DNA from: Winslowiella toletana
GTDB lineage: Bacteria; Pseudomonadota; Gammaproteobacteria; Enterobacterales; Enterobacteriaceae
Length of the DNA stretch: 64,000 nucleotides
Direction: 5' to 3'
NCBI RefSeq assembly: GCF_017875465.1
Contig: NZ_JAGGMQ010000001.1
Coordinates: 372,001-436,000, forward strand
Translations under genes and position numbers: made by a program
The notes under the pieces: generated by a model
Told to the model about the DNA's origin: nothing
The model's database searches: none
The model's input: the letters and a program-made list of their open reading frames with translations, nothing else
Shown here: positions 1 through 64,000 of the stretch, in pieces
How positions within the stretch are numbered: the stretch's first letter is position 1
Layout: each line of letters opens with the position of its first letter

Positions 1-630
1 GTGCTGGTGCCGTCACTGCCGCCAACTGACGTTACGCTGTTTTCAGTCGGTGGCTTCTGGCTGTTAATCCAGCAGATGCTGATTGGCATTGCGCTGGGTT
101 TAACCATGCAGTTTGCTTTTGCAGCGGTGCGAACCGCCGGGGAAGTGATTGGTTTACAGATGGGGATTTCATTTGCTACCTTCTTCGACCCGGGTAGCCG
201 CCTGAATATGCCAGTGCTGGCGCGTTTTCTCGATATGCTGGCGATGTTGCTGTTTCTCACCTTCAACGGCCACTTATGGTTGATCTCGTTACTGGCGGAC
301 AGTTTTCATACCCTGCCAATTGGTGGCGATCCGCTTAACGCGAATGCTTTCCTGGCCCTGACGAAAGCCGGTGGATTAATTTTCCTTAATGGCATGATGT
401 TAGCGTTACCACTTATCACTTTGCTGCTCACCTTAAATATGGCACTGGGTTTGTTAAACCGTGTTTCACCACAGCTGTCGGTTTTTGCGATTGGCTTCCC
501 CATTACCTTATCGATCGGAATTCTGACCCTCGGGGTCATGATGCCGCTGCTGGCCCCCTTCTGCGAACATTTGTTCAGCGAAGTGTTTGATTTGCTATCC
601 GACATCCTCTCAGAGATGCCTGGAAAGTAA
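1..630 (+). CDS. fliR: Flagellar export apparatus protein FliR, C-terminal part
   Basis: Inner-membrane core subunit of the flagellar type III export gate. The open frame is already running at base 1, and the 209 visible residues match the part of the roughly 260-residue family after the first membrane segments, so the true start lies left of the window. Visible hallmarks are the hydrophobic helices and conserved stretches such as [27 protein letters not shown] and PFCEHLFSE. It is the last gene of the fliLMNOPQR-type operon in relatives and is followed by rcsA, as in E. coli. Identification is secure; only the 5' end is missing. Confidence 0.95.
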
Positions 631-1282
631 ACATTAGCCCGACAAACACAACGCCACCCCGATACTTAAGCATCCAAAATCTATATGTGCATTTTTCGAA
701 CCATTTTTATCAGAATTCAACTAAGGAAATTCTGATAAATGCATTTCACCGATGAAAATTATTCTTATTAAATGGCGCTTCGCGTATTTTAAAAATGAAA
801 ACCCAAACTGAGCGGGCTCAGGTTTACTGCGGTCATACAGCGTAAATTGGTGTTTTAAAAGGAATTTTTATTTAGTTTTTTTTCCTTGCCTAAAATTGTT
901 TTTTGCGGCATTGTCAACACTCCTCGGGGTGCAAAACATTCGGAGAGTAAATGAATTTAAGAATTGTCCTATCAGCAACAGACTAGTTCTGCGCGATAGT
1001 GGCAGCGCTTTCAAAAAATTGCAGTGGATATTATGGAATGGCGGGCTGCCAGCGGGTCGTTTTGATCGGCACCATTTCCCTGCGTTTAGACAGAGCACTA
1101 CGTCTCCCAAACCCAACTATGCAGCAATCAGCAAGGATAAAAAGAGGGTCCAGGCTTAACATCGCTACGGAATCCTGACAGCTGAGCAACAATAAAAACT
1201 AGTGATAACAATCTTTCTCGTACCGCGATACGCGTAATTCATCGTTGATTTAACGGATAACAATTTGGTGAGGGTCGCTAAC
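631..1282. other. Long rcsA upstream region, no gene seen
   Basis: A 650-base AT-rich stretch between fliR and rcsA. Short open frames on both strands have no recognisable product. It holds the RcsAB-like box described separately and presumably the rcsA promoter and a long leader. A long, AT-rich, H-NS-silenced control region is known for rcsA in E. coli. Nothing else could be supported. Confidence 0.5.
708..737. promoter_or_regulatory. RcsAB-box-like site inside an inverted repeat upstream of rcsA
   Basis: TAAGGAAATTCTGA at 722-735 resembles the RcsAB box (TAAGAATATTCCTA type), including the form known from rcsA autoregulation. It overlaps a perfect inverted repeat, TATCAGAATT at 708-717 and AATTCTGATA at 728-737. 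Autoactivation of rcsA by RcsA-RcsB through such a box is established in E. coli. That this copy works is inference. It lies about 550 bases before the rcsA start, so the leader would be long. Confidence 0.5.
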
Positions 1283-1918
1283 ATGCCAACGATTATTATG
1301 GATTCATGCAGCTATACACGACTTGGTTTAATGGACTACATGGCGTTAAAAGGAGTTAAGAAAAAAAATATCTCCTCTGCCAGTGATATCGACCAGCTTC
1401 ATAATAAATGCCAACAGGTTAAACCTGGCATTGTATTTATTAATGAAGAATGTTTTATTCACGAAGCAGATGCCAGCCAGCGGATCCGTAGTATTATTAT
1501 GCAGCATCCGGATACGTTATTTTTCATCTTTATGGCCATTTCTAATATCCATTTTGAGGAATATCTCTACGTTCGCAAGAACCTGATTATTACATCAAAA
1601 TCGATAAAGCCATCAACTTTAGATAATCTGCTGAGCACCTATTTACAAAAAAAATTCAGCACCACAACGCGTATTTCATCTGGTCTCGATGTGCATCCAC
1701 TGACATTAAGCCAGACTGAATCAAATATGCTGAAAATGTGGATGTCAGGTCATGACACTATTCAGATCTCTGACAAGATGCAAATTAAAGCCAAGACAGT
1801 TTCATCGCATAAAGGCAATATCAAACGCAAAATAAAAACACACAACAAACAAGTTATTTATCATGTGGTTCGTTTGACTGATAATGTCACCTCGGGCATT
1901 TATGTTAACGTGAGATAA
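1283..1918 (+). CDS. rcsA: Capsule synthesis activator RcsA
   Basis: LuxR/FixJ-type DNA-binding auxiliary regulator that pairs with RcsB to activate exopolysaccharide genes. It has 211 residues, against about 207 in E. coli. The C-terminal helix-turn-helix (about residues 140-200, with [17 protein letters not shown]) is nearly unchanged and the N-terminal half keeps CSYTRLGL and [10 protein letters not shown]. The ATG at 1283 is chosen because TGAGGG lies 8 bases upstream and the protein starts like RcsA; upstream in-frame TTG/GTG codons have no such support. A terminator follows directly, so it is monocistronic. Control is likely through the RcsAB box and, as in E. coli, DsrA/H-NS. Confidence 0.96.
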
Positions 1919-1928
1919 TCACGCAATG

Positions 1929-1956
1929 AAAAGGTCGGCGCCTGCCGGCCTTTTTG
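1929..1956 (+). terminator. Rho-independent terminator after rcsA
   Basis: Nine-base stem AAGGTCGGC/GCCGGCCTT (1931-1939 and 1944-1952) with a GCCT loop, followed by a T run, 12 bases after the rcsA stop. Confidence 0.85.
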
Positions 1957-2086
1957 TTAACTTTTTTTCGCTGGTTTTGCGACGCAGATCCCACTTGCCC
2001 CCCTAATGTTTCTCCCCTGCTGGCCGATGTCTGGATCGATTACCGGAGCGATGCTTCGCCCTTCATCTGACAGAGAGCTACAGGAT

Positions 2087-3790
2087 ATGAAAGCTAATCA
2101 AGAGCCCGAACAGGGTGGGATACGTTTCTGGCAGAATCTGCGACTGGTTCCTTTGTTCGCAGTGATCTTCAGTGGGATTCTGCTGTTATTTGCGTTGTGC
2201 ATTGGTCTTTCCAGCTATTTTCTGGTTAAAAGTAATCAGTCATTAAATGACGCTACCCAGGAAATCCAAATCCGCATGGGGCTGTCTAATAGCTCCAACC
2301 ATTTGCGTACCGCCCGTCTGCTGGTCATTCATGCTGGCGCGGCAGCACGTATTGGTGAAATGGATGAGTTTAAAGCTAACCTCGCGGCCACCGAAAAACG
2401 AATTAAACAGGCGCAGGATAACTTTCTTATTTATATGAACCGTGGCAATAAAACGGCTGAAGGAATAAGCCTTGATGGCCCGCTAAAAGAAAAATTTGAT
2501 AACTACGTCAGTAAAGGGTTGCAGCCGATGTTAAGTTCGGCCAGCCAGGGCAGTTTTGAAGGCGTGATTGCTCAGGAGACCGATGTCACGCGTAAGCTCG
2601 ATAATGAATATAATGAAGTGCTGCTAAAGGCAATTAAGATTCGCACCGACCGTGCGGAACAGATTAATAGTGTGGCGCAGCAGCAGTCACGCCTCGGCTT
2701 TATTATGATGGGCGGCGCATTCGCTTTAGCATTGATTATTACCTTAGTGACCTTTATCTTCCTGCGGCGGGTGATTATCAACCCACTGCATAACGCCGTG
2801 GGTCGGATCGAATTGATCGCCAACGGCGATTTAACCGCTCCGATGCAGTCGTGGGGACGCAGTGAAATCGGCGCTCTCAGCCATAACCTGCAAATTATGC
2901 AGCAGGCGCTGATGAAAACCGTCGGTACGGTGCGCGAAGGCGCGGTGGCGATCTATCAGGGTTCGAGTGAGATCTCTGCGGGCAATACCGACCTCTCCTC
3001 GCGCACCGAGCAACAGGCGGCAGCGCTGGAGCAGACCGCCGCCAGTATGGAGCAGCTAACCGCAACGGTGAAGCAGAACGCCGAAAACGCCCATCACGCC
3101 AGCCAGCTGGCGGCAGACGCTTCCGGTAAGGCCCGTCAGGGCGGCGATATCGTGACCGGTGTGGTCAGCACCATGAATAATATTTCCAACAGCTCAAAGA
3201 AAATCGCCGAAATCACCACCGTTATCAACAGTATCGCCTTTCAGACCAATATCCTCGCGCTTAACGCCGCGGTAGAGGCGGCACGCGCCGGTGAGCAGGG
3301 ACGCGGCTTTGCCGTGGTGGCCAGCGAAGTGCGCAGCCTGGCGCAGCGCAGCGCGCAGGCGGCGAAAGAGATTGAAGGTTTGATCTCAGAGTCGGTGGAC
3401 CTGATTGGCAAGGGGTCATCACAGGTGGGACACGCGGGCGATACCATGGGCGAAATTGTCGATGCCGTACGTCGCGTCACCGATATTATGGCGGAAATTG
3501 CCGCCGCCTCAGATGAACAGAGCCGGGGTATTGAGCAGGTCAGCCAGGCGGTTACCGAAATGGATAACGTCACGCAGCAGAACGCCTCACTGGTTGAAGA
3601 AGCCTCAGCTGCGGCCTCTTCACTGGAAGAGCAGGCTGGCCGCCTGACGCAGGCGGTCGCCGCCTTCCGTCTCAGCGATCAACAGCATCTTAGCGGCAAA
3701 AAAATGCCCTCAGCGACGCCAGTCAAAGCGCCGCGGGCGATCGCCGGACGCCCCGCCCTGAGTGGTGGTGATAACTGGGAAACCTTCTAG
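2087..3790 (+). CDS. Methyl-accepting chemotaxis protein with NWETF tail
   Basis: Transmembrane chemoreceptor of about 567 residues. Order: cytoplasmic N-tail, TM1 (about 22-46), periplasmic four-helix ligand domain, TM2 (about 202-225), HAMP, then a long signalling coiled coil whose hairpin tip (around residues 375-425) carries [20 protein letters not shown] and [10 protein letters not shown]. The last five residues are NWETF, the CheR/CheB docking pentapeptide of Tar/Tsr-class receptors, so this is probably a self-sufficient major receptor. The ligand is unknown. The start is uncertain: ATG 2087 gives a normal N-terminus but a weak ribosome site, and upstream starts at 2006-2054 are possible. 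It separates rcsA from dsrB, which are neighbours in E. coli. Confidence 0.9.
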
Positions 3791-3901
3791 CAATAATACG
3801 GGAGCCACCGTTTATATTTTACGAAATGGCTCCCCTACAGTTAACCGTCGTATGGCACGGCAAATTAAGACGGGAACCGAAAACGCTTTCCATACCCGTA
3901 G

Positions 3902-3921
3902 GGGCGGCGTTCTCGCCGCCC
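3902..3921. repeat. GC-rich hairpin (REP-like)
   Basis: GGGCGGCG/CGCCGCCC stem with a TTCT loop, between two convergent genes (the receptor and dsrB). No T run follows on either strand, so it looks more like a REP-type palindrome or a factor-assisted terminator than an intrinsic terminator. Confidence 0.4.
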
Positions 3922-3930
3922 GGATAAATG

Positions 3931-4122
3931 CTAATCGCCGCACGGCTCGACAAAGATTCCATCCTCATGGCCCTGTTCATTAAAGAACCAGATGCCCAGC
4001 GGATAATCATCCAGCGCCACCAGATACATGGTGCCTTCGCTAAACTCTTCCACTGCCAGCACGTTGCCCGCGCGGCGTGGCCCGCCATCTGTCTTAACCG
4101 TTACCCGATCATTAACCTTCAT
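3931..4122 (-). CDS. dsrB: DsrB small stress protein
   Basis: Sixty-three residue protein, almost identical over its length to E. coli DsrB ([17 protein letters not shown] start, [10 protein letters not shown] and GHEDGIFVE near the end). The molecular role is unknown. In E. coli it lies next to rcsA/dsrA and responds to RpoS. ATG 4122 is chosen because AGGAGG sits 6-7 bases upstream and the protein begins like the family; a longer in-frame reading to 4191 adds unrelated residues. Confidence 0.93.
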
Positions 4123-4195
4123 GCGCTTCCTCCTGCTGGATACCCGCTGAAGTTTAACTGAAAACGCGGCGGGTTTCCTGACCTTGCGCAATCAG

Positions 4196-4354
4196 TTAAC
4201 GACGAGCGATCACCCATACGGCATGCACGATACCCGGAATATAGCCGCAGAGCGTAAGCAAAATATTCAGCCAGAACGCGCCGCCAAAACCGACCTGCAT
4301 AAAGACACCCAGTGGTGGTAACAAAATAGCGATAACAATACGCAGAAAATCCAT
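4196..4354 (-). CDS. Pmp3/YqaE-family small membrane protein
   Basis: Fifty-two residue, two-helix hydrophobic protein starting MDFLRIVIAILLPPLG and ending VWVIARR, with the family pattern PPLGVFMQVG, then FWLNILLTL and GYIPGIVHA. Members of this plasma membrane proteolipid family (bacterial YqaE, yeast Pmp3) affect membrane potential and salt tolerance. The ATG at 4354 is preceded by CAGGAG at good spacing. It is transcribed towards dsrB with a 73-base gap, so the two could share a transcript. Confidence 0.88.
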   Translation of the reverse strand: MDFLRIVIAILLPPLGVFMQVGFGGAFWLNILLTLCGYIPGIVHAVWVIARR

Positions 4355-4530
4355 AATGACTCCTGTTGGATAAATAGTCCGTACAACATTTTTTAATCTG
4401 ACCGCTAAAGATAGCAGTTATCTCGCCTGTTGCTCTGTTAGCCGTGTAAAACATCGTAAGTTCGTACACGCGCAGCAAGATTTTCGATTTCTTAACAGTT
4501 CGCAACGAGATTTTTGACACCCGCTGGCGC

Positions 4531-4617
4531 TACAATTTCTCTACTGCACCAACCCCAAAGGCGCAGTCAACCTAAAAGTAACAAGGATTTTTGCCCGCGC
4601 AGCGCGGGCTTTTTTTT
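4531..4617 (+). ncRNA. Candidate small RNA with strong terminator
   Basis: A CTACAAT extended -10-like box (4530-4536) of sigma-S flavour is followed, about 75 bases after the expected start near 4543, by a textbook intrinsic terminator: GCCCGCG/CGCGGGC stem at 4593-4609 and eight T residues. No open reading frame fits between, and no upstream + strand gene needs this terminator because yqaE and dsrB run the other way. I do not recognise the RNA as a known enterobacterial sRNA. The promoter lacks a clear -35. Confidence 0.4.
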
Positions 4618-4692
4618 AGCCTTTTTTCACCCTGCCCCCTGCTGCTGAGCGCGTCTATACTTACAGAACAGTTGCTCTGTGAGGGTATGGCA

Positions 4693-4926
4693 ATGACGAC
4701 GGCGAAAGAGTACAGCGATAACATTCAGCGCGAAGTTGGCATTGATGTTGAGGCGTTACTGGAGGCGATTCAGCGTCGTGCATCCGGTGAGGTGCAGGAT
4801 TTTATCGAAAGCGATGATGCCCATCACTTCAAAGTGGACGGCAGAGCGTATCACTCCTGTAGCGAGCTGGCGGAAGCCTTTGAGCTGGATATCCGCGACT
4901 TTTCAATCAGTGAAGTGAACCGATGA
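4693..4926 (+). CDS. yodD: YodD family stress protein
   Basis: Seventy-seven residue acidic protein matching E. coli YodD: TAKEYSDNIQREVGIDVEAL at the start, then VDGRAYH and a conserved end, AFELDIRDFSISEVNR. E. coli YodD is linked to peroxide and acid resistance; the mechanism is unknown. Of two close ATG codons, 4693 is preferred because GAGG lies 8 bases upstream, whereas for 4687 the gap is only 2. Its place between dsrB and yedP is conserved with E. coli. Confidence 0.9.
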   Translation: MTTAKEYSDNIQREVGIDVEALLEAIQRRASGEVQDFIESDDAHHFKVDGRAYHSCSELAEAFELDIRDFSISEVNR

Positions 4927-4936
4927 AATCGATTTC

Positions 4937-5009
4937 AAAAAAATCCCGACCAGTGGTCGGGATAAAAAACGCTTCAATGAAATTTGTTACACCAGGGACT
5001 TCCTTAACT
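4937..5009 (-). ncRNA. dsrA: DsrA regulatory RNA (compact form)
   Basis: On the minus strand, CCTGGTGTAAC followed by AAATTT reproduces the rpoS-pairing segment of E. coli DsrA. The RNA ends in the hairpin ATCCCGACC/GGTCGGGAT (4943-4963) with seven T residues, again like the DsrA terminator stem TCCCGACC. A -10-like TAATCT (5015-5020) places the start near 5009, giving about 73 nt rather than 87. The middle segment that pairs with hns mRNA in E. coli is shortened. DsrA activates rpoS translation and lowers H-NS, relieving rcsA silencing. The 5' end is estimated. Confidence 0.72.
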
Positions 5010-5065
5010 TAATCAGATTACGCTTTAACCATTCTAAGACAAGTCTGATGTTGCAGCAAAAATGC

Positions 5066-5087
5066 GACAATTCCCGCAACAATTGTC
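5066..5087. promoter_or_regulatory. Inverted repeat upstream of dsrA
   Basis: GACAATT-N8-AATTGTC, a perfect 7-base inverted repeat about 60 bases upstream of the predicted dsrA start and 230 bases before mpgP. It has the size of a dimeric repressor site. The binding protein is unknown. Confidence 0.25.
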
Positions 5088-5316
5088 CATAGCGACGGCG
5101 GGAAGTCATGATAATCGCGGCTTACGCGGCGATGATGATAATTTCTCAGCGTGATAACCCCCGCTCCGCTTTAAGATAAATCCTAATCAATCAGCTTCTC
5201 TCCCCCCTCAGCCACTAATACCGGTGGTTACATTCCGCCCGCCGCAGAGTCCGTTATACTTAACGATTAATCAGGAAGTTATCTTTGTCGTCTGGCTTAT
5301 ATTTGAGGTACGCAAC

Positions 5317-6132
5317 ATGCCCGGTTTGCATGACTCGTTAATGATAGTGACTGATTTAGATGGCTCGCTGCTGGATCACCATACTTACAGCTGGCAACCG
5401 GCGCAGCCGTGGCTGGATAAAATTGTTCAGCATCAGATTCCGCTGGTGATCTGTTCCAGCAAAACCGCCTCCGAAATTATCCCGCTGCAACAGCAGCTGG
5501 GGTTTAGTGGTGCGCCTTTTATTGCAGAAAACGGTGCGCTGGTGCAACTGGACCGCGCCGATGGCGAAAATATGCGCCATCACGCCGGTAAGGATTACAG
5601 TGAAATCTGCCACTGCCTGCGCCGTTTACGCCAGCAATATCAGTTTCGTTTCAGTGGCTTTGCCGACTTTACCGATCAGGAAGTGGCCGATATTACCGGT
5701 CTGACAGTGCGTAATGCCGCCCTTGCCCGCCGCCGCGAAGCCTCGGAATCGCTGGTATGGCGCGACAGCGAAGCGCAGTTTGCCGCTTTTGCCGCGGCGC
5801 TGGAGCAGGAGGGATTAGCGCTGACGCAGGGTGGCCGTTTCTGGCATGTGATGGCCAGCGGCAGTGGCAAAGGCGCAGCCCTGGCATGGCTGTTGCAGGC
5901 ATATAAACAGGATAAACGGTTCAGTCAGCACGATTTTATCACCATTGGCCTCGGCGACGGGCCCAATGATGCGCCGATGCTCGACAGTGTTGACTACGCG
6001 GTGGTGATTAAAGGTCACAGTAAAACGCCTGTCACTTTAACGCGTCAGGATCAGCACAATATCTATCATACTTCAGCTTATGGCCCTGAAGGCTGGCAGG
6101 AAGGACTGCAACATTTTATCGCGCAAGATTAG
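5317..6132 (+). CDS. mpgP: Mannosyl/glucosyl-3-phosphoglycerate phosphatase (YedP/MpgP)
   Basis: HAD-superfamily (Cof/MPGP type) phosphatase of 271 residues. DLDGSLLD (Asp13 nucleophile, Asp15 acid/base) is motif I, CSSKT is motif II, and GLGDGPNDAPML is motif IV. It is similar along its whole length to E. coli YedP. Family members dephosphorylate mannosyl- or glucosyl-3-phosphoglycerate in compatible-solute synthesis. The ATG at 5317 follows GAGG by 8 bases; the upstream in-frame extension lacks family similarity. The synthase-like gene starts 42 bases downstream on the same strand, so the pair probably makes glucosylglycerate (or mannosylglycerate). Confidence 0.88.
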   Translation: MPGLHDSLMIVTDLDGSLLDHHTYSWQPAQPWLDKIVQHQIPLVICSSKTASEIIPLQQQLGFSGAPFIAENGALVQLDRADGENMRHHAGKDYSEICHCLRRLRQQYQFRFSGFADFTDQEVADITGLTVRNAALARRREASESLVWRDSEAQFAAFAAALEQEGLALTQGGRFWHVMASGSGKGAALAWLLQAYKQDKRFSQHDFITIGLGDGPNDAPMLDSVDYAVVIKGHSKTPVTLTRQDQHNIYHTSAYGPEGWQEGLQHFIAQD

Positions 6133-6174
6133 CCAAAATGCTGGCAAGCCGTACGCTGTTTAAAGGGGAATGCT

Positions 6175-7395
6175 ATGAGTGATTTTTACCAGAATGGTGT
6201 TATTACCAATTTCCATAATCTGACCGGCCGACGCGTCAGCGAGCTGGAACAGGATCTGATCGCGTTTTCGCAAAAACGCAAAATGGGGCTGATACTGCCC
6301 TCGCTGTTTTCCGAACTGGAAGGCCCGGCGCTGGATCATATTGTTGATGAACTGGCGAAAGTGCCCTATCTGGAAGAGATTGTTATCGGGCTTGATCGCG
6401 CCGACCGCGATCAATTTCTGTATGCGCGGGAATTCTTTTCGCGTCTGCCGCAGCGGCATCGTATTTTGTGGAACGACGGTCCGCGCCTGAAAGCGCTGGA
6501 TGCCGAGCTGGATAAAGAGGGATTGTCCCCTGCCCAGCCCGGTAAAGGGCGCAACGTCTGGTTCTGTACTGGTTACACACTGGCATCCGACCGCACCAGC
6601 TGCGTCGCGCTGCATGACTGCGATATTGTCACTTATGAGCGCGGCATGCTGGCGCGCCTGCTCTATCCACTGGCGAATCCCTCCTTCCAGTATGAGTTCT
6701 GTAAGGGCTTCTATGCGCGCGTGGCGGATAACAAACTCAATGGCCGCGTCGGTCGTCTGCTGGTCGGGCCACTGCTGCGCTCGCTGCAAAAGGTGTATGG
6801 TCACTCTGACTACCTCGACTATCTCAGCAGCTTTCGCTATCCGCTCTCCGGTGAATTTGCCATGCGCACCCATGTGCTGAACGGCATCAAAATTCCCGGC
6901 GACTGGGGGCTGGAAATTGGCGTACTGTCAGAGATCTATCGCAACTACACCACGCGCCAGAGCTGTCAGGTGGAGATTGCGGATAACTATGACCATAAAC
7001 ATCAGCCGCTATCAGAAGAGGATGGCACCGGCGGGCTGCGCCGCATGAGTAATGATATTGTGCAGTCACTGCTGCGTAAAATGGCTACCATGGGGGTTAA
7101 TATCACCAGTGACTCTTTCCGCGTGCTGAAAGCCACTTACTATCGCAACGCGCTGGATATGATGGAAGTCTATAATCACGAAGCGGCCATGAATGGCCTG
7201 AAGTTCGACCAGCACGCCGAAGAAGCGGCAGTAGAGATGTTTACCCAGTCGATTCTTGAAGCGGGCCAGTCGTTTATTGAACGTCCAAACGAAAAGCCGT
7301 TTATTCCCAGCTGGAGCCGCGTGCAATCCGCTTTCCCGGATATCCTGCAACGCATCTATCAGGCGGTGGAAGAGGACAACACCGGCGAAGTGTAA
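6175..7395 (+). CDS. Glucosyl-3-phosphoglycerate synthase-like glycosyltransferase
   Basis: GT-A fold glycosyltransferase of 406 residues. Visible family marks are the metal-binding HDCDIVTYE (DxD at about 148-150), FCKGFYARV, YPLSGEFAM, DWGLEIGVL and NYDHKHQ, the pattern of GpgS/GT81-type enzymes that join an NDP-sugar to 3-phosphoglycerate. GGGG-rich TTTAAAGGGGAATGCT upstream gives a ribosome site. The gene directly follows the matching phosphatase, so the two steps of glucosylglycerate synthesis are adjacent. E. coli keeps only the phosphatase. The sugar donor (glucose versus mannose) cannot be read from sequence by eye. Confidence 0.8.
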   Translation: MSDFYQNGVITNFHNLTGRRVSELEQDLIAFSQKRKMGLILPSLFSELEGPALDHIVDELAKVPYLEEIVIGLDRADRDQFLYAREFFSRLPQRHRILWNDGPRLKALDAELDKEGLSPAQPGKGRNVWFCTGYTLASDRTSCVALHDCDIVTYERGMLARLLYPLANPSFQYEFCKGFYARVADNKLNGRVGRLLVGPLLRSLQKVYGHSDYLDYLSSFRYPLSGEFAMRTHVLNGIKIPGDWGLEIGVLSEIYRNYTTRQSCQVEIADNYDHKHQPLSEEDGTGGLRRMSNDIVQSLLRKMATMGVNITSDSFRVLKATYYRNALDMMEVYNHEAAMNGLKFDQHAEEAAVEMFTQSILEAGQSFIERPNEKPFIPSWSRVQSAFPDILQRIYQAVEEDNTGEV

Positions 7396-7403
7396 CGCCC
7401 GGC

Positions 7404-7664
7404 TTAGTGCGGTTGCTCTTTATCTGGCGGCGGCAAACTGTTCTTCACCTTCTGCAGCGCATCGGCGTCCAGCCGTTGCGCCAGTTGCTGTAAAATAGCC
7501 GTGCGCTTACGCTGTTCAGTACGGTTATCACGCCAGATCATCAGCCCGCGTAACAGGGTAAAAAACACTCCGAGTAAATAGCCCCACTCCTGCAGACTTA
7601 GCCGGGTTAAGCTACTTCTGGCGACCCCGAGCAGCAGCAGTAGCGCATTCATTATTATTTCCAT
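7404..7664 (-). CDS. Holin-like small membrane protein
   Basis: Eighty-six residue protein with a hydrophobic N-terminal half (IIMNALLLLLGVA, then WGYLLGVFFTLLRGLMIW) and a charged C-terminal tail (RDNRTEQRKRTAIL to DKEQPH), the layout of phage class II holins. The ATG at 7664 has AGGAG 7 bases upstream. No endolysin is adjacent. A perfect palindrome, TGAACTTAAAGTTCA, covers its predicted promoter and recurs before the LexA-like repressor gene upstream, so it is probably repressed by that protein. Likely a relic or repurposed piece of a prophage. A role in lysis is inference. Confidence 0.6.
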   Translation of the reverse strand: MEIIMNALLLLLGVARSSLTRLSLQEWGYLLGVFFTLLRGLMIWRDNRTEQRKRTAILQQLAQRLDADALQKVKNSLPPPDKEQPH

Positions 7665-7695
7665 TGGCTTCTCCTGTTAGTCAGCAGATGGAATA

Positions 7696-7724
7696 ATAAT
7701 GAACTTAAAGTTCACATTCAGCAA
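7696..7724 (-). promoter_or_regulatory. Promoter and operator of the holin-like gene
   Basis: On the minus strand, TTGCTG (7719-7724), a 17-base spacer and CATTAT (7696-7701) form a plausible sigma-70 promoter. The perfect palindrome TGAACTTAAAGTTCA (7700-7714) fills the spacer and the edge of the -10, the classical position for a repressor site. Confidence 0.55.
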
Positions 7725-7755
7725 TTAAGATTACGCATTTTGTTAAGCGGATCGC

Positions 7756-8436
7756 TTAACCTAAATTTTCCCATTTCGCTTCGACCACGACGCCGATAAT
7801 GCGGCAGTTATCGCTGATTTCCTGCATTTTGTACTCAGGATTAAGCGGTTTCAGATACTTACGCCCGCCATCTTCAATATATTTTTTAAAAGTGGCTTCG
7901 TTATCATCGGTCAGGCGGGCAATCACCAGCTTACCGGAGCTGGCCGCCACCTCCGGATCGACCAGAATCAGCATCCCTTCCGGAATACTCAGCCCCACCG
8001 GCGCGGTCATTGAGTCGCCTTTCACCTCCAGCCAGAAACTGCCCTCACTTACGTGACGGCTGGTGGCTGGCCAGCGATCGATTTCATCACGCGACCACGG
8101 TTCTATCGCCTCACTCCACAGTCCGGCGCTGACCCAGCTAATCAGCGGATAGCCGTTATAAGCGGACGGCTGCGCGACGGCTTTAACATTGTTATCCCCT
8201 ACGCTGCTGCCAAGTTGCAGCCATTCCAGACTGACATCAAGGAAGCCAGCCAGCGCCTGTAGCTTCGCCTGACGTGGTATTGCCTCGCCATTCAGCCACT
8301 TACCGACTGCACGCGGCGTCACGTCCAGCGCACGCGCCAGCTGCACGCCACGACCATGCGCATCAAGGGATTTTAGCCGGCAGGCTTCGTTAAGGCGGGC
8401 GGAGAATGCCCTGCGTTGCTGAAGTTGTTCCAACAT
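7756..8436 (-). CDS. LexA/CI-like self-cleaving repressor (S24 family)
   Basis: A 226-residue phage-type regulator. The N-terminal helix-turn-helix (about 25-70, ALDVTPRAVGKWLNGEAIP) precedes an S24 peptidase domain with an Ala104-Gly105 cleavage site (WVSAGLW), Ser142 in KGDSMTAP and a matching Lys184 in EATFKKY. Proteins with this set cleave themselves when RecA is activated, so SOS induction is expected. A near-perfect copy of the palindrome found before the holin-like gene lies 31-45 bases upstream of its own start, which suggests autorepression. No other phage genes accompany it. The trigger and any lysis role are inference. Confidence 0.85.
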   Translation of the reverse strand: MLEQLQQRRAFSARLNEACRLKSLDAHGRGVQLARALDVTPRAVGKWLNGEAIPRQAKLQALAGFLDVSLEWLQLGSSVGDNNVKAVAQPSAYNGYPLISWVSAGLWSEAIEPWSRDEIDRWPATSRHVSEGSFWLEVKGDSMTAPVGLSIPEGMLILVDPEVAASSGKLVIARLTDDNEATFKKYIEDGGRKYLKPLNPEYKMQEISDNCRIIGVVVEAKWENLG

Positions 8437-8466
8437 AAGTTCACCTGGTTCATATCACCGCCATAA

Positions 8467-8481
8467 TGAACTTAAAGTTTA
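8467..8481 (-). promoter_or_regulatory. Operator of the S24 repressor gene
   Basis: TGAACTTAAAGTTTA, one base off the perfect palindrome at 7700-7714. Read on the minus strand, the two sites share a 17-base block ending in the same CATTAT -10-like box. Placement upstream of the repressor ATG fits autoregulation. Confidence 0.55.
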
Positions 8482-8507
8482 TACTTAAACCGTGCGACTG
8501 GAAAGCT

Positions 8508-8543
8508 GCGCCGCCTGCGGGGGAGAGAAATGACAGGCGGCGC
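8508..8543. terminator. Hairpin downstream of yodC
   Basis: Ten-base stem GCGCCGCCTG/CAGGCGGCGC around a 16-base loop, just after the yodC stop (minus strand). There is no T run, so termination strength is uncertain. Confidence 0.35.
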
Positions 8544-8548
8544 AGAGT

Positions 8549-8728
8549 CTAACTGGCAAGCTGACGTCCGGAGGAGAGCGCAAGCAGTTCATCTTCTCTG
8601 AATGCCTCACGCCTGACGCTGTGGCCATCATACCAGCGGCACTCAACCATCCCACTGGCGAAACCGGTCACAATCATGCGGGGTCCACCATTTTTAAGCT
8701 GTACTTCATCACTGACAAAAAAGAACAT
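8549..8728 (-). CDS. yodC: YodC family protein (DUF2158)
   Basis: Fifty-nine residue protein with the family block SDEVQLKNGGPRMIVTGF, then GMVECRWYDG and RREAFREDEL, matching E. coli YodC. Function unknown; the family is a small beta-rich fold. The ATG at 8728 (MFFFVSDE) is preferred because GGAGG lies 6 bases upstream; an ATG three bases earlier is too close. The open frame extends to 8911, but that part has no family match. Confidence 0.88.
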   Translation of the reverse strand: MFFFVSDEVQLKNGGPRMIVTGFASGMVECRWYDGHSVRREAFREDELLALSSGRQLAS

Positions 8729-8920
8729 CATGCGCCTCCATATCAGGGTGAGATAAACATACCTGCAAAAATATAGCAGCCGCGTTTGATTTCCGCCTGC
8801 GACCAGCGATACAAAAATGGACTTAGCAAGAATAACCAGTAGAAAATATCGATATTGTAGTGGTTTAGCCAGATATAGGATTTTATGATGACTATTTGCG
8901 TAAATTATCAAAAAAAGGGT

Positions 8921-8955
8921 AAAAAAAAACGGACAACCGCAGTTATCCGTTTTTA
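8921..8955. terminator. Bidirectional-looking terminator
   Basis: Imperfect stem ACGGACAAC/GTTATCCGT (8929-8950) flanked by an A run on the left and T residues on the right. It can serve the 43-residue gene on the minus strand, where nine T residues follow the stem. Confidence 0.6.
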
Positions 8956-8976
8956 ATGAAACCGTTAGGCCTGGAA

Positions 8977-9108
8977 TCAGATTTTGCAGCCTTCACAATC
9001 GGCTTCATCGCCCAGATCGGCGGGCACTTCGCTGGCTTTTTTCTCGGCATTTGCTTCAGCCTGTTCCAGCTGTGCATCAATATCAAATTCAAAAATATCG
9101 TCGTTCAT
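8977..9108 (-). CDS. Small acidic protein with C-terminal CxxC, unknown
   Basis: A 43-residue frame beginning MNDDIFEFDIDAQLEQ and ending DCEGCKI. The ATG has GGAG 7 bases upstream (minus strand) and a terminator follows the stop, so it looks like a real compact gene rather than chance. It is strongly acidic with a helical Ala/Glu/Lys middle and a CxxC near the end that might bind metal. I do not recognise the family. It lies directly downstream of yedI and may be cotranscribed. Confidence 0.6.
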   Translation of the reverse strand: MNDDIFEFDIDAQLEQAEANAEKKASEVPADLGDEADCEGCKI

Positions 9109-9148
9109 GGTTTACTCCAGGTTTTAGTCTTACAGATACTTGCGCTCT

Positions 9149-10060
9149 TTATACTGATTTAGTGCGCATCTTCGCAATCATATTTACGACAAACAGCACA
9201 ATCGAACCAATGATAAAGCCGATGACTAAATTGGCGCCATTGCTGATCAGCGCGGCCACCAGCCCGTTAAATCCGCCGCTAAAAGCGTCGATATGGTGAT
9301 GCAGCCAGGCGATGCCATGCACCACAATGCCGCCACCGACCAGAAACATCGCCAGCGTGCCCACTACCGACAGGATCTTCATCAGCCATGGCGCCGCCGC
9401 CAGCAGAGCACGGCCAGTGGTCTGCGCCAGCGCAGAGCTTTTCTCTGACAGCCACAATCCCAGATCATCGAGCTTCACAATCCCGGCGACGATGCCATAC
9501 ACCCCGACCGTCACCAGAATGGCAATGCCGGAAAGGATCAGCACCTGATTCAGCAGCGGCGCATCAGAGACAATCCCCAGCGTAATGGCGACAATTTCCG
9601 CCGACAGGATAAAGTCAGTGCGCACCGCTCCTTTAATCTTCTTCTTTTCAAATTCCGCCGGATTTTTATCCGCGGCTTTTAACAACCGCTGCTGGCGTGC
9701 TTCCGGTGACTCCTGCGATTTATCGCGATGCAGGCTATGCATCACCTTTTCCACCCCTTCATAGCAGAGGTAAGCGCCGCCGACCATTAACAGCGGCGTA
9801 ATCGCCCAGGGCGCAAATGCGCTGATCACCAGCGCCAGCGGCACCAGAATCAGCTTATTGAGGAACGACCCTTTCGCCACGCCCCAGACTACCGGTATTT
9901 CCCGATTGGCTTTAACCCCGCTCACCTGTTGTGCATTCAGTGATAAATCATCACCCAGTACCCCGGCGGTCTTCTTTGCCGCCAGCTTGCCCATAACCGA
10001 AATATCATCGAGCAACGTGGTGATATCATCTAATAACGTCAGTAAGCTACTTCCAGCCAA
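9149..10060 (-). CDS. yedI: DUF808 inner-membrane protein YedI
   Basis: A 303-residue multi-spanning membrane protein, near-identical at the start to E. coli YedI ([13 protein letters not shown], then [20 protein letters not shown]) and along the helices ([42 protein letters not shown]). Function unknown. Its position between yodC and yedA is conserved with E. coli. A 43-residue gene follows and a 90-residue gene precedes it on the same strand, 14 bases apart. Confidence 0.93.
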
Positions 10061-10074
10061 AGTGGATTCCTTGA

Positions 10075-10347
10075 TTAATGTTCGTGGTGCTGACAGCAGG
10101 GACAGACCTGCACTTCAGCGACAGCCATATCAGCAATGCCATCGCAATCCCATTCCACCCGCACCGGCTGCCCCTCGGCCTGATCGTGATGCAGATATTT
10201 ACTCACCGGACTTTCCGTCATTCCGGCGATCTCTTCTGTGGCAATCAGGGTGTCGCCGACATAAATACGCGCGGTTGCCTGAGTATTCACCAGGCGCTGG
10301 TCGCGCAATTTATACAGACGTCGTACGGTCAGCTTAATGCTGGACAT
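10075..10347 (-). CDS. Conserved-looking small protein with CPCC motif, unknown
   Basis: A 90-residue frame 14 bases upstream of yedI on the same strand. It starts [19 protein letters not shown], continues with a probable beta-rich middle ([26 protein letters not shown]) and ends [10 protein letters not shown], a Cys/His cluster that could bind metal. I do not recognise it. The ribosome site is weak (GGTGAA). Close spacing suggests cotranscription with yedI. Confidence 0.6.
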
Positions 10348-10531
10348 AGGTTCACCGTGGGCGTGTTAGCAATGGAACGGCAGATCTAAACAATTATGGG
10401 TCACAATGGCAATCTTTGTAATCGTTAACAGTTGATTTAATCGGCAACTTTTTCCGCCGGGACGCGAATCTCTGGAGGTGAAATAATTTTAACGTTAATG
10501 TATTTCCCCTGTTAATCCACCGGAATGGATC

Positions 10532-11437
10532 ATGTCACGCTTTACTGCCCCCGTTGTGCTGTTAATCGCTTCACTTTTCACGCTGTATATTATCTGGGGT
10601 TCTACCTACTACGTTATTCGCCTCGGCGTGGAGAGCTGGCCACCGATGATGATGGCGGGCTTACGCTTTCTCACCGCAGGAATCATTCTGTTTAGCGTGT
10701 TGCGCCTGCGCGGGTATCCACTTCCTGCGCGTCGGGCAGTGGTGAATGCCGCGATTGTTGGCGTGCTGCTGCTGGCGGTCGGTAACGGGCTGGTGACCAT
10801 TGCTGAACATCAGAATGTGCCCTCCGGCCTTGCAGCGGTAATGGTCGCCACCGTGCCGCTGTTCGCGCTGTGCTTCAGCCAGCTGTTTGGTATCGCCACC
10901 CGCTGGATTGAGTGGCTGGGGATTGCGGTCGGCCTGAGCGGTATTATTTTGCTAAACAGCGGCGGTCATCTGAGCGGCAACCCATGGGGTGCGCTGATGA
11001 TTCTGCTGGCGGCGGTCAGCTGGGCATTTGGTTCGGTATGGGGCTCACGTATCGAACTGCCCAAAGGGCCGATGGCGGCAGCGGTTGAGATGCTGGCGGC
11101 AGGCGTAGTATTGCTGACAGCCAGCACCCTCAGCGGGGAGAAGTTACAGGCGACGCCAGATTTGCAGGGCTTTCTGGCGCTGGGTTTTCTGATTGTTTTC
11201 GGCTCGATTATTGCGATTAATGCCTATATGTACCTGATCCGCAATGTCACACCAGCAGTGGCGACCAGCTACGCCTATGTCAATCCGGTGGTCGCGGTGC
11301 TGCTTGGCACCAGTTTTGGCAACGAAACCCTGTCGCCGCGCGAATGGCTCGCGTTAGGCATTATTATCTTTGCGGTGGTGCTGGTGACGCTGGGTAAATA
11401 TCTGCTGACGGCAAAAGCACGCAATCAGCCAGCGTAA
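10532..11437 (+). CDS. yedA: EamA/DMT-family transporter YedA
   Basis: Ten-helix drug/metabolite transporter of 301 residues with two EamA repeats. Characteristic blocks are FTLYIIWGSTYYVIRLG near the N-terminus, ALMILLAAVSWAFGSVWG in the middle and TSYAYVNPVVAVLLG in the second repeat, as in E. coli YedA. The substrate is unproven; an amino-acid or metabolite exporter is the usual assumption. Gene order yedI-yedA-vsr matches E. coli. It converges with vsr, with an 8-base gap. Confidence 0.93.
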   Translation: MSRFTAPVVLLIASLFTLYIIWGSTYYVIRLGVESWPPMMMAGLRFLTAGIILFSVLRLRGYPLPARRAVVNAAIVGVLLLAVGNGLVTIAEHQNVPSGLAAVMVATVPLFALCFSQLFGIATRWIEWLGIAVGLSGIILLNSGGHLSGNPWGALMILLAAVSWAFGSVWGSRIELPKGPMAAAVEMLAAGVVLLTASTLSGEKLQATPDLQGFLALGFLIVFGSIIAINAYMYLIRNVTPAVATSYAYVNPVVAVLLGTSFGNETLSPREWLALGIIIFAVVLVTLGKYLLTAKARNQPA

Positions 11438-11445
11438 ACGCACAG

Positions 11446-11913
11446 CTAACAACGGTGAATGCCCTGATGATCAATCTCGGCATTACCGTTTCCGGCAATA
11501 ATCCACTCCTCCAGCCGTGAGGTTATCGCCTCATCATCCAGCCGCAGTTTGCCGCGTAACGCACATTCCCAGACAATCAGCACCTGCCAGCCCGCCGCGG
11601 TTAATTCGGCGCTATCGCGCGCATCGCGCGCCACATTACGGTTAATTTTCTCCAGCCAGAACTCTGCCCGTGTCGCCGGGAGCCTGAACAGATGGCAGTG
11701 GTGACGATGCCAGAAACAGCCGTGGACAAAAATAATCGTCTGATGGCTCGCCAGCACAAAATCAGGCCGCCCCGGCAGGCTTTTATCCTGCATGTGATAG
11801 CTAAATCCCAGCGCATCCAGCAATGCCGCCAGACGCTTTTCAATCGCCGTATCCTGCGTGCGAATGGCGCGCATATTTTTACTGCGGATGGCGGCGGAGT
11901 GAACATCGGCCAT
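11446..11913 (-). CDS. vsr: Very short patch repair endonuclease Vsr
   Basis: A 155-residue DNA mismatch endonuclease. Visible family blocks are SKNMRAIRTQDTAIE, the catalytic region LPGRPDFVLASHQTIIFVHG with GCFWHRHHC (zinc ligands), and EFWLEKINRNVARD. Vsr nicks at T:G mismatches that arise when Dcm-made 5-methylcytosine deaminates. The ATG at 11913 follows AAGGAGAG closely; the frame continues to 12063 but without family similarity. In E. coli vsr overlaps dcm. Here no dcm is adjacent and the neighbour is an AlaX-type gene. Confidence 0.93.
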   Translation of the reverse strand: MADVHSAAIRSKNMRAIRTQDTAIEKRLAALLDALGFSYHMQDKSLPGRPDFVLASHQTIIFVHGCFWHRHHCHLFRLPATRAEFWLEKINRNVARDARDSAELTAAGWQVLIVWECALRGKLRLDDEAITSRLEEWIIAGNGNAEIDHQGIHRC

Positions 11914-12012
11914 ACTCTCTCCTTCTCGGTAGTGGCGCATGCTGCAATTTTTTACAAGCCAGCGACCCGGCTGCCCGGCATAGTGCATGTATATTTGCTT
12001 AATAAAGAGTAC

Positions 12013-12735
12013 ATGATGACTGAACTGATTTGCCGTAGCCAACCCGATGCGGTCAGCTGCCACGCCAGCGTAATCAACTGCGGCGACGATGAGAAAGGCC
12101 AGTGGGTGCAGGTCGACCGCACGGTATTTTACCCGCAGGGTGGCGGCCAGATGTCCGATCGCGGCACGCTACAGTTTAACCAGCAGCGCGTTAATTGCCA
12201 GCAGGTGCTGGTGCGTGATGGCGAAGTGCGTCACTACCTCGACAGCGCTGTCGCATGGCAACCTGGTGACCCGCTGGAACTCACTATCGATGCCGGTTTC
12301 CGCCAGCTGGCATCACGCGCGCACAGCGCAGGCCATCTGATCTCGCATGTGGTGGAAACCCTGATGCCAGCGCTGGTGCCGGCCAAAGGCCACCATTTTC
12401 TGCCGGGCGCGTATGTGGCTTTTACCGGTGAACTGACGCAGGATGCACAGGCGTTTTTGCCGCAGGTACAGCAGCAGCTCGATGCCGCCATCGCCGCCAG
12501 ACTACCGGTGACCATCAGCAGTGAAAGCCTGGCGTATATCACTGCGCTGCGTCCCGAGCTGGCGGGCGCGATCCCACAAACTGATGAAATTCGCCTGGTG
12601 ACCATCGGCAGTTATCGTCCCTTTGCCTGTGGCGGCACCCATATCAGCAACACCGCCAGTTTGCAGGCGGTGCAACTGACGAAGATTAAACTGAAGGATG
12701 GCGTGCGCATCAGCTATACGCTGAGCGCCAGTTAA
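12013..12735 (+). CDS. AlaX-type alanyl-tRNA editing protein
   Basis: Stand-alone relative of the AlaRS editing domain, 240 residues. The zinc-binding pair of motifs is present: HSAGH (His104-x3-His108) and CGGTH (Cys206-x3-His210). VFYPQGGGQMSDRG is the conserved N-terminal block. Such proteins hydrolyse mischarged Ser- or Gly-tRNA(Ala). Two adjacent ATG codons (12013, 12016) are possible starts after AAAGAG; the longer is given. The upstream region holds the divergent vsr promoter. The stop abuts that of the convergent AraC-type gene. Confidence 0.85.
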   Translation: MMTELICRSQPDAVSCHASVINCGDDEKGQWVQVDRTVFYPQGGGQMSDRGTLQFNQQRVNCQQVLVRDGEVRHYLDSAVAWQPGDPLELTIDAGFRQLASRAHSAGHLISHVVETLMPALVPAKGHHFLPGAYVAFTGELTQDAQAFLPQVQQQLDAAIAARLPVTISSESLAYITALRPELAGAIPQTDEIRLVTIGSYRPFACGGTHISNTASLQAVQLTKIKLKDGVRISYTLSAS

Positions 12736-13533
12736 TCAGTAAGCGGAAGGGGCAACGCCAAATGCCTGGCGAAAGGCGCGGTTAAAGTGGCTTTGATCGT
12801 AAAAACCAACAGCGGCAGCCACCTCTGCAATCGGTCTGCCGCCGTGATTCAGGCGCTGACAGGCGAGCTCCAGCCGCAGACGCAGCAGCCAGGCATGCGG
12901 CGTCATGCCCACGCGCTGACTGAAGCGACGTAAAAACTGAAAACGGCTCAGATCACACAGCGCCGCCAGCTGAGGCAGCGTGAGGTTGTCGCTGATATTG
13001 GCATAGCAGTAATCACGCACCCGCCGGAAATCGCGATCGGACAAGCCCCCCTTCACCGCCTGCGGTTGCAGAGTTTTCAGCTGCACCAGCAGCGGCTCCA
13101 GCGCATTAAGATAGTGTTCATCGACCAGCGGCTGGCGGGTTGACTGCTGGTGCAGCTGCTGCAGCATGCGGCTCAGCCCGGGAGCGGTGACAATCGCGCC
13201 GCCAAACGCCAAATCCACCGTTTTGCCCGCAATCTCATCCGCCAGGCTTTGCAGCAACTGCGGCTTTACACGGAAGGTATACAGCGTATATGCGCTCTCG
13301 CCTTCGCGCGTGCCGGTATGTACTTCGCCTGGCGGCATAACCGATATCCGCCCCGCCGCCAGCAGCTGTGAACTGCCGGCAAACCGCTGGCGCTGCGCGC
13401 CATCGCTTACCACCCCGATGTGGTAATCAAGATGGTAATGCGGCGCAAAGGTAAAGTCAGAAAAGCGCGCTTCACCCAGCACCATGCCTGGCATTTCCGC
13501 CGGGTGATAGTAACGCACCTGTTGCTGCAGCAT
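12736..13533 (-). CDS. AraC-family transcriptional regulator
   Basis: A 265-residue activator with an N-terminal cupin-like effector domain (FAPHYHLDYHIGVV, MPPGEVHTG) and a C-terminal double helix-turn-helix (about 165-265, LTLPQLAALCDLSRFQFLRRF and IAEVAAAVGFYDQSHFNRAF). The effector and target are unknown. Members of this subgroup often control an adjacent amino-acid exporter, but here the neighbours are alaX and a sugar regulator. It converges with alaX with no gap. Confidence 0.88.
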   Translation of the reverse strand: MLQQQVRYYHPAEMPGMVLGEARFSDFTFAPHYHLDYHIGVVSDGAQRQRFAGSSQLLAAGRISVMPPGEVHTGTREGESAYTLYTFRVKPQLLQSLADEIAGKTVDLAFGGAIVTAPGLSRMLQQLHQQSTRQPLVDEHYLNALEPLLVQLKTLQPQAVKGGLSDRDFRRVRDYCYANISDNLTLPQLAALCDLSRFQFLRRFSQRVGMTPHAWLLRLRLELACQRLNHGGRPIAEVAAAVGFYDQSHFNRAFRQAFGVAPSAY

Positions 13534-13713
13534 AACGCGGGCCTCTTTAATCGCTTTACTTCTGTCCCAGGGAAGTCGTTAACGGCTCCCGTTTAAATGG
13601 CAGGCATCTTGCTAACCACTGGCACGGGTGGCGATAACGCCGCCCCCTACGTTTCGCCTGTGATAAGCATTGATACTTTACCACAATGAAAAGCTTCACT
13701 AAGCTAAGCCAAA

Positions 13714-13747
13714 CGGTCAAATCCACACAAACGGTCACAAGCGGTCA
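13714..13747 (+). promoter_or_regulatory. Tripartite CGGTCA element before the DeoR/ABC operon
   Basis: Three direct repeats, CGGTCA at 13714, 13732 and 13742, that is CGGTCA-N12-CGGTCA-N4-CGGTCA, ending 238 bases before the DeoR-type ATG. The same order and spacing occur on the minus strand 249 bases before the nucleoside hydrolase start (26093-26126). The periods of 18 and 10 bp suit a protein bound along one DNA face. Recognition by the adjacent DeoR-type protein is inference. Confidence 0.6.
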
Positions 13748-13819
13748 GCCATTCATTCCATATGCGACCATCACACGCCGTAGCAGATCGGTTAAAAGTT
13801 AGCCTTTAATCGAAATAAA

Positions 13820-13835
13820 TGTGATGAGCATCAAT
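13820..13835. promoter_or_regulatory. CRP-like site
   Basis: TGTGATGAGCATCAAT fits TGTGA-N6-TCACA in the left half and partly in the right half. Catabolite control is expected for sugar operons. Weak on its own. Confidence 0.3.
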
Positions 13836-13984
13836 ATTTAACTGTAATCACCATTAAATTTCACAATAAATCTTCGTATTTCATCACCTGAAACCGGCAA
13901 CAGATTTCTTCGTATCAGAGTGCCATGCAGCACACGTTCTTTACGTCTGATTTTCCTTAATCTTAATGTCAACCGGAGGTCACC

Positions 13985-14815
13985 ATGATGCCAATTGAAC
14001 GCCAGCGCCTGATTATTGAAGAACTCAATAAAGATGGCCGAATTCTGGTTTCAGAGTTAGTTGAACGGCTCAAGGTATCGCAAGAGACTATTCGTCGTGA
14101 TTTAGCGGCATTGCAAAAAAAAGGCTTACTGAACCGCAGTCATGGTGGTGCAGTAACCGCCCAACGCAGTGTGGGTAATTTAGCCGCCCCGGTCAGCCGG
14201 CCGGAAGAACATGCTTTATCATTCAGCCAACGGATGAATGATAATGTGCAGCAAAAAATGCAGATTGCGAAACGGGCGCTCGATTTTATCAGCCCCGGCG
14301 ACTGTATATTACTGGACAGTAGCACCACCAGCTGGTTTCTGGCGCGCCAGTTACCGGATATAGAATTAACTGTACTGACGAATTCGTTACGTAATGTTCA
14401 AACGCTGGCACCAAAGGGAAATATTCGCACCATCTGTCTCGGGGGCGAATACTCAATACGTTATGAAGACTTTAATGGTTTAGTCGCAGAACAGCCATTA
14501 AAAGACTTCCTGATCAATAAGATCTTTTTTTCCTGTCGTAGTCTGGATAATGACGGCTACTTGCGTGAAGGGCATGAAAACAATGCCCATCTGAAACAGC
14601 AGATGTTGCTGGCCTCGGAGCGCAAGTTTCTGTTACTGGACTCCAGTAAGTTTCTTAACCCCTCATTCGCGCGTATCTGTCATTACCGCGAAGTGGACTT
14701 CCTTATCACCGACAGTATGAAAGACAAAGAATTAAAACAAGAATTAGCGTGGAACGGCGTCAATATTATTGACTGCTCCCAACGTCCGCAGGCCACGCAA
14801 ATAATCAATTACTGA
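13985..14815 (+). CDS. DeoR-family transcriptional regulator
   Basis: A 276-residue regulator. The N-terminal winged helix (about 6-60, RQRLIIEELNKDGRILVSEL, then VSQETIRRDLAALQKKGLL) is the DeoR signature. The C-terminal DeoRC sugar-phosphate sensor domain carries the glycine-rich ISPGDCILLDSSTTSWFLA and VLTNS. Such repressors respond to phosphorylated sugars made by their own pathway. It is first in a same-strand row with the ABC transporter, epimerase and kinases (gap 74 bases), so it is almost certainly their local regulator. GGAGG precedes the two ATG codons at 13985/13988. Confidence 0.9.
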   Translation: MMPIERQRLIIEELNKDGRILVSELVERLKVSQETIRRDLAALQKKGLLNRSHGGAVTAQRSVGNLAAPVSRPEEHALSFSQRMNDNVQQKMQIAKRALDFISPGDCILLDSSTTSWFLARQLPDIELTVLTNSLRNVQTLAPKGNIRTICLGGEYSIRYEDFNGLVAEQPLKDFLINKIFFSCRSLDNDGYLREGHENNAHLKQQMLLASERKFLLLDSSKFLNPSFARICHYREVDFLITDSMKDKELKQELAWNGVNIIDCSQRPQATQIINY

Positions 14816-14889
14816 TCCGTTGTTAAAATAATATTATCCATACTACCTGGAGTAGCCACTTCAGGTACGCCGGGTATATCGGAGAGAAA

Positions 14890-15873
14890 ATGAAAAGAAC
14901 ACTTATTGCCTGTACCCTGATGTCGTTATTCGCTACTGGTTTCGCTCACTCCGCAGATAAATTGCGTATGGGTATCGTGGTTAAAGTTGGCGGTATTCCA
15001 TGGTTTAACGCCATGGAAAGCGGAATTAAAAGTGAAGCGGCCAAACGCGGTATTGATGCATGGCAGGTTGGCCCGACGTCGGCTGACCCGGCATTACAGG
15101 TACGTGCCATTGAAGATTTAATTGCGCAGAAAGTCGATATTATCGGCGTGGTGCCCAACGACCCTAAAGTGCTTGAGCCGGTATTAAAACGCGCGAAAGA
15201 AGCCGGTATTCTGGTCATTACCCACGAATCCCCGGACCAGAAATATGCCGACTGGGATTTCGAGCTGGTTGATTCAACCACCTACGGCATCACCAATATG
15301 AAAAAACTTGCCGAATGCATGAAAGAAGAAGGCAAATACGCCATGTATATCGGCGGCCTGACGATTCCGCTGCATAACCAGTGGGCGGATTCAGCCATCG
15401 CTTATCAGAAAGAACACTATCCAAAAATGCAGCTGGTCGGTGACAAATTTGGCGTCGGCGAATCACTGGATGACTCCATTCGCACCACCAATGAGCTGAT
15501 GTCGAAATATCCGGATCTGAAAGGTCTGATGGCGTTTGGCTCCAGCGGCCCGATTGGCGCCGGTCGTGCGGTGATGAACCGGCAGAAGATCGACAAGGTG
15601 TGCGTAATTGGCGCCTTCAGCCCAAGCCAGGGTGCCTCACTGGTCAACCGTGGCGCAATTAAAGGCGGTTATATCTGGAACCCACTGACTGCCGGTGAAG
15701 TGTTTATCCGCATCGCCGATATGGCACATAAGAAAGAGGCGTTTACCGACGGTATGACCATTGAAGGGCTGGGCAAAGTGAAAGTGGATGAGAAGACCCA
15801 CACCATCCTCGGTAACAGCACCGAGAGCCTCGATAAAGCTAACCTGCCGAAACTGGTCAAACTGGGACTGTAA
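14890..15873 (+). CDS. Periplasmic sugar-binding protein of an ABC importer
   Basis: A 327-residue type I periplasmic binding protein. The signal peptide covers about residues 1-22 (MKRTLIACTLMSLFATGFAH), with mature protein from about SADKLRMG. PBP fold marks include GIPWFNAMESGIKSEA, DIIGVVPNDP, ILVITHESP and LKGLMAFGSSG. It resembles the LsrB/RbsB-like group that feeds CUT2 importers for pentoses, hexoses and AI-2. The substrate is not readable, but the epimerase and kinases downstream suggest a ketose or a rare hexose. The ATPase gene starts 4 bases after its stop. Confidence 0.88.
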   Translation: MKRTLIACTLMSLFATGFAHSADKLRMGIVVKVGGIPWFNAMESGIKSEAAKRGIDAWQVGPTSADPALQVRAIEDLIAQKVDIIGVVPNDPKVLEPVLKRAKEAGILVITHESPDQKYADWDFELVDSTTYGITNMKKLAECMKEEGKYAMYIGGLTIPLHNQWADSAIAYQKEHYPKMQLVGDKFGVGESLDDSIRTTNELMSKYPDLKGLMAFGSSGPIGAGRAVMNRQKIDKVCVIGAFSPSQGASLVNRGAIKGGYIWNPLTAGEVFIRIADMAHKKEAFTDGMTIEGLGKVKVDEKTHTILGNSTESLDKANLPKLVKLGL

Positions 15874-15876
15874 GCT

Positions 15877-17382
15877 ATGAAGCCAATCGAACCACGCCAG
15901 CTCATTGTGCTGGAAAACCTGTCAAAAACCTTTGGCGGCAACCGGGCATTAAGTGAACTGTCACTTTCGTTGATGGCTGGCGAAGTGCATTGCCTGGCCG
16001 GCACAAACGGCTGTGGTAAGAGTACGCTGATTAAAATCATCTCCGGGGTGCATGCCCCGGATAGCGGCAGCACCATTACGCTGGGTAACGGTGAAAGCTT
16101 TCCGCGTCTGACGCCGAAAAAAGCGCGTGAGTTTGGTATTCAGGTGATCTATCAGGATCTCTCATTATTCCCTAATCTCAGCGTGGCGGAAAATATCGCC
16201 TTTGAACATAACCTGAATGGCCTGCTGGGCTGGTATAACGCGAAACAGCTGCGTCAGACCGCTCAGCGGGTAATCGACGAACTGCAGTTTAATCTGCAAC
16301 TGGATGCCAACGTTTCGGCGCTGTCGATTGCACAGCGCCAGCAGGTGGCGATCTGCCGCGCGCTGGTCGCCGATGCGCAACTGGTGATTATGGATGAGCC
16401 GACCGCCTCCCTCACCCGTACCGAAGTGAATCAGTTATTGCGTACCGTACGCTATCTGAAAGAGAAGAATATCTGCGTGGTGTTTGTCAGCCATCGCCTT
16501 GATGAAGTACTGGAGATCTCCGACCGCGTCACGGTGATCCGCGATGGCCGTAAAATCGGCACCTGGCCCGCCTGTGAAATCGACAGCCACCGCCTTACCG
16601 AGCTGATGACCGGGCTGAAACTCGATTATCAGCTCAAAACCCCCAACGCCGTCGAAGGCCGGGTATTGCTGGAAGTGGAAAATCTGTCGCGCAGCGGCCA
16701 GTACAACAATGTCAATTTCACATTGCGCGCCGGTGAAGTGCTTGGCCTGTGCGGCCTGCTCGGTTCCGGACGCACCGAGCTGGCGCTGTCGCTGTTTGGT
16801 ATGACGCAGCCGGACAGCGGCAAAATCTGGCTCGACAGTAAGCCGGTAAAATTCCGTGGTCATGAAGATGCGATTAAAAGCGGTATCGGCTATGTCTCCG
16901 AAGACCGCCTCACCCTTGGCCTGATCCAGCAGCAGTCAGTGGCCGACAACATGGTGCTGTCGATTCTCGACCAGCTGCGTAACCGTTTCCATATCATCGA
17001 TGAATACCGCAAAAACAAGTTAATCCTTGATTGGATCAATCAGTTAGGCGTGCGCGTTGCCGACCCGAATAACGCGATTTCCACCCTTTCCGGCGGCAAC
17101 CAGCAAAAAATTGTGCTGGCGAAATGGGTGCTGACGCAGCCGAAAATTTTGATTCTCGACTCTCCTACTGTTGGCGTCGATGTCGGGGCCAAAGCCAGTA
17201 TCTACCGTCTGATCCACCAGCTGGCGCTGGAAGGATTAGCCATCATTCTTATTTCCGATGAAGTGCCTGAAGTCTATTACAACTGCGATCGCATTCTTCA
17301 TTTCCGCGATGGCACGGTAACTGCCGAGTATCAGCCAGGTAGCGTCGCGCAACATACGCTTGCAGAGGTGATCAATGCCTGA
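15877..17382 (+). CDS. CUT2 sugar ABC importer ATPase (two nucleotide-binding domains)
   Basis: A 501-residue fused ATPase of the RbsA/MglA/LsrA type. NBD1 has Walker A GTNGCGKST, an altered signature (LSIAQRQQ in place of LSGGQ) and Walker B LVIMDEPTASL. NBD2 has a degenerate Walker A (GLLGSGRTEL), the signature LSGGNQQK and ILILDSPTVGVD, the usual asymmetry of the family. It works with the two permeases downstream and the binding protein upstream. The gene overlaps the first permease by 8 bases, a sign of coupled translation. Confidence 0.92.
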   Translation: MKPIEPRQLIVLENLSKTFGGNRALSELSLSLMAGEVHCLAGTNGCGKSTLIKIISGVHAPDSGSTITLGNGESFPRLTPKKAREFGIQVIYQDLSLFPNLSVAENIAFEHNLNGLLGWYNAKQLRQTAQRVIDELQFNLQLDANVSALSIAQRQQVAICRALVADAQLVIMDEPTASLTRTEVNQLLRTVRYLKEKNICVVFVSHRLDEVLEISDRVTVIRDGRKIGTWPACEIDSHRLTELMTGLKLDYQLKTPNAVEGRVLLEVENLSRSGQYNNVNFTLRAGEVLGLCGLLGSGRTELALSLFGMTQPDSGKIWLDSKPVKFRGHEDAIKSGIGYVSEDRLTLGLIQQQSVADNMVLSILDQLRNRFHIIDEYRKNKLILDWINQLGVRVADPNNAISTLSGGNQQKIVLAKWVLTQPKILILDSPTVGVDVGAKASIYRLIHQLALEGLAIILISDEVPEVYYNCDRILHFRDGTVTAEYQPGSVAQHTLAEVINA

Positions 17383-18364
17383 TTTATCCTTCTTTAAACC
17401 GCAGTCCAGTCAGGGCTGGCTGGCATGGGTGTTGGTGTGCTGCTTCACGGTTTTCTCTTTTTCCAGTGACCAGTTTCTCACTATCCAGAACTTACTCGAT
17501 CTGACGGAGACTTATGCGGTCACCGGCATCTTCGCTCTTGGCCTGTTTGTGGTGCTGGTTACCGGCGGAATTGATATCTCCTTTGCCGCCGTGGCTTCAG
17601 TGGTGCAGTACTTTATCGCCACCCTGTTTATACAGTTTCAGTTTGATAGCGCGCTGCTGAGCATTACGCTGGCGATTTTAACCGGCATGCTGTTCGGCAT
17701 TATCAATGCCATCCTGATCTACTCGTTACGCATTGTCTCGATCATTATCACCATCAGTATGCAGTCGCTGCTGTTTGGCATGCTGATGTGGCTGACCGAT
17801 GGCCGCAGTCTCTACTCCCTGCCGGAGTGGTGGACGACGCTGCGCAGCGTGCTGCCGTTTGAGGTAAATGGTCAGAGCTTCCAGATCGGTCTGCCGCTGC
17901 TGGTGATGCTGTGTATCGCCGCGCTGACCTGGGTATTACTGAATAAAACCCATCTTGGCCGTCAGCTGTATGCGGTTGGCGGCGACCAGGAGTCGGCGCG
18001 CCGCATTGGCATCCGCGTCGGCCTGATCCATATCTTTGCTTACGGCTATCTCGGCGCGCTGGCGGCGATTGGCGGCCTGGTGCAGGTTTACCGGATGGGC
18101 GAAGTGGTGCCGAATGCGTTAGTCGGCGGTGAACTCGACGTACTGGCGGCGACGGTATTGGGCGGCGCCAGTCTGATGGGCGGTAAAGGTACGGTCACCG
18201 GCACCCTGATGGGGGTATTCCTGATTGCCATCCTGAAAAACGGTCTCAATCTGATCGGCGTTTCTGACTACTTTATGAATATCGTTATTGGCAGCGTCAT
18301 TATGTTAGCCATCGCTATTACTCACTATAAAAAGCGTAAAGAGACCGACGTCAGCTTTATCTGA
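17375..18364 (+). CDS. CUT2 sugar ABC importer permease 1
   Basis: A 329-residue integral membrane protein of the RbsC/BPD_transp_2 family. Typical blocks are VLVTGGIDISFAAVASVVQY, YAVGGDQESARRIGIRVG and GGELDVLAATVLGGASLMGGKGTV in shorter overlapping form. It overlaps the ATPase gene by 8 bases and is followed 16 bases later by a second, different permease, so the transport channel is probably a heterodimer, as in LsrC-LsrD. Confidence 0.9.
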   Translation: MPDLSFFKPQSSQGWLAWVLVCCFTVFSFSSDQFLTIQNLLDLTETYAVTGIFALGLFVVLVTGGIDISFAAVASVVQYFIATLFIQFQFDSALLSITLAILTGMLFGIINAILIYSLRIVSIIITISMQSLLFGMLMWLTDGRSLYSLPEWWTTLRSVLPFEVNGQSFQIGLPLLVMLCIAALTWVLLNKTHLGRQLYAVGGDQESARRIGIRVGLIHIFAYGYLGALAAIGGLVQVYRMGEVVPNALVGGELDVLAATVLGGASLMGGKGTVTGTLMGVFLIAILKNGLNLIGVSDYFMNIVIGSVIMLAIAITHYKKRKETDVSFI

Positions 18365-18380
18365 CATCGAGGAGAGGTAA

Positions 18381-19430
18381 ATGAAACGACTGCATATGTT
18401 TAAACCTGACGGTGTTCAGGGCGGTTTGCTGCTGCTTATTGTGCTGGCGGTATTAACCTTCAGCCTGTTATTACCGGGACGCTTTTTAACTGCGCCAACC
18501 TTTATGAGCATTGCGTTTCAGCTGCCGGAAATTGGCCTGCTGACGCTGGCGATGTTTATTGCCATTCTCAGCGGCGGACTGAATCTCTGTATTATCGCCA
18601 CCGCTAATATTACCAGTCTGTTTATTGCCTGGATCCTGATCAGTTATTTACCGGCTGATGCCAGTATCGCGATGCAACTGCTGTGGCTGACCCTCGGTAT
18701 TATTGGCGCGGCGATGATCGCCACGGTGATTGGCGTGATTACCGGGCTGATGGTGACGCGGATTGGCGCGCACCCGATTCTGGTAACCCTCGCCACCATG
18801 ATGACGGTAAAAGGGATTGGTATTTATCTGACTAAAGGCACTTCAATTAGCGGCATGCCGGAAGTGGTGCGCATCTTTGGTTCCGGCACCCTGCTGGGCA
18901 TCCCGCTGCCGCTGTATCTGTTTATTATCGCCGCTGCGGCGATGGCGCTGTTCCTTGGCAAAACCCGCGCCGGTAAATGCATCTATATGGGCGGCAGCAA
19001 TATCAACGCCACCTGGTTTAGCGGCGTCAATACTCACCGTATGCTGATTATGGTGTATGTCATCTCCAGCTTGCTCTGCGTGCTGGCCGGTCTGGTAATG
19101 ATGGCGCGCTTTAACTCGGCGCGTATCGGTTACGGCGACTCGTATCTGCTGCTGACCGTGCTGGCGATTATTCTCGGCGGCACCGATCCCAATGGGGGAT
19201 TCGGCAAGGTCACCGGCGTGGTGTTATCGCTGATCGTCCTGCAGGTATTATCCACCGGCTTTAACCTGATGAATATCAGTCAGCATTTTAGTCTCGCCAT
19301 GTGGGGGGCGGTGCTGATTGTGGTGCTGGCAATCAAATATTTTAATTCTCATTATGCAGCACATCGTGCAATGCGTCGCAGTGCGCAATCTGCCCAACAG
19401 ACTGCTCTGACTAATAAAAAGGAAATCTGA
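18381..19430 (+). CDS. CUT2 sugar ABC importer permease 2
   Basis: A 349-residue RbsC-type membrane protein with IAILSGGLNLCIIATANITS, a central TRIGAHPILVTLATMMTVKG and DSYLLLTVLAIILGGTDPNG. It partners with the preceding permease. Its TGA stop overlaps the ATG of the epimerase gene (19430), showing tight operon coupling. The hydrophilic C-tail is rich in Arg, Ser and Gln. Confidence 0.9.
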   Translation: MKRLHMFKPDGVQGGLLLLIVLAVLTFSLLLPGRFLTAPTFMSIAFQLPEIGLLTLAMFIAILSGGLNLCIIATANITSLFIAWILISYLPADASIAMQLLWLTLGIIGAAMIATVIGVITGLMVTRIGAHPILVTLATMMTVKGIGIYLTKGTSISGMPEVVRIFGSGTLLGIPLPLYLFIIAAAAMALFLGKTRAGKCIYMGGSNINATWFSGVNTHRMLIMVYVISSLLCVLAGLVMMARFNSARIGYGDSYLLLTVLAIILGGTDPNGGFGKVTGVVLSLIVLQVLSTGFNLMNISQHFSLAMWGAVLIVVLAIKYFNSHYAAHRAMRRSAQSAQQTALTNKKEI

Positions 19431-20122
19431 TGCGTACTAAAATCTCCCCTTCTCTGATGTGTATGAACCTGATGGAAATTAAGCAGCAGCTGCATGTGCT
19501 GAATACGCGCGCTGATTTCCTCCATGTTGATATTATGGATGGGCACTTTGTTAAAAACATTACGCTGTCGCCCTTTTTTATTGAGCAGATCCGTCCACAC
19601 ACGCCATTGCAGATCGATGTCCATCTGATGGTGGAACAGCCGACTGATTTTATTGACGCCGTGGCTAAAGCGGGCGCCGATTATATCTGCCCGCATGCGG
19701 AAACCATTAATAAAGATGCCTTCCGGGTGATTAACCAGATCCGCGCATTAAATAAAAAGGTTGGCGTGGTATTAAACCCGGCAACCCCGGTCTCCTTTAT
19801 CCATCACTATATTCATCTGCTGGATAAAATCACCATTATGACTGTCGATCCAGGTTACGCCGGTCAGCCGTTTATCCCGGAAATGGTGGAGAAGGTGGTC
19901 GAGCTGAAAGCGCTGAAAGCGCAGCACGGTCACAAATACCTGATTGAAATCGACGGTTCCTGCAACACCAAAACCTACTCCACCCTGCTGGGCGCCGGGG
20001 CGGAAGTACTGATTGTCGGCACCTCCGGTCTGTTTAACCTCGACGATAATCTTGAAACGGCGTGGGACACCATGAGCCACAACATTCAGCAGGCTCAGAA
20101 TGCGCCAGGAGCGACCGCATGA
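19430..20122 (+). CDS. D-allulose-6-phosphate 3-epimerase-like protein (copy 1)
   Basis: A 230-residue TIM barrel of the ribulose-phosphate 3-epimerase family, closest by eye to AlsE. Catalytic and metal-binding positions are visible: SPSLMCM, HVDIMDGHFV (His, Asp, Met), DVHLMVEQP (His) and IEIDGSCN (Asp). AlsE interconverts D-allulose-6-P and D-fructose-6-P. A very similar paralogue sits in the PTS operon at 26207-26893. Its start overlaps the permease stop and its stop overlaps the ROK kinase start (ATGA). Confidence 0.88.
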   Translation: MRTKISPSLMCMNLMEIKQQLHVLNTRADFLHVDIMDGHFVKNITLSPFFIEQIRPHTPLQIDVHLMVEQPTDFIDAVAKAGADYICPHAETINKDAFRVINQIRALNKKVGVVLNPATPVSFIHHYIHLLDKITIMTVDPGYAGQPFIPEMVEKVVELKALKAQHGHKYLIEIDGSCNTKTYSTLLGAGAEVLIVGTSGLFNLDDNLETAWDTMSHNIQQAQNAPGATA

Positions 20123-21030
20123 CACAATCCTGGCTGGGCATAGATATTGGCGGCACCAGCACCCGGTTTCAGATTATGGACAGCGATCGCCAGTGGCAGG
20201 GATTCGATAAAATCGCCACCCGCAGCTGGGCAACCGCTGATGATGCGCTGTCGACCCTGGCCGGGCTGATTCGGGCGGCGGTGGCAAAACAGCATATTCA
20301 TGGCGTGATGCTGGGTCTGCCCGGCATCCTCAGCCGCGACCGCCGTCAGGTGCTGTCGCTACCGTTTATTCAGGCGCTGGACCATCAGCCCATCGCTCAG
20401 CTGCTAAGCGAACAGATCGGGATTCCGGTGGCGATGGATAAAGATGTTAACCATCTGATGCTGTGGGATCTGATGGAGCTGCCACAGCTGCCGGATAATG
20501 CGGTCGGCATCTATCCGGGCACCGGGCTGGGCAACAGCCTGTGGCTGAATGGTCAGTTCTACCATGGCCAGCACGGCAGTTCCGGCGAATTAGGCCATAT
20601 TCCGCTGCTGCACAGCGCTTCAGCCGCCACGCCGCTGCCCTGCCCCTGCGGCAATCATGGCTGCGTGGAGACGGTGACCTCCGGCCACTGGCTGAGTAGC
20701 TGGGCGCAACAGCATGTGCCGGATACCGCAATGGCGCAGCTGTTTAGCCGCCATCATGCGCACCCTGATCTGCAGGCGTTTGTGCAACGTCTGGCGCAGG
20801 TGATTGCCATTGAGATAAATATTCTCGACCCGGAGTATCTGATCCTTGGCGGCGGCGTGCTGGGGATGAGCGACTTCCCGCTGGCCAGCCTGCGCGAGCA
20901 GATTATTCAGCATCTGCGTCCGCCCGTCACCCGTGATGGGCTAAAGATTATTTTCAGTAAAGCCACCGACTATACCGGTTGTCGCGGCGCCTGTTATGCA
21001 GCAGAACGACATTTCAGGAGGGTGTTATGA
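20119..21030 (+). CDS. ROK-family sugar kinase (AlsK-like)
   Basis: A 303-residue ROK kinase. The ATP site DIGGTSTRF opens the protein. GLPGILSRD, GTGLGNSLWLNG and SGELGHIP follow, and the zinc motif is CPCGNHGCVE. It resembles allose kinase AlsK in length and in the block VNHLMLWD. It probably phosphorylates the imported hexose for the epimerase encoded just upstream. ATG 20119 overlaps the epimerase stop (ATGA). The stop overlaps the next gene in the same way. Confidence 0.86.
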   Translation: MTQSWLGIDIGGTSTRFQIMDSDRQWQGFDKIATRSWATADDALSTLAGLIRAAVAKQHIHGVMLGLPGILSRDRRQVLSLPFIQALDHQPIAQLLSEQIGIPVAMDKDVNHLMLWDLMELPQLPDNAVGIYPGTGLGNSLWLNGQFYHGQHGSSGELGHIPLLHSASAATPLPCPCGNHGCVETVTSGHWLSSWAQQHVPDTAMAQLFSRHHAHPDLQAFVQRLAQVIAIEINILDPEYLILGGGVLGMSDFPLASLREQIIQHLRPPVTRDGLKIIFSKATDYTGCRGACYAAERHFRRVL

Positions 21031-22031
21031 AAGGCAGAGTATGTGTATTCGGCTCTTTTAACCTGGATATTGTCGCCGGTATGGCGCGCTTTCCGCAGCC
21101 CGGTGAATCACTGGTGGCCCATAGCAGTATGATGGGTGCCGGAGGCAAAGGGGCTAATCAGGCCACCGCGGCGCTGCGCGCTGGCGCGCGGGTGCATTAT
21201 ATCGGCAAAATCGGCAACGACGATTACGGTATTTTTGCCCGCCGCCACCTGGAAAATACCGGTTTTGACGCCATCACCCTGTTTACCTGTAAAGAGAAAC
21301 CCACCGGCAACGCGCTGATCTTCGTCGCCGGTGATGATGCGGAGAATATGATTTCGGTCTATCCGGGAGCAAATTTAACCGTCACCGCCGCCGAAACCCA
21401 GCGCTGCCAGCCGACGATTGCCGCAGCAGATATTCTGCTATTACAGCTGGAAAATAATCTGAGCGCCATTCAGCGCATGATCGATATCGGGCGCGACAGC
21501 GGCACCTTTGTGATTCTCAATCCCGCGCCATGGCAGAAAGTCAGCGATGCGCTGCTGAATAAAGTCAATCTCCTGACCCCCAACAGCACCGAGGCTTCGC
21601 AGCTGAGCGGGATTACCGTCAGCGATCTGGCCAGCGCACAACGGGCGGCGATGATCCTGCACGATAAGGGGGTTGGACAGCTGATTATTACGCTGGGGAT
21701 GCAGGGCGCGCTGCTGTCAGTTGACCGCGTGATGTCACTGGTGCCGGTTTATCCGGCGCAGCCCAAAGATACGACCGGTGCTGGCGATGCGTTCAATGGC
21801 GCGTTAGCGGCGCGTCTGGCTTCGGGGGATGCGCTGGAAACTGCGGCGCTGTTTGCCTCGGCTTATGCCTCGGTGAGTGTGGAAAATATCGGCGCCGCGC
21901 AGGGGATGCCGCGTTATGCCGAAGTACTGGAAAGAATGCAACAGTATCCGCAGTTAAAGGTGAGCGCGCTCCAGGGCTGCAATGGGGGGAGGAATCCCCT
22001 CCCCCACAGCCCGCAAACAGCGGCAGATTAA
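21027..22031 (+). CDS. PfkB/ribokinase-family kinase
   Basis: A 334-residue ribokinase-like enzyme. The N-terminal signature GAGGKGANQA and the C-terminal signature DTTGAGDAFNGALAARL with the catalytic Asp are both present. Last gene of the operon, overlapping the ROK kinase stop (ATGA) with GGAGG upstream of 21027. Two kinases in one operon suggest successive phosphorylations or two entry sugars. A G-rich hairpin (GGGGGAGG/CCCCTCCCCC region, about 21984-22006) lies inside the last codons and may help end transcription before the convergent LPMO gene. Confidence 0.87.
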   Translation: MKGRVCVFGSFNLDIVAGMARFPQPGESLVAHSSMMGAGGKGANQATAALRAGARVHYIGKIGNDDYGIFARRHLENTGFDAITLFTCKEKPTGNALIFVAGDDAENMISVYPGANLTVTAAETQRCQPTIAAADILLLQLENNLSAIQRMIDIGRDSGTFVILNPAPWQKVSDALLNKVNLLTPNSTEASQLSGITVSDLASAQRAAMILHDKGVGQLIITLGMQGALLSVDRVMSLVPVYPAQPKDTTGAGDAFNGALAARLASGDALETAALFASAYASVSVENIGAAQGMPRYAEVLERMQQYPQLKVSALQGCNGGRNPLPHSPQTAAD

Positions 22032-22041
22032 CAACTCACGA

Positions 22042-23733
22042 TCAGGGGCAGGTATTATTGACGGCATTCTTCGCCCGCCATGCTCCCCAGGCGCCGCCGG
22101 TGCCTGGCTCTTCCTGGCCCGGGTTTACATACCACTGGTTCTGCCAGATTTGCCCTTTGTAGCTGACGCTGGTGCATTTGCCGGGGTAGCTGATTCTGGC
22201 GTTATAGCCTTCAGCATCGCCAGGTGGCGTTAATGCCGGCACCGTGATGCTCTGCGCCAGTTCGCGGGACTGGCTGCCTGCGCTGACCTTCACTTTCACC
22301 TGCAGATTCTGCACCTGACTGGTTTTACTCAGCGCAAAGTGCTGCTGCGCTGCGCCCTGACTCCCCCCCTGAGCGCCAGACGGCAGTGTCCACTGGTACA
22401 GCGGGGTGCTGGTTGGCGCTGTATCAGAACTCGCCCCGCCACTGAACGTGACGCTGGCGTCGCTGTCGGTAGCCTGCATCGCCAGTTTCAGCCCCGCAAT
22501 AAACGCCTGGTCATGATTCTCCACCGCTGTCGTGACTTTCACCGCATGGGTGCTGGTAGCGGAACGCTGCCCTCTTTCACTCGATGCAGTAACTTCTGCG
22601 ATATAGTCGCCAGCTGCCAGACCAGATGCGATCAGCCCCTGCTGACTGATACCGCCACTAATAACCTGATTAGCGCGCAGCAGACGCCATGTATAACTCT
22701 CATTCGCGAAGTTAGCTTTAGCCTGCAATTGCAGCGGAGAAGCCGCAGGCATGCTGTTGCCGCCAGTAATGCTGACGGCCGGTTTCTCCACCGTCAGAGT
22801 AGCAATCGCCTCACCGGATTTTTGCTGGCTGTTAGTGGCAACCAGACGGTACTTAGCGGATACGCTATCAACGCCTTTCGGCACCACAAATTCCGCTGAA
22901 GCGCCGTTATTCTGGAAATCTTTCAGATAGATGCGCTTATCGCCTTCAACAAACTCCCATTTCCAGTTCACACTGCTTTGATCGCTGCTGCCGGTAAACC
23001 GGTAACCCCATGCCCAATCTCCGGTACCCACGACGCTAAGTGCGTTTTGGTTTAAGGTGACTTTTGGCGCCTCTATCACCTCTTCAATCGGGTTATCGCC
23101 GTCAAACTTCACATCAATCATCTGGTAAAAGGCATTACCGGTATCCCGTACCCGCCATACCGCATAAATTTTTTGCTCACCGCTACGCTGAGGCACGTTG
23201 CAGGTGTGGGTGGTATAGGCCACAGGCATCGACTGGTCGAGAGCCGGCGTCGGTGAATAAGCGTAAATTTTATGGCAGAACGGCTTATCCTCAAACATTT
23301 CGCGGGTCAGTCTTTGACCGTAACCCGGTTTGGACTTCCAGTCGGGTTTGGTTATGTAATAGGTGAAGTAGGTGGTTCTGTGCATCGCCTGCAGATGCCA
23401 TTTAAATTGCTGCTCACCCGCTTTCATCGGGCTCATGCGCCACGGATAGCCTTCATTATCCATTTGTGAACGACTGGCGTTATTACCACTCGCCAGCTTG
23501 CCATCGGCGGGGAATTCAAAACTATTTTCAAACGCATTCTCAGCCGCCATCGTGCCACCTGCAGGCAATTTCGGCGCTTCAATTTCATTAGCAGGCCAGG
23601 GTTTGGCATAAAACTGATAAGAGCGGCTCTCAGGACTCATCACATAACCATGGGCGCCCGCAGTTGCAGAATATCCTGCACTCAGCGCCAGGGTTATTGC
23701 GACAGGCAATAACTTTACTTTGACTGTATTCAT
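22042..23733 (-). CDS. AA10 lytic polysaccharide monooxygenase with C-terminal chitin-binding module
   Basis: A 563-residue secreted copper enzyme that oxidatively cleaves chitin or related polymers. The signal peptide ends at Ala27, leaving His28 as the mature N-terminus (AGA|HGYVMSPESR). The second histidine-brace ligand is His118 (WHLQAMHRTTYF). The AA10 domain spans about 28-210, two Ig/FnIII-like linker domains follow, and a CBM5/12-type module closes the protein (about 515-563, with YPGKCTSVSYKGQIWQNQW). The multidomain layout resembles adhesin-type LPMOs such as GbpA. It lies 27 bases downstream of a related gene on the same strand, so both are probably cotranscribed. Confidence 0.88.
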   Translation of the reverse strand: MNTVKVKLLPVAITLALSAGYSATAGAHGYVMSPESRSYQFYAKPWPANEIEAPKLPAGGTMAAENAFENSFEFPADGKLASGNNASRSQMDNEGYPWRMSPMKAGEQQFKWHLQAMHRTTYFTYYITKPDWKSKPGYGQRLTREMFEDKPFCHKIYAYSPTPALDQSMPVAYTTHTCNVPQRSGEQKIYAVWRVRDTGNAFYQMIDVKFDGDNPIEEVIEAPKVTLNQNALSVVGTGDWAWGYRFTGSSDQSSVNWKWEFVEGDKRIYLKDFQNNGASAEFVVPKGVDSVSAKYRLVATNSQQKSGEAIATLTVEKPAVSITGGNSMPAASPLQLQAKANFANESYTWRLLRANQVISGGISQQGLIASGLAAGDYIAEVTASSERGQRSATSTHAVKVTTAVENHDQAFIAGLKLAMQATDSDASVTFSGGASSDTAPTSTPLYQWTLPSGAQGGSQGAAQQHFALSKTSQVQNLQVKVKVSAGSQSRELAQSITVPALTPPGDAEGYNARISYPGKCTSVSYKGQIWQNQWYVNPGQEEPGTGGAWGAWRAKNAVNNTCP

Positions 23734-23760
23734 ATTAAATCTACCAAAATTAAAAAATAA

Positions 23761-24723
23761 TTAATTAAAAGAAACTTCCGCATGAATTAACTGACTATTC
23801 TCCCCGACAAAAATAGTGTTTATCTTTTCACTTTCGGGAACAATATCGCCATTCTCATTCAGCACGCCAGCGCGGATATTGTTGTATTTTTCATTAATTG
23901 CGCGGGCAAGATGATATGACCAGTCAGATTCTTCACCAGGCAAAATAGTCAGCCTGACTTCCATCGCCTGTAACTCACCTTCATGACTAAAGAAACGGGC
24001 GCGAATAACATCCCCAGCCTTGACCAGGACCGGGCCGTTTGTATCGGCACGATCGATAGTGGCGATCTCTTTTTTCCATGGCGTATTTATATCGCTGTTG
24101 CTTCTGGCCGTAACATCCGCAATATCAACGTCAACCACGTTATAGATACTGCGGCGGCTGCCATCAGCGGCCGCTGCAAGATCGGCAACCGCATAGATCA
24201 CCTGATAACCATCGCGCTCAGGCAGTTTACATTGATGCGTGATCATTCCCTGATATTGCTGCTGTGCCTCCCCCTTAATTTCACAGAATGGCTCGGCGTC
24301 GAAGCTTTCCCGCGTCAGCGGATGCTGGCCATTGACGCCGTCGCGCCAGTTGGCCTGCGTAATATAATATTTCCAGCTTACGATTTTTGCCGGCGAAGTG
24401 AGCTGCCAGCTGATATTAATATTACCTTTATTGATCAGCGTCTTTTTCCATAGCCCCTCATCTTCACGATTAAGTGACTGATAATCTTCTAAGCCACCAG
24501 CCGGTATATGACCATCCGCGGGAAAACCGACAGCATTAGTTGCAGCCACAATATAATCGCTGGCATAGAGCGATGAATTATCGCAGTTCTGGTTCTCGCC
24601 TTTTTTACAGAGAAAATTACGTGCGGGAGGATCGGAGACATAACCGGTTGCAAGACATTGCGTTGCCCACATTAAACCAGGCAGCGCGAGTGGGATCATC
24701 ACGGCAAGTGTATTTTTACGCAT
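23761..24723 (-). CDS. AA10-like secreted protein lacking the copper-binding histidines
   Basis: A 320-residue protein with a signal peptide (about 1-25) and an AA10/chitin-binding fold: GYVSDPPARNF, VGFPADGHIPAGG, WQLTSPAKIVSWKYYITQANW in parts, DAEPFCEI and YNVVDVDIAD align with the LPMO encoded downstream. The mature N-terminus would be Thr26 (LA|TGYV) instead of His, and the position of the second brace His is Ala112. Both copper ligands are therefore absent and oxidative activity is unlikely. A polysaccharide-binding or helper role is inference. It has an extra C-terminal domain (about 215-320) and extra Cys pairs. Confidence 0.75.
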   Translation of the reverse strand: MRKNTLAVMIPLALPGLMWATQCLATGYVSDPPARNFLCKKGENQNCDNSSLYASDYIVAATNAVGFPADGHIPAGGLEDYQSLNREDEGLWKKTLINKGNINISWQLTSPAKIVSWKYYITQANWRDGVNGQHPLTRESFDAEPFCEIKGEAQQQYQGMITHQCKLPERDGYQVIYAVADLAAAADGSRRSIYNVVDVDIADVTARSNSDINTPWKKEIATIDRADTNGPVLVKAGDVIRARFFSHEGELQAMEVRLTILPGEESDWSYHLARAINEKYNNIRAGVLNENGDIVPESEKINTIFVGENSQLIHAEVSFN

Positions 24724-24839
24724 AAATAACTATTCCTGAAAAAATAATATAGATTTCATACAACATAAAATCATATTCAGAAATAATCAGAAATAAGGCT
24801 ATTCTTTACCCTGTTAAGAATTAAGGAAGCGAGAGTATT

Positions 24840-24858
24840 GGGGCGAGATTCTCGCCCC
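24840..24858. terminator. Hairpin after the nucleoside hydrolase gene
   Basis: GGGGCGAG-ATT-CTCGCCCC just after the nucleoside hydrolase stop (minus strand). It lacks a T run, so it may be a REP-like palindrome or a weak terminator. Confidence 0.4.
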
Positions 24859-24863
24859 CGCAG

Positions 24864-25844
24864 TCACGCCAGAATCGTTGCGACGATATCCCGCACTGCC
24901 GCCTGACCGTCAACCCCGGTACAGACACGCATATTGGCCGGTTGATCGCGCAGTGGCACTGTCTGACCCAGCGTCAGCCTGCCCTGAGTCTCGACGGCGA
25001 TCGCCATCGGCGTAAACTGGCCCAGCGCCGGATCGGCAGCCACGGCGACCGCCAGTGGATCATACAGCACACATCCCTCGGACCATTCAAACATCGGTGC
25101 ATCAAGAAACGTGGCGCACACCTGTTTAAACATTGCCGCCAGCGGTGATGCTGCGGCATTGATATTTGCCACCGGCTCTTTCGCCAGCACCAGCCCGGTC
25201 GCCGGGTTAGTTACATCGAGGCCGACCATCGTTAAATCGACGCCCGAGCGAAATACAATATCCGCCGCCTGCGAGTCAAACCAGATATTACATTCCGCCA
25301 CCGGGGTAATATTGCCGCGGCCATGTTCGGCATTAAAGCCCAGCGCGCCGCCCATAAACACAATCGAATGCAATGCCGCGCAAATTTTTGGCTCTTTCAC
25401 CATCGCCAGCGCAATATTGGTCTGCGCACCGATGGCGACAATCGTTACCTCACCCGGATGCGCCAGCACTGTCTCTATAATAAAGTCGACGGCGTGCTGA
25501 TGATTATGCGCATCCTCCAGCGCAGGCAGCGGGATCGAACCCGGCTGACCGCGTGCGCCAGCATAAGCCTGTTGCAGCAACTCCGGCAGATCACCGCCCA
25601 TGCGCGTCGCCATTCCAATTGCCACCGGGATATCGCTTCTGCCAGCGGATGCCAGCACCTGAGTCGCGCAACGTGCGCCTAAATCCGGCGGGCAGTTGCC
25701 AAAAATGGTGGTCACGCCCAGCAGCTCAAGGCGCGGATCTTTTACTGCCAGCATAATGGCTATCGGGTCATCCGCATCGGTGCCGGGAATACCAATCGCC
25801 GGGTCAGTATCGAGGATAATTTTTCTTCTAAAGTCTGCCGTCAT
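24864..25844 (-). CDS. Inosine-uridine-preferring nucleoside hydrolase family protein
   Basis: A 326-residue IUNH-family enzyme that would cleave N-ribosidic (or similar) nucleosides to base and sugar. The calcium-binding Asp cluster ILDTDPAIGIPGTDADDPIA is near the N-terminus, VFMGGALG is the middle signature and a C-terminal DPLAVAV supplies the last Asp. There is no signal peptide, so it is cytoplasmic. ATG 25844 has GGAG 9 bases upstream; a GTG at 25859 is an alternative start. A CGGTCA element identical in spacing to that of the DeoR/ABC operon lies 249 bases upstream, suggesting shared control. Confidence 0.87.
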   Translation of the reverse strand: MTADFRRKIILDTDPAIGIPGTDADDPIAIMLAVKDPRLELLGVTTIFGNCPPDLGARCATQVLASAGRSDIPVAIGMATRMGGDLPELLQQAYAGARGQPGSIPLPALEDAHNHQHAVDFIIETVLAHPGEVTIVAIGAQTNIALAMVKEPKICAALHSIVFMGGALGFNAEHGRGNITPVAECNIWFDSQAADIVFRSGVDLTMVGLDVTNPATGLVLAKEPVANINAAASPLAAMFKQVCATFLDAPMFEWSEGCVLYDPLAVAVAADPALGQFTPMAIAVETQGRLTLGQTVPLRDQPANMRVCTGVDGQAAVRDIVATILA

Positions 25845-25859
25845 CGGGTTTAACTCCAC

Positions 25860-26206
25860 ATTTTTTCAGGGCGCAGGTTCTGTGTTTTCAAACCTTTAAA
25901 TTAAGGGGAATAGCAAAGATAAACCGTGAACTGATCAGGAGTTTCTCTGCCACAGAACGGCAGACAGAATGAATACATGCGATGTCGTCGGCAACGGACT
26001 TAAAACCGCGGAATAGCGTAAGAAAAGGTGATCTGATTCGCATAATTATCATCAGCACGGCCGCTTTTTCGCATCGGTGCATGAAGAAATGATGACCGTT
26101 AATGACCGAATCTGACCTGATGACCGAAAACAGAATGTTATTTTGCGGATAATGAGCCCGCAGACAAAAAATCGTCATGCGGGCCAGCGTCGTGTGGCAG
26201 GGAAAA
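25860..26206. other. Control region upstream of the nucleoside hydrolase
   Basis: A 347-base non-coding stretch. It carries the three CGGTCA repeats (minus strand) and a CRP-like site, GGTGA-N6-TCGCA, at 26027-26042. An open frame across it has no recognisable product and overlaps the epimerase gene end. Confidence 0.55.
26093..26126 (-). promoter_or_regulatory. Tripartite CGGTCA element before the nucleoside hydrolase
   Basis: Read on the minus strand: CGGTCA-N12-CGGTCA-N4-CGGTCA (copies at 26121-26126, 26103-26108, 26093-26098), with an additional AGGTCA inside the first spacer. Spacing, orientation and distance to the gene (249 bases) match the element at 13714-13747. Probably bound by the same regulator, most likely the DeoR-type protein. 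Confidence 0.6.
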
Positions 26207-26893
26207 TTAACTGACTGCGCGGCCGGTTTCACGCTCAAAAATGGCGGCCATCTTATCCCATGCCAGCGTAATATCTTCATCCAGATTAAATAATCCGGAT
26301 GTGCCGACAATAAATACATCCACCCCGGAATCAGCGACCTGATTAAAGGTTTTCTCATTACAGGAACCATCAATCTCGGTCAGATAGTGCAGACCATGCT
26401 CGTCACGATACCTCACCAGCTCGGCAATTTTATTCAGTGTTTCCGGAATAAATCGCTGCCCGGCAAAACCGGGATCCACCGACATAATGGTAATTTTATC
26501 CAGCAGGTGAATATACTCTTTAATCGATGCCACGGAGGTGGCCGGATTAAGCACTACACCCGCTTTTTTTCCGGCATCATGGATTTCATTAATCAGGCGG
26601 AAGATTTTATTATTCGCCGTCTCCGGATGGAAACTGATATAATCGGCGCCCGCTTCCAGGCACATCGGAATAATCTCTTCCGGATTTTCCACCATCAGAT
26701 GCACATCAATCGGAATGGTGCTGACCTTCTTTAGCTGCTCAATAAAGAACGGCGACAGCGTGATATTTTTAACATAGTGGCCATCCATAATATCCACATG
26801 ATAAAAACTTGCCCGGCTGTTTAATGCAGTAATTTGCTCACTGAATTTGGTCAGATCCATACACATCAGTGAGGGATTGAACATGGCGCTCAT
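26207..26893 (-). CDS. D-allulose-6-phosphate 3-epimerase-like protein (copy 2)
   Basis: A 228-residue RPE-family TIM barrel, clearly paralogous to the protein at 19430-20122 (shared NITLSPFFIEQ, YIHLLDKITIM, VGTSGLFNLD). Active-site marks HVDIMDGHYV, DVHLMVENP and EIDGSCNEKT are intact. It follows the PTS IIC gene by 45 bases on the same strand and is the last gene of the PTS operon. It would act on the 6-phosphate formed during PTS uptake. AAGGAAT precedes the ATG. Confidence 0.87.
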   Translation of the reverse strand: MSAMFNPSLMCMDLTKFSEQITALNSRASFYHVDIMDGHYVKNITLSPFFIEQLKKVSTIPIDVHLMVENPEEIIPMCLEAGADYISFHPETANNKIFRLINEIHDAGKKAGVVLNPATSVASIKEYIHLLDKITIMSVDPGFAGQRFIPETLNKIAELVRYRDEHGLHYLTEIDGSCNEKTFNQVADSGVDVFIVGTSGLFNLDEDITLAWDKMAAIFERETGRAVS

Positions 26894-26938
26894 GACAGAT
26901 TCCTTAGCTAATTAATTCAGACTTATCGTCAACAACGA

Positions 26939-28204
26939 TTAATTGAAGATCTTAATCATATTGCCCAACACAATACCCACCACACCAAAGTCAGCATCAC
27001 CAAAGGTGGTCGAGGCAAAACCAAGGTCGCCCATTAGCGGTAACAGAATAGCGGGCAGGAAGGAGATAATCAGTCCGTGGACAAAGGAGCCAATGACCGC
27101 ACCACGGCGTCCACCGGTCGCATTACCGTATACGCCAGCCGTCGCACCACAGAAGAAGTGTGGCACCAGCCCCGGCACAATCACGCTCAACCCCACCAGC
27201 GGCAGAATAAACATGCTTAACAGACCGGCGCCAAAGCTGCACAGGAAGCCGATAATCACCGCGTTTGGCGCAAACGGGAACACCGTCGGGCAGTCCAGCG
27301 CCGGTTTAGCGTCTTTCACTAATTTATCGGCAATCCCTTTAAACGCCGGTACGATTTCCGCGATAACCATACGTACACCGGCCAGAATGATATACACGCC
27401 ACCGGCAAAGGTAATCGCCTGAATCAGCGCAAACACCAGATAGTTCTGCCCGCCGCTGACCTGTGATTCGGTGTATTCCTTGCCGGAAACCAGCACTAAC
27501 ACCAGAAACAGAATGGTCATCGTCAGTGAAATCGCCACCGATGAATCACGCAGGAAGTTCAGCGACTTCGGAACATTCAGCTCTTCCGTCGATGAACTGC
27601 CTTTACCCACCAGCTTGCCGACTAACGCCGAGCAGAGATAACCGGTTGAGCCAAAGTGTCCCAGCGCCAGATCGTCGCTGCCGGTAATTTTACGCGTAAA
27701 CGGCTGCAGAATGGCTGGCGAAATCACCATCATCGCACCAAGGATCAACGAGCCAATCGCCACCAGCCAGAATCCGCTCACACCGCCGCTGGAGAGGATC
27801 ACCGCCAGCATCGCCGACATATACAGCGTGTGGTGCCCGGTAAGGAAGATATACTTCAGCGGCGTGATGCGGGCCAGCAGGATGTTGATCAGCATGCCGA
27901 ACACCATAATCATCGCGGTAGCGGCGCCATAATTCTTCTGCGCCAGCGCGGCCATCGCATCGGTGTTCGGCACCACACCCTGAATATTAAATGAGTGCTC
28001 AAACAGCTGACTGAAGGTCGTCAGGGTGGTCGCCACCAGCGCGGCGCCGGCAATCAGAATAAGAAAGCCCATAATGGTTTTAGTGGTGCCGGAAATCACC
28101 TCCGAGAAGGACTTTTTCTGCAGCAGTAAACCAATAAGCGAGAATAACCCCACCAGAATCGCTGGGGTACCCAACACGTCCTGCATGATAAAACTAAGCA
28201 TCAT
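26939..28204 (-). CDS. PTS permease IIC, ascorbate (UlaA/SgaT) type
   Basis: A 421-residue membrane permease of the ascorbate-type PTS superfamily. It has about eleven hydrophobic segments and family blocks such as GFLILIAGAALV, LTGHHTLYMSAML, LALGHFGSTGYL and PHFFCGATAGVYGNATGGRRGA. It carries a sugar into the cell with phosphorylation by IIA and IIB encoded just upstream (25- and 33-base gaps). The actual substrate is unknown; the epimerase downstream argues for a ketose rather than ascorbate. Confidence 0.88.
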   Translation of the reverse strand: MMLSFIMQDVLGTPAILVGLFSLIGLLLQKKSFSEVISGTTKTIMGFLILIAGAALVATTLTTFSQLFEHSFNIQGVVPNTDAMAALAQKNYGAATAMIMVFGMLINILLARITPLKYIFLTGHHTLYMSAMLAVILSSGGVSGFWLVAIGSLILGAMMVISPAILQPFTRKITGSDDLALGHFGSTGYLCSALVGKLVGKGSSSTEELNVPKSLNFLRDSSVAISLTMTILFLVLVLVSGKEYTESQVSGGQNYLVFALIQAITFAGGVYIILAGVRMVIAEIVPAFKGIADKLVKDAKPALDCPTVFPFAPNAVIIGFLCSFGAGLLSMFILPLVGLSVIVPGLVPHFFCGATAGVYGNATGGRRGAVIGSFVHGLIISFLPAILLPLMGDLGFASTTFGDADFGVVGIVLGNMIKIFN

Positions 28205-28229
28205 ATACTCCGGTATTTATCGAAAAAAC

Positions 28230-28496
28230 TCACAGATTCTCAGCGAGTATTTCTTTAATCTTATTATTATCGAGTAAGTTTTTCAGTCCAAATACCAGAC
28301 GGCTGCCATCATCCAGCTGCGAGATAATATCCTGGGCGCCAATAAAGATATCGGCCTTCTCAGATTTTGCCGAGGTCAGATCGGTATGGGAAACTTCCGC
28401 CTCTTTACCTAATTCCTTCACGATTTTTTTGACATTCATCTCCACAATAAAGCTGCTGCCGAGACCATTACCACAGACGATAAGAATTTTTTTCAC
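28230..28496 (-). CDS. PTS IIB component
   Basis: An 88-residue lactate/ascorbate-type IIB protein. The phospho-accepting cysteine is in KKILIVCGNGLGSSF (Cys8). The GTG at 28496 is chosen because GAGG lies 6 bases upstream and the protein then begins at the usual place; an ATG six codons earlier (28514) lacks such a site. Takes phosphate from the IIA protein. Confidence 0.86.
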   Translation of the reverse strand: MKKILIVCGNGLGSSFIVEMNVKKIVKELGKEAEVSHTDLTSAKSEKADIFIGAQDIISQLDDGSRLVFGLKNLLDNNKIKEILAENL

Positions 28497-28529
28497 AGGC
28501 ACCTCAGATAACATGGGTTGACAGGTAAA

Positions 28530-28973
28530 TTAATATTTCGCGATTAAGGCATCAATCGCTGACTGATTATCAGCGTTTAACAGCGCAGCCAGATCCTCTT
28601 CATTACTGAACAGTTCAGCCAGCTGGGAAATTAATGACAGGTGCTCTTCGCCGCTTAACGCACAGAGGAAAATAACCATATAGACCGGATCATTTTCATC
28701 AGCAGCGAAACTGACACCCTGTTTAATATGCAACAGTGACAGTGCGGTTTTATACGCGCCCTGCTCCGGCCGGGCGTGCGGCATTGCCAGCCCGGGAGCC
28801 AGAACATAATAAGGTCCGGTCTCATGATGCGAACGAATAATAGCGTCGATATAGGCTTCACTGATTGCGCCGTCGGCCAGTAAGGGTTCGGCGCTAAGCT
28901 TTATTGCCTCTTCCCAGTGGGTGACCTGATCAATGATTTTAATTCTTTCTGGTGTAAGCCAATTAGATAACAT
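28530..28973 (-). CDS. PTS IIA component
   Basis: A 147-residue IIA protein of the fructose/mannitol/ascorbate type. The phosphorylated histidine is His66 in GLAMPHARPE. First gene of the PTS-epimerase operon. Twin LacI-type operators lie 78-123 bases upstream, and a LacI-family gene is divergent. Confidence 0.86.
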   Translation of the reverse strand: MLSNWLTPERIKIIDQVTHWEEAIKLSAEPLLADGAISEAYIDAIIRSHHETGPYYVLAPGLAMPHARPEQGAYKTALSLLHIKQGVSFAADENDPVYMVIFLCALSGEEHLSLISQLAELFSNEEDLAALLNADNQSAIDALIAKY

Positions 28974-29050
28974 CGCTGGTCTTCCCTTTTTTGCTGATGC
29001 TGTGCATGTTGACGAATTCAGCCGCTAAGATCCGTGACAATCCTCACAAA

Positions 29051-29096
29051 GTTAGCGCTAACATCGTTTTTTGTTAAAATATTTGTTAGCGCTAAC
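29051..29096. promoter_or_regulatory. Twin LacI-family operators before the PTS operon
   Basis: Perfect palindrome GTTAGCGCTAAC occurs twice (29051-29062 and 29085-29096), centres 34 bp apart, close to three helical turns. The form is that of LacI/GntR/PurR-family half-sites around a central CG. They lie between the divergent PTS IIA gene and the LacI-family gene, which is the obvious ligand-responsive repressor for them. Confidence 0.8.
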
Positions 29097-29289
29097 ACTT
29101 TTAATGTTTAACAACTGTGAGTAAGATTGGGACGTTATATCCGCCAGGCTAATTACCCGCCGGTTAAAACCGTGGAATTGCTATTTAAATCATCAGCTTT
29201 GTAACGCTATTATCCGGGCGAAATCACCCTATGGTATGATATGGCGCATTTTGCAAAAATGACCAAATTGCGTAATTACGGGAGTGTAC

Positions 29290-30306
29290 ATGGAAAGTAA
29301 GCGGCGGCCTGGAACAGGCAAAAGCACGCTCGCAGATGTGGCCAAACTTGTCGGTGTCAGTGCGATGACCGTTTCCCGCGCCTTAAGAGCGCCGGAAAAA
29401 GTGTCAGATCAGCTGCGCGAGAAGATTCAGCAGGTCATCGCCGAGCTGGGCTACGTGCCCAATCTGGCGGCCAGCGCTCTGGCTTCCGCCTCCTCCCGCC
29501 TGATAACCTTAGTGGTTCCATCCCTGAAAACCCCGGGCTGCGCGACGATTTTTCACACCCTGCAGCAGGTATTACTGCCGGAAGGCTATAATATTTTACT
29601 CTCCGAAGCCGACCATTCGAACGCCAGCGGCAGCGATCTGATCGAGACGCTGCTGGCTTATAATCCGGCGGCGATTATGCAGTATAACTTCGATAACTCG
29701 CCTGGCGCGCAGAAAGTCCTGTCAAACGCCGGGATCCCGGTGGTGGAGATTGGCGGTCTGAATAAATCGCCGATCGGCATCAGTGTCGGCTGTGATTATG
29801 CGCTGGCGATCAAGATGCTGGTCACTGAGATGCAGCAGCAGGGCTACCGTAATATCGGCCTGCTCTGCTCCCATGATGAGCAAAATATCTTTCAGCAGAT
29901 GCTGAGCGGCTGGAATACCTCAATGCTGGCGGTTAACCGTTCGCCGCACCGGGTGGTCAGCACCCCGCTGCCGCCGACCTTTACCACCGGACACAGCCTG
30001 TTGCCGGAGATCCTGCTCACCTGGCCGGAGCTGGATCTGCTGATCTGCACCGCCGATGATGTGGCCTGCGGCGCGATTTTAGCCTGTCACAATATTGGCG
30101 TTGCGGTGCCGCAACAGCTGGCGATCGCCGGTATCGGCGGCAGCGAGTTATCGGCCATCTGCTCACCGGCATTAACCACTGTGGCGGTGGCGTATAAAGA
30201 GATGGCCAGTATCGCCGCCGAAAACTTATTGTCGCTGTTAAAAGGCAATGCGGTGGCCGATGTCAGCGCCACGCCTTCCCGCTTAATCAAACGCGCCAGC
30301 ACCTGA
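29290..30306 (+). CDS. LacI/GntR-type transcriptional repressor
   Basis: A 338-residue LacI-family regulator. The N-terminal helix-turn-helix and hinge read [20 protein letters not shown] and then [12 protein letters not shown], like GntR. A periplasmic-binding-protein-like effector domain follows. ATG 29290 is used because GGGAG lies 5 bases upstream; a GTG two codons earlier is less likely. It is divergent from the PTS operon and should bind the two GTTAGCGCTAAC sites. Confidence 0.9.
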
Positions 30307-30368
30307 CCGTGACATTTTCGGCTCAGGCTTCTAAACTTGCGCTGTTTTCGTTTAAGGAGCCTGACAAT

Positions 30369-31022
30369 ATGAGCGCAACGCCGCGTACCCCGTTAACTCT
30401 GCCTGATGGCGCCGACAAACTGCTGCTGCACTCCTGCTGTGCGCCCTGTTCAGGTGAAGTGATGGAAGCGATTCAGGCTTCCGGCATTAATTACACTATT
30501 TTTTTCTACAACCCCAATATCCATCCGCAGAAAGAGTATCTGCTGCGCAAAGAGGAGAATATCCGCTTTGCTGAGCAACACGGCGTGCCTTTTGTTGATG
30601 CCGACTACGATACCGATAACTGGTTTGCACGTGCCAAAGGCATGGAATGGGAGCCGGAGCGCGGCGTGCGCTGCACGATGTGCTTTGATATGCGTTTCGA
30701 GCGCACCGCGCTGTACGCCTGGGAACACGGTTTTTCGGTGATCTCCAGCTCACTGGGTATTTCGCGCTGGAAAAACATGCAACAGATTAACGACTGCGGA
30801 CAACGCGCCGCCGCGCCCTACCCCGATATGGTTTACTGGGACTATAACTGGCGCAAGCAGGGTGGCTCCTCACGGATGATTGAGATCAGCAAACGCGAAC
30901 GCTTTTACCAGCAGGAGTATTGCGGCTGTGTCTACTCATTGCGCGACAGCAATCTGCATCGCAAATCACAGGGTCGCCCGCTGATTAAGCTGGGTGTGCT
31001 CTATTACGGTGATGAAGAGTAA
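30369..31022 (+). CDS. queH: Epoxyqueuosine reductase QueH
   Basis: A 217-residue iron-sulfur enzyme of the QueH (former DUF208) family that performs the last step of queuosine tRNA modification. It is the alternative to the cobalamin enzyme QueG. Cys motifs are visible: [11 protein letters not shown] (23-27), [14 protein letters not shown] and [21 protein letters not shown] and [12 protein letters not shown] are also typical. The ATG at 30369 follows AAGGAG by 9 bases. It lies 62 bases after the LacI-family gene; the link is probably only positional. Confidence 0.9.
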
Positions 31023-31040
31023 ACACGACGGGAAAGATAA

Positions 31041-31063
31041 AGGCCACCGGGTGGTGGTGGCCT
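31041..31063. terminator. Hairpin after queH
   Basis: AGGCCACC/GGTGGCCT stem with a 7-base loop between convergent genes. No clear T run. Confidence 0.4.
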
Positions 31064-31083
31064 GAGAGATCACAGAATACGAC

Positions 31084-31350
31084 TTACTTTTTCTTCTTCT
31101 GCTTTTTCAGTAAAGCGCGAATCTGTTTTAATTCGCTGTTGCTCAACTGTACAGGCGTCTCTTCCACCGCTTCTTCGGCTTCCGCCGTATGCTGGCTGTC
31201 AACCGCCGGGTGCTCAATAACAAGCAGACTGGCTTGCAGCCGCTGGCTGACTTCCTGACTGACAGAAACTTGATTTTCCAGCGCCAGGTTTTTCAAAATC
31301 TCTTTCAACGCGGGATCGATTTTAATCGTTAAGCTAACGGTGCCGGTCAT
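31084..31350 (-). CDS. Ribbon-helix-helix-like small protein
   Basis: An 88-residue protein. The N-terminal 45 residues (VSLTIKIDPALKEILKNLAL, then VSVSQEVSQRL) look like an RHH/CopG DNA-binding motif. The middle is acidic (TAEAEEAVEETP) and the end is a lysine run (LLKKQKKKK). It may be a small DNA-binding regulator, or the antitoxin half of a pair whose toxin is not visible here. I do not recognise a named homologue. Confidence 0.6.
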   Translation of the reverse strand: MTGTVSLTIKIDPALKEILKNLALENQVSVSQEVSQRLQASLLVIEHPAVDSQHTAEAEEAVEETPVQLSNSELKQIRALLKKQKKKK

Positions 31351-31423
31351 ATCTGATTCTCCTGATGATATTCTTCAACACGGTAGCCTAAGCCGCTGTG
31401 GTTTAACACACTGTCACAAAAAT

Positions 31424-32137
31424 TTAATATTTCAGTCCATCCGGAGCGAAATCGCGTAACACCGACTGATCCAGCTCACAGAGTTCACCCTGCAACTCGG
31501 CGCATAATTTGGCGACAAAGGTCACCATGAAATGCGCGTTATGCTGCGCCAGCCGCTTGCCCTCTGCGGTTTGCATGGTATCGGGCAGCGTAAACAGTTT
31601 TTTCTGAAAATGGTCCAGCGTCCAGCGGCTGTCATCCAGTTCACGTTGTTTGCCCAGAGGATCGCTGCTGTCGAATAACGGACGTCCCAGCGCGCCCGAG
31701 GTGTAGAATACCCGCGCCAGTCCTATCGCCCCCAGTGATTCCAGCCGGTCTGCATCCTGCACAATTTTCGCTTCCAGCGTCTGTGGCGTGACGCCAGCGC
31801 TAAAGCTATGCGCATGAACCGCGTGGGCGACTGCATCAATCAGGCTCGCCGGGAAATCCGGAAATTCATCCTGCAAAATGCGCCGCGTTTCCACCGCCGC
31901 CTGACTGGAAGCAAGATGGCGATCGGGATGATTTTTCGGCAGGTTAACCACGTCATGAAAGTAGCAGGCGGCCAGCACCACCAGCGGATTGGCCTCGCCG
32001 TCACGCATAATGCGCTGTGCGGTCTGCCAGACACGTTTCATATGCGCAACATCATGCGCCTTATCATCCTGCGGCCAGCTCTGGTGCAGCCAGTGTTCAA
32101 ATCGTGATTGCCAGGTTTCGAGGGACATTGATGACAT
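31424..32137 (-). CDS. yedJ: HD-domain phosphohydrolase YedJ
   Basis: A 237-residue HD-superfamily metal-dependent phosphohydrolase. The metal motif is split as AHDVAHMKRV, ACYFHDVVNL (HD) and VQDADRLESLGAIGLARVF, as in E. coli YedJ. The substrate is unknown. ATG 32137 follows GGGAGAAG closely; the open frame to 32203 adds unrelated residues. In E. coli yedJ follows vsr-dcm; here the sugar block separates them. Confidence 0.9.
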   Translation of the reverse strand: MSSMSLETWQSRFEHWLHQSWPQDDKAHDVAHMKRVWQTAQRIMRDGEANPLVVLAACYFHDVVNLPKNHPDRHLASSQAAVETRRILQDEFPDFPASLIDAVAHAVHAHSFSAGVTPQTLEAKIVQDADRLESLGAIGLARVFYTSGALGRPLFDSSDPLGKQRELDDSRWTLDHFQKKLFTLPDTMQTAEGKRLAQHNAHFMVTFVAKLCAELQGELCELDQSVLRDFAPDGLKY

Positions 32138-32203
32138 AGACTTCTCCCTGTGTGCTTTTATGACCTTTACAGTCGTTATCACTGTGCTGCCGATCAAGCG
32201 CAC

Positions 32204-32816
32204 AGCCAGCTTATTCTGCTGCCGGTAATCCGTTTATAGTCGATGACTGATAACACTTTTATGACACGCAACGAACACCTTATGCAAGAGATGAAACTAC
32301 ACCCTTCAAAATGAGATCCTCATCAAGTTAAACCGCCGCAGACGGTTATCCACCCGCGCTGTCGCATAAATCAGTCGGTTCTCGCTCAGACTCATCTTCC
32401 GGAAAGGGAAAAAACATTAGAAAAGATTACGATGATATGAGATAAGTCTTAAATAGTACCGTTTGATATTATCTCTGGTAAATCGATTACACTTAAGTAA
32501 TGCGTAAACTCAAATAATCAGTCTTAAGTGATTCCCATACAGCAATTATTGCCATAATATTTCATTAAATCAGTAATCTATGCACCCGATCTTCAACCCG
32601 GCAGGTTGACAGTTCAGTGCCAGCTATTGTCGCAGTTAAGGGGTATCCTGGTTGTCGATAAAAAGATGCCTTTTCACTGCAGCATTTGATTAGCTGCTCT
32701 CATCATTGCTTGCTCAATGCCAGGATCTTTTGCAAAAGTGATGTTTAGAATGGTCTGGCTGCCGATAACTATAGTGATGACCGGGAATTTCAATAATAAG
32801 TACAATGAGGTAATTC
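32204..32816. other. Intergenic region without a gene
   Basis: About 610 bases between yedJ and the ASCH gene. AT-rich around 32400-32580, with scattered TTAAGT-like words but no convincing reading frame, RNA gene or terminator. Confidence 0.5.
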
Positions 32817-33479
32817 ATGAAAGAGCGGCCAATTCTTTTTTCTGACCAACGAGTTCGCGCTCTGTTAACAGGACAACAGACTCAGACACGCCGGATAATG
32901 AAATCGCTGGCATTCACGCCAGGCCAGGATAACCACGAAGGTTGCTACGGTTTTGACGTTATCAGCAACCAGATGCGCGGGCGTCATGTGATGGAGATGT
33001 CCGACCTCAGTTATCAATGTCCGTTTGGCCAGCCTGGCGACCGGTTGTGGGTACGCGAAACCTGGCGCGGACCGGTGGTGCCTAAAGAGCAGATGGCCGA
33101 TTACGCCAAATCGCCTGAGGCTTATCGCAGCACACGCTATTGCCAGTATCGCGCCGACAGCAGTGAGCTGGGATCATCGCTGGATGAAGATAACGAACAG
33201 TCCGGCTGGCAGACCGCCATTCATATGCCGCGCTGGGCCAGCCGGATTAACCTGCAGATCACCGGGGTGCGGGCGCAGAAAATCCAGGATATCAGCGACG
33301 ACGATATTATGGCGGAAGGGGTGCAAACTGACTCGCACTTTCTTAACAACTTCTTCACCCTGAAAAACGACTCAGTGGCGCCAAAAGAGGCCTATATGAA
33401 AGCCTGGGAAAAGCAGTATGGCGGCACCAGCTGGGAAGTGAATCCGTGGGTGTGGGTGATCGAATTTAGTCGCATCTGA
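32817..33479 (+). CDS. Phage-type ASCH-domain protein
   Basis: A 220-residue protein of the kind common in lambdoid prophages: KERPILFSDQRVRALLTGQQ, TQTRRIMK, GDRLWVRETW, MPRWASRINLQITGVRAQKI and DISDDDIMAEG in order form an ASCH-like (PUA-related) fold that may bind RNA or modified nucleotides. No other phage gene is adjacent, so it looks like a domesticated or relic gene. AATGAGG precedes the ATG. The function is not established. Confidence 0.7.
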   Translation: MKERPILFSDQRVRALLTGQQTQTRRIMKSLAFTPGQDNHEGCYGFDVISNQMRGRHVMEMSDLSYQCPFGQPGDRLWVRETWRGPVVPKEQMADYAKSPEAYRSTRYCQYRADSSELGSSLDEDNEQSGWQTAIHMPRWASRINLQITGVRAQKIQDISDDDIMAEGVQTDSHFLNNFFTLKNDSVAPKEAYMKAWEKQYGGTSWEVNPWVWVIEFSRI

Positions 33480-33723
33480 CACCACGCTGACGCCGGGATT
33501 ATCGTCGTTTTTTGTTCACATTGCGGCGTTAATCACAGACATTTATAGCAGTAAGTGGTTGAATAATCGCACTCAATTCCGCTTCCTCTCAGGATGGAAT
33601 GCTGCGATCCCTCGCCATGCTGACTAGTTATCTCTGCTGCTGATGGTGATAATTATTGCGGTCAGGCCCGGGCTGCGGCATGTTAGTAACAGCTGCAGGC
33701 GGGCAACCACAGTGAGCAGAATA

Positions 33724-34518
33724 ATGATTAAATGGCCGTGGAAAGCAAATACCGAAGAGTCCCTCTCATCACTCCCCTGGCAACGCGCGCTGGCGGTGCC
33801 GATCTTCGCCCCACTCTCTGCGGCGGACCAACAAGCGCTGCAAAAAATGGCCGCGCGTTTTCTGCAACAAAAACGCCTGGTGCCACTGCAAAACTTCGTA
33901 CCTGAACCGCTCAGCGTCGCCCGTATTGCCCTGCTGTTCTGCCTGCCGGTATTAAAGCTGGGGCTGGAGTGGCTGGATGGCTTTTATGAAGTGATGATCT
34001 ATCCTGGCCCGTTTGTGGTTGACGATGAGTGGCAGGATGATTTTGGCCTGGTGCACAGCGAACGTATGGTGCAATCCGGCCAGAGCTGGCAGCAGGGACC
34101 GATTGTGCTGAACTGGCTTGATATTCAGGACTCTTTCGACCTCTCCGGTTTTAACCTGATTGTGCATGAAGTGGCGCATAAACTGGACGCGCGCGGCAGC
34201 GGCCACGCCAATGGCATCCCGCCGATTGCGCTGCGCGATGTCTCCGCCTGGGAGCTGGATATCCGCCTGGCGATGGAAAACATTCAGGAAGAGATCGATC
34301 TGGTGGGCGAGAACGCTGCCACCATTGATGCTTATGCCGCCAGCGATCCGGCAGAGTGTTTTGCGGTGTTATCAGAGTACTTTTTCAGCGCGCCGGAATT
34401 ACTGCATGAACGTTTCCCGTCGCTTTATCTGCGCTTCTCGCGCTTTTATGGGCAGGATCCGTTAAAACGCGTCGAAAGCTGGCAGCAGCGGCGTGACAAT
34501 GACGCAGCTGTTCATTAA
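33724..34518 (+). CDS. mtfA: Mlc titration factor A, zinc peptidase MtfA
   Basis: A 264-residue zincin-type metallopeptidase with HEVAHKLD (HExxH) and a downstream glutamate region ([18 protein letters not shown]). Like E. coli MtfA (YeeI) it should bind the glucose repressor Mlc and adjust ptsG expression. ATG 33724 is chosen because the protein then begins like the family (MIKWPWK); the upstream frame to 33643 is unrelated. As in E. coli, it lies next to a tRNA-Asn gene. Confidence 0.9.
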
Positions 34519-34571
34519 GCGATCGCCTTGCTGAAAACGCAGCCAGTTGAAAGCTAAATGTTTTTTAGCTG

Positions 34572-34600
34572 TTGACAGTCTGACGGCCACTCGCTAATAT
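34572..34600 (+). promoter_or_regulatory. Promoter of tRNA-Asn
   Basis: Perfect TTGACA (34572-34577), a 17-base spacer, TAATAT (34595-34600) and a GC-rich stretch before the tRNA, typical of a stringently controlled tRNA promoter. Confidence 0.85.
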
Positions 34601-34618
34601 TCGCCCCGTTCCAACGAT

Positions 34619-34694
34619 TCCTCTGTAGTTCAGTCGGTAGAACGGCGGACTGTTAATCCGTATGTCACTGGTTCGAGTCCAGTCAGAGGAGCCA
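34619..34694 (+). tRNA. tRNA-Asn (anticodon GTT)
   Basis: Seventy-six bases from TCCTCTG to the encoded GCCA. Acceptor stem TCCTCTG/CAGAGGA, anticodon GTT at 34652-34654 in ACTGTTAATC, T arm GGTTCGAGTCC. It matches enterobacterial tRNA-Asn. The 3' half serves as the attachment site of the integrative element that follows. Confidence 0.97.
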
Positions 34695-34695
34695 A
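34679..34695 (+). other. Left attachment site (att) of the integrative element
   Basis: CCAGTCAGAGGAGCCAA, the 3' end of tRNA-Asn, is the known core used by HPI-type integrases in Yersinia, Escherichia and Klebsiella. The integrase gene starts 160 bases downstream. I found no second copy in the window, so the right end lies beyond base 64,000. Confidence 0.75.
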
Positions 34696-34855
34696 TTTCC
34701 TGTTTTTATGCATCCTTGCGAATTCCTTTCTGATATGGATTCAACAGGTTGGCGTGAAAAGTCTTCCCGGTGCATTTTGATTTTACCCTCTGCATCGGGA
34801 AAAATTGGTGGTCAAATCTGGGGTCAGGTTAGTTCGATAATGGAGTGACCCCCAT

Positions 34856-36124
34856 ATGTCTCTTACCCACGCGAAAATTCGCACTCTCAAGCCTTCTGAT
34901 AAACCCTTTAAAGTCTCCGATTCCCACGGTCTGTATCTGCTGGTCAAACCGGGCGGTTCACGTCACTGGTATCTCAAGTATCGTATCAGTGGTAAAGAAT
35001 CCCGCATTGCACTGGGTGCCTATCCTGCTGTTTCCCTGTCTGATGCCCGCCAGCAGCGTGAAGGTATACGCAAAATGCTGGCGCTGAACATCAACCCTGC
35101 TCAACAGCGGTCTGCTGAACATGGCTCACACACACCGGAGAAAATATTTAAAAAGGTGGCGCTGGCGTGGCACGGGAGTAATAAAAAATGGTCGCAGAAC
35201 ACCGCCGACCGTCTGCTTGCCAGCCTGAACAATCATATCTTTCCGGTTATCGGCCACCTGTCAGTCTCAGAGCTTAAACCCCGGCATTTCATTGACCTGC
35301 TGAAAGGCATTGAGGAAAAAGGCCTGCTTGAAGTTGCGTCCCGCACGCGGCAGCATCTCTGCAACATCATGCGCCATGCCGTCCATCAGGGATTCATCGA
35401 CAGCAACCCGGCGGCAAACCTTGACGGTGTGACAACACCGCCCGTCCGACACCACTATCCCGCCCTGCCGCTGGAGCGGCTGCCTGAGCTGACTGAACGC
35501 ATTAAGGGCTATCATCAGGGCCGTGAACTGACCCGCCTTGCCGTCCTGCTGACGCTGCATGTGTTCATTCGCTCCAGTGAACTGCGCTTTGCCCGCTGGC
35601 GTGAAATTGATTTTAGAAACAGAATCTGGATGATACCCGCCACCCGTGAAGCCATTGCAGGCGTGCGTTATTCAGGGCGTGGGGCCAAAATGCGTACTCC
35701 GCATATCGTGCCCCTTTCAGAACAGACTGTCGCCATTCTGAAAAGGATTAAGGACATATCCGGTGAATATGAACTGGTCTTTCCCGGCGATCATAACCCG
35801 TATAAGCCGATGTGCGAAAACACCGTGAACAAGGCACTGCGCCTTATGGGATACAACACTAAACAGGATATCTGCGGTCATGGGTTCAGGACAATGGCAT
35901 GCAGCGCCCTGATGGAGTCCGGTTTATGGTCGCAGGATGTGGTGGAACGCCAGATGAGCCATCAGGAGCGCAATACAGTGCGTCTGGCATACATTCATAA
36001 GGCGGAACATCTTGAAGCCCGACGGGCAATGATGCAATGGTGGTCGGATTATCTGGGTACGTGTCATAAATCTTATATCCCGCCCTATATCCTTGGACGA
36101 GAAAAGCGCGGTACCGCCGCCTGA
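34856..36124 (+). CDS. int: Tyrosine site-specific integrase (P4/HPI type)
   Basis: A 422-residue integrase. The N-terminal DUF4102 arm-binding domain begins SLTHAKIRTLKPSDKPF. A SAM-like core-binding domain follows (about 100-190). The catalytic domain shows Arg in RSSELRFARW, HGFRT (HxxR) and the nucleophile Tyr in RLAYIHKAEH. It resembles the integrases of tRNA-Asn islands such as the Yersinia high-pathogenicity island and ICEKp1-like elements. A long terminator follows. Full length, so excision could still be possible if an excisionase exists. Confidence 0.93.
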   Translation: MSLTHAKIRTLKPSDKPFKVSDSHGLYLLVKPGGSRHWYLKYRISGKESRIALGAYPAVSLSDARQQREGIRKMLALNINPAQQRSAEHGSHTPEKIFKKVALAWHGSNKKWSQNTADRLLASLNNHIFPVIGHLSVSELKPRHFIDLLKGIEEKGLLEVASRTRQHLCNIMRHAVHQGFIDSNPAANLDGVTTPPVRHHYPALPLERLPELTERIKGYHQGRELTRLAVLLTLHVFIRSSELRFARWREIDFRNRIWMIPATREAIAGVRYSGRGAKMRTPHIVPLSEQTVAILKRIKDISGEYELVFPGDHNPYKPMCENTVNKALRLMGYNTKQDICGHGFRTMACSALMESGLWSQDVVERQMSHQERNTVRLAYIHKAEHLEARRAMMQWWSDYLGTCHKSYIPPYILGREKRGTAA

Positions 36125-36145
36125 CATATGAATTATTAATTCAGG

Positions 36146-36189
36146 AAAATAGAATCCCTGTCAGTCTTGACTGACAGGGATTCTATTTT
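36146..36189. terminator. Long-stem terminator after int
   Basis: Nineteen-base perfect stem (AAAATAGAATCCCTGTCAG and its complement) with a TCTTGA loop. A and T runs on both sides allow termination in both directions, separating int from the cargo. Confidence 0.8.
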
Positions 36190-36281
36190 AGAAGCAATAC
36201 AGAGGTGCTATAGTCGAGACTAGAACACAAGTGATAAATATATTCTTTTATAAAAATTCTCAGTTATGCTTTCACTCCCTA

Positions 36282-37433
36282 AATAGCTGCGCCTAATACC
36301 GCTCCACTTTTGCCAGACCATGTTTTCCTCCGGGGAATGGGCTGGCGGTTTCCATAAAATGCCGTACCTTTTTCAGCAGTTGCCACATCGTACGGCATTG
36401 ATGGTTGCGCGTTATCGTGTCGTGCAACGCCTGCCATAACCGCTCAACGTGATTCACCCACGGCGAGTAAACCGGCTGATAAATCACCCTGAACTTCGGG
36501 TTCTCCTTCAGCCAGCGCTGGGTTTCCCGGCTTTTGTGGATAATGTAGTTGTCCACGATCAGCGTGATGGTTTTTGCCCGCCGGTACGTCGCTTTAAGCC
36601 GCTTCAGCAGGCTGATGAACAGCGCCGAACTTTTGCTGTTGCCGCCCACGTAGCTGACTTTGCCCGTGCCGCAGTGCAGTGCTCCGGCCAGATAGTATTT
36701 TTCGTTCTGTCCCGGCGTCACCACGCGTTTTTGCTGCCCGCGCAGCTGCCAGTCCGCACCGATTTTGGGATTAAGATGGATATCCACCTCATCTTCATAA
36801 AATACCGGATGCTCTGCGCTGCATTCGTCCAGTGCTTTGTGGATTGCCGCCATCTTTTCATCCTTATGCGGGTCACGGATACGCAGAGTTGGCGCGGCCC
36901 TGCGCCATACCATCCCGGCCGATGGCAGCCAGCGGCGAAGGGTCCCGGCATGTAACTGACATCCGGTTATCTCATTGATTTTTATTGCCAGCAATTCGGT
37001 ACTCCAGCGTGAACGCTGATAGCCAAAATCACCGGGAGTGTGTTTTATCAACTCACGTAATAACGTGCAGATATGCTCAAACGGCCAGCGACGGGAACGT
37101 CCTGCGGGTAAGGATTGAAGGCCTTCGACACCCGACAACGTAAACCAGTTAATCCAGCGCCCGACGGAGGAACGGGCGCAGCAGAGCGTTCTGGCGACAT
37201 CGCTGACACGGTCTCCCCGGTGCAACATCAGTATGGCTGTGAGTCTGCGTGCATGATTTTTATCGCGCGTTTTATGGATAGCTTTCTGCATCAGTCGTCG
37301 TTCGTCGCGAGGAATGGGTGCTATGATCGGCATTGCTCAGTCCGGTTGGTGATTTGTGATGTTCAGCGATTGATCAGATCGCACAATCCGGACTGAGTTC
37401 CCTCAAAGTGATCTACTATTCCGCGCAGCTATT
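36282..37433 (-). mobile_element. IS630, copy 1
   Basis: A 1152-bp element with terminal inverted repeats AATAGCTGCGC/GCGCAGCTATT and a TA target duplication (36280-36281, 37434-37435). The transposase is on the minus strand. Identical in length and protein to the copies at 42503-43654 and 56830-57981. The insertion split a CTAG, the preferred IS630 target, at the extreme 3' end of the exporter gene. Confidence 0.93.
36293..37333 (-). CDS. IS630 family transposase
   Basis: A 346-residue DDE transposase. N-terminal helix-turn-helix region ([22 protein letters not shown]), then catalytic residues in [11 protein letters not shown] (D), [12 protein letters not shown] (D) and WVNHVERLW (E). Very close to the IS630 protein of Shigella sonnei as I remember it. 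Intact and therefore probably active. Confidence 0.93.
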   Translation of the reverse strand: MPIIAPIPRDERRLMQKAIHKTRDKNHARRLTAILMLHRGDRVSDVARTLCCARSSVGRWINWFTLSGVEGLQSLPAGRSRRWPFEHICTLLRELIKHTPGDFGYQRSRWSTELLAIKINEITGCQLHAGTLRRWLPSAGMVWRRAAPTLRIRDPHKDEKMAAIHKALDECSAEHPVFYEDEVDIHLNPKIGADWQLRGQQKRVVTPGQNEKYYLAGALHCGTGKVSYVGGNSKSSALFISLLKRLKATYRRAKTITLIVDNYIIHKSRETQRWLKENPKFRVIYQPVYSPWVNHVERLWQALHDTITRNHQCRTMWQLLKKVRHFMETASPFPGGKHGLAKVERY

Positions 37434-38667
37434 TAGATAACATTGCCATTGCTTCCTCTGGTTTCGCAGAAAGAAATCCCCTGACTCCCTTGTTAGATAC
37501 AATCGCCAGCATACCTGCAAAAGATAACATAGACAGAACCAAAAAAATATTATACACACCCAAGGCATCCATTAAACCACCAAATATAAGCATTGCTAAT
37601 GGCATGTTAATCATAGCAAAAAACATAAGATTTGATAAAACTCTTGTCCTCAGTTCTTTAGGCAGGTTAACCATTAACAGTGAATCAACAGTTACATTTA
37701 TCCAGTTCCTGGACAAACCAATAATAAATTGGCCTATAAACAACACAACAACGTGATGATATACACCTACCAACAATAATGACAAGAAAAAAAGAGTCGA
37801 TGATAGATATACTATATATTTACTATCAAAAACCCTTTTTAAATAAGGGAGACATAAAGAGCCTAATATAACACCACTCCCCATACTTGTTGTTAAAAAT
37901 CCGACAAAAAATGGGGGGAGACCATTTATCTCCTTTATTATATATGGAAACGCCAATGTCATTGGAGCAAAAGCAATGCCTATAATAATGCTGTATATAA
38001 AAAAACCAGAAACAACAGGATTTTGTATTGTATATCTAAATCCCTCTTTAACATCATTCATCCACGTTGATATATTAGCACCTGCATTTTCACTTTGTGC
38101 TGAATAATGTATCAACATACAAAGAAGAAACGCCACGAGCAAACAGGCCGAAAGAAACAAGAAGGAATTTGCCACTCCTAAAAATGTGACCATCGAACCA
38201 CCGAGTGCCCCCCCCAGTATCGACATTACAGAATTAATTCTCTGAGTAATATTTATGCCATCAGGAATATCATTTTCTGAAACAAGATGAGGAAGAATAC
38301 CAATGGAACCCGAGTTAAAAATGATTTTCCCTGTCGTTGACAACATTTCAAATGCAATCAAAACAGCAATATTCATTTTGCCGACAATGAAGATAGCTGC
38401 AACGATGAGATAACTGACAAATTGTATACCCAGCCCATATTGCAGCAATCTCTTCTTATTGAATCGATCACCGAGAGGGGCAACTAATGGTTGAGATATC
38501 GCTGAAATTATTAAAGGAGGAACAATAATATATGATACGTATATCATTTTTTGATACTCACCTAAAACCCACCAGATAACGGCAATGGATGATGCACTAT
38601 ATCCCAAAGCGGTGGCTATCTGCCCACATCTGTAGATCCAAAAATTTCTGCCAAGTCTGCTGTTCAT
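37429..38667 (-). CDS. MFS exporter (DHA3-like) of the peptide cluster
   Basis: A 412-residue major-facilitator transporter with about twelve hydrophobic helices. It begins LGRNFWIYRCGQIATALGYS and carries the MFS loop PLGDRFNKKRLL, the DHA3 pattern of antibiotic and siderophore exporters. ATG 38667 is chosen because GAGGTG lies 6 bases upstream and the start matches the family; the frame extends to 38799 without similarity. The last Lys codon and TAG stop are supplied by IS630. Rejoining the target gives Arg-Glu-stop instead, so the protein is essentially whole. Divergent from the peptide and radical SAM genes, and AT-rich like them. Confidence 0.85.
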   Translation of the reverse strand: MNSRLGRNFWIYRCGQIATALGYSASSIAVIWWVLGEYQKMIYVSYIIVPPLIISAISQPLVAPLGDRFNKKRLLQYGLGIQFVSYLIVAAIFIVGKMNIAVLIAFEMLSTTGKIIFNSGSIGILPHLVSENDIPDGINITQRINSVMSILGGALGGSMVTFLGVANSFLFLSACLLVAFLLCMLIHYSAQSENAGANISTWMNDVKEGFRYTIQNPVVSGFFIYSIIIGIAFAPMTLAFPYIIKEINGLPPFFVGFLTTSMGSGVILGSLCLPYLKRVFDSKYIVYLSSTLFFLSLLLVGVYHHVVVLFIGQFIIGLSRNWINVTVDSLLMVNLPKELRTRVLSNLMFFAMINMPLAMLIFGGLMDALGVYNIFLVLSMLSFAGMLAIVSNKGVRGFLSAKPEEAMAMLSK

Positions 38668-38721
38668 CTGCCACCTCGAACTTTGCTGGAAATCAATGTC
38701 ACACATCACAACACAGAACAA

Positions 38722-38750
38722 ATTGTACGTTTTGTGATCAAAATCAACAA
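38722..38750 (-). promoter_or_regulatory. Predicted promoter of the exporter gene
   Basis: On the minus strand, TTGTTG (38745-38750), 17 bases, TACAAT (38722-38727), about 55 bases before the chosen start codon. The spacer contains the partial palindrome TTTTGATCACAAAA. Confidence 0.5.
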
Positions 38751-38803
38751 ACCCACACAAATTTTGTGGATTATAGCTATCGCGCATTAATTTGCGCATT
38801 GAA

Positions 38804-38819
38804 ATAGTTCTGGAACTAT
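38804..38819. promoter_or_regulatory. Palindrome in the divergent promoter region of the peptide cluster
   Basis: ATAGTTC-TG-GAACTAT, a perfect 7-2-7 inverted repeat 45 bases before the peptide ATG, overlapping a TATCAT -10-like box (38817-38822). It has the form of a dimeric operator. No regulator gene is adjacent, so the ligand protein is unknown. Confidence 0.45.
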
Positions 38820-38864
38820 CATCTAGTTTAACTTAACTAATCAGTGAAACGTGAGGTAGTAGAA

Positions 38865-38984
38865 ATGAACGTACTTTCGAAAATCCTTAAGTTGTGTGTA
38901 TCACCAGTCCGGCACTTCGGTGTACATAACGGGCTCAACGGACACCTGGTAGATAGCGCTGATACTGGTCCTATCGGGGGTTAA
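38865..38984 (+). CDS. Putative RiPP precursor peptide (39 residues)
   Basis: A 39-codon frame with a clear ribosome site (GTGAGG, 9-10 bases upstream). The first 16 residues (MNVLSKILKLCVSPVR) form a basic, amphipathic leader-like segment with the only Cys (Cys11). The rest is rich in Gly, His and Asn (HFGVHNGLNGH at 17-27), then LVDSADTGPIGG ending in Gly-Gly. It sits between an MFS exporter and a radical SAM/SPASM-like enzyme, the classic place of a precursor gene. Likely modified residues are Phe18, His17/21/27, Asn22/25 or Asp30/33, but this is inference. It matches no RiPP family I can recall. Confidence 0.7.
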   Translation: MNVLSKILKLCVSPVRHFGVHNGLNGHLVDSADTGPIGG

Positions 38985-39033
38985 GTGGAAGCTTAACTGA
39001 CGTTGTATACAGACCAGGACTCAGGTCCTGGTC
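38980..39033 (+). terminator. Two hairpins between the peptide and radical SAM genes
   Basis: GTTAAG/CTTAAC (38980-38997) overlaps the peptide stop codon. The stronger stem GACCAGGAC-TCAG-GTCCTGGTC (39012-39033) follows, with TTAT but no long T run. Such partial terminators after a precursor gene typically stabilise its mRNA and reduce expression of the enzyme gene downstream. Confidence 0.6.
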
Positions 39034-39075
39034 TTATGCCCTTGACTTTAACTACATGACGCTCATAGGATTCGT

Positions 39076-40299
39076 ATGCAATTAACAGAAAAATATAATT
39101 CACCGCATCGTTTGCATTTGGAAACAACGAAGCGCTGCAATCTGCTTTGTGAACATTGTTATGTTTCAGCCTCAGATAATTTTGAGCATCACAAATTAAA
39201 ACAACTCAAAAAAACAATTCTTACGACTTCTCAAAAAGGAGCCACTCGCATTACTTTTACTGGTGGGGAATTTTTGATGCGCTCTGACAGCAAAGAGCTC
39301 ATTGAATATGCAATTTCTGTAGGTTATCGCAACATATACTTTATAACAAATGGAATTTACCTGAAAAAAAGTATACTCGAGTGGCTTGCCCATTTGAAAG
39401 TTAAAGAAACCATAAAATCCTTGTTCAGCACAATTTTAGGTAAAATGAGCCCTTTGACCATAGGCCTGGGAATTAGCCTTGATGGCCTTGAGGGTAATGA
39501 TCTGATCAGAAAATATAAAAATGGCAAACCTGTCAGCCATAAAAAAATTCTCGAAAAAATAAAGCTCGCTACAGAATATGGATTATATGTAACTGTAAAC
39601 ACTACCATTTGCAACAAAGTAACAGCAAAAGAATTGTATTCACTATATAGAAAATTACTCGCACTTAAAGTCGACAGATGGCAGATTGATCAGGTATTCA
39701 TGAGTGGTAGAAGCACAACAAGTTACGCAGTACAGAATAAAGAAGAATGGCTTGATATTGCCAAAGAATCTTATTATCAAATTATCAGAGATTACCTTTC
39801 AACTTACCCTCGCTATACAAACATGCGTCTTGAAATCGTTCAATTATTTAGATCTTCAATTCTAGATAATGGCTTTAAAATTATCTCTAGCGATGTTTAT
39901 CATCCATGCTCATATCAATTCGGAAGTGTAATAGTTGAAGATGGTAACAAAATTAGATTTTGTCCATCACTCAGATATAATGAGGCTGTAATTTTCAACA
40001 ATGAAGAAAAAAAGATAAGTAGTGTATCATATGATGAAAATGAAGAATTCAAAAAATTCTCCGAAATGACAATACATGATCTCCCCTGTAAAGATTGTAG
40101 ATATAAATTTATTGCACATGGAGGATGCAGAGGAAATAGCGTTTCTTATAGCAATGGATTATTTTCTAAAGATCCAGTATGTTGTGCACTTGCTCCATTT
40201 CTTGAGCAAAGAATAATACCTCTATTGCCTTACGTAATACAAAAACAATATAAGAATGCTATTTTCATTGAAGGAAAAATGCCAGAAGAAATTATTTAA
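39076..40299 (+). CDS. Radical SAM/SPASM-like peptide maturase
   Basis: A 407-residue radical SAM enzyme. The 4Fe-4S motif is CNLLCEHC (Cys21, 25, 28) and the SAM-binding GGE is in FTGGEF (63-65). The C-terminal extension resembles SPASM: Cys278, Cys296, Cys338-x2-Cys341, Cys351 and Cys369/370, but the expected Cys of the Cx5C step is Ala347. Such enzymes install C-C, thioether or other crosslinks in small peptides. It starts 91 bases after the 39-residue peptide gene (AGGA 5 bases before the ATG). The gene is AT-rich compared with the chromosome, consistent with transfer. Confidence 0.88.
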   Translation: MQLTEKYNSPHRLHLETTKRCNLLCEHCYVSASDNFEHHKLKQLKKTILTTSQKGATRITFTGGEFLMRSDSKELIEYAISVGYRNIYFITNGIYLKKSILEWLAHLKVKETIKSLFSTILGKMSPLTIGLGISLDGLEGNDLIRKYKNGKPVSHKKILEKIKLATEYGLYVTVNTTICNKVTAKELYSLYRKLLALKVDRWQIDQVFMSGRSTTSYAVQNKEEWLDIAKESYYQIIRDYLSTYPRYTNMRLEIVQLFRSSILDNGFKIISSDVYHPCSYQFGSVIVEDGNKIRFCPSLRYNEAVIFNNEEKKISSVSYDENEEFKKFSEMTIHDLPCKDCRYKFIAHGGCRGNSVSYSNGLFSKDPVCCALAPFLEQRIIPLLPYVIQKQYKNAIFIEGKMPEEII

Positions 40300-40345
40300 G
40301 AAAAATTTCAATTCTGATTGAATCAGAAATACGGTCAAGTATTCA

Positions 40346-41085
40346 AGGTGTTGATCAGGAAGTAAGATCTCTCTTTTTGCTGAGTGTATCGAATGGCTAA
40401 GTTGACGTAAAATGCTCGTTTTGTGGTCAAACCGAGGCATTTAAAAAGCATGGTCTGGGAAAAGCTAAACATCAGCGCTATCGGTGCCAAATGTGCAGCC
40501 AGACTTTCCAGCTTGATTATGCTTATCGTGCCTACCAGCTTGGCATCAAAGAGCAGATTGTTGACCTTGCTATGAATAATGCGGGCATCCGTGGCACCGC
40601 ACGGGCGTTGCACATCAGCATTAATGCCGTTGCGCGCACGTAAAAAACCCTCACCACGATGCGTAACCGCTCTGCCTCTGGATAACCTACAAATCCAGCT
40701 CATCAGTGAAGTTGATGAAATGTAGTCATTTGTCGGCAACAAAAAGCCACAGCGCTGGTTGTTGTATGCATGGGAGCCTCGTCTCAAACGTATTGTTGCT
40801 CATGCTTTTGGTCGCCGAAATAAAAAGATATTTCGTAAGTTATTGAAGCGGTTATCGAGACTTAGTGTTGCCTTCTTGTGCACAGATAAATTCATCGCTT
40901 ACGACATACTGCCGAATCTAAAACACATCACAGGTAAGCTTTATACGCAACGCATCGAACGTAAAAACCTGAATCTCAGGAACAGACTGAAACGACTCAA
41001 CAGAAAGACTCTGGGGTATTCGAAATCCACAGAAATGCATGACAAAGTGATTGGTACATTTATTGAGCGGGAGCATTACCTGTAA
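40346..41085 (+). pseudogene. Degenerate IS1-family element
   Basis: Remnant of IS1. The insA region (from about 40394) encodes recognisable pieces such as KHGLGKAKHQRYRC, then AYRAYQLGIKEQIVDLAMNN and ISINAV, but has an early TAA from a frameshift. The insB region ends at 41085 with TGKLYTQRIERKNLNLRNRL and HDKVIGTFIEREHY. Several stops and indels; no clean terminal repeats. Inactive. Confidence 0.8.
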
Positions 41086-41092
41086 TAACAGA

Positions 41093-41479
41093 AATCACAC
41101 TTTGAATACATGACCAAATTATACCTACAATAGATTATTGCATTTTATCATATCTAACAAACCACTTTTTTGCACAATCACAAATGATAACTGAAATGGA
41201 GGCATTCGTTAAAGCAACTTATCCACCTGATATTACTATGAAAAAAAACAAATAACGTTTACTTACTAACAAAACCCAAAAGCCATTCTCGCCACTCTCT
41301 TTTGTAAATCTCCATTTTAAGGAGAAAAGACCTATTTAACAAGTGAATAGCACGATCACTTAACAGTATGAGAACGACCTGTATATTATCAACCGATATT
41401 CACTATCACCACCGTCTTATTCTCTATCAGATCATTGACAGATAAATACCTGCACTGTTGGCGTGGAAGTTATTGTTTC
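41093..41479. other. AT-rich intergenic stretch, no gene supported
   Basis: About 390 bases between the IS1 remnant and the IS3-family element. The best small frame (41196-41255, 19 residues) has no recognisable feature. Probably eroded island DNA. Confidence 0.45.
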
Positions 41480-41549
41480 GGTAATCCCCCCGAAAAACCG
41501 GTGTGTTCATAAGTAGAATTTTCTCGTAACCTGAACCGGGGAGATCTCT

Positions 41550-41816
41550 ATGAAAAAATCACGTTTCACTGACAGCCAGATCATGTCCATCCTGAAGCAA
41601 GCCGAGGCAGGAACGCCGGTGGCCGAACTGTGCCGCGAGCATGGCATGAGCAACGCCAGTTTCTATAAGTGGCGTTCACGCTTTGGCGGGATGGATGCTT
41701 CCATGATGACCCGCCTCAAAGAACTGGAAGAGGAAAACCGTCGCCTCAAAAAAATGTATGCTGAAGAGCGTCTCAAGGCCGAAATTATTCAGGAAGCCAT
41801 GGCAAAAAAGTGGTGA
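41550..41816 (+). CDS. IS3-family transposase OrfA
   Basis: An 88-residue helix-turn-helix protein with leucine-zipper-like C-terminus: [36 protein letters not shown], then [20 protein letters not shown]. An A6G run (near 41804) before the stop is the usual site of programmed -1 frameshifting into OrfB. The ATG is preceded by GGGGAGATCTCT. Confidence 0.9.
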
Positions 41817-42502
41817 AGCCATCGCGTCGAAAGCAGATGGCGCAAGAAGCCGTCAGGAGCCGAAACGTCAGCGTGCGTTTTGCCTGCCGGCTGTTTGTTG
41901 TCAGCGAAAGTTGCTATCGCTACCAGCCGCAACGAAATGAAGAAAATGACGTCATCGCCGACTGGCTGCTCCGTATCACTGACAGTCAGCGTAACTGGGG
42001 ATTTGGCCTGTGTTTTCTGTATCTGCGTAACGTAAAAGGTTTCCAGTTTAACCATAAAAGGGTGTACCGGATTTATTGCGGGTTGTCGCTTAACATGCGG
42101 ATCAAGCCGAAAAAACGACTGAAACGGGATAAACCTGAGCCACTGATGGTGCCTGAAAGTGGCAACGAATGCTGGTCGATGGATTTCATGCATGATCAGC
42201 TATCGGATGGACGTTCTGTTCGTTTACTGAATGTTATCGATGACTTTAATCGGGAAGCGCTGGCGATTGAGGTGGATTTTTCCCTGCCAGCGAGTCGGGT
42301 GGTCAGAACGCTGGAGCAGCTCATTGAATGGAAGGGAAAACCAGCAGCTATCCGGTGCGATAACGGGCCAGAATATACAGGCAGGATACTGATGTCATGG
42401 GCGGCCCGACAGAATATAACCCTGCGTTTTATTCAGCCCGGTAAACCTCAGCAGAACGCTTATATTGAGCGATATAATCGTACAGTACGCTATGACTGGC
42501 TA

Positions 42503-43654
42503 AATAGCTGCGCCTAATACCGCTCCACTTTTGCCAGACCATGTTTTCCTCCGGGGAATGGGCTGGCGGTTTCCATAAAATGCCGTACCTTTTTCAGCAG
42601 TTGCCACATCGTACGGCATTGATGGTTGCGCGTTATCGTGTCGTGCAACGCCTGCCATAACCGCTCAACGTGATTCACCCACGGCGAGTAAACCGGCTGA
42701 TAAATCACCCTGAACTTCGGGTTCTCCTTCAGCCAGCGCTGGGTTTCCCGGCTTTTGTGGATAATGTAGTTGTCCACGATCAGCGTGATGGTTTTTGCCC
42801 GCCGGTACGTCGCTTTAAGCCGCTTCAGCAGGCTGATGAACAGCGCCGAACTTTTGCTGTTGCCGCCCACGTAGCTGACTTTGCCCGTGCCGCAGTGCAG
42901 TGCTCCGGCCAGATAGTATTTTTCGTTCTGTCCCGGCGTCACCACGCGTTTTTGCTGCCCGCGCAGCTGCCAGTCCGCACCGATTTTGGGATTAAGATGG
43001 ATATCCACCTCATCTTCATAAAATACCGGATGCTCTGCGCTGCATTCGTCCAGTGCTTTGTGGATTGCCGCCATCTTTTCATCCTTATGCGGGTCACGGA
43101 TACGCAGAGTTGGCGCGGCCCTGCGCCATACCATCCCGGCCGATGGCAGCCAGCGGCGAAGGGTCCCGGCATGTAACTGACATCCGGTTATCTCATTGAT
43201 TTTTATTGCCAGCAATTCGGTACTCCAGCGTGAACGCTGATAGCCAAAATCACCGGGAGTGTGTTTTATCAACTCACGTAATAACGTGCAGATATGCTCA
43301 AACGGCCAGCGACGGGAACGTCCTGCGGGTAAGGATTGAAGGCCTTCGACACCCGACAACGTAAACCAGTTAATCCAGCGCCCGACGGAGGAACGGGCGC
43401 AGCAGAGCGTTCTGGCGACATCGCTGACACGGTCTCCCCGGTGCAACATCAGTATGGCTGTGAGTCTGCGTGCATGATTTTTATCGCGCGTTTTATGGAT
43501 AGCTTTCTGCATCAGTCGTCGTTCGTCGCGAGGAATGGGTGCTATGATCGGCATTGCTCAGTCCGGTTGGTGATTTGTGATGTTCAGCGATTGATCAGAT
43601 CGCACAATCCGGACTGAGTTCCCTCAAAGTGATCTACTATTCCGCGCAGCTATT
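42503..43654 (-). mobile_element. IS630, copy 2
   Basis: A 1152-bp copy with TA duplications (42501-42502, 43655-43656) inserted in the CTAG of the IS3-family orfB. Same orientation as copy 1, so the two form direct repeats around the peptide/radical SAM cluster. Confidence 0.93.
42514..43554 (-). CDS. IS630 family transposase
   Basis: A 346-residue transposase, identical in sequence to that of copy 1, with the DDE residues intact ([21 protein letters not shown]). Confidence 0.93.
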
Positions 43655-43870
43655 TAGGGCAGTACCTGTTTTCCTCGCTGGATGAATTGCAGGACTATGC
43701 CACACGCTGGCAATGGTTTTATAATCACGAGCGTCCGAATATGGCATTGAATGGCTACACGCCGATGCAGCATATTCAACGCATGACCTGATTCTACTTA
43801 TCACCTCCGTTAAAAATGGGAGGATTACCTTTCTTAATTTTTCTGATAATATACATAAAGAGGTGATATC

Positions 43871-44797
43871 ATGCCAAAAACCGCTCTAAGATTAACTATC
43901 GATAATAAAATGCCCGCTTGGGTTACTATCCCAGAAGCCGTCGAGATCGCGACAGAATCAGCAAAGAAAAAGATCACCCCCAGCGATATCTATCGTCATG
44001 CCTTAAGCGGAAATATTATTCTTTCAATTTATTTCCAGTCACCCGTCATACTTAAAAAAATACAAATCAGCAATGGAAAGTTAAAATTCAGACAACTGGA
44101 AGGGGAATTGATTGACAAACTGTGTCTTCTTGATAACAGAGGGTTTACTTACGGAAAAAACTTGATTCTAAGCACAGAAGATAAATATATTCATCCCATG
44201 CAACAGATTATTGATACGACACTAATGGGTTATGAATATGTTTTGCTGCAAAGAATGCTGGCACATGAACTTCATTTTTCCCTACCGATTACTGGAGGAA
44301 AAACTTCCAACTACGGCATAACTGTCAATTTTCTAGGAGAGGCATATCAAATCTTTGAGAAGATGACCTGGGTAAAACGTGCTAAAAAACAAATTGCGAG
44401 ATTACCTCAAGATATCTCACATAATCTTATTGCTCAGATATCTGAAAACACTCTCAGAAAATATCAGCAAAATGGGTATTTCCCTCTACATGACTTACCA
44501 CCAGATGCTCGTTTTGTCATACGTCAGGAGGAAGTTGAGAAACTAATTAATTTAAATATAAAGAACAAAGAATTGCCTAACTCATCAACACGTATGACTA
44601 CCCCCTTATCCCGCTTGTTCTGGCTGGCCTGCAAACATAATGATGCAATCAGCCCACTGCTGAAACATCCATATAAACTTATCTCTATTTTTGAAATATG
44701 GGCATCAGATGACGGTATCACAGAATCTTTGAGCGCTGAAACTTTGAAAAATGCTCTGGAGCGTGGTGCTCCTCCCTCAGCATTCTTATCCCGCTAA
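43871..44797 (+). CDS. Island-associated protein of unknown function
   Basis: A 308-residue, probably cytoplasmic protein without signal or membrane segments. I do not recognise a domain with confidence. The region ITPSDIYRHALSGNIILSIYF, a later LIAQISENTLRKYQQNGYFP and RFVIRQEEVEKLINL suggest helical DNA-binding-like segments. It lies just upstream of an AlpA-type regulator, as similar-sized unknown genes do in P4-like islands. AGGTGATATC precedes the ATG. A Gln/Lys-rich, AT-rich composition fits an acquired gene. Confidence 0.65.
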   Translation: MPKTALRLTIDNKMPAWVTIPEAVEIATESAKKKITPSDIYRHALSGNIILSIYFQSPVILKKIQISNGKLKFRQLEGELIDKLCLLDNRGFTYGKNLILSTEDKYIHPMQQIIDTTLMGYEYVLLQRMLAHELHFSLPITGGKTSNYGITVNFLGEAYQIFEKMTWVKRAKKQIARLPQDISHNLIAQISENTLRKYQQNGYFPLHDLPPDARFVIRQEEVEKLINLNIKNKELPNSSTRMTTPLSRLFWLACKHNDAISPLLKHPYKLISIFEIWASDDGITESLSAETLKNALERGAPPSAFLSR

Positions 44798-44830
44798 ACA
44801 CATCCTTACATGATTAAACCCAAAACCAAT

Positions 44831-44854
44831 AATAAGGGTGTCATGAGCCTTATT
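44831..44854 (+). terminator. Hairpin between the unknown gene and alpA
   Basis: AATAAGG/CCTTATT stem with a 10-base loop. Weak terminator or mRNA structure. Confidence 0.3.
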
Positions 44855-44942
44855 AAGGGATTACCTGCTTTCCAGAGTGTGAATACTATGTCTTTTATAA
44901 ACTCCAGCTGTTATCAGGTTCTTTTAGTCACAGGAGAAAAAT

Positions 44943-45134
44943 ATGACTTCTCATCATTTATTACGACTCAAACAAGTTGAAGAAAAAACTGGTCTGAAAC
45001 GTTCTCAGATATATCTATACATGAAAAATGGCTCGTTCCCTCGGTCAATTAAGATCGGCCCATCCAGTGTGGCATGGCTGGAATCTGAAATTGATGAGTG
45101 GGTCGACGTCAAATTAGGTAACCGCAAGGGTTAA
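44943..45134 (+). CDS. AlpA-family regulator
   Basis: A 63-residue MerR-like excisionase/regulator: LLRLKQVEEKTGLKRSQIYL, FPRSIKIGPSSVAWLESEID, EW. AlpA-type proteins in integrative elements activate the integrase or act as excisionase (RDF). CAGGAG precedes the ATG by 8 bases. A terminator follows. Confidence 0.9.
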   Translation: MTSHHLLRLKQVEEKTGLKRSQIYLYMKNGSFPRSIKIGPSSVAWLESEIDEWVDVKLGNRKG

Positions 45135-45155
45135 TTAATCGTGAACGATGAACTT

Positions 45156-45174
45156 GCCTTTCGAAAGGCTTTTT
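45156..45174 (+). terminator. Terminator after alpA
   Basis: GCCTTT-CG-AAAGGC followed by five T residues. Confidence 0.8.
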
Positions 45175-45243
45175 CATCTTACATTCACTCGAATTTAATT
45201 ATTTATTCTTATTTCCTGAAATATAGCGTGAGGAGACGACAGG

Positions 45244-45828
45244 ATGATCCCGTCACTGAATTACGCCGTCTTAACCGACGCTTTAAATGCTCTCAAAGAG
45301 GGCGATATTCGCCACTGTGAGTCTCTGGGATTCACGTTTGACGAAATGAACGCTCTTAATCTGTTATCGCTTGATGAACTGTTTATGGTCAGCCGGGCTG
45401 CGGCACCTTTTGTTTCCGTCAGTATCCGCCATGATGTTCTGCTTCATTTACTGGCTCGGGCCCGACAAGAGCACAAACGCCAGGAACAGATTAACCAGGC
45501 GATCCGACTGGGCGGGTCGATAGCCCTGCTTAACCAGTATTTTGGTCTCACCTCCAACGAAACATGTCTTCGTCGCCGCTTGCTGAGTGTCAGCGTGCCG
45601 TATGGCCGGACGCCTGAACCAGATGAAGAGACAGATGCCGAAATCTGGCGGCAATGGCAAAAATGTCGGGTGGATAACCTTGAATCCTCCGACGCGCTGG
45701 CCGCCATGATGCAGGTGACGGAAAAGCTGTTGCCGGACGCCGAAGGTCTGTCTCTCACCACCATCTGGAAGCGCATCACACTCTGCGAAAAGGAAGCCGC
45801 CAACAGGAGGGCATCAAATGCCGGATGA
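45244..45828 (+). CDS. DUF2857-like ICE protein
   Basis: A 194-residue protein of the kind found in the maintenance region of several integrative elements: LTDALNALKEGDIRHCESLG, then LLSLDELFMVSRAAAPFVSV and QAIRLGGSIALLNQYFGLTS. All helical by eye, and possibly DNA-binding. Function unknown. It overlaps the next gene by 11 bases, so both are translated together. GAGGAGACGACAGG precedes the ATG. Confidence 0.7.
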   Translation: MIPSLNYAVLTDALNALKEGDIRHCESLGFTFDEMNALNLLSLDELFMVSRAAAPFVSVSIRHDVLLHLLARARQEHKRQEQINQAIRLGGSIALLNQYFGLTSNETCLRRRLLSVSVPYGRTPEPDEETDAEIWRQWQKCRVDNLESSDALAAMMQVTEKLLPDAEGLSLTTIWKRITLCEKEAANRRASNAG

Positions 45829-46027
45829 GATCGACCGCGATCAGGAGTTCAATGAACAACGACTGGAAGAGATGATTGAACAGAGCCGTTTCAAACCAGG
45901 AACAACACCATCATTATTCCACTGCCGTTTGTGCGGTAAACCTATTCCTGAAAAACGACGGCAGGCGCTACCAGGCGTAACAAACTGTACGGAATGTCAG
46001 GATAAACTTGAACGCCGTCGTTGTTAA
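45818..46027 (+). CDS. TraR/DksA-type C4 zinc-finger protein
   Basis: A 69-residue protein with an acidic helical N-terminus and a four-cysteine finger, CRLCGKPIPEKRRQALPGV then CTECQ. TraR-like proteins bind RNA polymerase directly and mimic DksA/ppGpp. The frame overlaps the upstream gene by 11 bases and ends at a terminator. Confidence 0.85.
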   Translation: MPDEIDRDQEFNEQRLEEMIEQSRFKPGTTPSLFHCRLCGKPIPEKRRQALPGVTNCTECQDKLERRRC

Positions 46028-46039
46028 ATGTGAACCAAA

Positions 46040-46074
46040 AGACGTATGAGTAATAAATGCTCATACGTCTTTAT
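46040..46074 (+). terminator. Terminator after the TraR-like gene
   Basis: Eleven-base stem AGACGTATGAG/CTCATACGTCT, then TTTAT. Confidence 0.75.
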
Positions 46075-46422
46075 CTGTATCAGAAAATAAAAATAAATCC
46101 CCATAATTTACTTCAACTTCATTTCCTATTCTCCCATTTCTTTATTTATCCATCCGGCTAACTCTTTCATTTTTGTTTTGAGTTTATCGTTTATGACTCG
46201 ATCCAGACCTCTCATACTGAACACGCCATTACAGAATGGTTGCCCTAATGGACGTTAATTCGTCCGGGCCGGGTATTGCTCTTTAATAATACGGAACGGG
46301 CTGTCACAAAACCACAATTCAGGATGCCGCTGAATGTTCTCGCTGACCCGTTAAAACCGGAATGCAGAATCGGGACGTGATCGAAAAATATTATTTTCTA
46401 CCATTTATTACAAGGGCTCATC
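46075..46422. other. Upstream region of the transfer operon
   Basis: About 350 bases without a gene, probably carrying the promoter for the virB block. AT-rich on the left (46075-46200); no operator could be identified with confidence. Confidence 0.45.
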
Positions 46423-46656
46423 ATGAGAAAACCCGATTATTATGCATATGTTGCCCAGGAAAGTCAGCCGGCTACTCAGGGCGAGAAAAATACGTACTGG
46501 ACAAAAGTCGGCGTTGCCTTTGCTCACCACGGTAAAGCCGGTCTGAATATTGTCCTGACGCCCGGTATTGCCGTCTCCGGCAAACTGGTCCTGCTGGAAC
46601 CCCGCGAGGAAAACAGTGCGCAGCAGAGTACGGCTCCTGTCGAAACCGCGAAGTAA
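46423..46656 (+). CDS. Small conserved plasmid/ICE protein
   Basis: A 77-residue protein with the block YWTKVGVAFAHHGKAGLNIV, then VSGKLVLLEPREE. Short proteins with the same WxxxGxAFxHxxGxGxNI pattern occur at the start of many plasmid and ICE transfer regions; the function is unknown. It precedes virB1 by 72 bases. Confidence 0.65.
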   Translation: MRKPDYYAYVAQESQPATQGEKNTYWTKVGVAFAHHGKAGLNIVLTPGIAVSGKLVLLEPREENSAQQSTAPVETAK

Positions 46657-46728
46657 TCCCTTTGATTCTGACTCCACAGCATGCAGCGTCTGTAGACCCT
46701 GCATGCTGTCTGCTCTCTGAGGCCCATC

Positions 46729-47391
46729 ATGCTTTCCACCACTGCCTTTCTGGCGGCGGCCATGCAGTGCGCCACCAGCATTCATCCGTCCACGGCACTC
46801 GACGTGGCGCGGGTGGAATCCGGTTTTAACCCGTATGCCATCGCCGAGATTGTTCCGAACTCCGGAGAATCTTCCGGCGATAAACACGTTAATTCTCACC
46901 AGCCAGTCAGTCGGGGAGAGGCAGAGCATATTCTCCGCCGCCTGATGTCTCAGGGCCGCCGTTACTCTGTTGGACTGATGCAAATCACCAGTACTAATTT
47001 CCGCCATTACGGCGTCACTGCCAGCGCCCTGCTTAACCCTTGCATCAATCTGTCGGTATTTGAGCGCATTCTCGCCGACTGTTACCGTCGCGGCGGCACC
47101 CTGAAACGGGCGCTCAGTTGTTACTACTCCGGCAACTTTGAAACCGGCCAGCGACCGGAATCCGCCTTTAACCGGACAAGCTACGTGCAGCGCATTGGCT
47201 ATGTCGTCCCGTCCACCCGGGAAGACCGGCAGCGTGACCCTGACCGGAACGCGCAACCACCTGTCCGTTATCCCGCCGTTGTGCTGCGTGGCGAGCCTGC
47301 TAGTGCCACTGCGCCGGTCCTGACTTCCCTGCATTATCCCGGTTCCGTCATTCGCGGCGCTATCCCTGTTATCCCTGATGAGGAGAAATGA
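46729..47391 (+). CDS. virB1: VirB1-like lytic transglycosylase
   Basis: A 220-residue SLT-fold peptidoglycan hydrolase. Catalytic Glu in ARVESGFNPYAIAEI, then SVGLMQITSTNFRHYG and ALSCYYSGNF. It opens the wall for type IV secretion assembly. A classical signal peptide is not obvious (MLSTTAFLAAAMQCATS is hydrophobic). Overlaps the virB2 frame by four bases. Confidence 0.88.
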   Translation: MLSTTAFLAAAMQCATSIHPSTALDVARVESGFNPYAIAEIVPNSGESSGDKHVNSHQPVSRGEAEHILRRLMSQGRRYSVGLMQITSTNFRHYGVTASALLNPCINLSVFERILADCYRRGGTLKRALSCYYSGNFETGQRPESAFNRTSYVQRIGYVVPSTREDRQRDPDRNAQPPVRYPAVVLRGEPASATAPVLTSLHYPGSVIRGAIPVIPDEEK

Positions 47392-47393
47392 TC

Positions 47394-47666
47394 ATGCGTA
47401 AGTGCCGTTACTCCGTTGTTGCTTCCGTGCTGCTGCCTGCACCGCTGCTGGCGGCAGACAGCGGATTTAACAAGGCCAATGAGACACTGAGCAATACCTC
47501 GACCGGCCTGCTGGGACTGGCCGCTGTCACTATCACACTGGCGACCATGTGGGTGGGCTACAAGGTGCTGTTCGACGGCAAGAGCCTGCACGACATGCGT
47601 AACGTCATCATCGGCGCGATCCTGATTGTCGGCGCGTCCGGCTTCGGTGCCTACTGGGCATCATAA
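47394..47666 (+). CDS. virB2: VirB2-like pilin
   Basis: A 90-residue prepilin with a signal peptide (about 1-22, ending LLAA) and two hydrophobic segments (TGLLGLAAVTITLATMWVG; VIIGAILIVGASGFGAYW). Major subunit of the conjugative pilus. ATG 47394 is preferred (GAGGAG 8 bases upstream) over the ATG at 47388. Confidence 0.86.
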   Translation: MRKCRYSVVASVLLPAPLLAADSGFNKANETLSNTSTGLLGLAAVTITLATMWVGYKVLFDGKSLHDMRNVIIGAILIVGASGFGAYWAS

Positions 47667-47677
47667 GCGAGGTAACG

Positions 47678-50425
47678 ATGGCTACGCTGAATAAAGCACT
47701 CACGCGGCCTGCCGCCATTATGGGTATTCCTCTTGTGCCGTTCGTTCTCGTCAGTGGGGCCATCGTCCTGCTGGCGGTCTATGCCAGCTATTACCTGGCG
47801 CTGTTACTGATCCCGGCCTGGGCGGAAATGAAAAATAAAGCCCGAAAGGACATTCATTATTTCAGTCTGCTCTGGCTGGCGTTTAAAACCCGTGGACGAC
47901 TTTTCACCAATACCCATTTTGGCGCGAATGCCCTTCTGGCGAATCAGTACGATAATGTTGATGTCTCGGAGTTTATTCAGAAAATGAAATTAAACGAGCG
48001 TATTACGCTGGATAAATATATTCCGTATTCCTCCCATATTCACCCCTACGTCATCAGAAATCGTCACCGTGATTTTGTTGCCACCTGGGAGCTGGGCGGC
48101 ACAGTCTTTGAATGTGAAGACGAACAACACCTGACCCTGATGGCCACGCACCTGAATAACGTTATTCGTTCGTTTGAGGGGCTGCGGGTAACATTCTATA
48201 TTCACCGGCTCCGTGAAAAATATCATGATGTCTTTGAGGCGAATTCCGGCATTCCCTTTTCCGATGAGGTAACACGTCGGTATTACCAGCCGGTAAAAGA
48301 AAAACCGTTCTGGCGGCACCGGCTGTTTTTCACCGTCTGCTACGCGCCGTTCTCTCAGATTGAGAAGAAAACCATGAAAGCGCAGTCGCACGGTAAACGC
48401 CAGGCAGCACTGGATGACGCACTCAAAATCATGCTGGAATACCGTGAAGCACTGGAATCCTCATTATCCCGTTATATGGCAACGCCGCTGGGGATATATG
48501 AAGAAAACGGGCGAGTGTATTCCTCGCAACTGGCGTTCTTCCACCGCCTGATCACCGGACAGTGGCAGAAAGTGGCCGCAACGTGCTCGCCGTTTTATGA
48601 AACATTAAGCACGCCGGACGTGTTTTTTACCACCGACACCGGTGAATGCCAGACGGTCAGCGGTTCCCGCTTCTTCCGCAGCCTGGAGATTAAGGATTAT
48701 TCCCCGGAAACCCATACCGGTATGCTGGACGCACTGTTGTACGCCGAAAGCGAGTATGTTCTGACTCAGTCCTTTACCTGTATGGCACGGGATGAGGCGC
48801 AGAATCATATCCGGCTGGCGGAAAAACGGCTGAACTCCACGGACGACGACGCGATTTCCCAGCGCGAAGAGCTGATTGTCCTGCGCGACCTGCTGCAGTC
48901 CGGACATGTGTCGTGCGGTAAATTCCACTTTTCCCTGCTGATCTCCTCAGAAAGTCCCGGACAGGTGGTGAAGGACACTAACGTTCTGGCCCAGCCCTTC
49001 GCCGATCTGGGTATTATGACGACGCTCTCCACCCTGTCACTGCCCGCCGCATATCTGGCGCAACTGCCGGGCGTCTATACGCTGCGTCCCCGACTGGTGG
49101 CCGTCAGCAGCCAGAATTTTGCCGATATGGCCTGCCTGCATAACTTCCATCCCCACAAACGCAGCGGTAATCCGTGGGGAGAAGCCATCGCCATCCTCAC
49201 ATCTCCCGGCGGTGGCGGGTATTACCTGAACCTGCACGACAGCCAGGCCGGGCGGGATGACACCGGAGAGAAAACGCCGGGGAATACGGCGATTATCGGA
49301 AAAACCGGCTCCGGTAAAACCCTGCTGATGACTGTCATGCAGCAGCTGATGCAGAAGTACCGCAACCCGGCAACGTTTGCGCCTTCTGCCACCATCAAAC
49401 GGCTGACCACGGTGTATTTCGATAAGGACCGGGCGGCGGAGATGGCGATCCGCCAGGCGGGTGGACGATACTTCCGCATCCGTACCGGCGAGCCCACCGG
49501 CTTCAACCCGTTTGCGCTGGAGCCAACCCGCCGGAACATCAGTTTCATCAAACGGCTGGTGCGCATGCTGTGCCGCCGCAACGGTAAGCCGCTCGATCCG
49601 CGCGATGAGGAGCGGATCAGTGCCGCCGTTGACACCATCATGCTGGACTATCCGCCGGAGTACCACCGGTTAGGGATCACCCGGCTGCTGGAAGTGCTGC
49701 CGGAGCCGCCGACTACAGATGCCCGCACCAACGGGCTGCGTATTCGCCTGAAACAGTGGGCGCAGGGGGGCGAGTTCGGCTGGGTGTTTGATAACGAGGC
49801 CGATACATTCACCATCAGCGATGTCGATAACTTTGGTATCGACGGCACCGAATTTCTGGATGATGACGATATTCGCGGCCCCATCACCTTTTACCTGCTG
49901 TATCGCGTGACCAGCCTGCTGGACGGTCGCCGCCTGGTGATGTTTATGGATGAGTTCTGGCGCTGGCTGGCCGATGTCGAATTTTCCCGCTTCTCCCTCA
50001 ATATGCTGAAAGTCATCCGCAAGCTGAACGGTATCTTCGTCCCGGCAACACAGTCACCGGATGAAATCGTCAGACACCCCATCGCCCCGGCGATTATTGA
50101 GCAGTGCGGCACCCAGATTTTCCTCGCCAACCCGAAGGCCAGCCATACGGATTACGTGGAGAAAATGAAAGTGCCGGACAGCGTTTATGAGACGGTCAGG
50201 AATCTGGATCCAGGCGAGCATTATATGGTCATCCTAAAAACACCGCTTCGGGCCGGGGAAACCCGCCCGTTTGTGGCAATGGCGAAAATGGATCTGTCCA
50301 GACTGGGTAAACTCACCCGGCTTCTCAGCGGCAGTGAGGACAACCTGAAAATATTCGATGCCATTTATCAGGACGGTATGCGACCTGATGAATGGAAAGA
50401 AACCTTCCTTGAGCGGGCAATCTAA
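47678..50425 (+). CDS. virB3-virB4: Fused VirB3-VirB4 type IV secretion ATPase
   Basis: A 915-residue protein. The first 95 or so residues are a VirB3 domain (MATLNKALTRPAAIMGIPLV, a transmembrane pair, IPAWAEMKNK). The rest is the VirB4 ATPase with Walker A IIGKTGSGKTLLM and Walker B LVMFMDEFWRWL. VirB4 energises pilus assembly and substrate transfer; VirB3 anchors it. The fusion is known in some plasmid and ICE lineages. RBS and spacing (GAGG, 11 bases after virB2) fit an operon. Confidence 0.92.
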   Translation: MATLNKALTRPAAIMGIPLVPFVLVSGAIVLLAVYASYYLALLLIPAWAEMKNKARKDIHYFSLLWLAFKTRGRLFTNTHFGANALLANQYDNVDVSEFIQKMKLNERITLDKYIPYSSHIHPYVIRNRHRDFVATWELGGTVFECEDEQHLTLMATHLNNVIRSFEGLRVTFYIHRLREKYHDVFEANSGIPFSDEVTRRYYQPVKEKPFWRHRLFFTVCYAPFSQIEKKTMKAQSHGKRQAALDDALKIMLEYREALESSLSRYMATPLGIYEENGRVYSSQLAFFHRLITGQWQKVAATCSPFYETLSTPDVFFTTDTGECQTVSGSRFFRSLEIKDYSPETHTGMLDALLYAESEYVLTQSFTCMARDEAQNHIRLAEKRLNSTDDDAISQREELIVLRDLLQSGHVSCGKFHFSLLISSESPGQVVKDTNVLAQPFADLGIMTTLSTLSLPAAYLAQLPGVYTLRPRLVAVSSQNFADMACLHNFHPHKRSGNPWGEAIAILTSPGGGGYYLNLHDSQAGRDDTGEKTPGNTAIIGKTGSGKTLLMTVMQQLMQKYRNPATFAPSATIKRLTTVYFDKDRAAEMAIRQAGGRYFRIRTGEPTGFNPFALEPTRRNISFIKRLVRMLCRRNGKPLDPRDEERISAAVDTIMLDYPPEYHRLGITRLLEVLPEPPTTDARTNGLRIRLKQWAQGGEFGWVFDNEADTFTISDVDNFGIDGTEFLDDDDIRGPITFYLLYRVTSLLDGRRLVMFMDEFWRWLADVEFSRFSLNMLKVIRKLNGIFVPATQSPDEIVRHPIAPAIIEQCGTQIFLANPKASHTDYVEKMKVPDSVYETVRNLDPGEHYMVILKTPLRAGETRPFVAMAKMDLSRLGKLTRLLSGSEDNLKIFDAIYQDGMRPDEWKETFLERAI

Positions 50426-50447
50426 TATTCATACGGAGGTCATTGAT

Positions 50448-51176
50448 ATGCGGACCCGATATACCTTTCTGGCATTATCGTTATTTTTCTCGACGCAGGC
50501 GTTCAGCGGCGGAATACCGGTTTTCGATGCCGTGCAGAATACCGAATCCATTAACCAGTGGATGCAGAAACTACAACAATGGGAGGATACGGCTACCCAT
50601 TATAAAAGTGAACTTGATGCATATAAGAAGCAACTGGCTACCGCAACCGGTGTGCGGGATATTCAGGGTTTTCTCAGTGATGCCCGAAGTCTGAAAACCA
50701 ATATTGATAATCTCCGTAAGAGCGGTATTTCACTGGATGATCTGCTGACCACGCAAAACAGTTCATATTCTTCTGAACTGCAAAACCTTTACAATAAATA
50801 CAAATCGTTCAGCGTATGCAGCGAGGAACAGGAAGGAATAAAATCTCAGGGCCTGGCCGACAGTTGTAAACAGATGATCCTCAATCAGGCAATGGCGATT
50901 GAGAATACCACTGACGTTGAAAACAGGATCAACAGCACACTCAGCGACATATCAGACTTATCTGACCGTATATCGAATGCGCAGGACTCGAAAGAGTCTC
51001 AGGATCTGGCTAACGCCATCGCGGCGAAAAGCGTACAGTTAAATGCGCTGACGAATCAGTGGGAGATGTCTGTCAGACAGGCTGAACAGCGAACGACATT
51101 GCTGGAACAGCAAAGACAGAAAGCCTTTGAACAGCAGCAGCTAACGGCACCTGTTGCTGACCTTAATAATTTATAA
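50448..51176 (+). CDS. virB5: VirB5-like minor pilin
   Basis: A 242-residue exported protein. Signal peptide about 1-20 (LALSLFFSTQAFS|GGIPVF), then long helices (QWMQKLQQWEDTATHYKSEL) and a Gln-rich coiled-coil end. Minor pilus tip component. ATG 50448 follows GGAGG by 8 bases; the longer frame overlaps virB4 and is not used. Confidence 0.85.
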   Translation: MRTRYTFLALSLFFSTQAFSGGIPVFDAVQNTESINQWMQKLQQWEDTATHYKSELDAYKKQLATATGVRDIQGFLSDARSLKTNIDNLRKSGISLDDLLTTQNSSYSSELQNLYNKYKSFSVCSEEQEGIKSQGLADSCKQMILNQAMAIENTTDVENRINSTLSDISDLSDRISNAQDSKESQDLANAIAAKSVQLNALTNQWEMSVRQAEQRTTLLEQQRQKAFEQQQLTAPVADLNNL

Positions 51177-51187
51177 GGAGGTTATCC

Positions 51188-51463
51188 GTGCTCAGATCCT
51201 TATTCACCTTATGCACACTCTCAGGCGTGATATTACTGTCCGGCTGCAAGGAAACCAAATCCGAAGCCTGGTATAAGCAGCATCCTGACGAAACATATGC
51301 GGTTTATACGCAATGCCTGAAGGATGGCGAGGCAAGCGATAACTGCGAATTTGCCCACCGGGCAGCACTTATGTTTGCACAGGAAGGCCAGCCCGGGGTT
51401 AAGGAGAAATTCGGGGCGATATTTCAGCAGGAAGCTGAAAAACGAAATGCAGTGACACAGTAA
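51188..51463 (+). CDS. EexN-type entry-exclusion lipoprotein
   Basis: A 91-residue lipoprotein with lipobox LLSGC at about 16-20, then SEAWYKQHPDETYAVYTQCL, as in the EexN group that blocks redundant conjugation into donor cells. Starts with GTG at 51188 after AGGAGG (6 bases). Position between virB5 and virB6 is the usual one for eex. Confidence 0.8.
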   Translation: MLRSLFTLCTLSGVILLSGCKETKSEAWYKQHPDETYAVYTQCLKDGEASDNCEFAHRAALMFAQEGQPGVKEKFGAIFQQEAEKRNAVTQ

Positions 51464-51533
51464 TTTCTCCTCCAGCAAAACAGGGAATTCTCCCTGTTTT
51501 TATTTCCTTTCTTTATATATCAGGTGAGGCATC

Positions 51534-52565
51534 ATGTCCGGTGGTATTTTTGTTGGTATGGACAAAAACATCATGGATGGACTGAATGCCGTACTGGAAG
51601 GTCAGTCTTCCACTTACGGCACGATGATCAGCGTCATCATCGCCAGCTCTTTTACCTTATTTATACTGTACCGCGGTTACCAGACACTGGCTGGCAAACT
51701 CCGGACCCCGGTTGAAGATGTCGTCTGGGATGTGGGGCGAATGCTGCTGATCACCACCTTTGCGTTAAACCGGGATGGCTGGCTGGATTTGGCGGTAGCG
51801 GCTATCCAGGGACTCAAAGACGGTATCAGCGGCGATGATAACGTCTGGGCGCTGCTCGATACCGTCTGGGAAAAGGCACAGGCGCTGGGGCAAAAGTTAT
51901 TTAATATGGACACCTCAACTTACGTCAAACTGAATGGCGGCCTTGCCGAAGTCCTGGTATGGGGCGGCTCTGTTGTCCTGCTGATGGCAGCCACCTTTGT
52001 GAACCTGCTCGCCGAAATCACCATCCTGTTAATGACGACCACCGCGCCGCTCTTTATTTTCTGCCTGTTGTACGGTTTTCTTAAACCGATGTTTGATAAC
52101 TGGCTGAAAACAATTTTCGCGGCAATATTAACGATCATGTTTTCTGCCTTATCCATCCGTATTGCCATTAATTACCTGAATAAGATACTGGATGCTGCAA
52201 CAAAAACATCCGCTGAAACCAATATGGTAACACTGGCGGCGCAGTGCCTGCTGGCCGGGATAGCGGCAGGTGTGGTGGTCTGGTTCTCCGCGAAACTCGC
52301 CAGCGCACTCAGCGGGGCCGCCGTACAGGCGGTGCTGCAGGGTGCAGCCATGAGTGGCCTGAGCGGACTGGCAAAGAAATCCGCCGACCTCACCGGTCCG
52401 GGTGTAAAGGGTGGTGCCCGCCTGGCTGCGAAAGGCGGCATGGCCGTCGCCGCGGCGACCGGCAGACTCACCGGCGCAGGCGCGGGTAAAACCGTGAGTG
52501 CCTGGCAGAAACGCGCCGCCGCCATCGAAAGTATGAAACGCCTGAACCGGCAGCGTCACCGTTAA
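51534..52565 (+). CDS. virB6: VirB6-like membrane channel protein
   Basis: A 343-residue TrbL/VirB6 protein with several membrane segments (ISVIIASSFTLFILYRGYQT; VVLLMAATFVNLLAEITILL; LFIFCLLYGFLKP; a Gly/Ala-rich end). The conserved Trp/Asp-containing loop DVVWDVGRMLLI is present. Forms the inner-membrane part of the channel. Confidence 0.88.
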   Translation: MSGGIFVGMDKNIMDGLNAVLEGQSSTYGTMISVIIASSFTLFILYRGYQTLAGKLRTPVEDVVWDVGRMLLITTFALNRDGWLDLAVAAIQGLKDGISGDDNVWALLDTVWEKAQALGQKLFNMDTSTYVKLNGGLAEVLVWGGSVVLLMAATFVNLLAEITILLMTTTAPLFIFCLLYGFLKPMFDNWLKTIFAAILTIMFSALSIRIAINYLNKILDAATKTSAETNMVTLAAQCLLAGIAAGVVVWFSAKLASALSGAAVQAVLQGAAMSGLSGLAKKSADLTGPGVKGGARLAAKGGMAVAAATGRLTGAGAGKTVSAWQKRAAAIESMKRLNRQRHR

Positions 52566-52654
52566 TCCTCCCGATCCTTAATTTTCTTTCCCCGTCACGC
52601 CGTGGCCTGCGCCACCGGTGGGGCATTCCTGCATCCATACGATAAGGGGCTTCC

Positions 52655-52795
52655 ATGAAATTCAGAATCATCCTTCTGATGCTGTGCGCGCTCACGGGCT
52701 GCGCACGGCATCAGGGCGACCTCCCGTCGGTATCCGGCGAACCCGAGCCAGTGAATTCCCCCGCCATCATTCAGGAGCTGACTCACCATGTCTGA
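52655..52795 (+). CDS. virB7: VirB7-like lipoprotein
   Basis: A 46-residue frame with lipobox LTGC (about 13-16) after a short hydrophobic start (MKFRIILLMLCA), then a Pro/Ser-rich tail ending ELTHHV. AAGGGGC precedes the ATG. The stop lies 8 bases inside virB8, the normal overlap. VirB7 anchors VirB9 in the outer membrane. Confidence 0.78.
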   Translation: MKFRIILLMLCALTGCARHQGDLPSVSGEPEPVNSPAIIQELTHHV

Positions 52796-53471
52796 TATTC
52801 AAAACATTGTTAATGTTTCCCGCTCTTTTGAATCCATCCTGCTGGAAAAGGAAGAGCGTTCCCGAAAAACCGCCTGGCGGGTGGCTGCTGCCGGACTGAT
52901 TCTGGCCGCAATGGCGATTGCGGCCATTATTATCCTGCTGCCGCTTAAAACCACCGACACTGAATTATGGTCAGTGGATAAACAGACCGGTCGCTATGAA
53001 TATATGACCCGCGTGAAGGAGCGGGATATTTCATCTGAAAAAGCGCTGGCGCATTCACTGGCAGCACACTATGTCAGACTCCGCGAGGGATATAATTATT
53101 TCTCCCTCCAGCGTGATTATGACGACGTGCAGTTATTTAACAGCGACAGCGTGAACCGGGACTATCTGGACGGGTTTAACGGCGACCAGGCACCGGACGT
53201 GATTTTTAACAAGGCGGAATATGTTGTTGATATCGACATTATTTCCAATGTACATGCGCCTGCCACCGGGCCGGATAATCTGGCAACCCTGCGTATCAAG
53301 CGCGCTATCCGCCGTATTGCTGATAATTCCGTGAAAACGGATGTCTGGAATATCCGCCTCACCTACCGCTACGTCCCGCACCGGCAACTGACCGACAGCC
53401 AGCGCGAAGTGAACCCGCTGGGCTTTATCGTCACGAGCTACCAGCGCGACAAAGAGCTGAGGGGGGAATGA
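52788..53471 (+). CDS. virB8: VirB8-like assembly factor
   Basis: A 227-residue bitopic inner-membrane protein. N-terminal cytoplasmic tail, a single transmembrane helix (AAAGLILAAMAIAAIIILL, about 37-56) and a periplasmic NTF2-like domain with RLTYRYVPHRQL, then NPLGFIVTSYQRDKEL. Nucleates the transfer complex. Confidence 0.9.
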   Translation: MSDIQNIVNVSRSFESILLEKEERSRKTAWRVAAAGLILAAMAIAAIIILLPLKTTDTELWSVDKQTGRYEYMTRVKERDISSEKALAHSLAAHYVRLREGYNYFSLQRDYDDVQLFNSDSVNRDYLDGFNGDQAPDVIFNKAEYVVDIDIISNVHAPATGPDNLATLRIKRAIRRIADNSVKTDVWNIRLTYRYVPHRQLTDSQREVNPLGFIVTSYQRDKELRGE

Positions 53472-54358
53472 TGCTGAAACATACCCTGCTCCTCTCTGGC
53501 TTAATAATGTCATGCGTGGCATGGAGCGCAGCGACACCGCGCGGCAGCGCGTATGACAGCCGGATGCAGAACGTCACATACAACAACCAGAACGCCACGG
53601 TCGTCAGTACCCGCCCCGGCTACGTCACCATGCTGGTGTTTGACGATGATGAACCCGTTATCGATGCGCAGGCGGGTTTTCCCAGAGGCTGGACCGTGAC
53701 GAAAAGCGATAACCGGGTGGGCGTCAGCCCGAACCCGATTACCCAACCGGTCACGGATGCCAGCGGCAACAACGTCAGCCAGGTGTTTCTGCCGACGGCA
53801 AAAGACTGGAAAACCAATCTGTTCGTGGTGACATCGAAGCGCGATTACAGCCTGGAGCTGAACGTGCTGGATAAAGATTCGCCCGCTCAGGCCTTTGTTA
53901 TCCGCTACCGCTATCCCGACGAACTGCGGAAAAAGTCAGCCGCCGCTAGCGCCGCCCGTCAGCAACATCAGCAGGAAACACTGGACCGGCAGCGGATAGC
54001 GGCGGCATTCGGGCAGACCACCACGCCGCGCAACTGGCGCTATACAAAACGGGTGGCAGCCGGTTCCGCCGCCATCGCCCCGGACTTTACCTGGGATGAC
54101 GGTCGTTTTGCGTATATCGGTTTTTCCCCCACAAAAACCCTGCCTTCAGTTTTCCGGGTGGTTAATGGTCAGGAGCAGGCGGTCACGCCCCAGACCATTA
54201 AACAGGGCAACTACACCGTGATGGCGGTTCCGGCATCGCCGCAGCTGGTTCTGCGTTACGGTACCTCGGTGGTGGGGATCGAAAACAACGGATTCGGGCG
54301 TATCCCACTGACCAGCAGTGACACCGTTTCGCCGTCCGTTACGCTGGAGGCAAAATGA
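53468..54358 (+). CDS. virB9: VirB9-like outer membrane core protein
   Basis: A 296-residue periplasmic protein with a signal peptide (LLLSGLIMSCVAWSAA) and the VirB9/CagX fold: NATVVSTRPGYVTMLVFDDD, KTNLFVVTSKRDYSLELNVL and the C-terminal PDFTWDDGRFAYIGF, FRVVNGQEQAV, LVLRYGTSVVGIEN. ATG 53468 overlaps the virB8 stop; ATG 53471 is equally possible. Confidence 0.9.
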   Translation: MMLKHTLLLSGLIMSCVAWSAATPRGSAYDSRMQNVTYNNQNATVVSTRPGYVTMLVFDDDEPVIDAQAGFPRGWTVTKSDNRVGVSPNPITQPVTDASGNNVSQVFLPTAKDWKTNLFVVTSKRDYSLELNVLDKDSPAQAFVIRYRYPDELRKKSAAASAARQQHQQETLDRQRIAAAFGQTTTPRNWRYTKRVAAGSAAIAPDFTWDDGRFAYIGFSPTKTLPSVFRVVNGQEQAVTPQTIKQGNYTVMAVPASPQLVLRYGTSVVGIENNGFGRIPLTSSDTVSPSVTLEAK

Positions 54359-55659
54359 CCGACAAATCTTTCCCGGACGAACCGGAAAAAACCACCGCAG
54401 AACGGGAAGCAGAAGCCCGCGAACGCGCCCGCGCGGCAATGGCATATCAGGAGCCGGAGCAGAAAACGCCGCCCGGCCAGCCGGAAGTGACCCGTTTCCG
54501 TAAAGCATCTGATCGCCGCACGCTGATAGTCAGCCTGCTGAGTCTGGTCCTGGTCATCGCGCTGGCATCCGGTGGCGATCGTTTTCTCAGCGCCCTGAAA
54601 AGGGGTGATGAGAAAGGATCTGACACCGCGCCGCCCTCCTCCGGGGCAGTGCTGCAGGAGCGTAAGAATCTGGGCATGGACAGTAACCCGTTTGGCCTGT
54701 TCGGGCCAGGGAGGCAGGAAAGCGCAGGCCCTGCCAGTCAGAGCGCCCCGGCCACTCCAGCTCTGCCGCCCGGGCAGCCCACCCTGAACAAGGCGGCAGC
54801 ACTGGCAGACGGGCTGAACAGCGGCAGTACAGGGTCAGGGGACAATACACGCACGTCCCGAAGAGGAGTGCGCAGCAACACGGAAACGTCGGGCAGACCG
54901 TCAGCCTCCACGGCGTACACATCCTGTCAGTCTGTACTGGTCAGTGGCGAAGATGGACGCCTGCGCTGCCCGGATACGACAGCACCGGCAGGCAGCAATA
55001 ACAACGACAATCCGGGCGTTGCCCGCGTCACCGGTGTCAGGCGGCTGGGCCTCGATCCCGATCTCTATATCCCGGTGGATCGTTATATTCCGTGTTCGAT
55101 GATGCGGCGCTTCGTATCCGATGTTGGCGGTCATATCTCCTGCCTGATCAGTGAGAATGTCTGGAGCGCCAGTAACCATGTGAAGCTGATCCCGGCAGGA
55201 ACGGTCGCCCGTGGCGTCTACCGCACCGGCGCACTGCAACACGGGCGCAGCCGGATGTTTGTGCTGTGGACGGAGCTGCGCACACCGGAGCCCGGCAGCC
55301 TGCAAATCCCTCTCACTGATACGCAGGCCACTGGCCCGCTCGGTGAAGCAGGGATCGCAGGCTGGATCGACAGCCATTTCTGGGAGCGTTTCGGCAACGC
55401 CCTGATGCTCAGTACCGTGCAGGACGTGGCGGCAGCGGCATCAGATGCTGCGCCGGGTAAAGACCGCAATACCGACTATACCGAAAACACCCGCGCCGCC
55501 ACGGCGGAAATGGCGAAAACGACGCTGGAAAACAGCATCAGTATCCCGCCCACGATGTACCTGAACCAGGGCGATGTGATCGGCATCATGACCGGCACGG
55601 ATATTGATTTTTCCTCTGTTTATCAACTACAGCTAAAAAAGAAATGGTATGAGCGCTGA
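54355..55659 (+). CDS. virB10: VirB10-like energy-transducing core protein
   Basis: A 434-residue protein. Cytoplasmic acidic N-tail, one transmembrane helix (RTLIVSLLSLVLVIALASGG), a Pro/Gly/Ser-rich spacer and the C-terminal beta-barrel domain (YIPCSMMRRFVSDVGGHISC, AGTVARGVYRTGALQHGRSR, NGxxDF-like IDSHFWERFGNAL). It spans both membranes. Starts in the last codons of virB9 (ATGA) and its end overlaps virB11. Confidence 0.91.
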   Translation: MTDKSFPDEPEKTTAEREAEARERARAAMAYQEPEQKTPPGQPEVTRFRKASDRRTLIVSLLSLVLVIALASGGDRFLSALKRGDEKGSDTAPPSSGAVLQERKNLGMDSNPFGLFGPGRQESAGPASQSAPATPALPPGQPTLNKAAALADGLNSGSTGSGDNTRTSRRGVRSNTETSGRPSASTAYTSCQSVLVSGEDGRLRCPDTTAPAGSNNNDNPGVARVTGVRRLGLDPDLYIPVDRYIPCSMMRRFVSDVGGHISCLISENVWSASNHVKLIPAGTVARGVYRTGALQHGRSRMFVLWTELRTPEPGSLQIPLTDTQATGPLGEAGIAGWIDSHFWERFGNALMLSTVQDVAAAASDAAPGKDRNTDYTENTRAATAEMAKTTLENSISIPPTMYLNQGDVIGIMTGTDIDFSSVYQLQLKKKWYER

Positions 55660-56668
55660 AAACCTGTCACTGGATTTTATGAAAAATCAGCTGTTCGGTG
55701 ATTATCTGCCAGTCGAAGGGCTGACCGAAATCGCGATTAACCGACCGGGGGAACTGCACACCAAAATAAAGGGGGCATGGCAGCAGCGTGAATCCCCGAT
55801 CACGCTGCGTCATTGTTACGCCTTTGCCAGAGCACTGGCGTCCTGGCATGACGATAATATTGACGATACGTCACCGATACTGTCGGCCACGCTCGAATCC
55901 GGCGAGCGTATTCAGACGATTATTCCCCCGGCCTGTGAGCGTAACACGGTATCCATTACGTTACGCAAACCCTCGTTTGAGCGGAAAACACATCAGTCAT
56001 GGATTGATGCGGGATTTTATCAGCGCGTGGCCGGTCAGGAAAATACGGAAAGTCAGGATAATGCACTGATCCGGTTATACCACAGCGGAGATATTCCCCG
56101 CTTTATGGAAAAGGCGGTGGAATACGGCAAAACGATTTTTATTGTGGGTGAAACCGGCTCCGGTAAAACCACCTATATGAAAACGCTGCTGCATTATATT
56201 CCACCGCATCTCCGGCTGGTTACAATTGAGGACAATCCCGAAATCCGCTTTTATCACCACGCCAATTATGTTCATCTTTTTTACCCGGCGGATGCCGGGG
56301 ACAACGCCATTGTCACGCCTGGCAGGCTGATCCGGGCTAATTATCGTATGAACCCTGACCGGATATTACTGGCAGAAATTCGTGGAAGGGAGGCGTGGGA
56401 CGCGCTGAAAATTGTCGGCTCCGGGCACGAGGGATTAATCACCTCCCTGCATGCGGGCAGCCCGGAAGAATGCATTGAAGGGATCATTGACCGCTGCTAT
56501 GAAAACCCGGACTGCCGGAACATTCCTTTCGATGTGCTGTTACGCAAGGTACTTAAAAGCATTGATGTCATCGTCAGTATTGATATACACGGCGATGTGC
56601 GCCGGATGCGCGACATTTACTTCAAACCAGTTCATTTAAACAGCATGAAAGAAACATTCAGAAAATAA
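55649..56668 (+). CDS. virB11: VirB11-like secretion ATPase
   Basis: A 339-residue traffic ATPase. Walker A IFIVGETGSGKTTYMKTLL, Asp box TIEDNPEIRF, Walker B ILLAEIRGREAWDAL, His box GHEGLITSLHAGSPEEC. Hexameric, cytoplasmic face, works with VirB4 and the coupling protein. Overlaps virB10 by 11 bases. Confidence 0.93.
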   Translation: MSAENLSLDFMKNQLFGDYLPVEGLTEIAINRPGELHTKIKGAWQQRESPITLRHCYAFARALASWHDDNIDDTSPILSATLESGERIQTIIPPACERNTVSITLRKPSFERKTHQSWIDAGFYQRVAGQENTESQDNALIRLYHSGDIPRFMEKAVEYGKTIFIVGETGSGKTTYMKTLLHYIPPHLRLVTIEDNPEIRFYHHANYVHLFYPADAGDNAIVTPGRLIRANYRMNPDRILLAEIRGREAWDALKIVGSGHEGLITSLHAGSPEECIEGIIDRCYENPDCRNIPFDVLLRKVLKSIDVIVSIDIHGDVRRMRDIYFKPVHLNSMKETFRK

Positions 56669-56829
56669 CTCCGGCAAATAACATTACCCAGGATACGTAA
56701 CCTTTCATTAATCATAATGGTAACTGAAATGCAAAAAGCAATATCCTCCGTATTATTGTTCTGCGTTATTGCGTCATGTTCAACATCCGCAATGGCCGCT
56801 GATGCATGCGAAGTGGTTTTATGCATGTA

Positions 56830-57981
56830 AATAGCTGCGCGGAATAGTAGATCACTTTGAGGGAACTCAGTCCGGATTGTGCGATCTGATCAATCGCTGA
56901 ACATCACAAATCACCAACCGGACTGAGCAATGCCGATCATAGCACCCATTCCTCGCGACGAACGACGACTGATGCAGAAAGCTATCCATAAAACGCGCGA
57001 TAAAAATCATGCACGCAGACTCACAGCCATACTGATGTTGCACCGGGGAGACCGTGTCAGCGATGTCGCCAGAACGCTCTGCTGCGCCCGTTCCTCCGTC
57101 GGGCGCTGGATTAACTGGTTTACGTTGTCGGGTGTCGAAGGCCTTCAATCCTTACCCGCAGGACGTTCCCGTCGCTGGCCGTTTGAGCATATCTGCACGT
57201 TATTACGTGAGTTGATAAAACACACTCCCGGTGATTTTGGCTATCAGCGTTCACGCTGGAGTACCGAATTGCTGGCAATAAAAATCAATGAGATAACCGG
57301 ATGTCAGTTACATGCCGGGACCCTTCGCCGCTGGCTGCCATCGGCCGGGATGGTATGGCGCAGGGCCGCGCCAACTCTGCGTATCCGTGACCCGCATAAG
57401 GATGAAAAGATGGCGGCAATCCACAAAGCACTGGACGAATGCAGCGCAGAGCATCCGGTATTTTATGAAGATGAGGTGGATATCCATCTTAATCCCAAAA
57501 TCGGTGCGGACTGGCAGCTGCGCGGGCAGCAAAAACGCGTGGTGACGCCGGGACAGAACGAAAAATACTATCTGGCCGGAGCACTGCACTGCGGCACGGG
57601 CAAAGTCAGCTACGTGGGCGGCAACAGCAAAAGTTCGGCGCTGTTCATCAGCCTGCTGAAGCGGCTTAAAGCGACGTACCGGCGGGCAAAAACCATCACG
57701 CTGATCGTGGACAACTACATTATCCACAAAAGCCGGGAAACCCAGCGCTGGCTGAAGGAGAACCCGAAGTTCAGGGTGATTTATCAGCCGGTTTACTCGC
57801 CGTGGGTGAATCACGTTGAGCGGTTATGGCAGGCGTTGCACGACACGATAACGCGCAACCATCAATGCCGTACGATGTGGCAACTGCTGAAAAAGGTACG
57901 GCATTTTATGGAAACCGCCAGCCCATTCCCCGGAGGAAAACATGGTCTGGCAAAAGTGGAGCGGTATTAGGCGCAGCTATT
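56830..57981 (+). mobile_element. IS630, copy 3
   Basis: A 1152-bp copy in inverted orientation to copies 1 and 2, flanked by TA (56828-56829, 57982-57983). It interrupts the TrbM/KikA gene. The rebuilt target is GTAC, not the usual CTAG. Confidence 0.93.
56930..57970 (+). CDS. IS630 family transposase
   Basis: A 346-residue transposase identical to the other two copies, with an intact DDE triad ([21 protein letters not shown]). Confidence 0.93.
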   Translation: MPIIAPIPRDERRLMQKAIHKTRDKNHARRLTAILMLHRGDRVSDVARTLCCARSSVGRWINWFTLSGVEGLQSLPAGRSRRWPFEHICTLLRELIKHTPGDFGYQRSRWSTELLAIKINEITGCQLHAGTLRRWLPSAGMVWRRAAPTLRIRDPHKDEKMAAIHKALDECSAEHPVFYEDEVDIHLNPKIGADWQLRGQQKRVVTPGQNEKYYLAGALHCGTGKVSYVGGNSKSSALFISLLKRLKATYRRAKTITLIVDNYIIHKSRETQRWLKENPKFRVIYQPVYSPWVNHVERLWQALHDTITRNHQCRTMWQLLKKVRHFMETASPFPGGKHGLAKVERY

Positions 57982-58239
57982 TACTGTAAAACAACGGGAA
58001 ACAGCGGCGGCAGTGAATGTCACTCCGCTGAACGGGCATTCTTTAATATCGTGAAAAAGAATAAACACGGCTTTCTTCCTGACCATACGGCCGATGCCAG
58101 AAAATCATTTTTGAGTGAATGTGATTCGGCAGACCCGGCGACTATCGATCAGATCATCAGTAAATATGGCCGCGTTCGTGGTTAATACTGGCGAGACCGG
58201 CAAAGAGCGTGACGGTTTTCAGGTTTTTACGGCTTCTGT

Positions 58240-58322
58240 TTTTCGCGGATTAAGGAGCGAAGAAACATGGGCCGTAAAAATGAGGCAGCGGACAGAAATA
58301 TTTTCGCGGGTTAAGGAGCGAA
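58240..58322 (+). repeat. 22-bp direct repeat pair with a minicistron
   Basis: TTTTCGCGGRTTAAGGAGCG plus AA occurs at 58240-58261 and 58301-58322, with 61 bp between starts. The AAGGAG inside the first copy serves a 15-codon frame (58267-58314, starting MGRKNEAADRN) that stops within the second copy, whose own AAGGAG has no following ATG. It may be a leader peptide or an eroded duplicated gene start. Confidence 0.45.
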
Positions 58323-58885
58323 AATAATTCAGGCACCGCGCCTCACCTGCAAACAGCCGCGCCCACGCGGATTTTGCAGGCCGGGGGGAGCCGGATAAAT
58401 TTCGCCGCCCCAGCGAGCGAAAAGCTGTCGCCCACGACAGCGATTTATTTGGGGGGCATCGCCCCGCACACCGTCGCAGCTAAGTCTCCGGCCAAAAGCC
58501 GGTAGCGTGGCGCGACCACCCTCTTTAAAGGTCAGCTTCCCTTTTATTCCCGCTACGAGGAACGAGTAAAGGGAAGAAAAAGGCGAAAGCGACCGTCTTA
58601 AAGGGGGTGGTCGCGCGTAGCGGGCGACGGTGTGCCGCCTTTGACGTTGGGGGTTTTGGTGCGGCGTCCAGCCGCGACATTCCCCCCCATGCAACAGGCA
58701 ATAAGGGCTTCCAGCCCGCATGAACTGGCGCATGCCGTTTCGTACCGGGAAGCATGCTTTCCGGCACATGGCCGCACAGCGGCCACCTTCTTTACCCCAT
58801 ACGCTCGCCCCGCCTTTTCGCCCGACACCGTGGGGCGAATTGACGGGGCTATGTCATGGGGCAAATCGCTGACGAAGGAGGCACG
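58323..58885. other. Candidate origin of transfer (oriT) region
   Basis: GC-rich 560-base stretch directly before mobB, without a convincing gene but dense with palindromes: GCTGTCG/CGACAGC (58424-58441); a large arm pair GCGCGACCACCCYCTTTAA at 58510-58528 and 58598-58616 whose interior also pairs (about 107 bases in all); CCGGGAAGCATGCTTTCCGG (58745-58764, one mismatch); and GGCCGC/GCGGCC (58769-58785). In CloDF13, the type element for MobB/MobC, oriT lies next to mobB. No nick site could be assigned. Confidence 0.55.
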
Positions 58886-60745
58886 ATGATTTTAAATAAG
58901 CTTGCCGCTTCACTGTCGCCGATAGTGAACGGGATGCTGGCGCTGCTGGCTTTTGTGCAACAGCAACAACTGATGCTGGCGTTATTAGCGGGGCTGACGA
59001 TGCCGTTTTTTGCATCAATAAAAAGCGATGAACGGCAGAAAGCGCCGCTCTGGAAAAAGCTGATTATTGCTTTTTCCCTGCTGTGTTTTCTCTCCGGCAC
59101 ACTGGCTCCGGTCGTAATCGGATCCTTTCAGTGGCTGTATAAGATCAGACCCACCAGTGATAATACGGTACTGGCGTGGTCAGTACGGATTGCTTTCACT
59201 GTAACCGGGATTATTTTTCATATTATGCTTCGCCGGATAATCACACCGGAACTGGACAAAATAAAGAAACGCCTTGTTAAAAAGACCACCCTTGAACGGG
59301 AATTGCGCACCGATGTCCGCACCGTAAAGTCTCTACTGCCGGAAACACTGCATTATAACCCGCTGGATTATATCGACCTGAATAAAGGCATTTTTACCGG
59401 CATGAGCAGGGAAAATGAACCAATGTATCTCCCGTTAAAAGACTGGCAGAAACAACACGCGGATATTATCGGCACCACAGGGGCCGGTAAAGGGGTAGCC
59501 GCCGGCATATTACTTTATCAAAGTATTCTGGCCGGTGAAGGTGTTTTTGTTATGGACCCTAAAGACGATGAATGGGCACCGCATCTTTACCGCAAAGCCT
59601 GCGAGGATGCAGGCAAGCCTTTTGCCTTAATTGACCTGCGAAAACAGCAATACCAGTTAAATCTGATTGAAGATATCACGTCCGATGAGCTGGAAGAATT
59701 GTTTGTTGCAGGTTTCAGCCTGGCAGAAAAAGGGCAGGAATCTGATTTTTATCGCATTGATGACCGAAAAGCCGCCCGTATAGCCGCACAATTTGTCAGC
59801 GATAATCCATCGACAACAATCCGGGATGTTTATAACGGTGATTACGTTCAGAGTATTGCCGAAAAGATCAAAGCCTTTTTCGGAAAAATTGAGGAACTGG
59901 CATTACTCAATGCCATTAACTCACCAGAAGGCTTTTCGCTTAAGCACATATTTGATGAGGGCGGCTGCTGTTATGTTGTCGGCTCCATGCGAAACAGCAA
60001 AATTATTACCGCCCAGCGCATGCTACTGGTTCGCCTTTACCAGCTGGCAGAAAAGCGCGATCGAGTAACAGACGTCCCCCGCCCCATTGCTGTTTATCTT
60101 TCCGAACTGAAATACCATTTATCCAGGTCAGCACTGGAGGGATTAGGAGCAGCGCGGGATAAAGGCGTGCATATTATTATGGACCACCAGTCCATTGCCG
60201 ATTTAAAAGACTGCCCGGCAGATTTGAAAGATGACGCCGTTGTCGGTGCGGTCGTAGAAAATGCCAAATTCAAACTGGTTTACCGGGTTATGGACCCGGA
60301 TACAGCGGAATGGGTAGCGAGAATGTCAGGCACTATTCTGGTAGATGACGAACTCCGTAAGGCTAAAACAGATAATATGCTCACGGAGACCATCGACAGT
60401 GAGCGCACAATCCGCCAGGCCGAACGTTTCTTTATTGACAACAATATGATCCTGAACCTACCCGATTTTGTCAGCTTTATCTTTACGACAAAAACGCTAC
60501 CTTCTGCTTCACTGATCTCGCCGATAAAGGTCAGAAAGCGTCAGCTAAAAACTTTTTCGGTTTCCCCTGATATTGCCGTAGCGGTAGCCCCCGTGAAGAT
60601 CATGCTGGATTTTTGCGAGGATGATAAACCCGCCATGTCGGATGTGACGACAACACACCCGGCACTTTTCTTCGACGAAAGCGAAGTCAAACCGGTAAAG
60701 CCGAAACCTGATGATGAAGAACACCTGTCCCCGCTTGATTTTTAA
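58886..60745 (+). CDS. mobB: MobB-type coupling protein (VirD4/TraG family)
   Basis: A 619-residue type IV coupling protein with N-terminal membrane helices (about 40-110). Walker A GTTGAGKGVAAG, Walker B GVFVMDPKDDEW and a later GAARDKGVHIIMDHQS are T4CP marks. It brings relaxase-bound DNA to the VirB channel. ATG 58886 is preferred because AAGGAGG lies 4-5 bases upstream; an in-frame ATG at 58856 lacks a site. Followed 9 bases later by mobC, the CloDF13/ICEKp1 arrangement. Confidence 0.88.
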   Translation: MILNKLAASLSPIVNGMLALLAFVQQQQLMLALLAGLTMPFFASIKSDERQKAPLWKKLIIAFSLLCFLSGTLAPVVIGSFQWLYKIRPTSDNTVLAWSVRIAFTVTGIIFHIMLRRIITPELDKIKKRLVKKTTLERELRTDVRTVKSLLPETLHYNPLDYIDLNKGIFTGMSRENEPMYLPLKDWQKQHADIIGTTGAGKGVAAGILLYQSILAGEGVFVMDPKDDEWAPHLYRKACEDAGKPFALIDLRKQQYQLNLIEDITSDELEELFVAGFSLAEKGQESDFYRIDDRKAARIAAQFVSDNPSTTIRDVYNGDYVQSIAEKIKAFFGKIEELALLNAINSPEGFSLKHIFDEGGCCYVVGSMRNSKIITAQRMLLVRLYQLAEKRDRVTDVPRPIAVYLSELKYHLSRSALEGLGAARDKGVHIIMDHQSIADLKDCPADLKDDAVVGAVVENAKFKLVYRVMDPDTAEWVARMSGTILVDDELRKAKTDNMLTETIDSERTIRQAERFFIDNNMILNLPDFVSFIFTTKTLPSASLISPIKVRKRQLKTFSVSPDIAVAVAPVKIMLDFCEDDKPAMSDVTTTHPALFFDESEVKPVKPKPDDEEHLSPLDF

Positions 60746-60754
60746 GGAGCGCTT

Positions 60755-61501
60755 ATGCTGATTTCATCATTTCACGAGCGCCAGACGCGTAACAACGAAA
60801 AAATAAAACGACTGCTGAACTTCCTGAAAGAAGAAACTTACAGTGATTTTAAAACTCTGATGCTGTTATTTGGTTTCCAGGATCATAAGTCGCTTTATTC
60901 GCTACTGGCAAAAACAGAGCGAATGGAGTTAATACAGAAGCATATGCTTGAATCACGAACAATAAAGATTTCATTATGGGGGATCACCAGCGACGGGCTG
61001 GCGGTGGTGTTAACCCCGAATGATAAAATCTTTCCTGCGCGGTTTGAACCATCAAAAATCACCGGTTGGACGCTGGAGCACCATCTTGATAATCAGGCCA
61101 CCAGGCTTATTCTGGAGAAGAAAGGCGCTTCGGGATGGATTAACGGCGACCGGGCCAGCTTTCTCAACCAGTATCAGGTAAAACATCGCCCAGACGGATT
61201 ACTGACGCTGCCCGACGGTAACGTTATTGCTATTGAAACTGAGCGCCGCCTGAAAACCCGAGCCCGTTATCAGTCGATCATGGCAAGCCACCTGCTGGCA
61301 CGTACCCGCAAGCAGTGGATTTACGTTTTTTATGTTGTGCCCGATCCACAGAAGAAGCGTGCGCTTGAACTGCTGTTCGACAGCATCAGACATGTCATCA
61401 TCAACCATCAGCACGTCCCGCTGGAAGAACGTCACCGCCGGGTGTTTCGCATTTATACCCTTGATGAACTGAAGCGCCTGTCATTAGACAGTTATACGTA
61501 A
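60755..61501 (+). CDS. mobC: MobC relaxase (MOB_C family)
   Basis: A 248-residue protein. The N-terminal half looks like a winged helix (FLKEETYSDFKTLMLLFGFQ). The C-terminal half has HRPDGLLTLPDGNVIAIETE with a following Arg/Lys-rich stretch, a PD-(D/E)xK-like pattern known for MOB_C relaxases, which differ from the usual HUH type. It should nick oriT just upstream of mobB. AAGGAG precedes the ATG. Confidence 0.85.
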   Translation: MLISSFHERQTRNNEKIKRLLNFLKEETYSDFKTLMLLFGFQDHKSLYSLLAKTERMELIQKHMLESRTIKISLWGITSDGLAVVLTPNDKIFPARFEPSKITGWTLEHHLDNQATRLILEKKGASGWINGDRASFLNQYQVKHRPDGLLTLPDGNVIAIETERRLKTRARYQSIMASHLLARTRKQWIYVFYVVPDPQKKRALELLFDSIRHVIINHQHVPLEERHRRVFRIYTLDELKRLSLDSYT

Positions 61502-61531
61502 GCTTTGACTCAGGGCATCGTGACGGCTTCA

Positions 61532-61573
61532 CCGGCCTGGCGGCGATACCGCCAGGCCGGACGATTTTTTTAT
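61532..61573 (+). terminator. Terminator after mobC
   Basis: Twelve-base perfect stem CCGGCCTGGCGG/CCGCCAGGCCGG with a CGATA loop, then seven T residues. Ends the mob operon. Confidence 0.88.
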
Positions 61574-61577
61574 TCCA

Positions 61578-61640
61578 CTGCGAGGCGCAGACTGTTCGGT
61601 ACTCGCTGTGCTGCGTTCCGCCTCAGTCTGCGCCTTGCAG
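61578..61640. repeat. 17-base inverted repeat downstream of mobC
   Basis: CTGCGAGGCGCAGACTG (61578-61594) and CAGTCTGCGCCTTGCAG (61624-61640), one mismatch, 29-base spacer. Lies between the mob terminator and the convergent ArdC-like gene. It may be a second structure of the transfer region or a factor-binding site. Confidence 0.45.
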
Positions 61641-61694
61641 CGTTGCCAGTAAAGCAATGTAACCGCATTCCCTTGCGGTTTTTCGGCTCCAGCC

Positions 61695-62125
61695 TCAGAG
61701 TTTATCCATCAGATAAGAACGCGCTTTGGAGGCTGCGCTGGCCACTTTGAAAATATAGCGCTTGTCGTTTTTCAGCGCTTTCAGCCAGGAAGCAATATAG
61801 CTTTCATGTTGTACCTCTCCCTTAATCCCCAGGTCCGCCATCAGAAAGGCACTTCCCAGCTCCGCCACTAATTCCTCCTCCGCGTAATCTGCACTGCCAA
61901 ACTTCCCTTTCATTTCACGGTTCAGGCGTTTTTTACCCCCACTCCAGTGAACCAGCTCATGCAGGCCAGTGGCATAGAAATTAGCTGCATCTGAAAACAG
62001 ATGGCGCTCCGGTAGCCAGACTTCATCAGTTGAGGGTCGGAAAAAGGCATTTTGTCCTTTCTCGATGATGTTTGCACCGCTCTTCCTGAACAGGCTTTCA
62101 GCCTGCGGCAACGGGTCAAAGGTTG
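61695..62125 (-). pseudogene. ArdC-like antirestriction zincin, 5'-truncated
   Basis: C-terminal fragment (about 143 residues) of an ArdC-family protein: IPAE-like PQAESLFRKSGANI, then LPERHLFSDAANFYATGLHE with HELVHW (HExxH) and DYAEEELVAELGSAFL. The frame runs unbroken into the edge of the IS1222-like element, so the N-terminal DNA-binding half is lost. ArdC proteins protect incoming DNA from restriction and are common conjugative leading-region genes. No start codon of its own is evident. Confidence 0.82.
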
Positions 62126-62141
62126 TGTAAGCATACCTGTT

Positions 62142-63026
62142 TTAGTTCCACACACTTTTTGAGAGTTCCGGTTTTTCAGCCATCAGCCGGTATTCTTCCG
62201 GCGTCAGGTTATTCAGGGATTCATGAGGCCGCTCGCTGTTGTATTCCGTCAGCCAGCGCTCTGTGATTTCCCGTGCTTCATTCAGCGTTCTGAACAGATA
62301 AAAATCCAGGATTTCTGTCCGGTACGTCCGGTTAAAGCGTTCGATAAAGGCATTCTGTGTCGGTTTGCCTGGCCTGATAAATTCCAGCATCACGCCATGG
62401 TCCTCAGCCCATTGTGCCAGAGCCAGTGATATCAGCTCCGGGCCGTTATCCATCCGCATCTTCAGCGGATATCCACGGTTTGCCACTATCCTGTCCAGCA
62501 CCCGCACAACCCGCTGCGCCGGGATATTCAGGTCAATTTCTATGGCCAGAGCCTCACGGTTAAAATCATCCACGACGTTGAAAGTCCGAAAACGTCGCCC
62601 ACATGTCAGCGCGTCGTGCATAAAATCAATCGACCAGCTCTGGTTGAGTGCTTCCGGCGTTGCCAGAGGAGCCGGATTGCGCACCGGAAGACGTTGTTTC
62701 CCCTTGCGGCGAAAATTGAGTTTCAGCAGGCAGTAAATCCGGTGAACACGCTTATGATTCCAGGCGTTACCCTGCCTGCGAAGTACCTGAAAAAGCTTCT
62801 TAAATCCGTATCGCGGATAGCGTTCTGCCAGTTCAGTCAGCGCCAGGATCACCGGTTCATCACGCCGGGTATCGGGCTGATAAAAATACACCGTCCTGCT
62901 CAGCGATACTGTCCTGCATGCCTGGCGGATGCTCATGGAAAATTGTGCAGTCAGATAGCTGACAAGCTCCCGCTTTATCGCTGGTTTTAGAGCTTTTTTT
63001 CGATAACGTCCTTCAGCGCCCGGCAT
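62142..63026 (-). CDS. IS3-family transposase OrfB
   Basis: A 294-residue DDE integrase-core protein: SIDFMHDALTCGRRFRTFNV (first D), RMDNGPELISLALAQW (second D) and PTQNAFIERFNRTYR (E). Normally made by -1 frameshifting from OrfA at the A-rich stretch near 62995. Similar to IS1222 from Pantoea agglomerans, as I recall it. Confidence 0.9.
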   Translation of the reverse strand: MPGAEGRYRKKALKPAIKRELVSYLTAQFSMSIRQACRTVSLSRTVYFYQPDTRRDEPVILALTELAERYPRYGFKKLFQVLRRQGNAWNHKRVHRIYCLLKLNFRRKGKQRLPVRNPAPLATPEALNQSWSIDFMHDALTCGRRFRTFNVVDDFNREALAIEIDLNIPAQRVVRVLDRIVANRGYPLKMRMDNGPELISLALAQWAEDHGVMLEFIRPGKPTQNAFIERFNRTYRTEILDFYLFRTLNEAREITERWLTEYNSERPHESLNNLTPEEYRLMAEKPELSKSVWN

Positions 63027-63253
63027 TCCAGACTCAGGTCGGCGAACATCTGCTTCAGGCGACGATTCTCGTCTTCAAGATCTTTCATCTTTTTGATATC
63101 TGAAGCCTCCATTCCGCCGTACTTTGCTTTCCAGTTGTAATAGCTGGCTTCGGATATTGCCGCTTCGCGGCAGACGTCCTTAACGGTACGTCCGGCTTCG
63201 ACAGACTTCAGAACGGCAATGATCTGGTGTTCGGTGAATCGGGCTTTACGCAT
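62987..63253 (-). CDS. IS3-family transposase OrfA
   Basis: An 88-residue helix-turn-helix protein, MRKARFTEHQIIAVLKSVEA onward, with a C-terminal zipper (MKDLEDENRRLKQMFADLSL). ATG 63253 has GAGGAG 6 bases upstream. Confidence 0.9.
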   Translation of the reverse strand: MRKARFTEHQIIAVLKSVEAGRTVKDVCREAAISEASYYNWKAKYGGMEASDIKKMKDLEDENRRLKQMFADLSLECRALKDVIEKKL

Positions 63254-63332
63254 GGCGATCTCCTCAGAGGACATAATCAGTATGTCGGAAGATCTCTAAA
63301 AGTGAATGGACCGTTTTATCGGGATACTTACA

Positions 63333-63726
63333 CTACTAGAACACCTAAACTTTCCGTATTGGCTAAATATCCATTATTAAAAACCAGAGCACTCTCTCGC
63401 TGATAAAGATCGGCCAATCTCTTTTCCAGAGCTACGTGCGCCAAGGTGTTCCCCGAGATATTACGTGACCCCCCAGAACCCGCACCGTACCTGCTCAGTG
63501 ATGCCTTGAAGTCATTAATAACTTGCTGATCCTGCCCCATTCCCAGATAGTCGTTACTGCACCAGACTTCAATCTTTTCATTCTGATAATCGGCCAGAGG
63601 GAAATGGCCGGCACTGCGAGAGAACTCGAGGAAGTGACGATATGCTTCCGTAGATTTCAAATGCTGCAATGTATGGAAAAAGATATCACTATAAATATCT
63701 TTATTCTCAACCTCAATTATCGACAT
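63333..63726 (-). pseudogene. 5-aminolevulinate synthase-like gene, 3'-truncated by IS
   Basis: The N-terminal 131 residues of an alpha-oxoamine synthase of the ALAS type: FLEFSRSAGHFPLA, VWCSNDYLGMGQ, RYGAGSGGSRNISGN, LEKRLADLYQRESALVFNNG. ALAS condenses glycine and succinyl-CoA. Enterobacteria make heme by the C5 route, so extra ALAS genes usually serve natural-product (C5N) pathways. The catalytic lysine region is lost; the frame ends in a stop inside the IS. ATG 63726 has GAGG 6 bases upstream. Confidence 0.85.
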
Positions 63727-63937
63727 GGCTCACCTCTGTTATAAAGTACACCCGCTAATAAAGCACACCCCTTTACAGTTCGACGATACCCCTTAAGTTA
63801 AATTTATTTAAATAATTTTAATAGATAAGCATTATTATTTACCACAAAAGATAATAACATTAAGAATTAATGACTAATTGCAGACAAGTGCAAATAGCGC
63901 AATGTAAATTGCGCTATTTACTTACCTATTTATATCA

Positions 63938-64000
63938 TTACTCTATACTGACGATCGCCTTACCAATATTTCCACCTTTAAGCATGGAAAGAAAAGCGTC
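63938..64000 (-). CDS. MDR-family oxidoreductase, C-terminal end only
   Basis: Twenty final residues (DAFLSMLKGGNIGKAIVSIE) before a TAA at 63938-63940. The pattern xxxxLxxGGNIGKxVxxI is the usual C-terminus of zinc-less medium-chain dehydrogenases (quinone oxidoreductase / crotonyl-CoA reductase group). The rest lies beyond the window. It runs in the same direction as the ALAS fragment, 211 bases upstream of it, and may belong to the same biosynthetic cluster. Confidence 0.65.
   Translation of the reverse strand, partial: DAFLSMLKGGNIGKAIVSIE

Follow-up and report, generated by a model that had tools for sequence, protein, structure and literature searches.

A 64,000-nt stretch of the Winslowiella toletana genome (hereafter the window) contains, at 37429-40299, a divergent MFS exporter gene, a 39-codon ORF and a gene for a 407-aa radical SAM enzyme, which together are likely to form a rare orphan radical SAM/SPASM RiPP cassette. 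All three genes lie where the initial annotation had placed them. The cassette is probably an uncharacterised pathway for a small modified peptide on a mobile element, its radical enzyme being an iron-sulfur protein of a type that commonly acts on peptides. In favor of this reading are the adjacent, co-directional genes for the peptide and the SPASM-type enzyme and the divergent exporter gene; against it, neither the models nor the structures matched point to a particular substrate of the enzyme.

In the pathway that we infer, from the substrate and the reaction to cleavage, export and a possible antibacterial or signalling role, the 39-residue peptide would be translated as a precursor, and its basic, hydrophobic first half (approximately residues 1-17) would bind the enzyme. 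The Gly/His/Asn/Asp-rich second half (approximately residues 18-39, ending in Gly-Gly) would be the modified part: the core cluster and SAM would abstract hydrogen from one of its residues and the SPASM clusters would accept an electron, leading to a cross-link, an epimer or another oxidised product. Trimming would fall to a host protease and export to the MFS protein, and such export could also shield the producing cell. Darobactin made in E. coli is trimmed by E. coli proteins, according to PMC9055067. With three short genes and one candidate substrate, the cassette is a concrete and cheap target for new peptide chemistry. The antibacterial, microcin-like product suggested initially is backed by no result.

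Candidate precursor and its conservation

The peptide ORF extends on the forward strand from an ATG at 38865 to a stop codon ending at 38984 and encodes MNVLSKILKLCVSPVRHFGVHNGLNGHLVDSADTGPIGG, with a GAGG ribosome-site motif (38853-38856, forward strand) located 8 nt 5' of the ATG. Residues 1-17 include three Lys or Arg and no Asp or Glu; no result backs the proposal that this half is a leader. The last 22 residues include six Gly, two His, two Asn, two Asp and one Phe, and the C-terminus is Gly-Gly. The peptide has no Trp, one Cys at position 12 and none in residues 18-39, in keeping with the initial view that the darobactin-type Trp motif and the sactipeptide Cys pattern are both absent. 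The Phe is the sole Phe, Trp or Tyr in the second half and is followed by Gly-Val, presumably a poor cyclophane motif. Profile searches assigned the peptide to no family, and a 46-aa extended version had a single match among plasmids (E = 7), inside a sigma-factor gene. A search of viral contigs for a core motif, in which Leu was allowed only as CTN, yielded 13 stretches whose likeness to the peptide was confined to the motif.

When the 408-nt intergenic region was shuffled 2000 times by dinucleotides, 105 of the shuffled sequences had, on the same strand, an ORF that starts with ATG, is 39 codons or longer and carries a motif like a ribosome site; by itself, the ORF is within chance. It gains weight because an identical peptide is present in Rouxiella aceris, in one independent locus with the same three genes and the same integrase alongside. 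All 39 residues are identical, with one synonymous and no non-synonymous change in 120 nt, and the bases of the GAGG motif are the same; the maturase gene differs at 43 of 1224 positions and the spacers at 4 of 91 and 11 of 197 (3.5-5.6% of bases). The excess conservation of the peptide over the maturase is not significant (Fisher p 0.17; Poisson 0.077) and concerns one relative only. The exporter copy has 34 mismatches in 1239 aligned nt, and the three-gene block is 96.5% alike compared with 92.5% for the adjoining integrase (dS 0.20). Values of dN/dS are 0.07 for the exporter and 0.15 and 0.11 for two pieces of the maturase, the frame of which is split in R. aceris, which may point to an inactive copy there or to an assembly error. 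A lack of the 39-codon frame beside homologous maturases had been named beforehand as grounds for abandoning the proposal; the frame is conserved there, in this one relative.

The GC and GC3 contents of the ORF (48.3% and 48.7%) are unlike those of the maturase gene (33.3% and 26.3%), which may reflect a separate origin of this stretch or a constraint on it as RNA. A composition unlike that of the flanking genes would also suit a regulatory leader, an improbable alternative in which translation of the 39 codons opens or closes an RNA structure ahead of the gene for the enzyme, and the peptide is no substrate. The ORF and the enzyme gene are separated by a hairpin with 10 pairs and a loop of 4, AGACCAGGAC-TCAG-GTCCTGGTCT (39011-39034, forward strand), which is kept in R. 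aceris with one G-C to G-U change. This hairpin has no T-run and was unlisted by the terminator scan. In the window, the last codons of the ORF are base-paired with the ribosome site and start of the enzyme gene (mean pairing 0.86; 2 of 300 synonymous recodings get as high), the pairing drops to 0.62 with a modelled terminating ribosome, and the folding z-score of the 121-nt stretch is -4.9 (-3.2 in R. aceris). However, pairing in R. aceris does not stand out (178 of 300 recodings are at least as paired, and 0.70 is left with the terminating ribosome masked), a still higher value (0.91) occurs at one of 15 control starts in the window, the spacer alone has a z-score of -2.6 in the window but -0.9 in R. 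aceris, and Rfam has no matching family at E<=5. Moreover, coupling does not need the identity of all 39 residues, and the ORF could act in coupling and still encode a precursor.

Radical SAM/SPASM enzyme and exporter

The candidate maturase (39076-40299, forward strand) has a CxxxCxxC motif (Cys21, Cys25 and Cys28), a TGGE motif and C-terminal cysteines at 278, 296, 338, 341, 351, 369 and 370. The radical SAM core PF04055 scores 64.0 bits (cut-off 29.5), and with the C-terminal 147 residues as the query, TIGR04085 (SPASM) scores 31.2 bits (cut-off 27) over positions 1-93 of 93, which bears out the earlier description of a SPASM-type radical SAM enzyme. Because the core cysteines start at residue 21, there is no room for an N-terminal RRE, and reading of the ORFs revealed no RRE, peptidase or immunity gene; in radical SAM RiPP systems, an RRE is frequent but not always present. 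An AlphaFold2 prediction (3 rows) had a mean pLDDT of 44.7.

Among the best 25 of 73 models listed for the whole enzyme, sorted by E-value and ending at 38.1 bits, no family reaches its curated cut-off. The C-terminal half has no Pfam match at E<=5; 15 models other than TIGR04085 match it (E 4e-6 to 0.13), of which 12 are peptide- or protein-modifying (PqqE, three anaerobic sulfatase maturases, DynA, WgkB, SCIFF, TIGR04083, nif11, KxxxW, XyeB and DarW), all below their cut-offs. Several specific classes were considered and rejected: PQQ (PqqE, TIGR02109; 60.5 of the 381.35 bits required), dynobactin or daropeptides (DynA, 43.5 of 450; DarW, 11.1 of 650 on the C-terminal half; no Trp in the peptide), XYE triceptides (TIGR04496, 11.8 of 450 on the C-terminal half), and sactipeptides or SCIFF ranthipeptides (no Cys in peptide residues 18-39; SCIFF, 17.3 of 425 on the C-terminal half). 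DarW and TIGR04496 are absent from the best 25 of 73 whole-protein models. The initial annotation assigned no product class, and the maturase scores below the cut-offs of the RiPP maturase families tested, XYE included. It is possible, if rather unlikely, that the cassette represents a new RiPP class, in which an enzyme without an N-terminal RRE would give the Gly/His/Asn/Asp-rich C-terminal half of the precursor (no Trp, Tyr or Cys there) a previously undescribed modification, with MFS export, as a three-gene ICE cargo traded between enterobacterial genomes.

The MFS_3-type exporter gene (37429-38667, reverse strand, ATG at 38667, 412 aa) matches PF05977 (73.7 bits, cut-off 27) and, under the cut-off of 319.6, TIGR00900 (142.2 bits); the exporter has no match at E<=1 among solved structures. 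Its last residues are changed by an adjoining IS630-type transposase copy (36293-37333, reverse strand, PF13358), which is missing from the corresponding 3' end in R. aceris. The divergent promoter region contains a palindrome, ATAGTTCTGGAACTAT (38804-38819), that is a candidate operator: it is unchanged in R. aceris, its sole exact copy in the genome is here (one further place has one mismatch), and its one match in the window compares with a shuffle mean of 0.10. A tblastn search with the exporter found nine plasmid records (21-26% identity), and biosynthetic genes adjoin the exporter relative in all eight that are annotated there (nine inspected, one unannotated). Hallmark RiPP enzymes are present in three of these eight, namely YcaO-TfuA in Pantoea ananatis and Paraburkholderia and a lantibiotic dehydratase with LanC in Sutcliffiella; the remaining five have ATP-grasp, AMP-binding, methyltransferase or undefined large proteins nearby. 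Although such distant relatives sit in biosynthetic clusters, no result supports the earlier claim that the MFS protein exports this product.

These two proteins also bear on a second alternative, which we consider quite improbable, that the enzyme acts on a small molecule, that the MFS protein exports this molecule or a drug, and that the short ORF, within chance when taken alone, is incidental. Tetrapyrrole enzymes of the AhbC/NirJ type (AhbC-type, 69.7 bits; NirJ2, 65.5; a third model, 54.4) and prokaryotic viperin (NF038283, 68.2) are among the best whole-protein matches, the best PDB matches are non-peptide enzymes (lipid synthase, 33.7 bits; MoaA, 33.2; compared with 30.2 for the peptide enzyme SkfB), and among MFS models an H+ antiporter scores best, ahead of those for macrolide and multidrug efflux. 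However, these whole-protein scores are far below the cut-offs (650, 500, 515.45 and 180, respectively) and reflect mostly the common core, whereas the C-terminal half favors peptide- or protein-modifying models. The peptide frame is also identical in the R. aceris element, and RiPP enzymes accompany three of the eight annotated exporter relatives, the other five being compatible with small molecules. A viperin-like antiviral enzyme making modified nucleotides is very improbable: the PADLOC pVip model scores 79.1 bits, but its best stretch (residues 17-106) is the common core, the NCBIfam viperin score is well short of its cut-off, reading of the ORFs revealed no nucleotide kinase beside the enzyme, and viperins are not known to have a SPASM domain.

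Mobile element and distribution

The cassette is carried by an ICE of ~32 kb, as the earlier proposal of a conjugative-type element had it. The attachment site is a tRNA-Asn gene (34619-34694, forward strand), of which the final 16 nt (34679-34694) recur near positions 438720-438734 of genome contig C1, outside the window. It is followed by a tyrosine integrase (34856-36124, forward strand; PF00589, PF13356 and PF22022) that we take to be P4-like. The VirB-type secretion region (47678-60745, forward strand), interrupted by an IS630 copy, includes VirB3/B4 (47678-50425), a VirB11-like protein (55649-56668) and a coupling protein (58856-60745). An integrase at tRNA-Asn, a 16-nt direct repeat and a virB T4SS together match an ICEKp-type element; no relaxase was identified. 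The GC contents of the exporter (36.3%) and maturase (33.3%) genes are low compared with those of the integrase (53.4%) and the T4SS (54.6%), so the earlier description of an AT-rich module holds for these two genes but not for the peptide ORF. No large synthetase is present on the element, since the largest ORF listed there has 915 aa. The right part of the window matched 3348 plasmid records, none covering 80% of it; mobC appears by name solely in Klebsiella records among these matches.

Genome samples searched at differing thresholds gave no further full-length maturase relative. Only the source genome itself was recovered among 394 genomes of the order (E<=1e-20), 369 of the class (E<=1e-12) and 37 of the genus (E<=1e-10), and E. 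coli genomes, near and distant, had no relative. In the phylum, 22 of 398 genomes matched at E<=1e-9, the source genome and 21 matching only approximately residues 12-110; in inferred Pseudomonadaceae, 3 of 398 matched at E<=1e-8, all NirJ-like judging from their neighbors. The genome-contig scan relied on exact matches to six 8-residue words and may therefore miss relatives of lower identity. Phages gave one record (22.6%); viral contigs gave 22 stretches, none a relative. Plasmids gave 17 records, of which four were inspected; three Pseudomonas aeruginosa plasmids carry a C-terminal maturase remnant without the upstream part. Maturase matches in Treponema (27%) and Paenibacillus (25%) have no comparable neighbors among the annotated genes, and no published description of the cassette was found among the literature matches listed. 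Placement on an ICE could explain this rare, patchy spread.

Comparison with known systems

The cassette resembles the darobactin-type layout, yet its enzyme falls short of the cut-off of every curated maturase model listed. Daropeptide and dynobactin systems (DarE/DarW, DynA) likewise have a short precursor beside a radical SAM/SPASM enzyme, with an exporter also in darobactin; the low DynA and DarW scores and the Trp-free peptide set the cassette apart, as does its MFS protein in place of the DarBCD ABC transporters described in PMC9055067. According to the same paper, radical SAM RiPPs of Photorhabdus and Yersinia include the darobactin type. The XYE maturase XyeB is a radical SAM/SPASM peptide maturase, as is proposed for the cassette enzyme, and differs in the score reported above for TIGR04496. 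The epipeptide enzyme YydG/EpeE (PDB 8ai6, 24.3 bits) and the sactisynthase SkfB (PDB 6efn, 30.2 bits) are alike in the core, but these matches end by enzyme residue 108, and the second half of the peptide has no Cys. The MFS exporters of YcaO-TfuA and lanthipeptide-type clusters are distant relatives of the cassette exporter (21-23% identity), but those clusters have YcaO or LanB/LanC and no radical SAM enzyme in the stretches inspected. Microcin C7 (class I) similarly combines a short peptide with an efflux protein, the MFS protein MccC, but is made by an adenylating enzyme rather than a radical SAM enzyme. Its efflux protein serves both export and immunity, as stated in PMC10233263. Finally, ICEKp shares with the present element the left-end integrase, the tRNA-Asn site with a short direct repeat (17 bp, compared with 16 nt here) and the virB-type T4SS, as described in PMC6202445; the element here is distinguished by its size of ~32 kb, the cassette beside the integrase and a largest listed ORF of 915 aa.

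Cassette layout and the 39-residue peptide

The MFS exporter gene (37429-38667, minus strand) is divergent from a 39-codon ORF (38865-38984, plus strand) and from a gene for a 407-residue radical SAM enzyme (39076-40299, plus strand), and the cluster coordinates in the initial annotation proved correct. All three genes have a tRNA-Asn-associated integrase on one side and a VirB-type secretion region on the other. The window covers positions 372001-436000 of the larger contig (C1) in a 5.3-Mb genome of two contigs, which is probably of Enterobacterales origin, judging by the genes it contains and by its relative. Together they probably form a radical SAM RiPP cassette of precursor, SPASM maturase and exporter.

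The peptide, MNVLSKILKLCVSPVRHFGVHNGLNGHLVDSADTGPIGG, carries three Lys/Arg, one Cys and no acidic residues in positions 1-17, and six Gly, two His, two Asn, two Asp and one Phe in its last 22 residues, which contain neither Lys/Arg nor Cys. This composition rules out a Cys-based link inside the second half, as well as Trp-based daropeptide chemistry. Candidate modifications would be epimerisation of Val/Ile or linkages that involve Phe, His, Asn or Asp. No matches to the peptide were found in NCBIfam, Pfam (E ≤ 1) or PHROGs, and shuffling produced a comparable ORF by chance in 105 of 2000 trials. The ORF is richer in GC than the enzyme gene (48.3% and 33.3%; GC3, 48.7% and 26.3%). Initiation at the in-frame GTG at 38844 would lengthen the ORF by seven codons, and this extension is also open at the related locus of Rouxiella aceris SAP-1, where one of the seven residues differs; a GAGG motif 8 nt upstream of the ATG at 38865 favors that ATG as the probable start.

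The divergent promoter region contains a palindrome, ATAGTTCTGGAACTAT (38804-38819), which is identical in R. aceris, has no other exact copy in the genome and is a candidate operator; no regulator gene was recognized near it. A hairpin of 10 pairs between the ORF and the enzyme gene is not listed by the terminator scan. The interval 38962-39076 shows long-range RNA pairing: the ribosome site and start of the enzyme gene pair with the final ORF codons to a degree that exceeds 298 of 300 synonymous recodings, and pairing was higher at one of 15 control starts. The same pairing is unremarkable in R. aceris, being matched by 178 of 300 recodings. Translational coupling of the two genes is a possible, putative feature.

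The candidate maturase and its relatives

The enzyme passes the PF04055 cut-off (64.0 versus 29.5 bits). For the whole protein the top NCBIfam match is TIGR04053 (76.8 bits against a cut-off of 395), and none of the best 25 of 73 matches reaches its cut-off. The C-terminal 147 residues alone reach TIGR04085 (SPASM) over the full model length (31.2 versus 27 bits). The earlier label of "SPASM-like" holds. Fifteen further models match this segment below their cut-offs: 12 are peptide- or protein-modifying and three are not (TIGR04347, TIGR04053 and NirJ2). Pfam gave no match to the C-terminal half at E ≤ 5. Matches in the PDB are confined to the core, except for a weak C-terminal match to PqqE (E = 0.091); a lipid synthase and MoaA rank highest, followed by SkfB, with YydG below. 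The core motif begins at residue 21, and there is therefore no space for an N-terminal RRE. PqqE has no RRE and relies on a separate PqqD (PMC8326336).

A scan of genome contigs returned R. aceris as the single relative. No further full-length relatives of the enzyme were present in the genome samples of the order (394), class (369), genus (37), inferred Pseudomonadaceae (398) and phylum (398), and its rarity is measured within these samples. Residues 294-406 match three P. aeruginosa plasmids at 41.6% identity (three of 17 matching plasmid records; L004:5001-5384 in one such record), and a separate search recovered the same three. The matching stretch, directly 3' of an RND permease gene and 5' of a GNAT gene, looks like a remnant of a related enzyme that lacks the N-terminal part, and it hints at the existence of a more distant family. 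One daropeptide cluster includes a putative N-acetyltransferase (PMC9055067); together with the GNAT genes beside the P. aeruginosa remnant and after the exporter gene in the Sutcliffiella cluster, this may serve as a lead only.

Exporter neighborhoods and the proposed pathway

A plasmid search with the exporter matched nine records at 21-26% identity, and the neighborhoods of all nine were inspected. Relatives in Pantoea ananatis (L040) and Paraburkholderia megapolitana (L039) occur with YcaO, TfuA, ThiF-type protein and cupin genes, and that in Sutcliffiella (L046) with a lantibiotic dehydratase, LanC and a GNAT gene. Other neighbors are ATP-grasp genes (Pseudalkalibacillus and Pantoea dispersa), an AMP-binding protein (Exiguobacterium) and methyltransferases (Streptomyces); on a Salmonella plasmid, genes for a rhodanese-like protein and for two large hypothetical proteins precede an MFS-cupin pair. 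Counts are out of eight, as the Burkholderia record has no annotation at the match. Judged from annotations, all eight relatives lie beside biosynthetic genes (Salmonella being the weakest case), and three of the eight have hallmark RiPP enzymes. At this low identity, and with counts made without a control set of other MFS proteins, the neighborhoods support rather than prove a role in peptide export.

We propose that the precursor peptide would be modified by the SPASM maturase and the product exported. For darobactin, trimming can be done by host proteins (PMC9055067). That the product is antibacterial is a tentative guess from the layout, and we consider it rather doubtful.

Comparison with Rouxiella aceris and the mobile element

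The R. aceris locus has the three genes in identical order, with the same integrase adjoining and a tRNA-Asn site. The peptide gene differs at one of 120 nt, synonymously (dS 0.035, resting on that one change); the spacers differ at 4 of 91 (ORF to enzyme) and 11 of 197 positions (exporter to ORF), the enzyme gene at 43 of 1224 plus one 7-nt gap, and the exporter gene at 34 of 1239 plus gaps of 3. Values of dS and dN/dS are 0.10 and 0.15 for enzyme codons 1-199, 0.15 and 0.11 from codon 209, 0.09 and 0.07 for exporter codons 1-408, and 0.20 and 0.15 for the integrase. The few changes in the peptide fall short of significance (Poisson, 0.077; Fisher, 0.17), and its conservation beyond its neighbors is suggestive. 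The cassette block is more alike (96.5% identity) than the integrase (92.5%); therefore, the cassette may have been swapped between elements or better kept. The R. aceris enzyme (L002:6001-7231, in the SAP-1 locus) is broken into frames of 206 and 199 codons by a short insertion, possibly through decay or assembly error.

The 16-nt end of tRNA-Asn (34679-34694) is repeated at about 438720-438734 of the larger contig (C1), ~32 kb downstream, and these 16-nt direct repeats (34679-34694 and C1:438719-438734) bound an element of ~32 kb whose right end is beyond the window. No tRNA occurs in the 20 kb containing the downstream repeat, and two more copies of the 15-nt repeat pattern are found at 546383 and 563947. 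Three IS630-type transposase genes encode identical 346-residue products (36293-37333, 42514-43554 and 56930-57970); the exporter gene has one copy at its 3' end, as a result of which the last exporter residues differ from those in R. aceris, and one copy is between the VirB11-like and coupling-protein genes. A broken insertion-sequence remnant, which we take to be IS1-like, lies downstream of the maturase (40335-41085). A 132-codon fragment (63328-63726) of an enzyme with a class I/II aminotransferase fold (PF00155), presumably 5-aminolevulinate-synthase-like, neighbors an IS3-type insertion close to the element's right end. The integrase, VirB3/B4, VirB11-like and coupling proteins have Pfam support, and the layout of the element fits that of ICEKp (PMC6202445).
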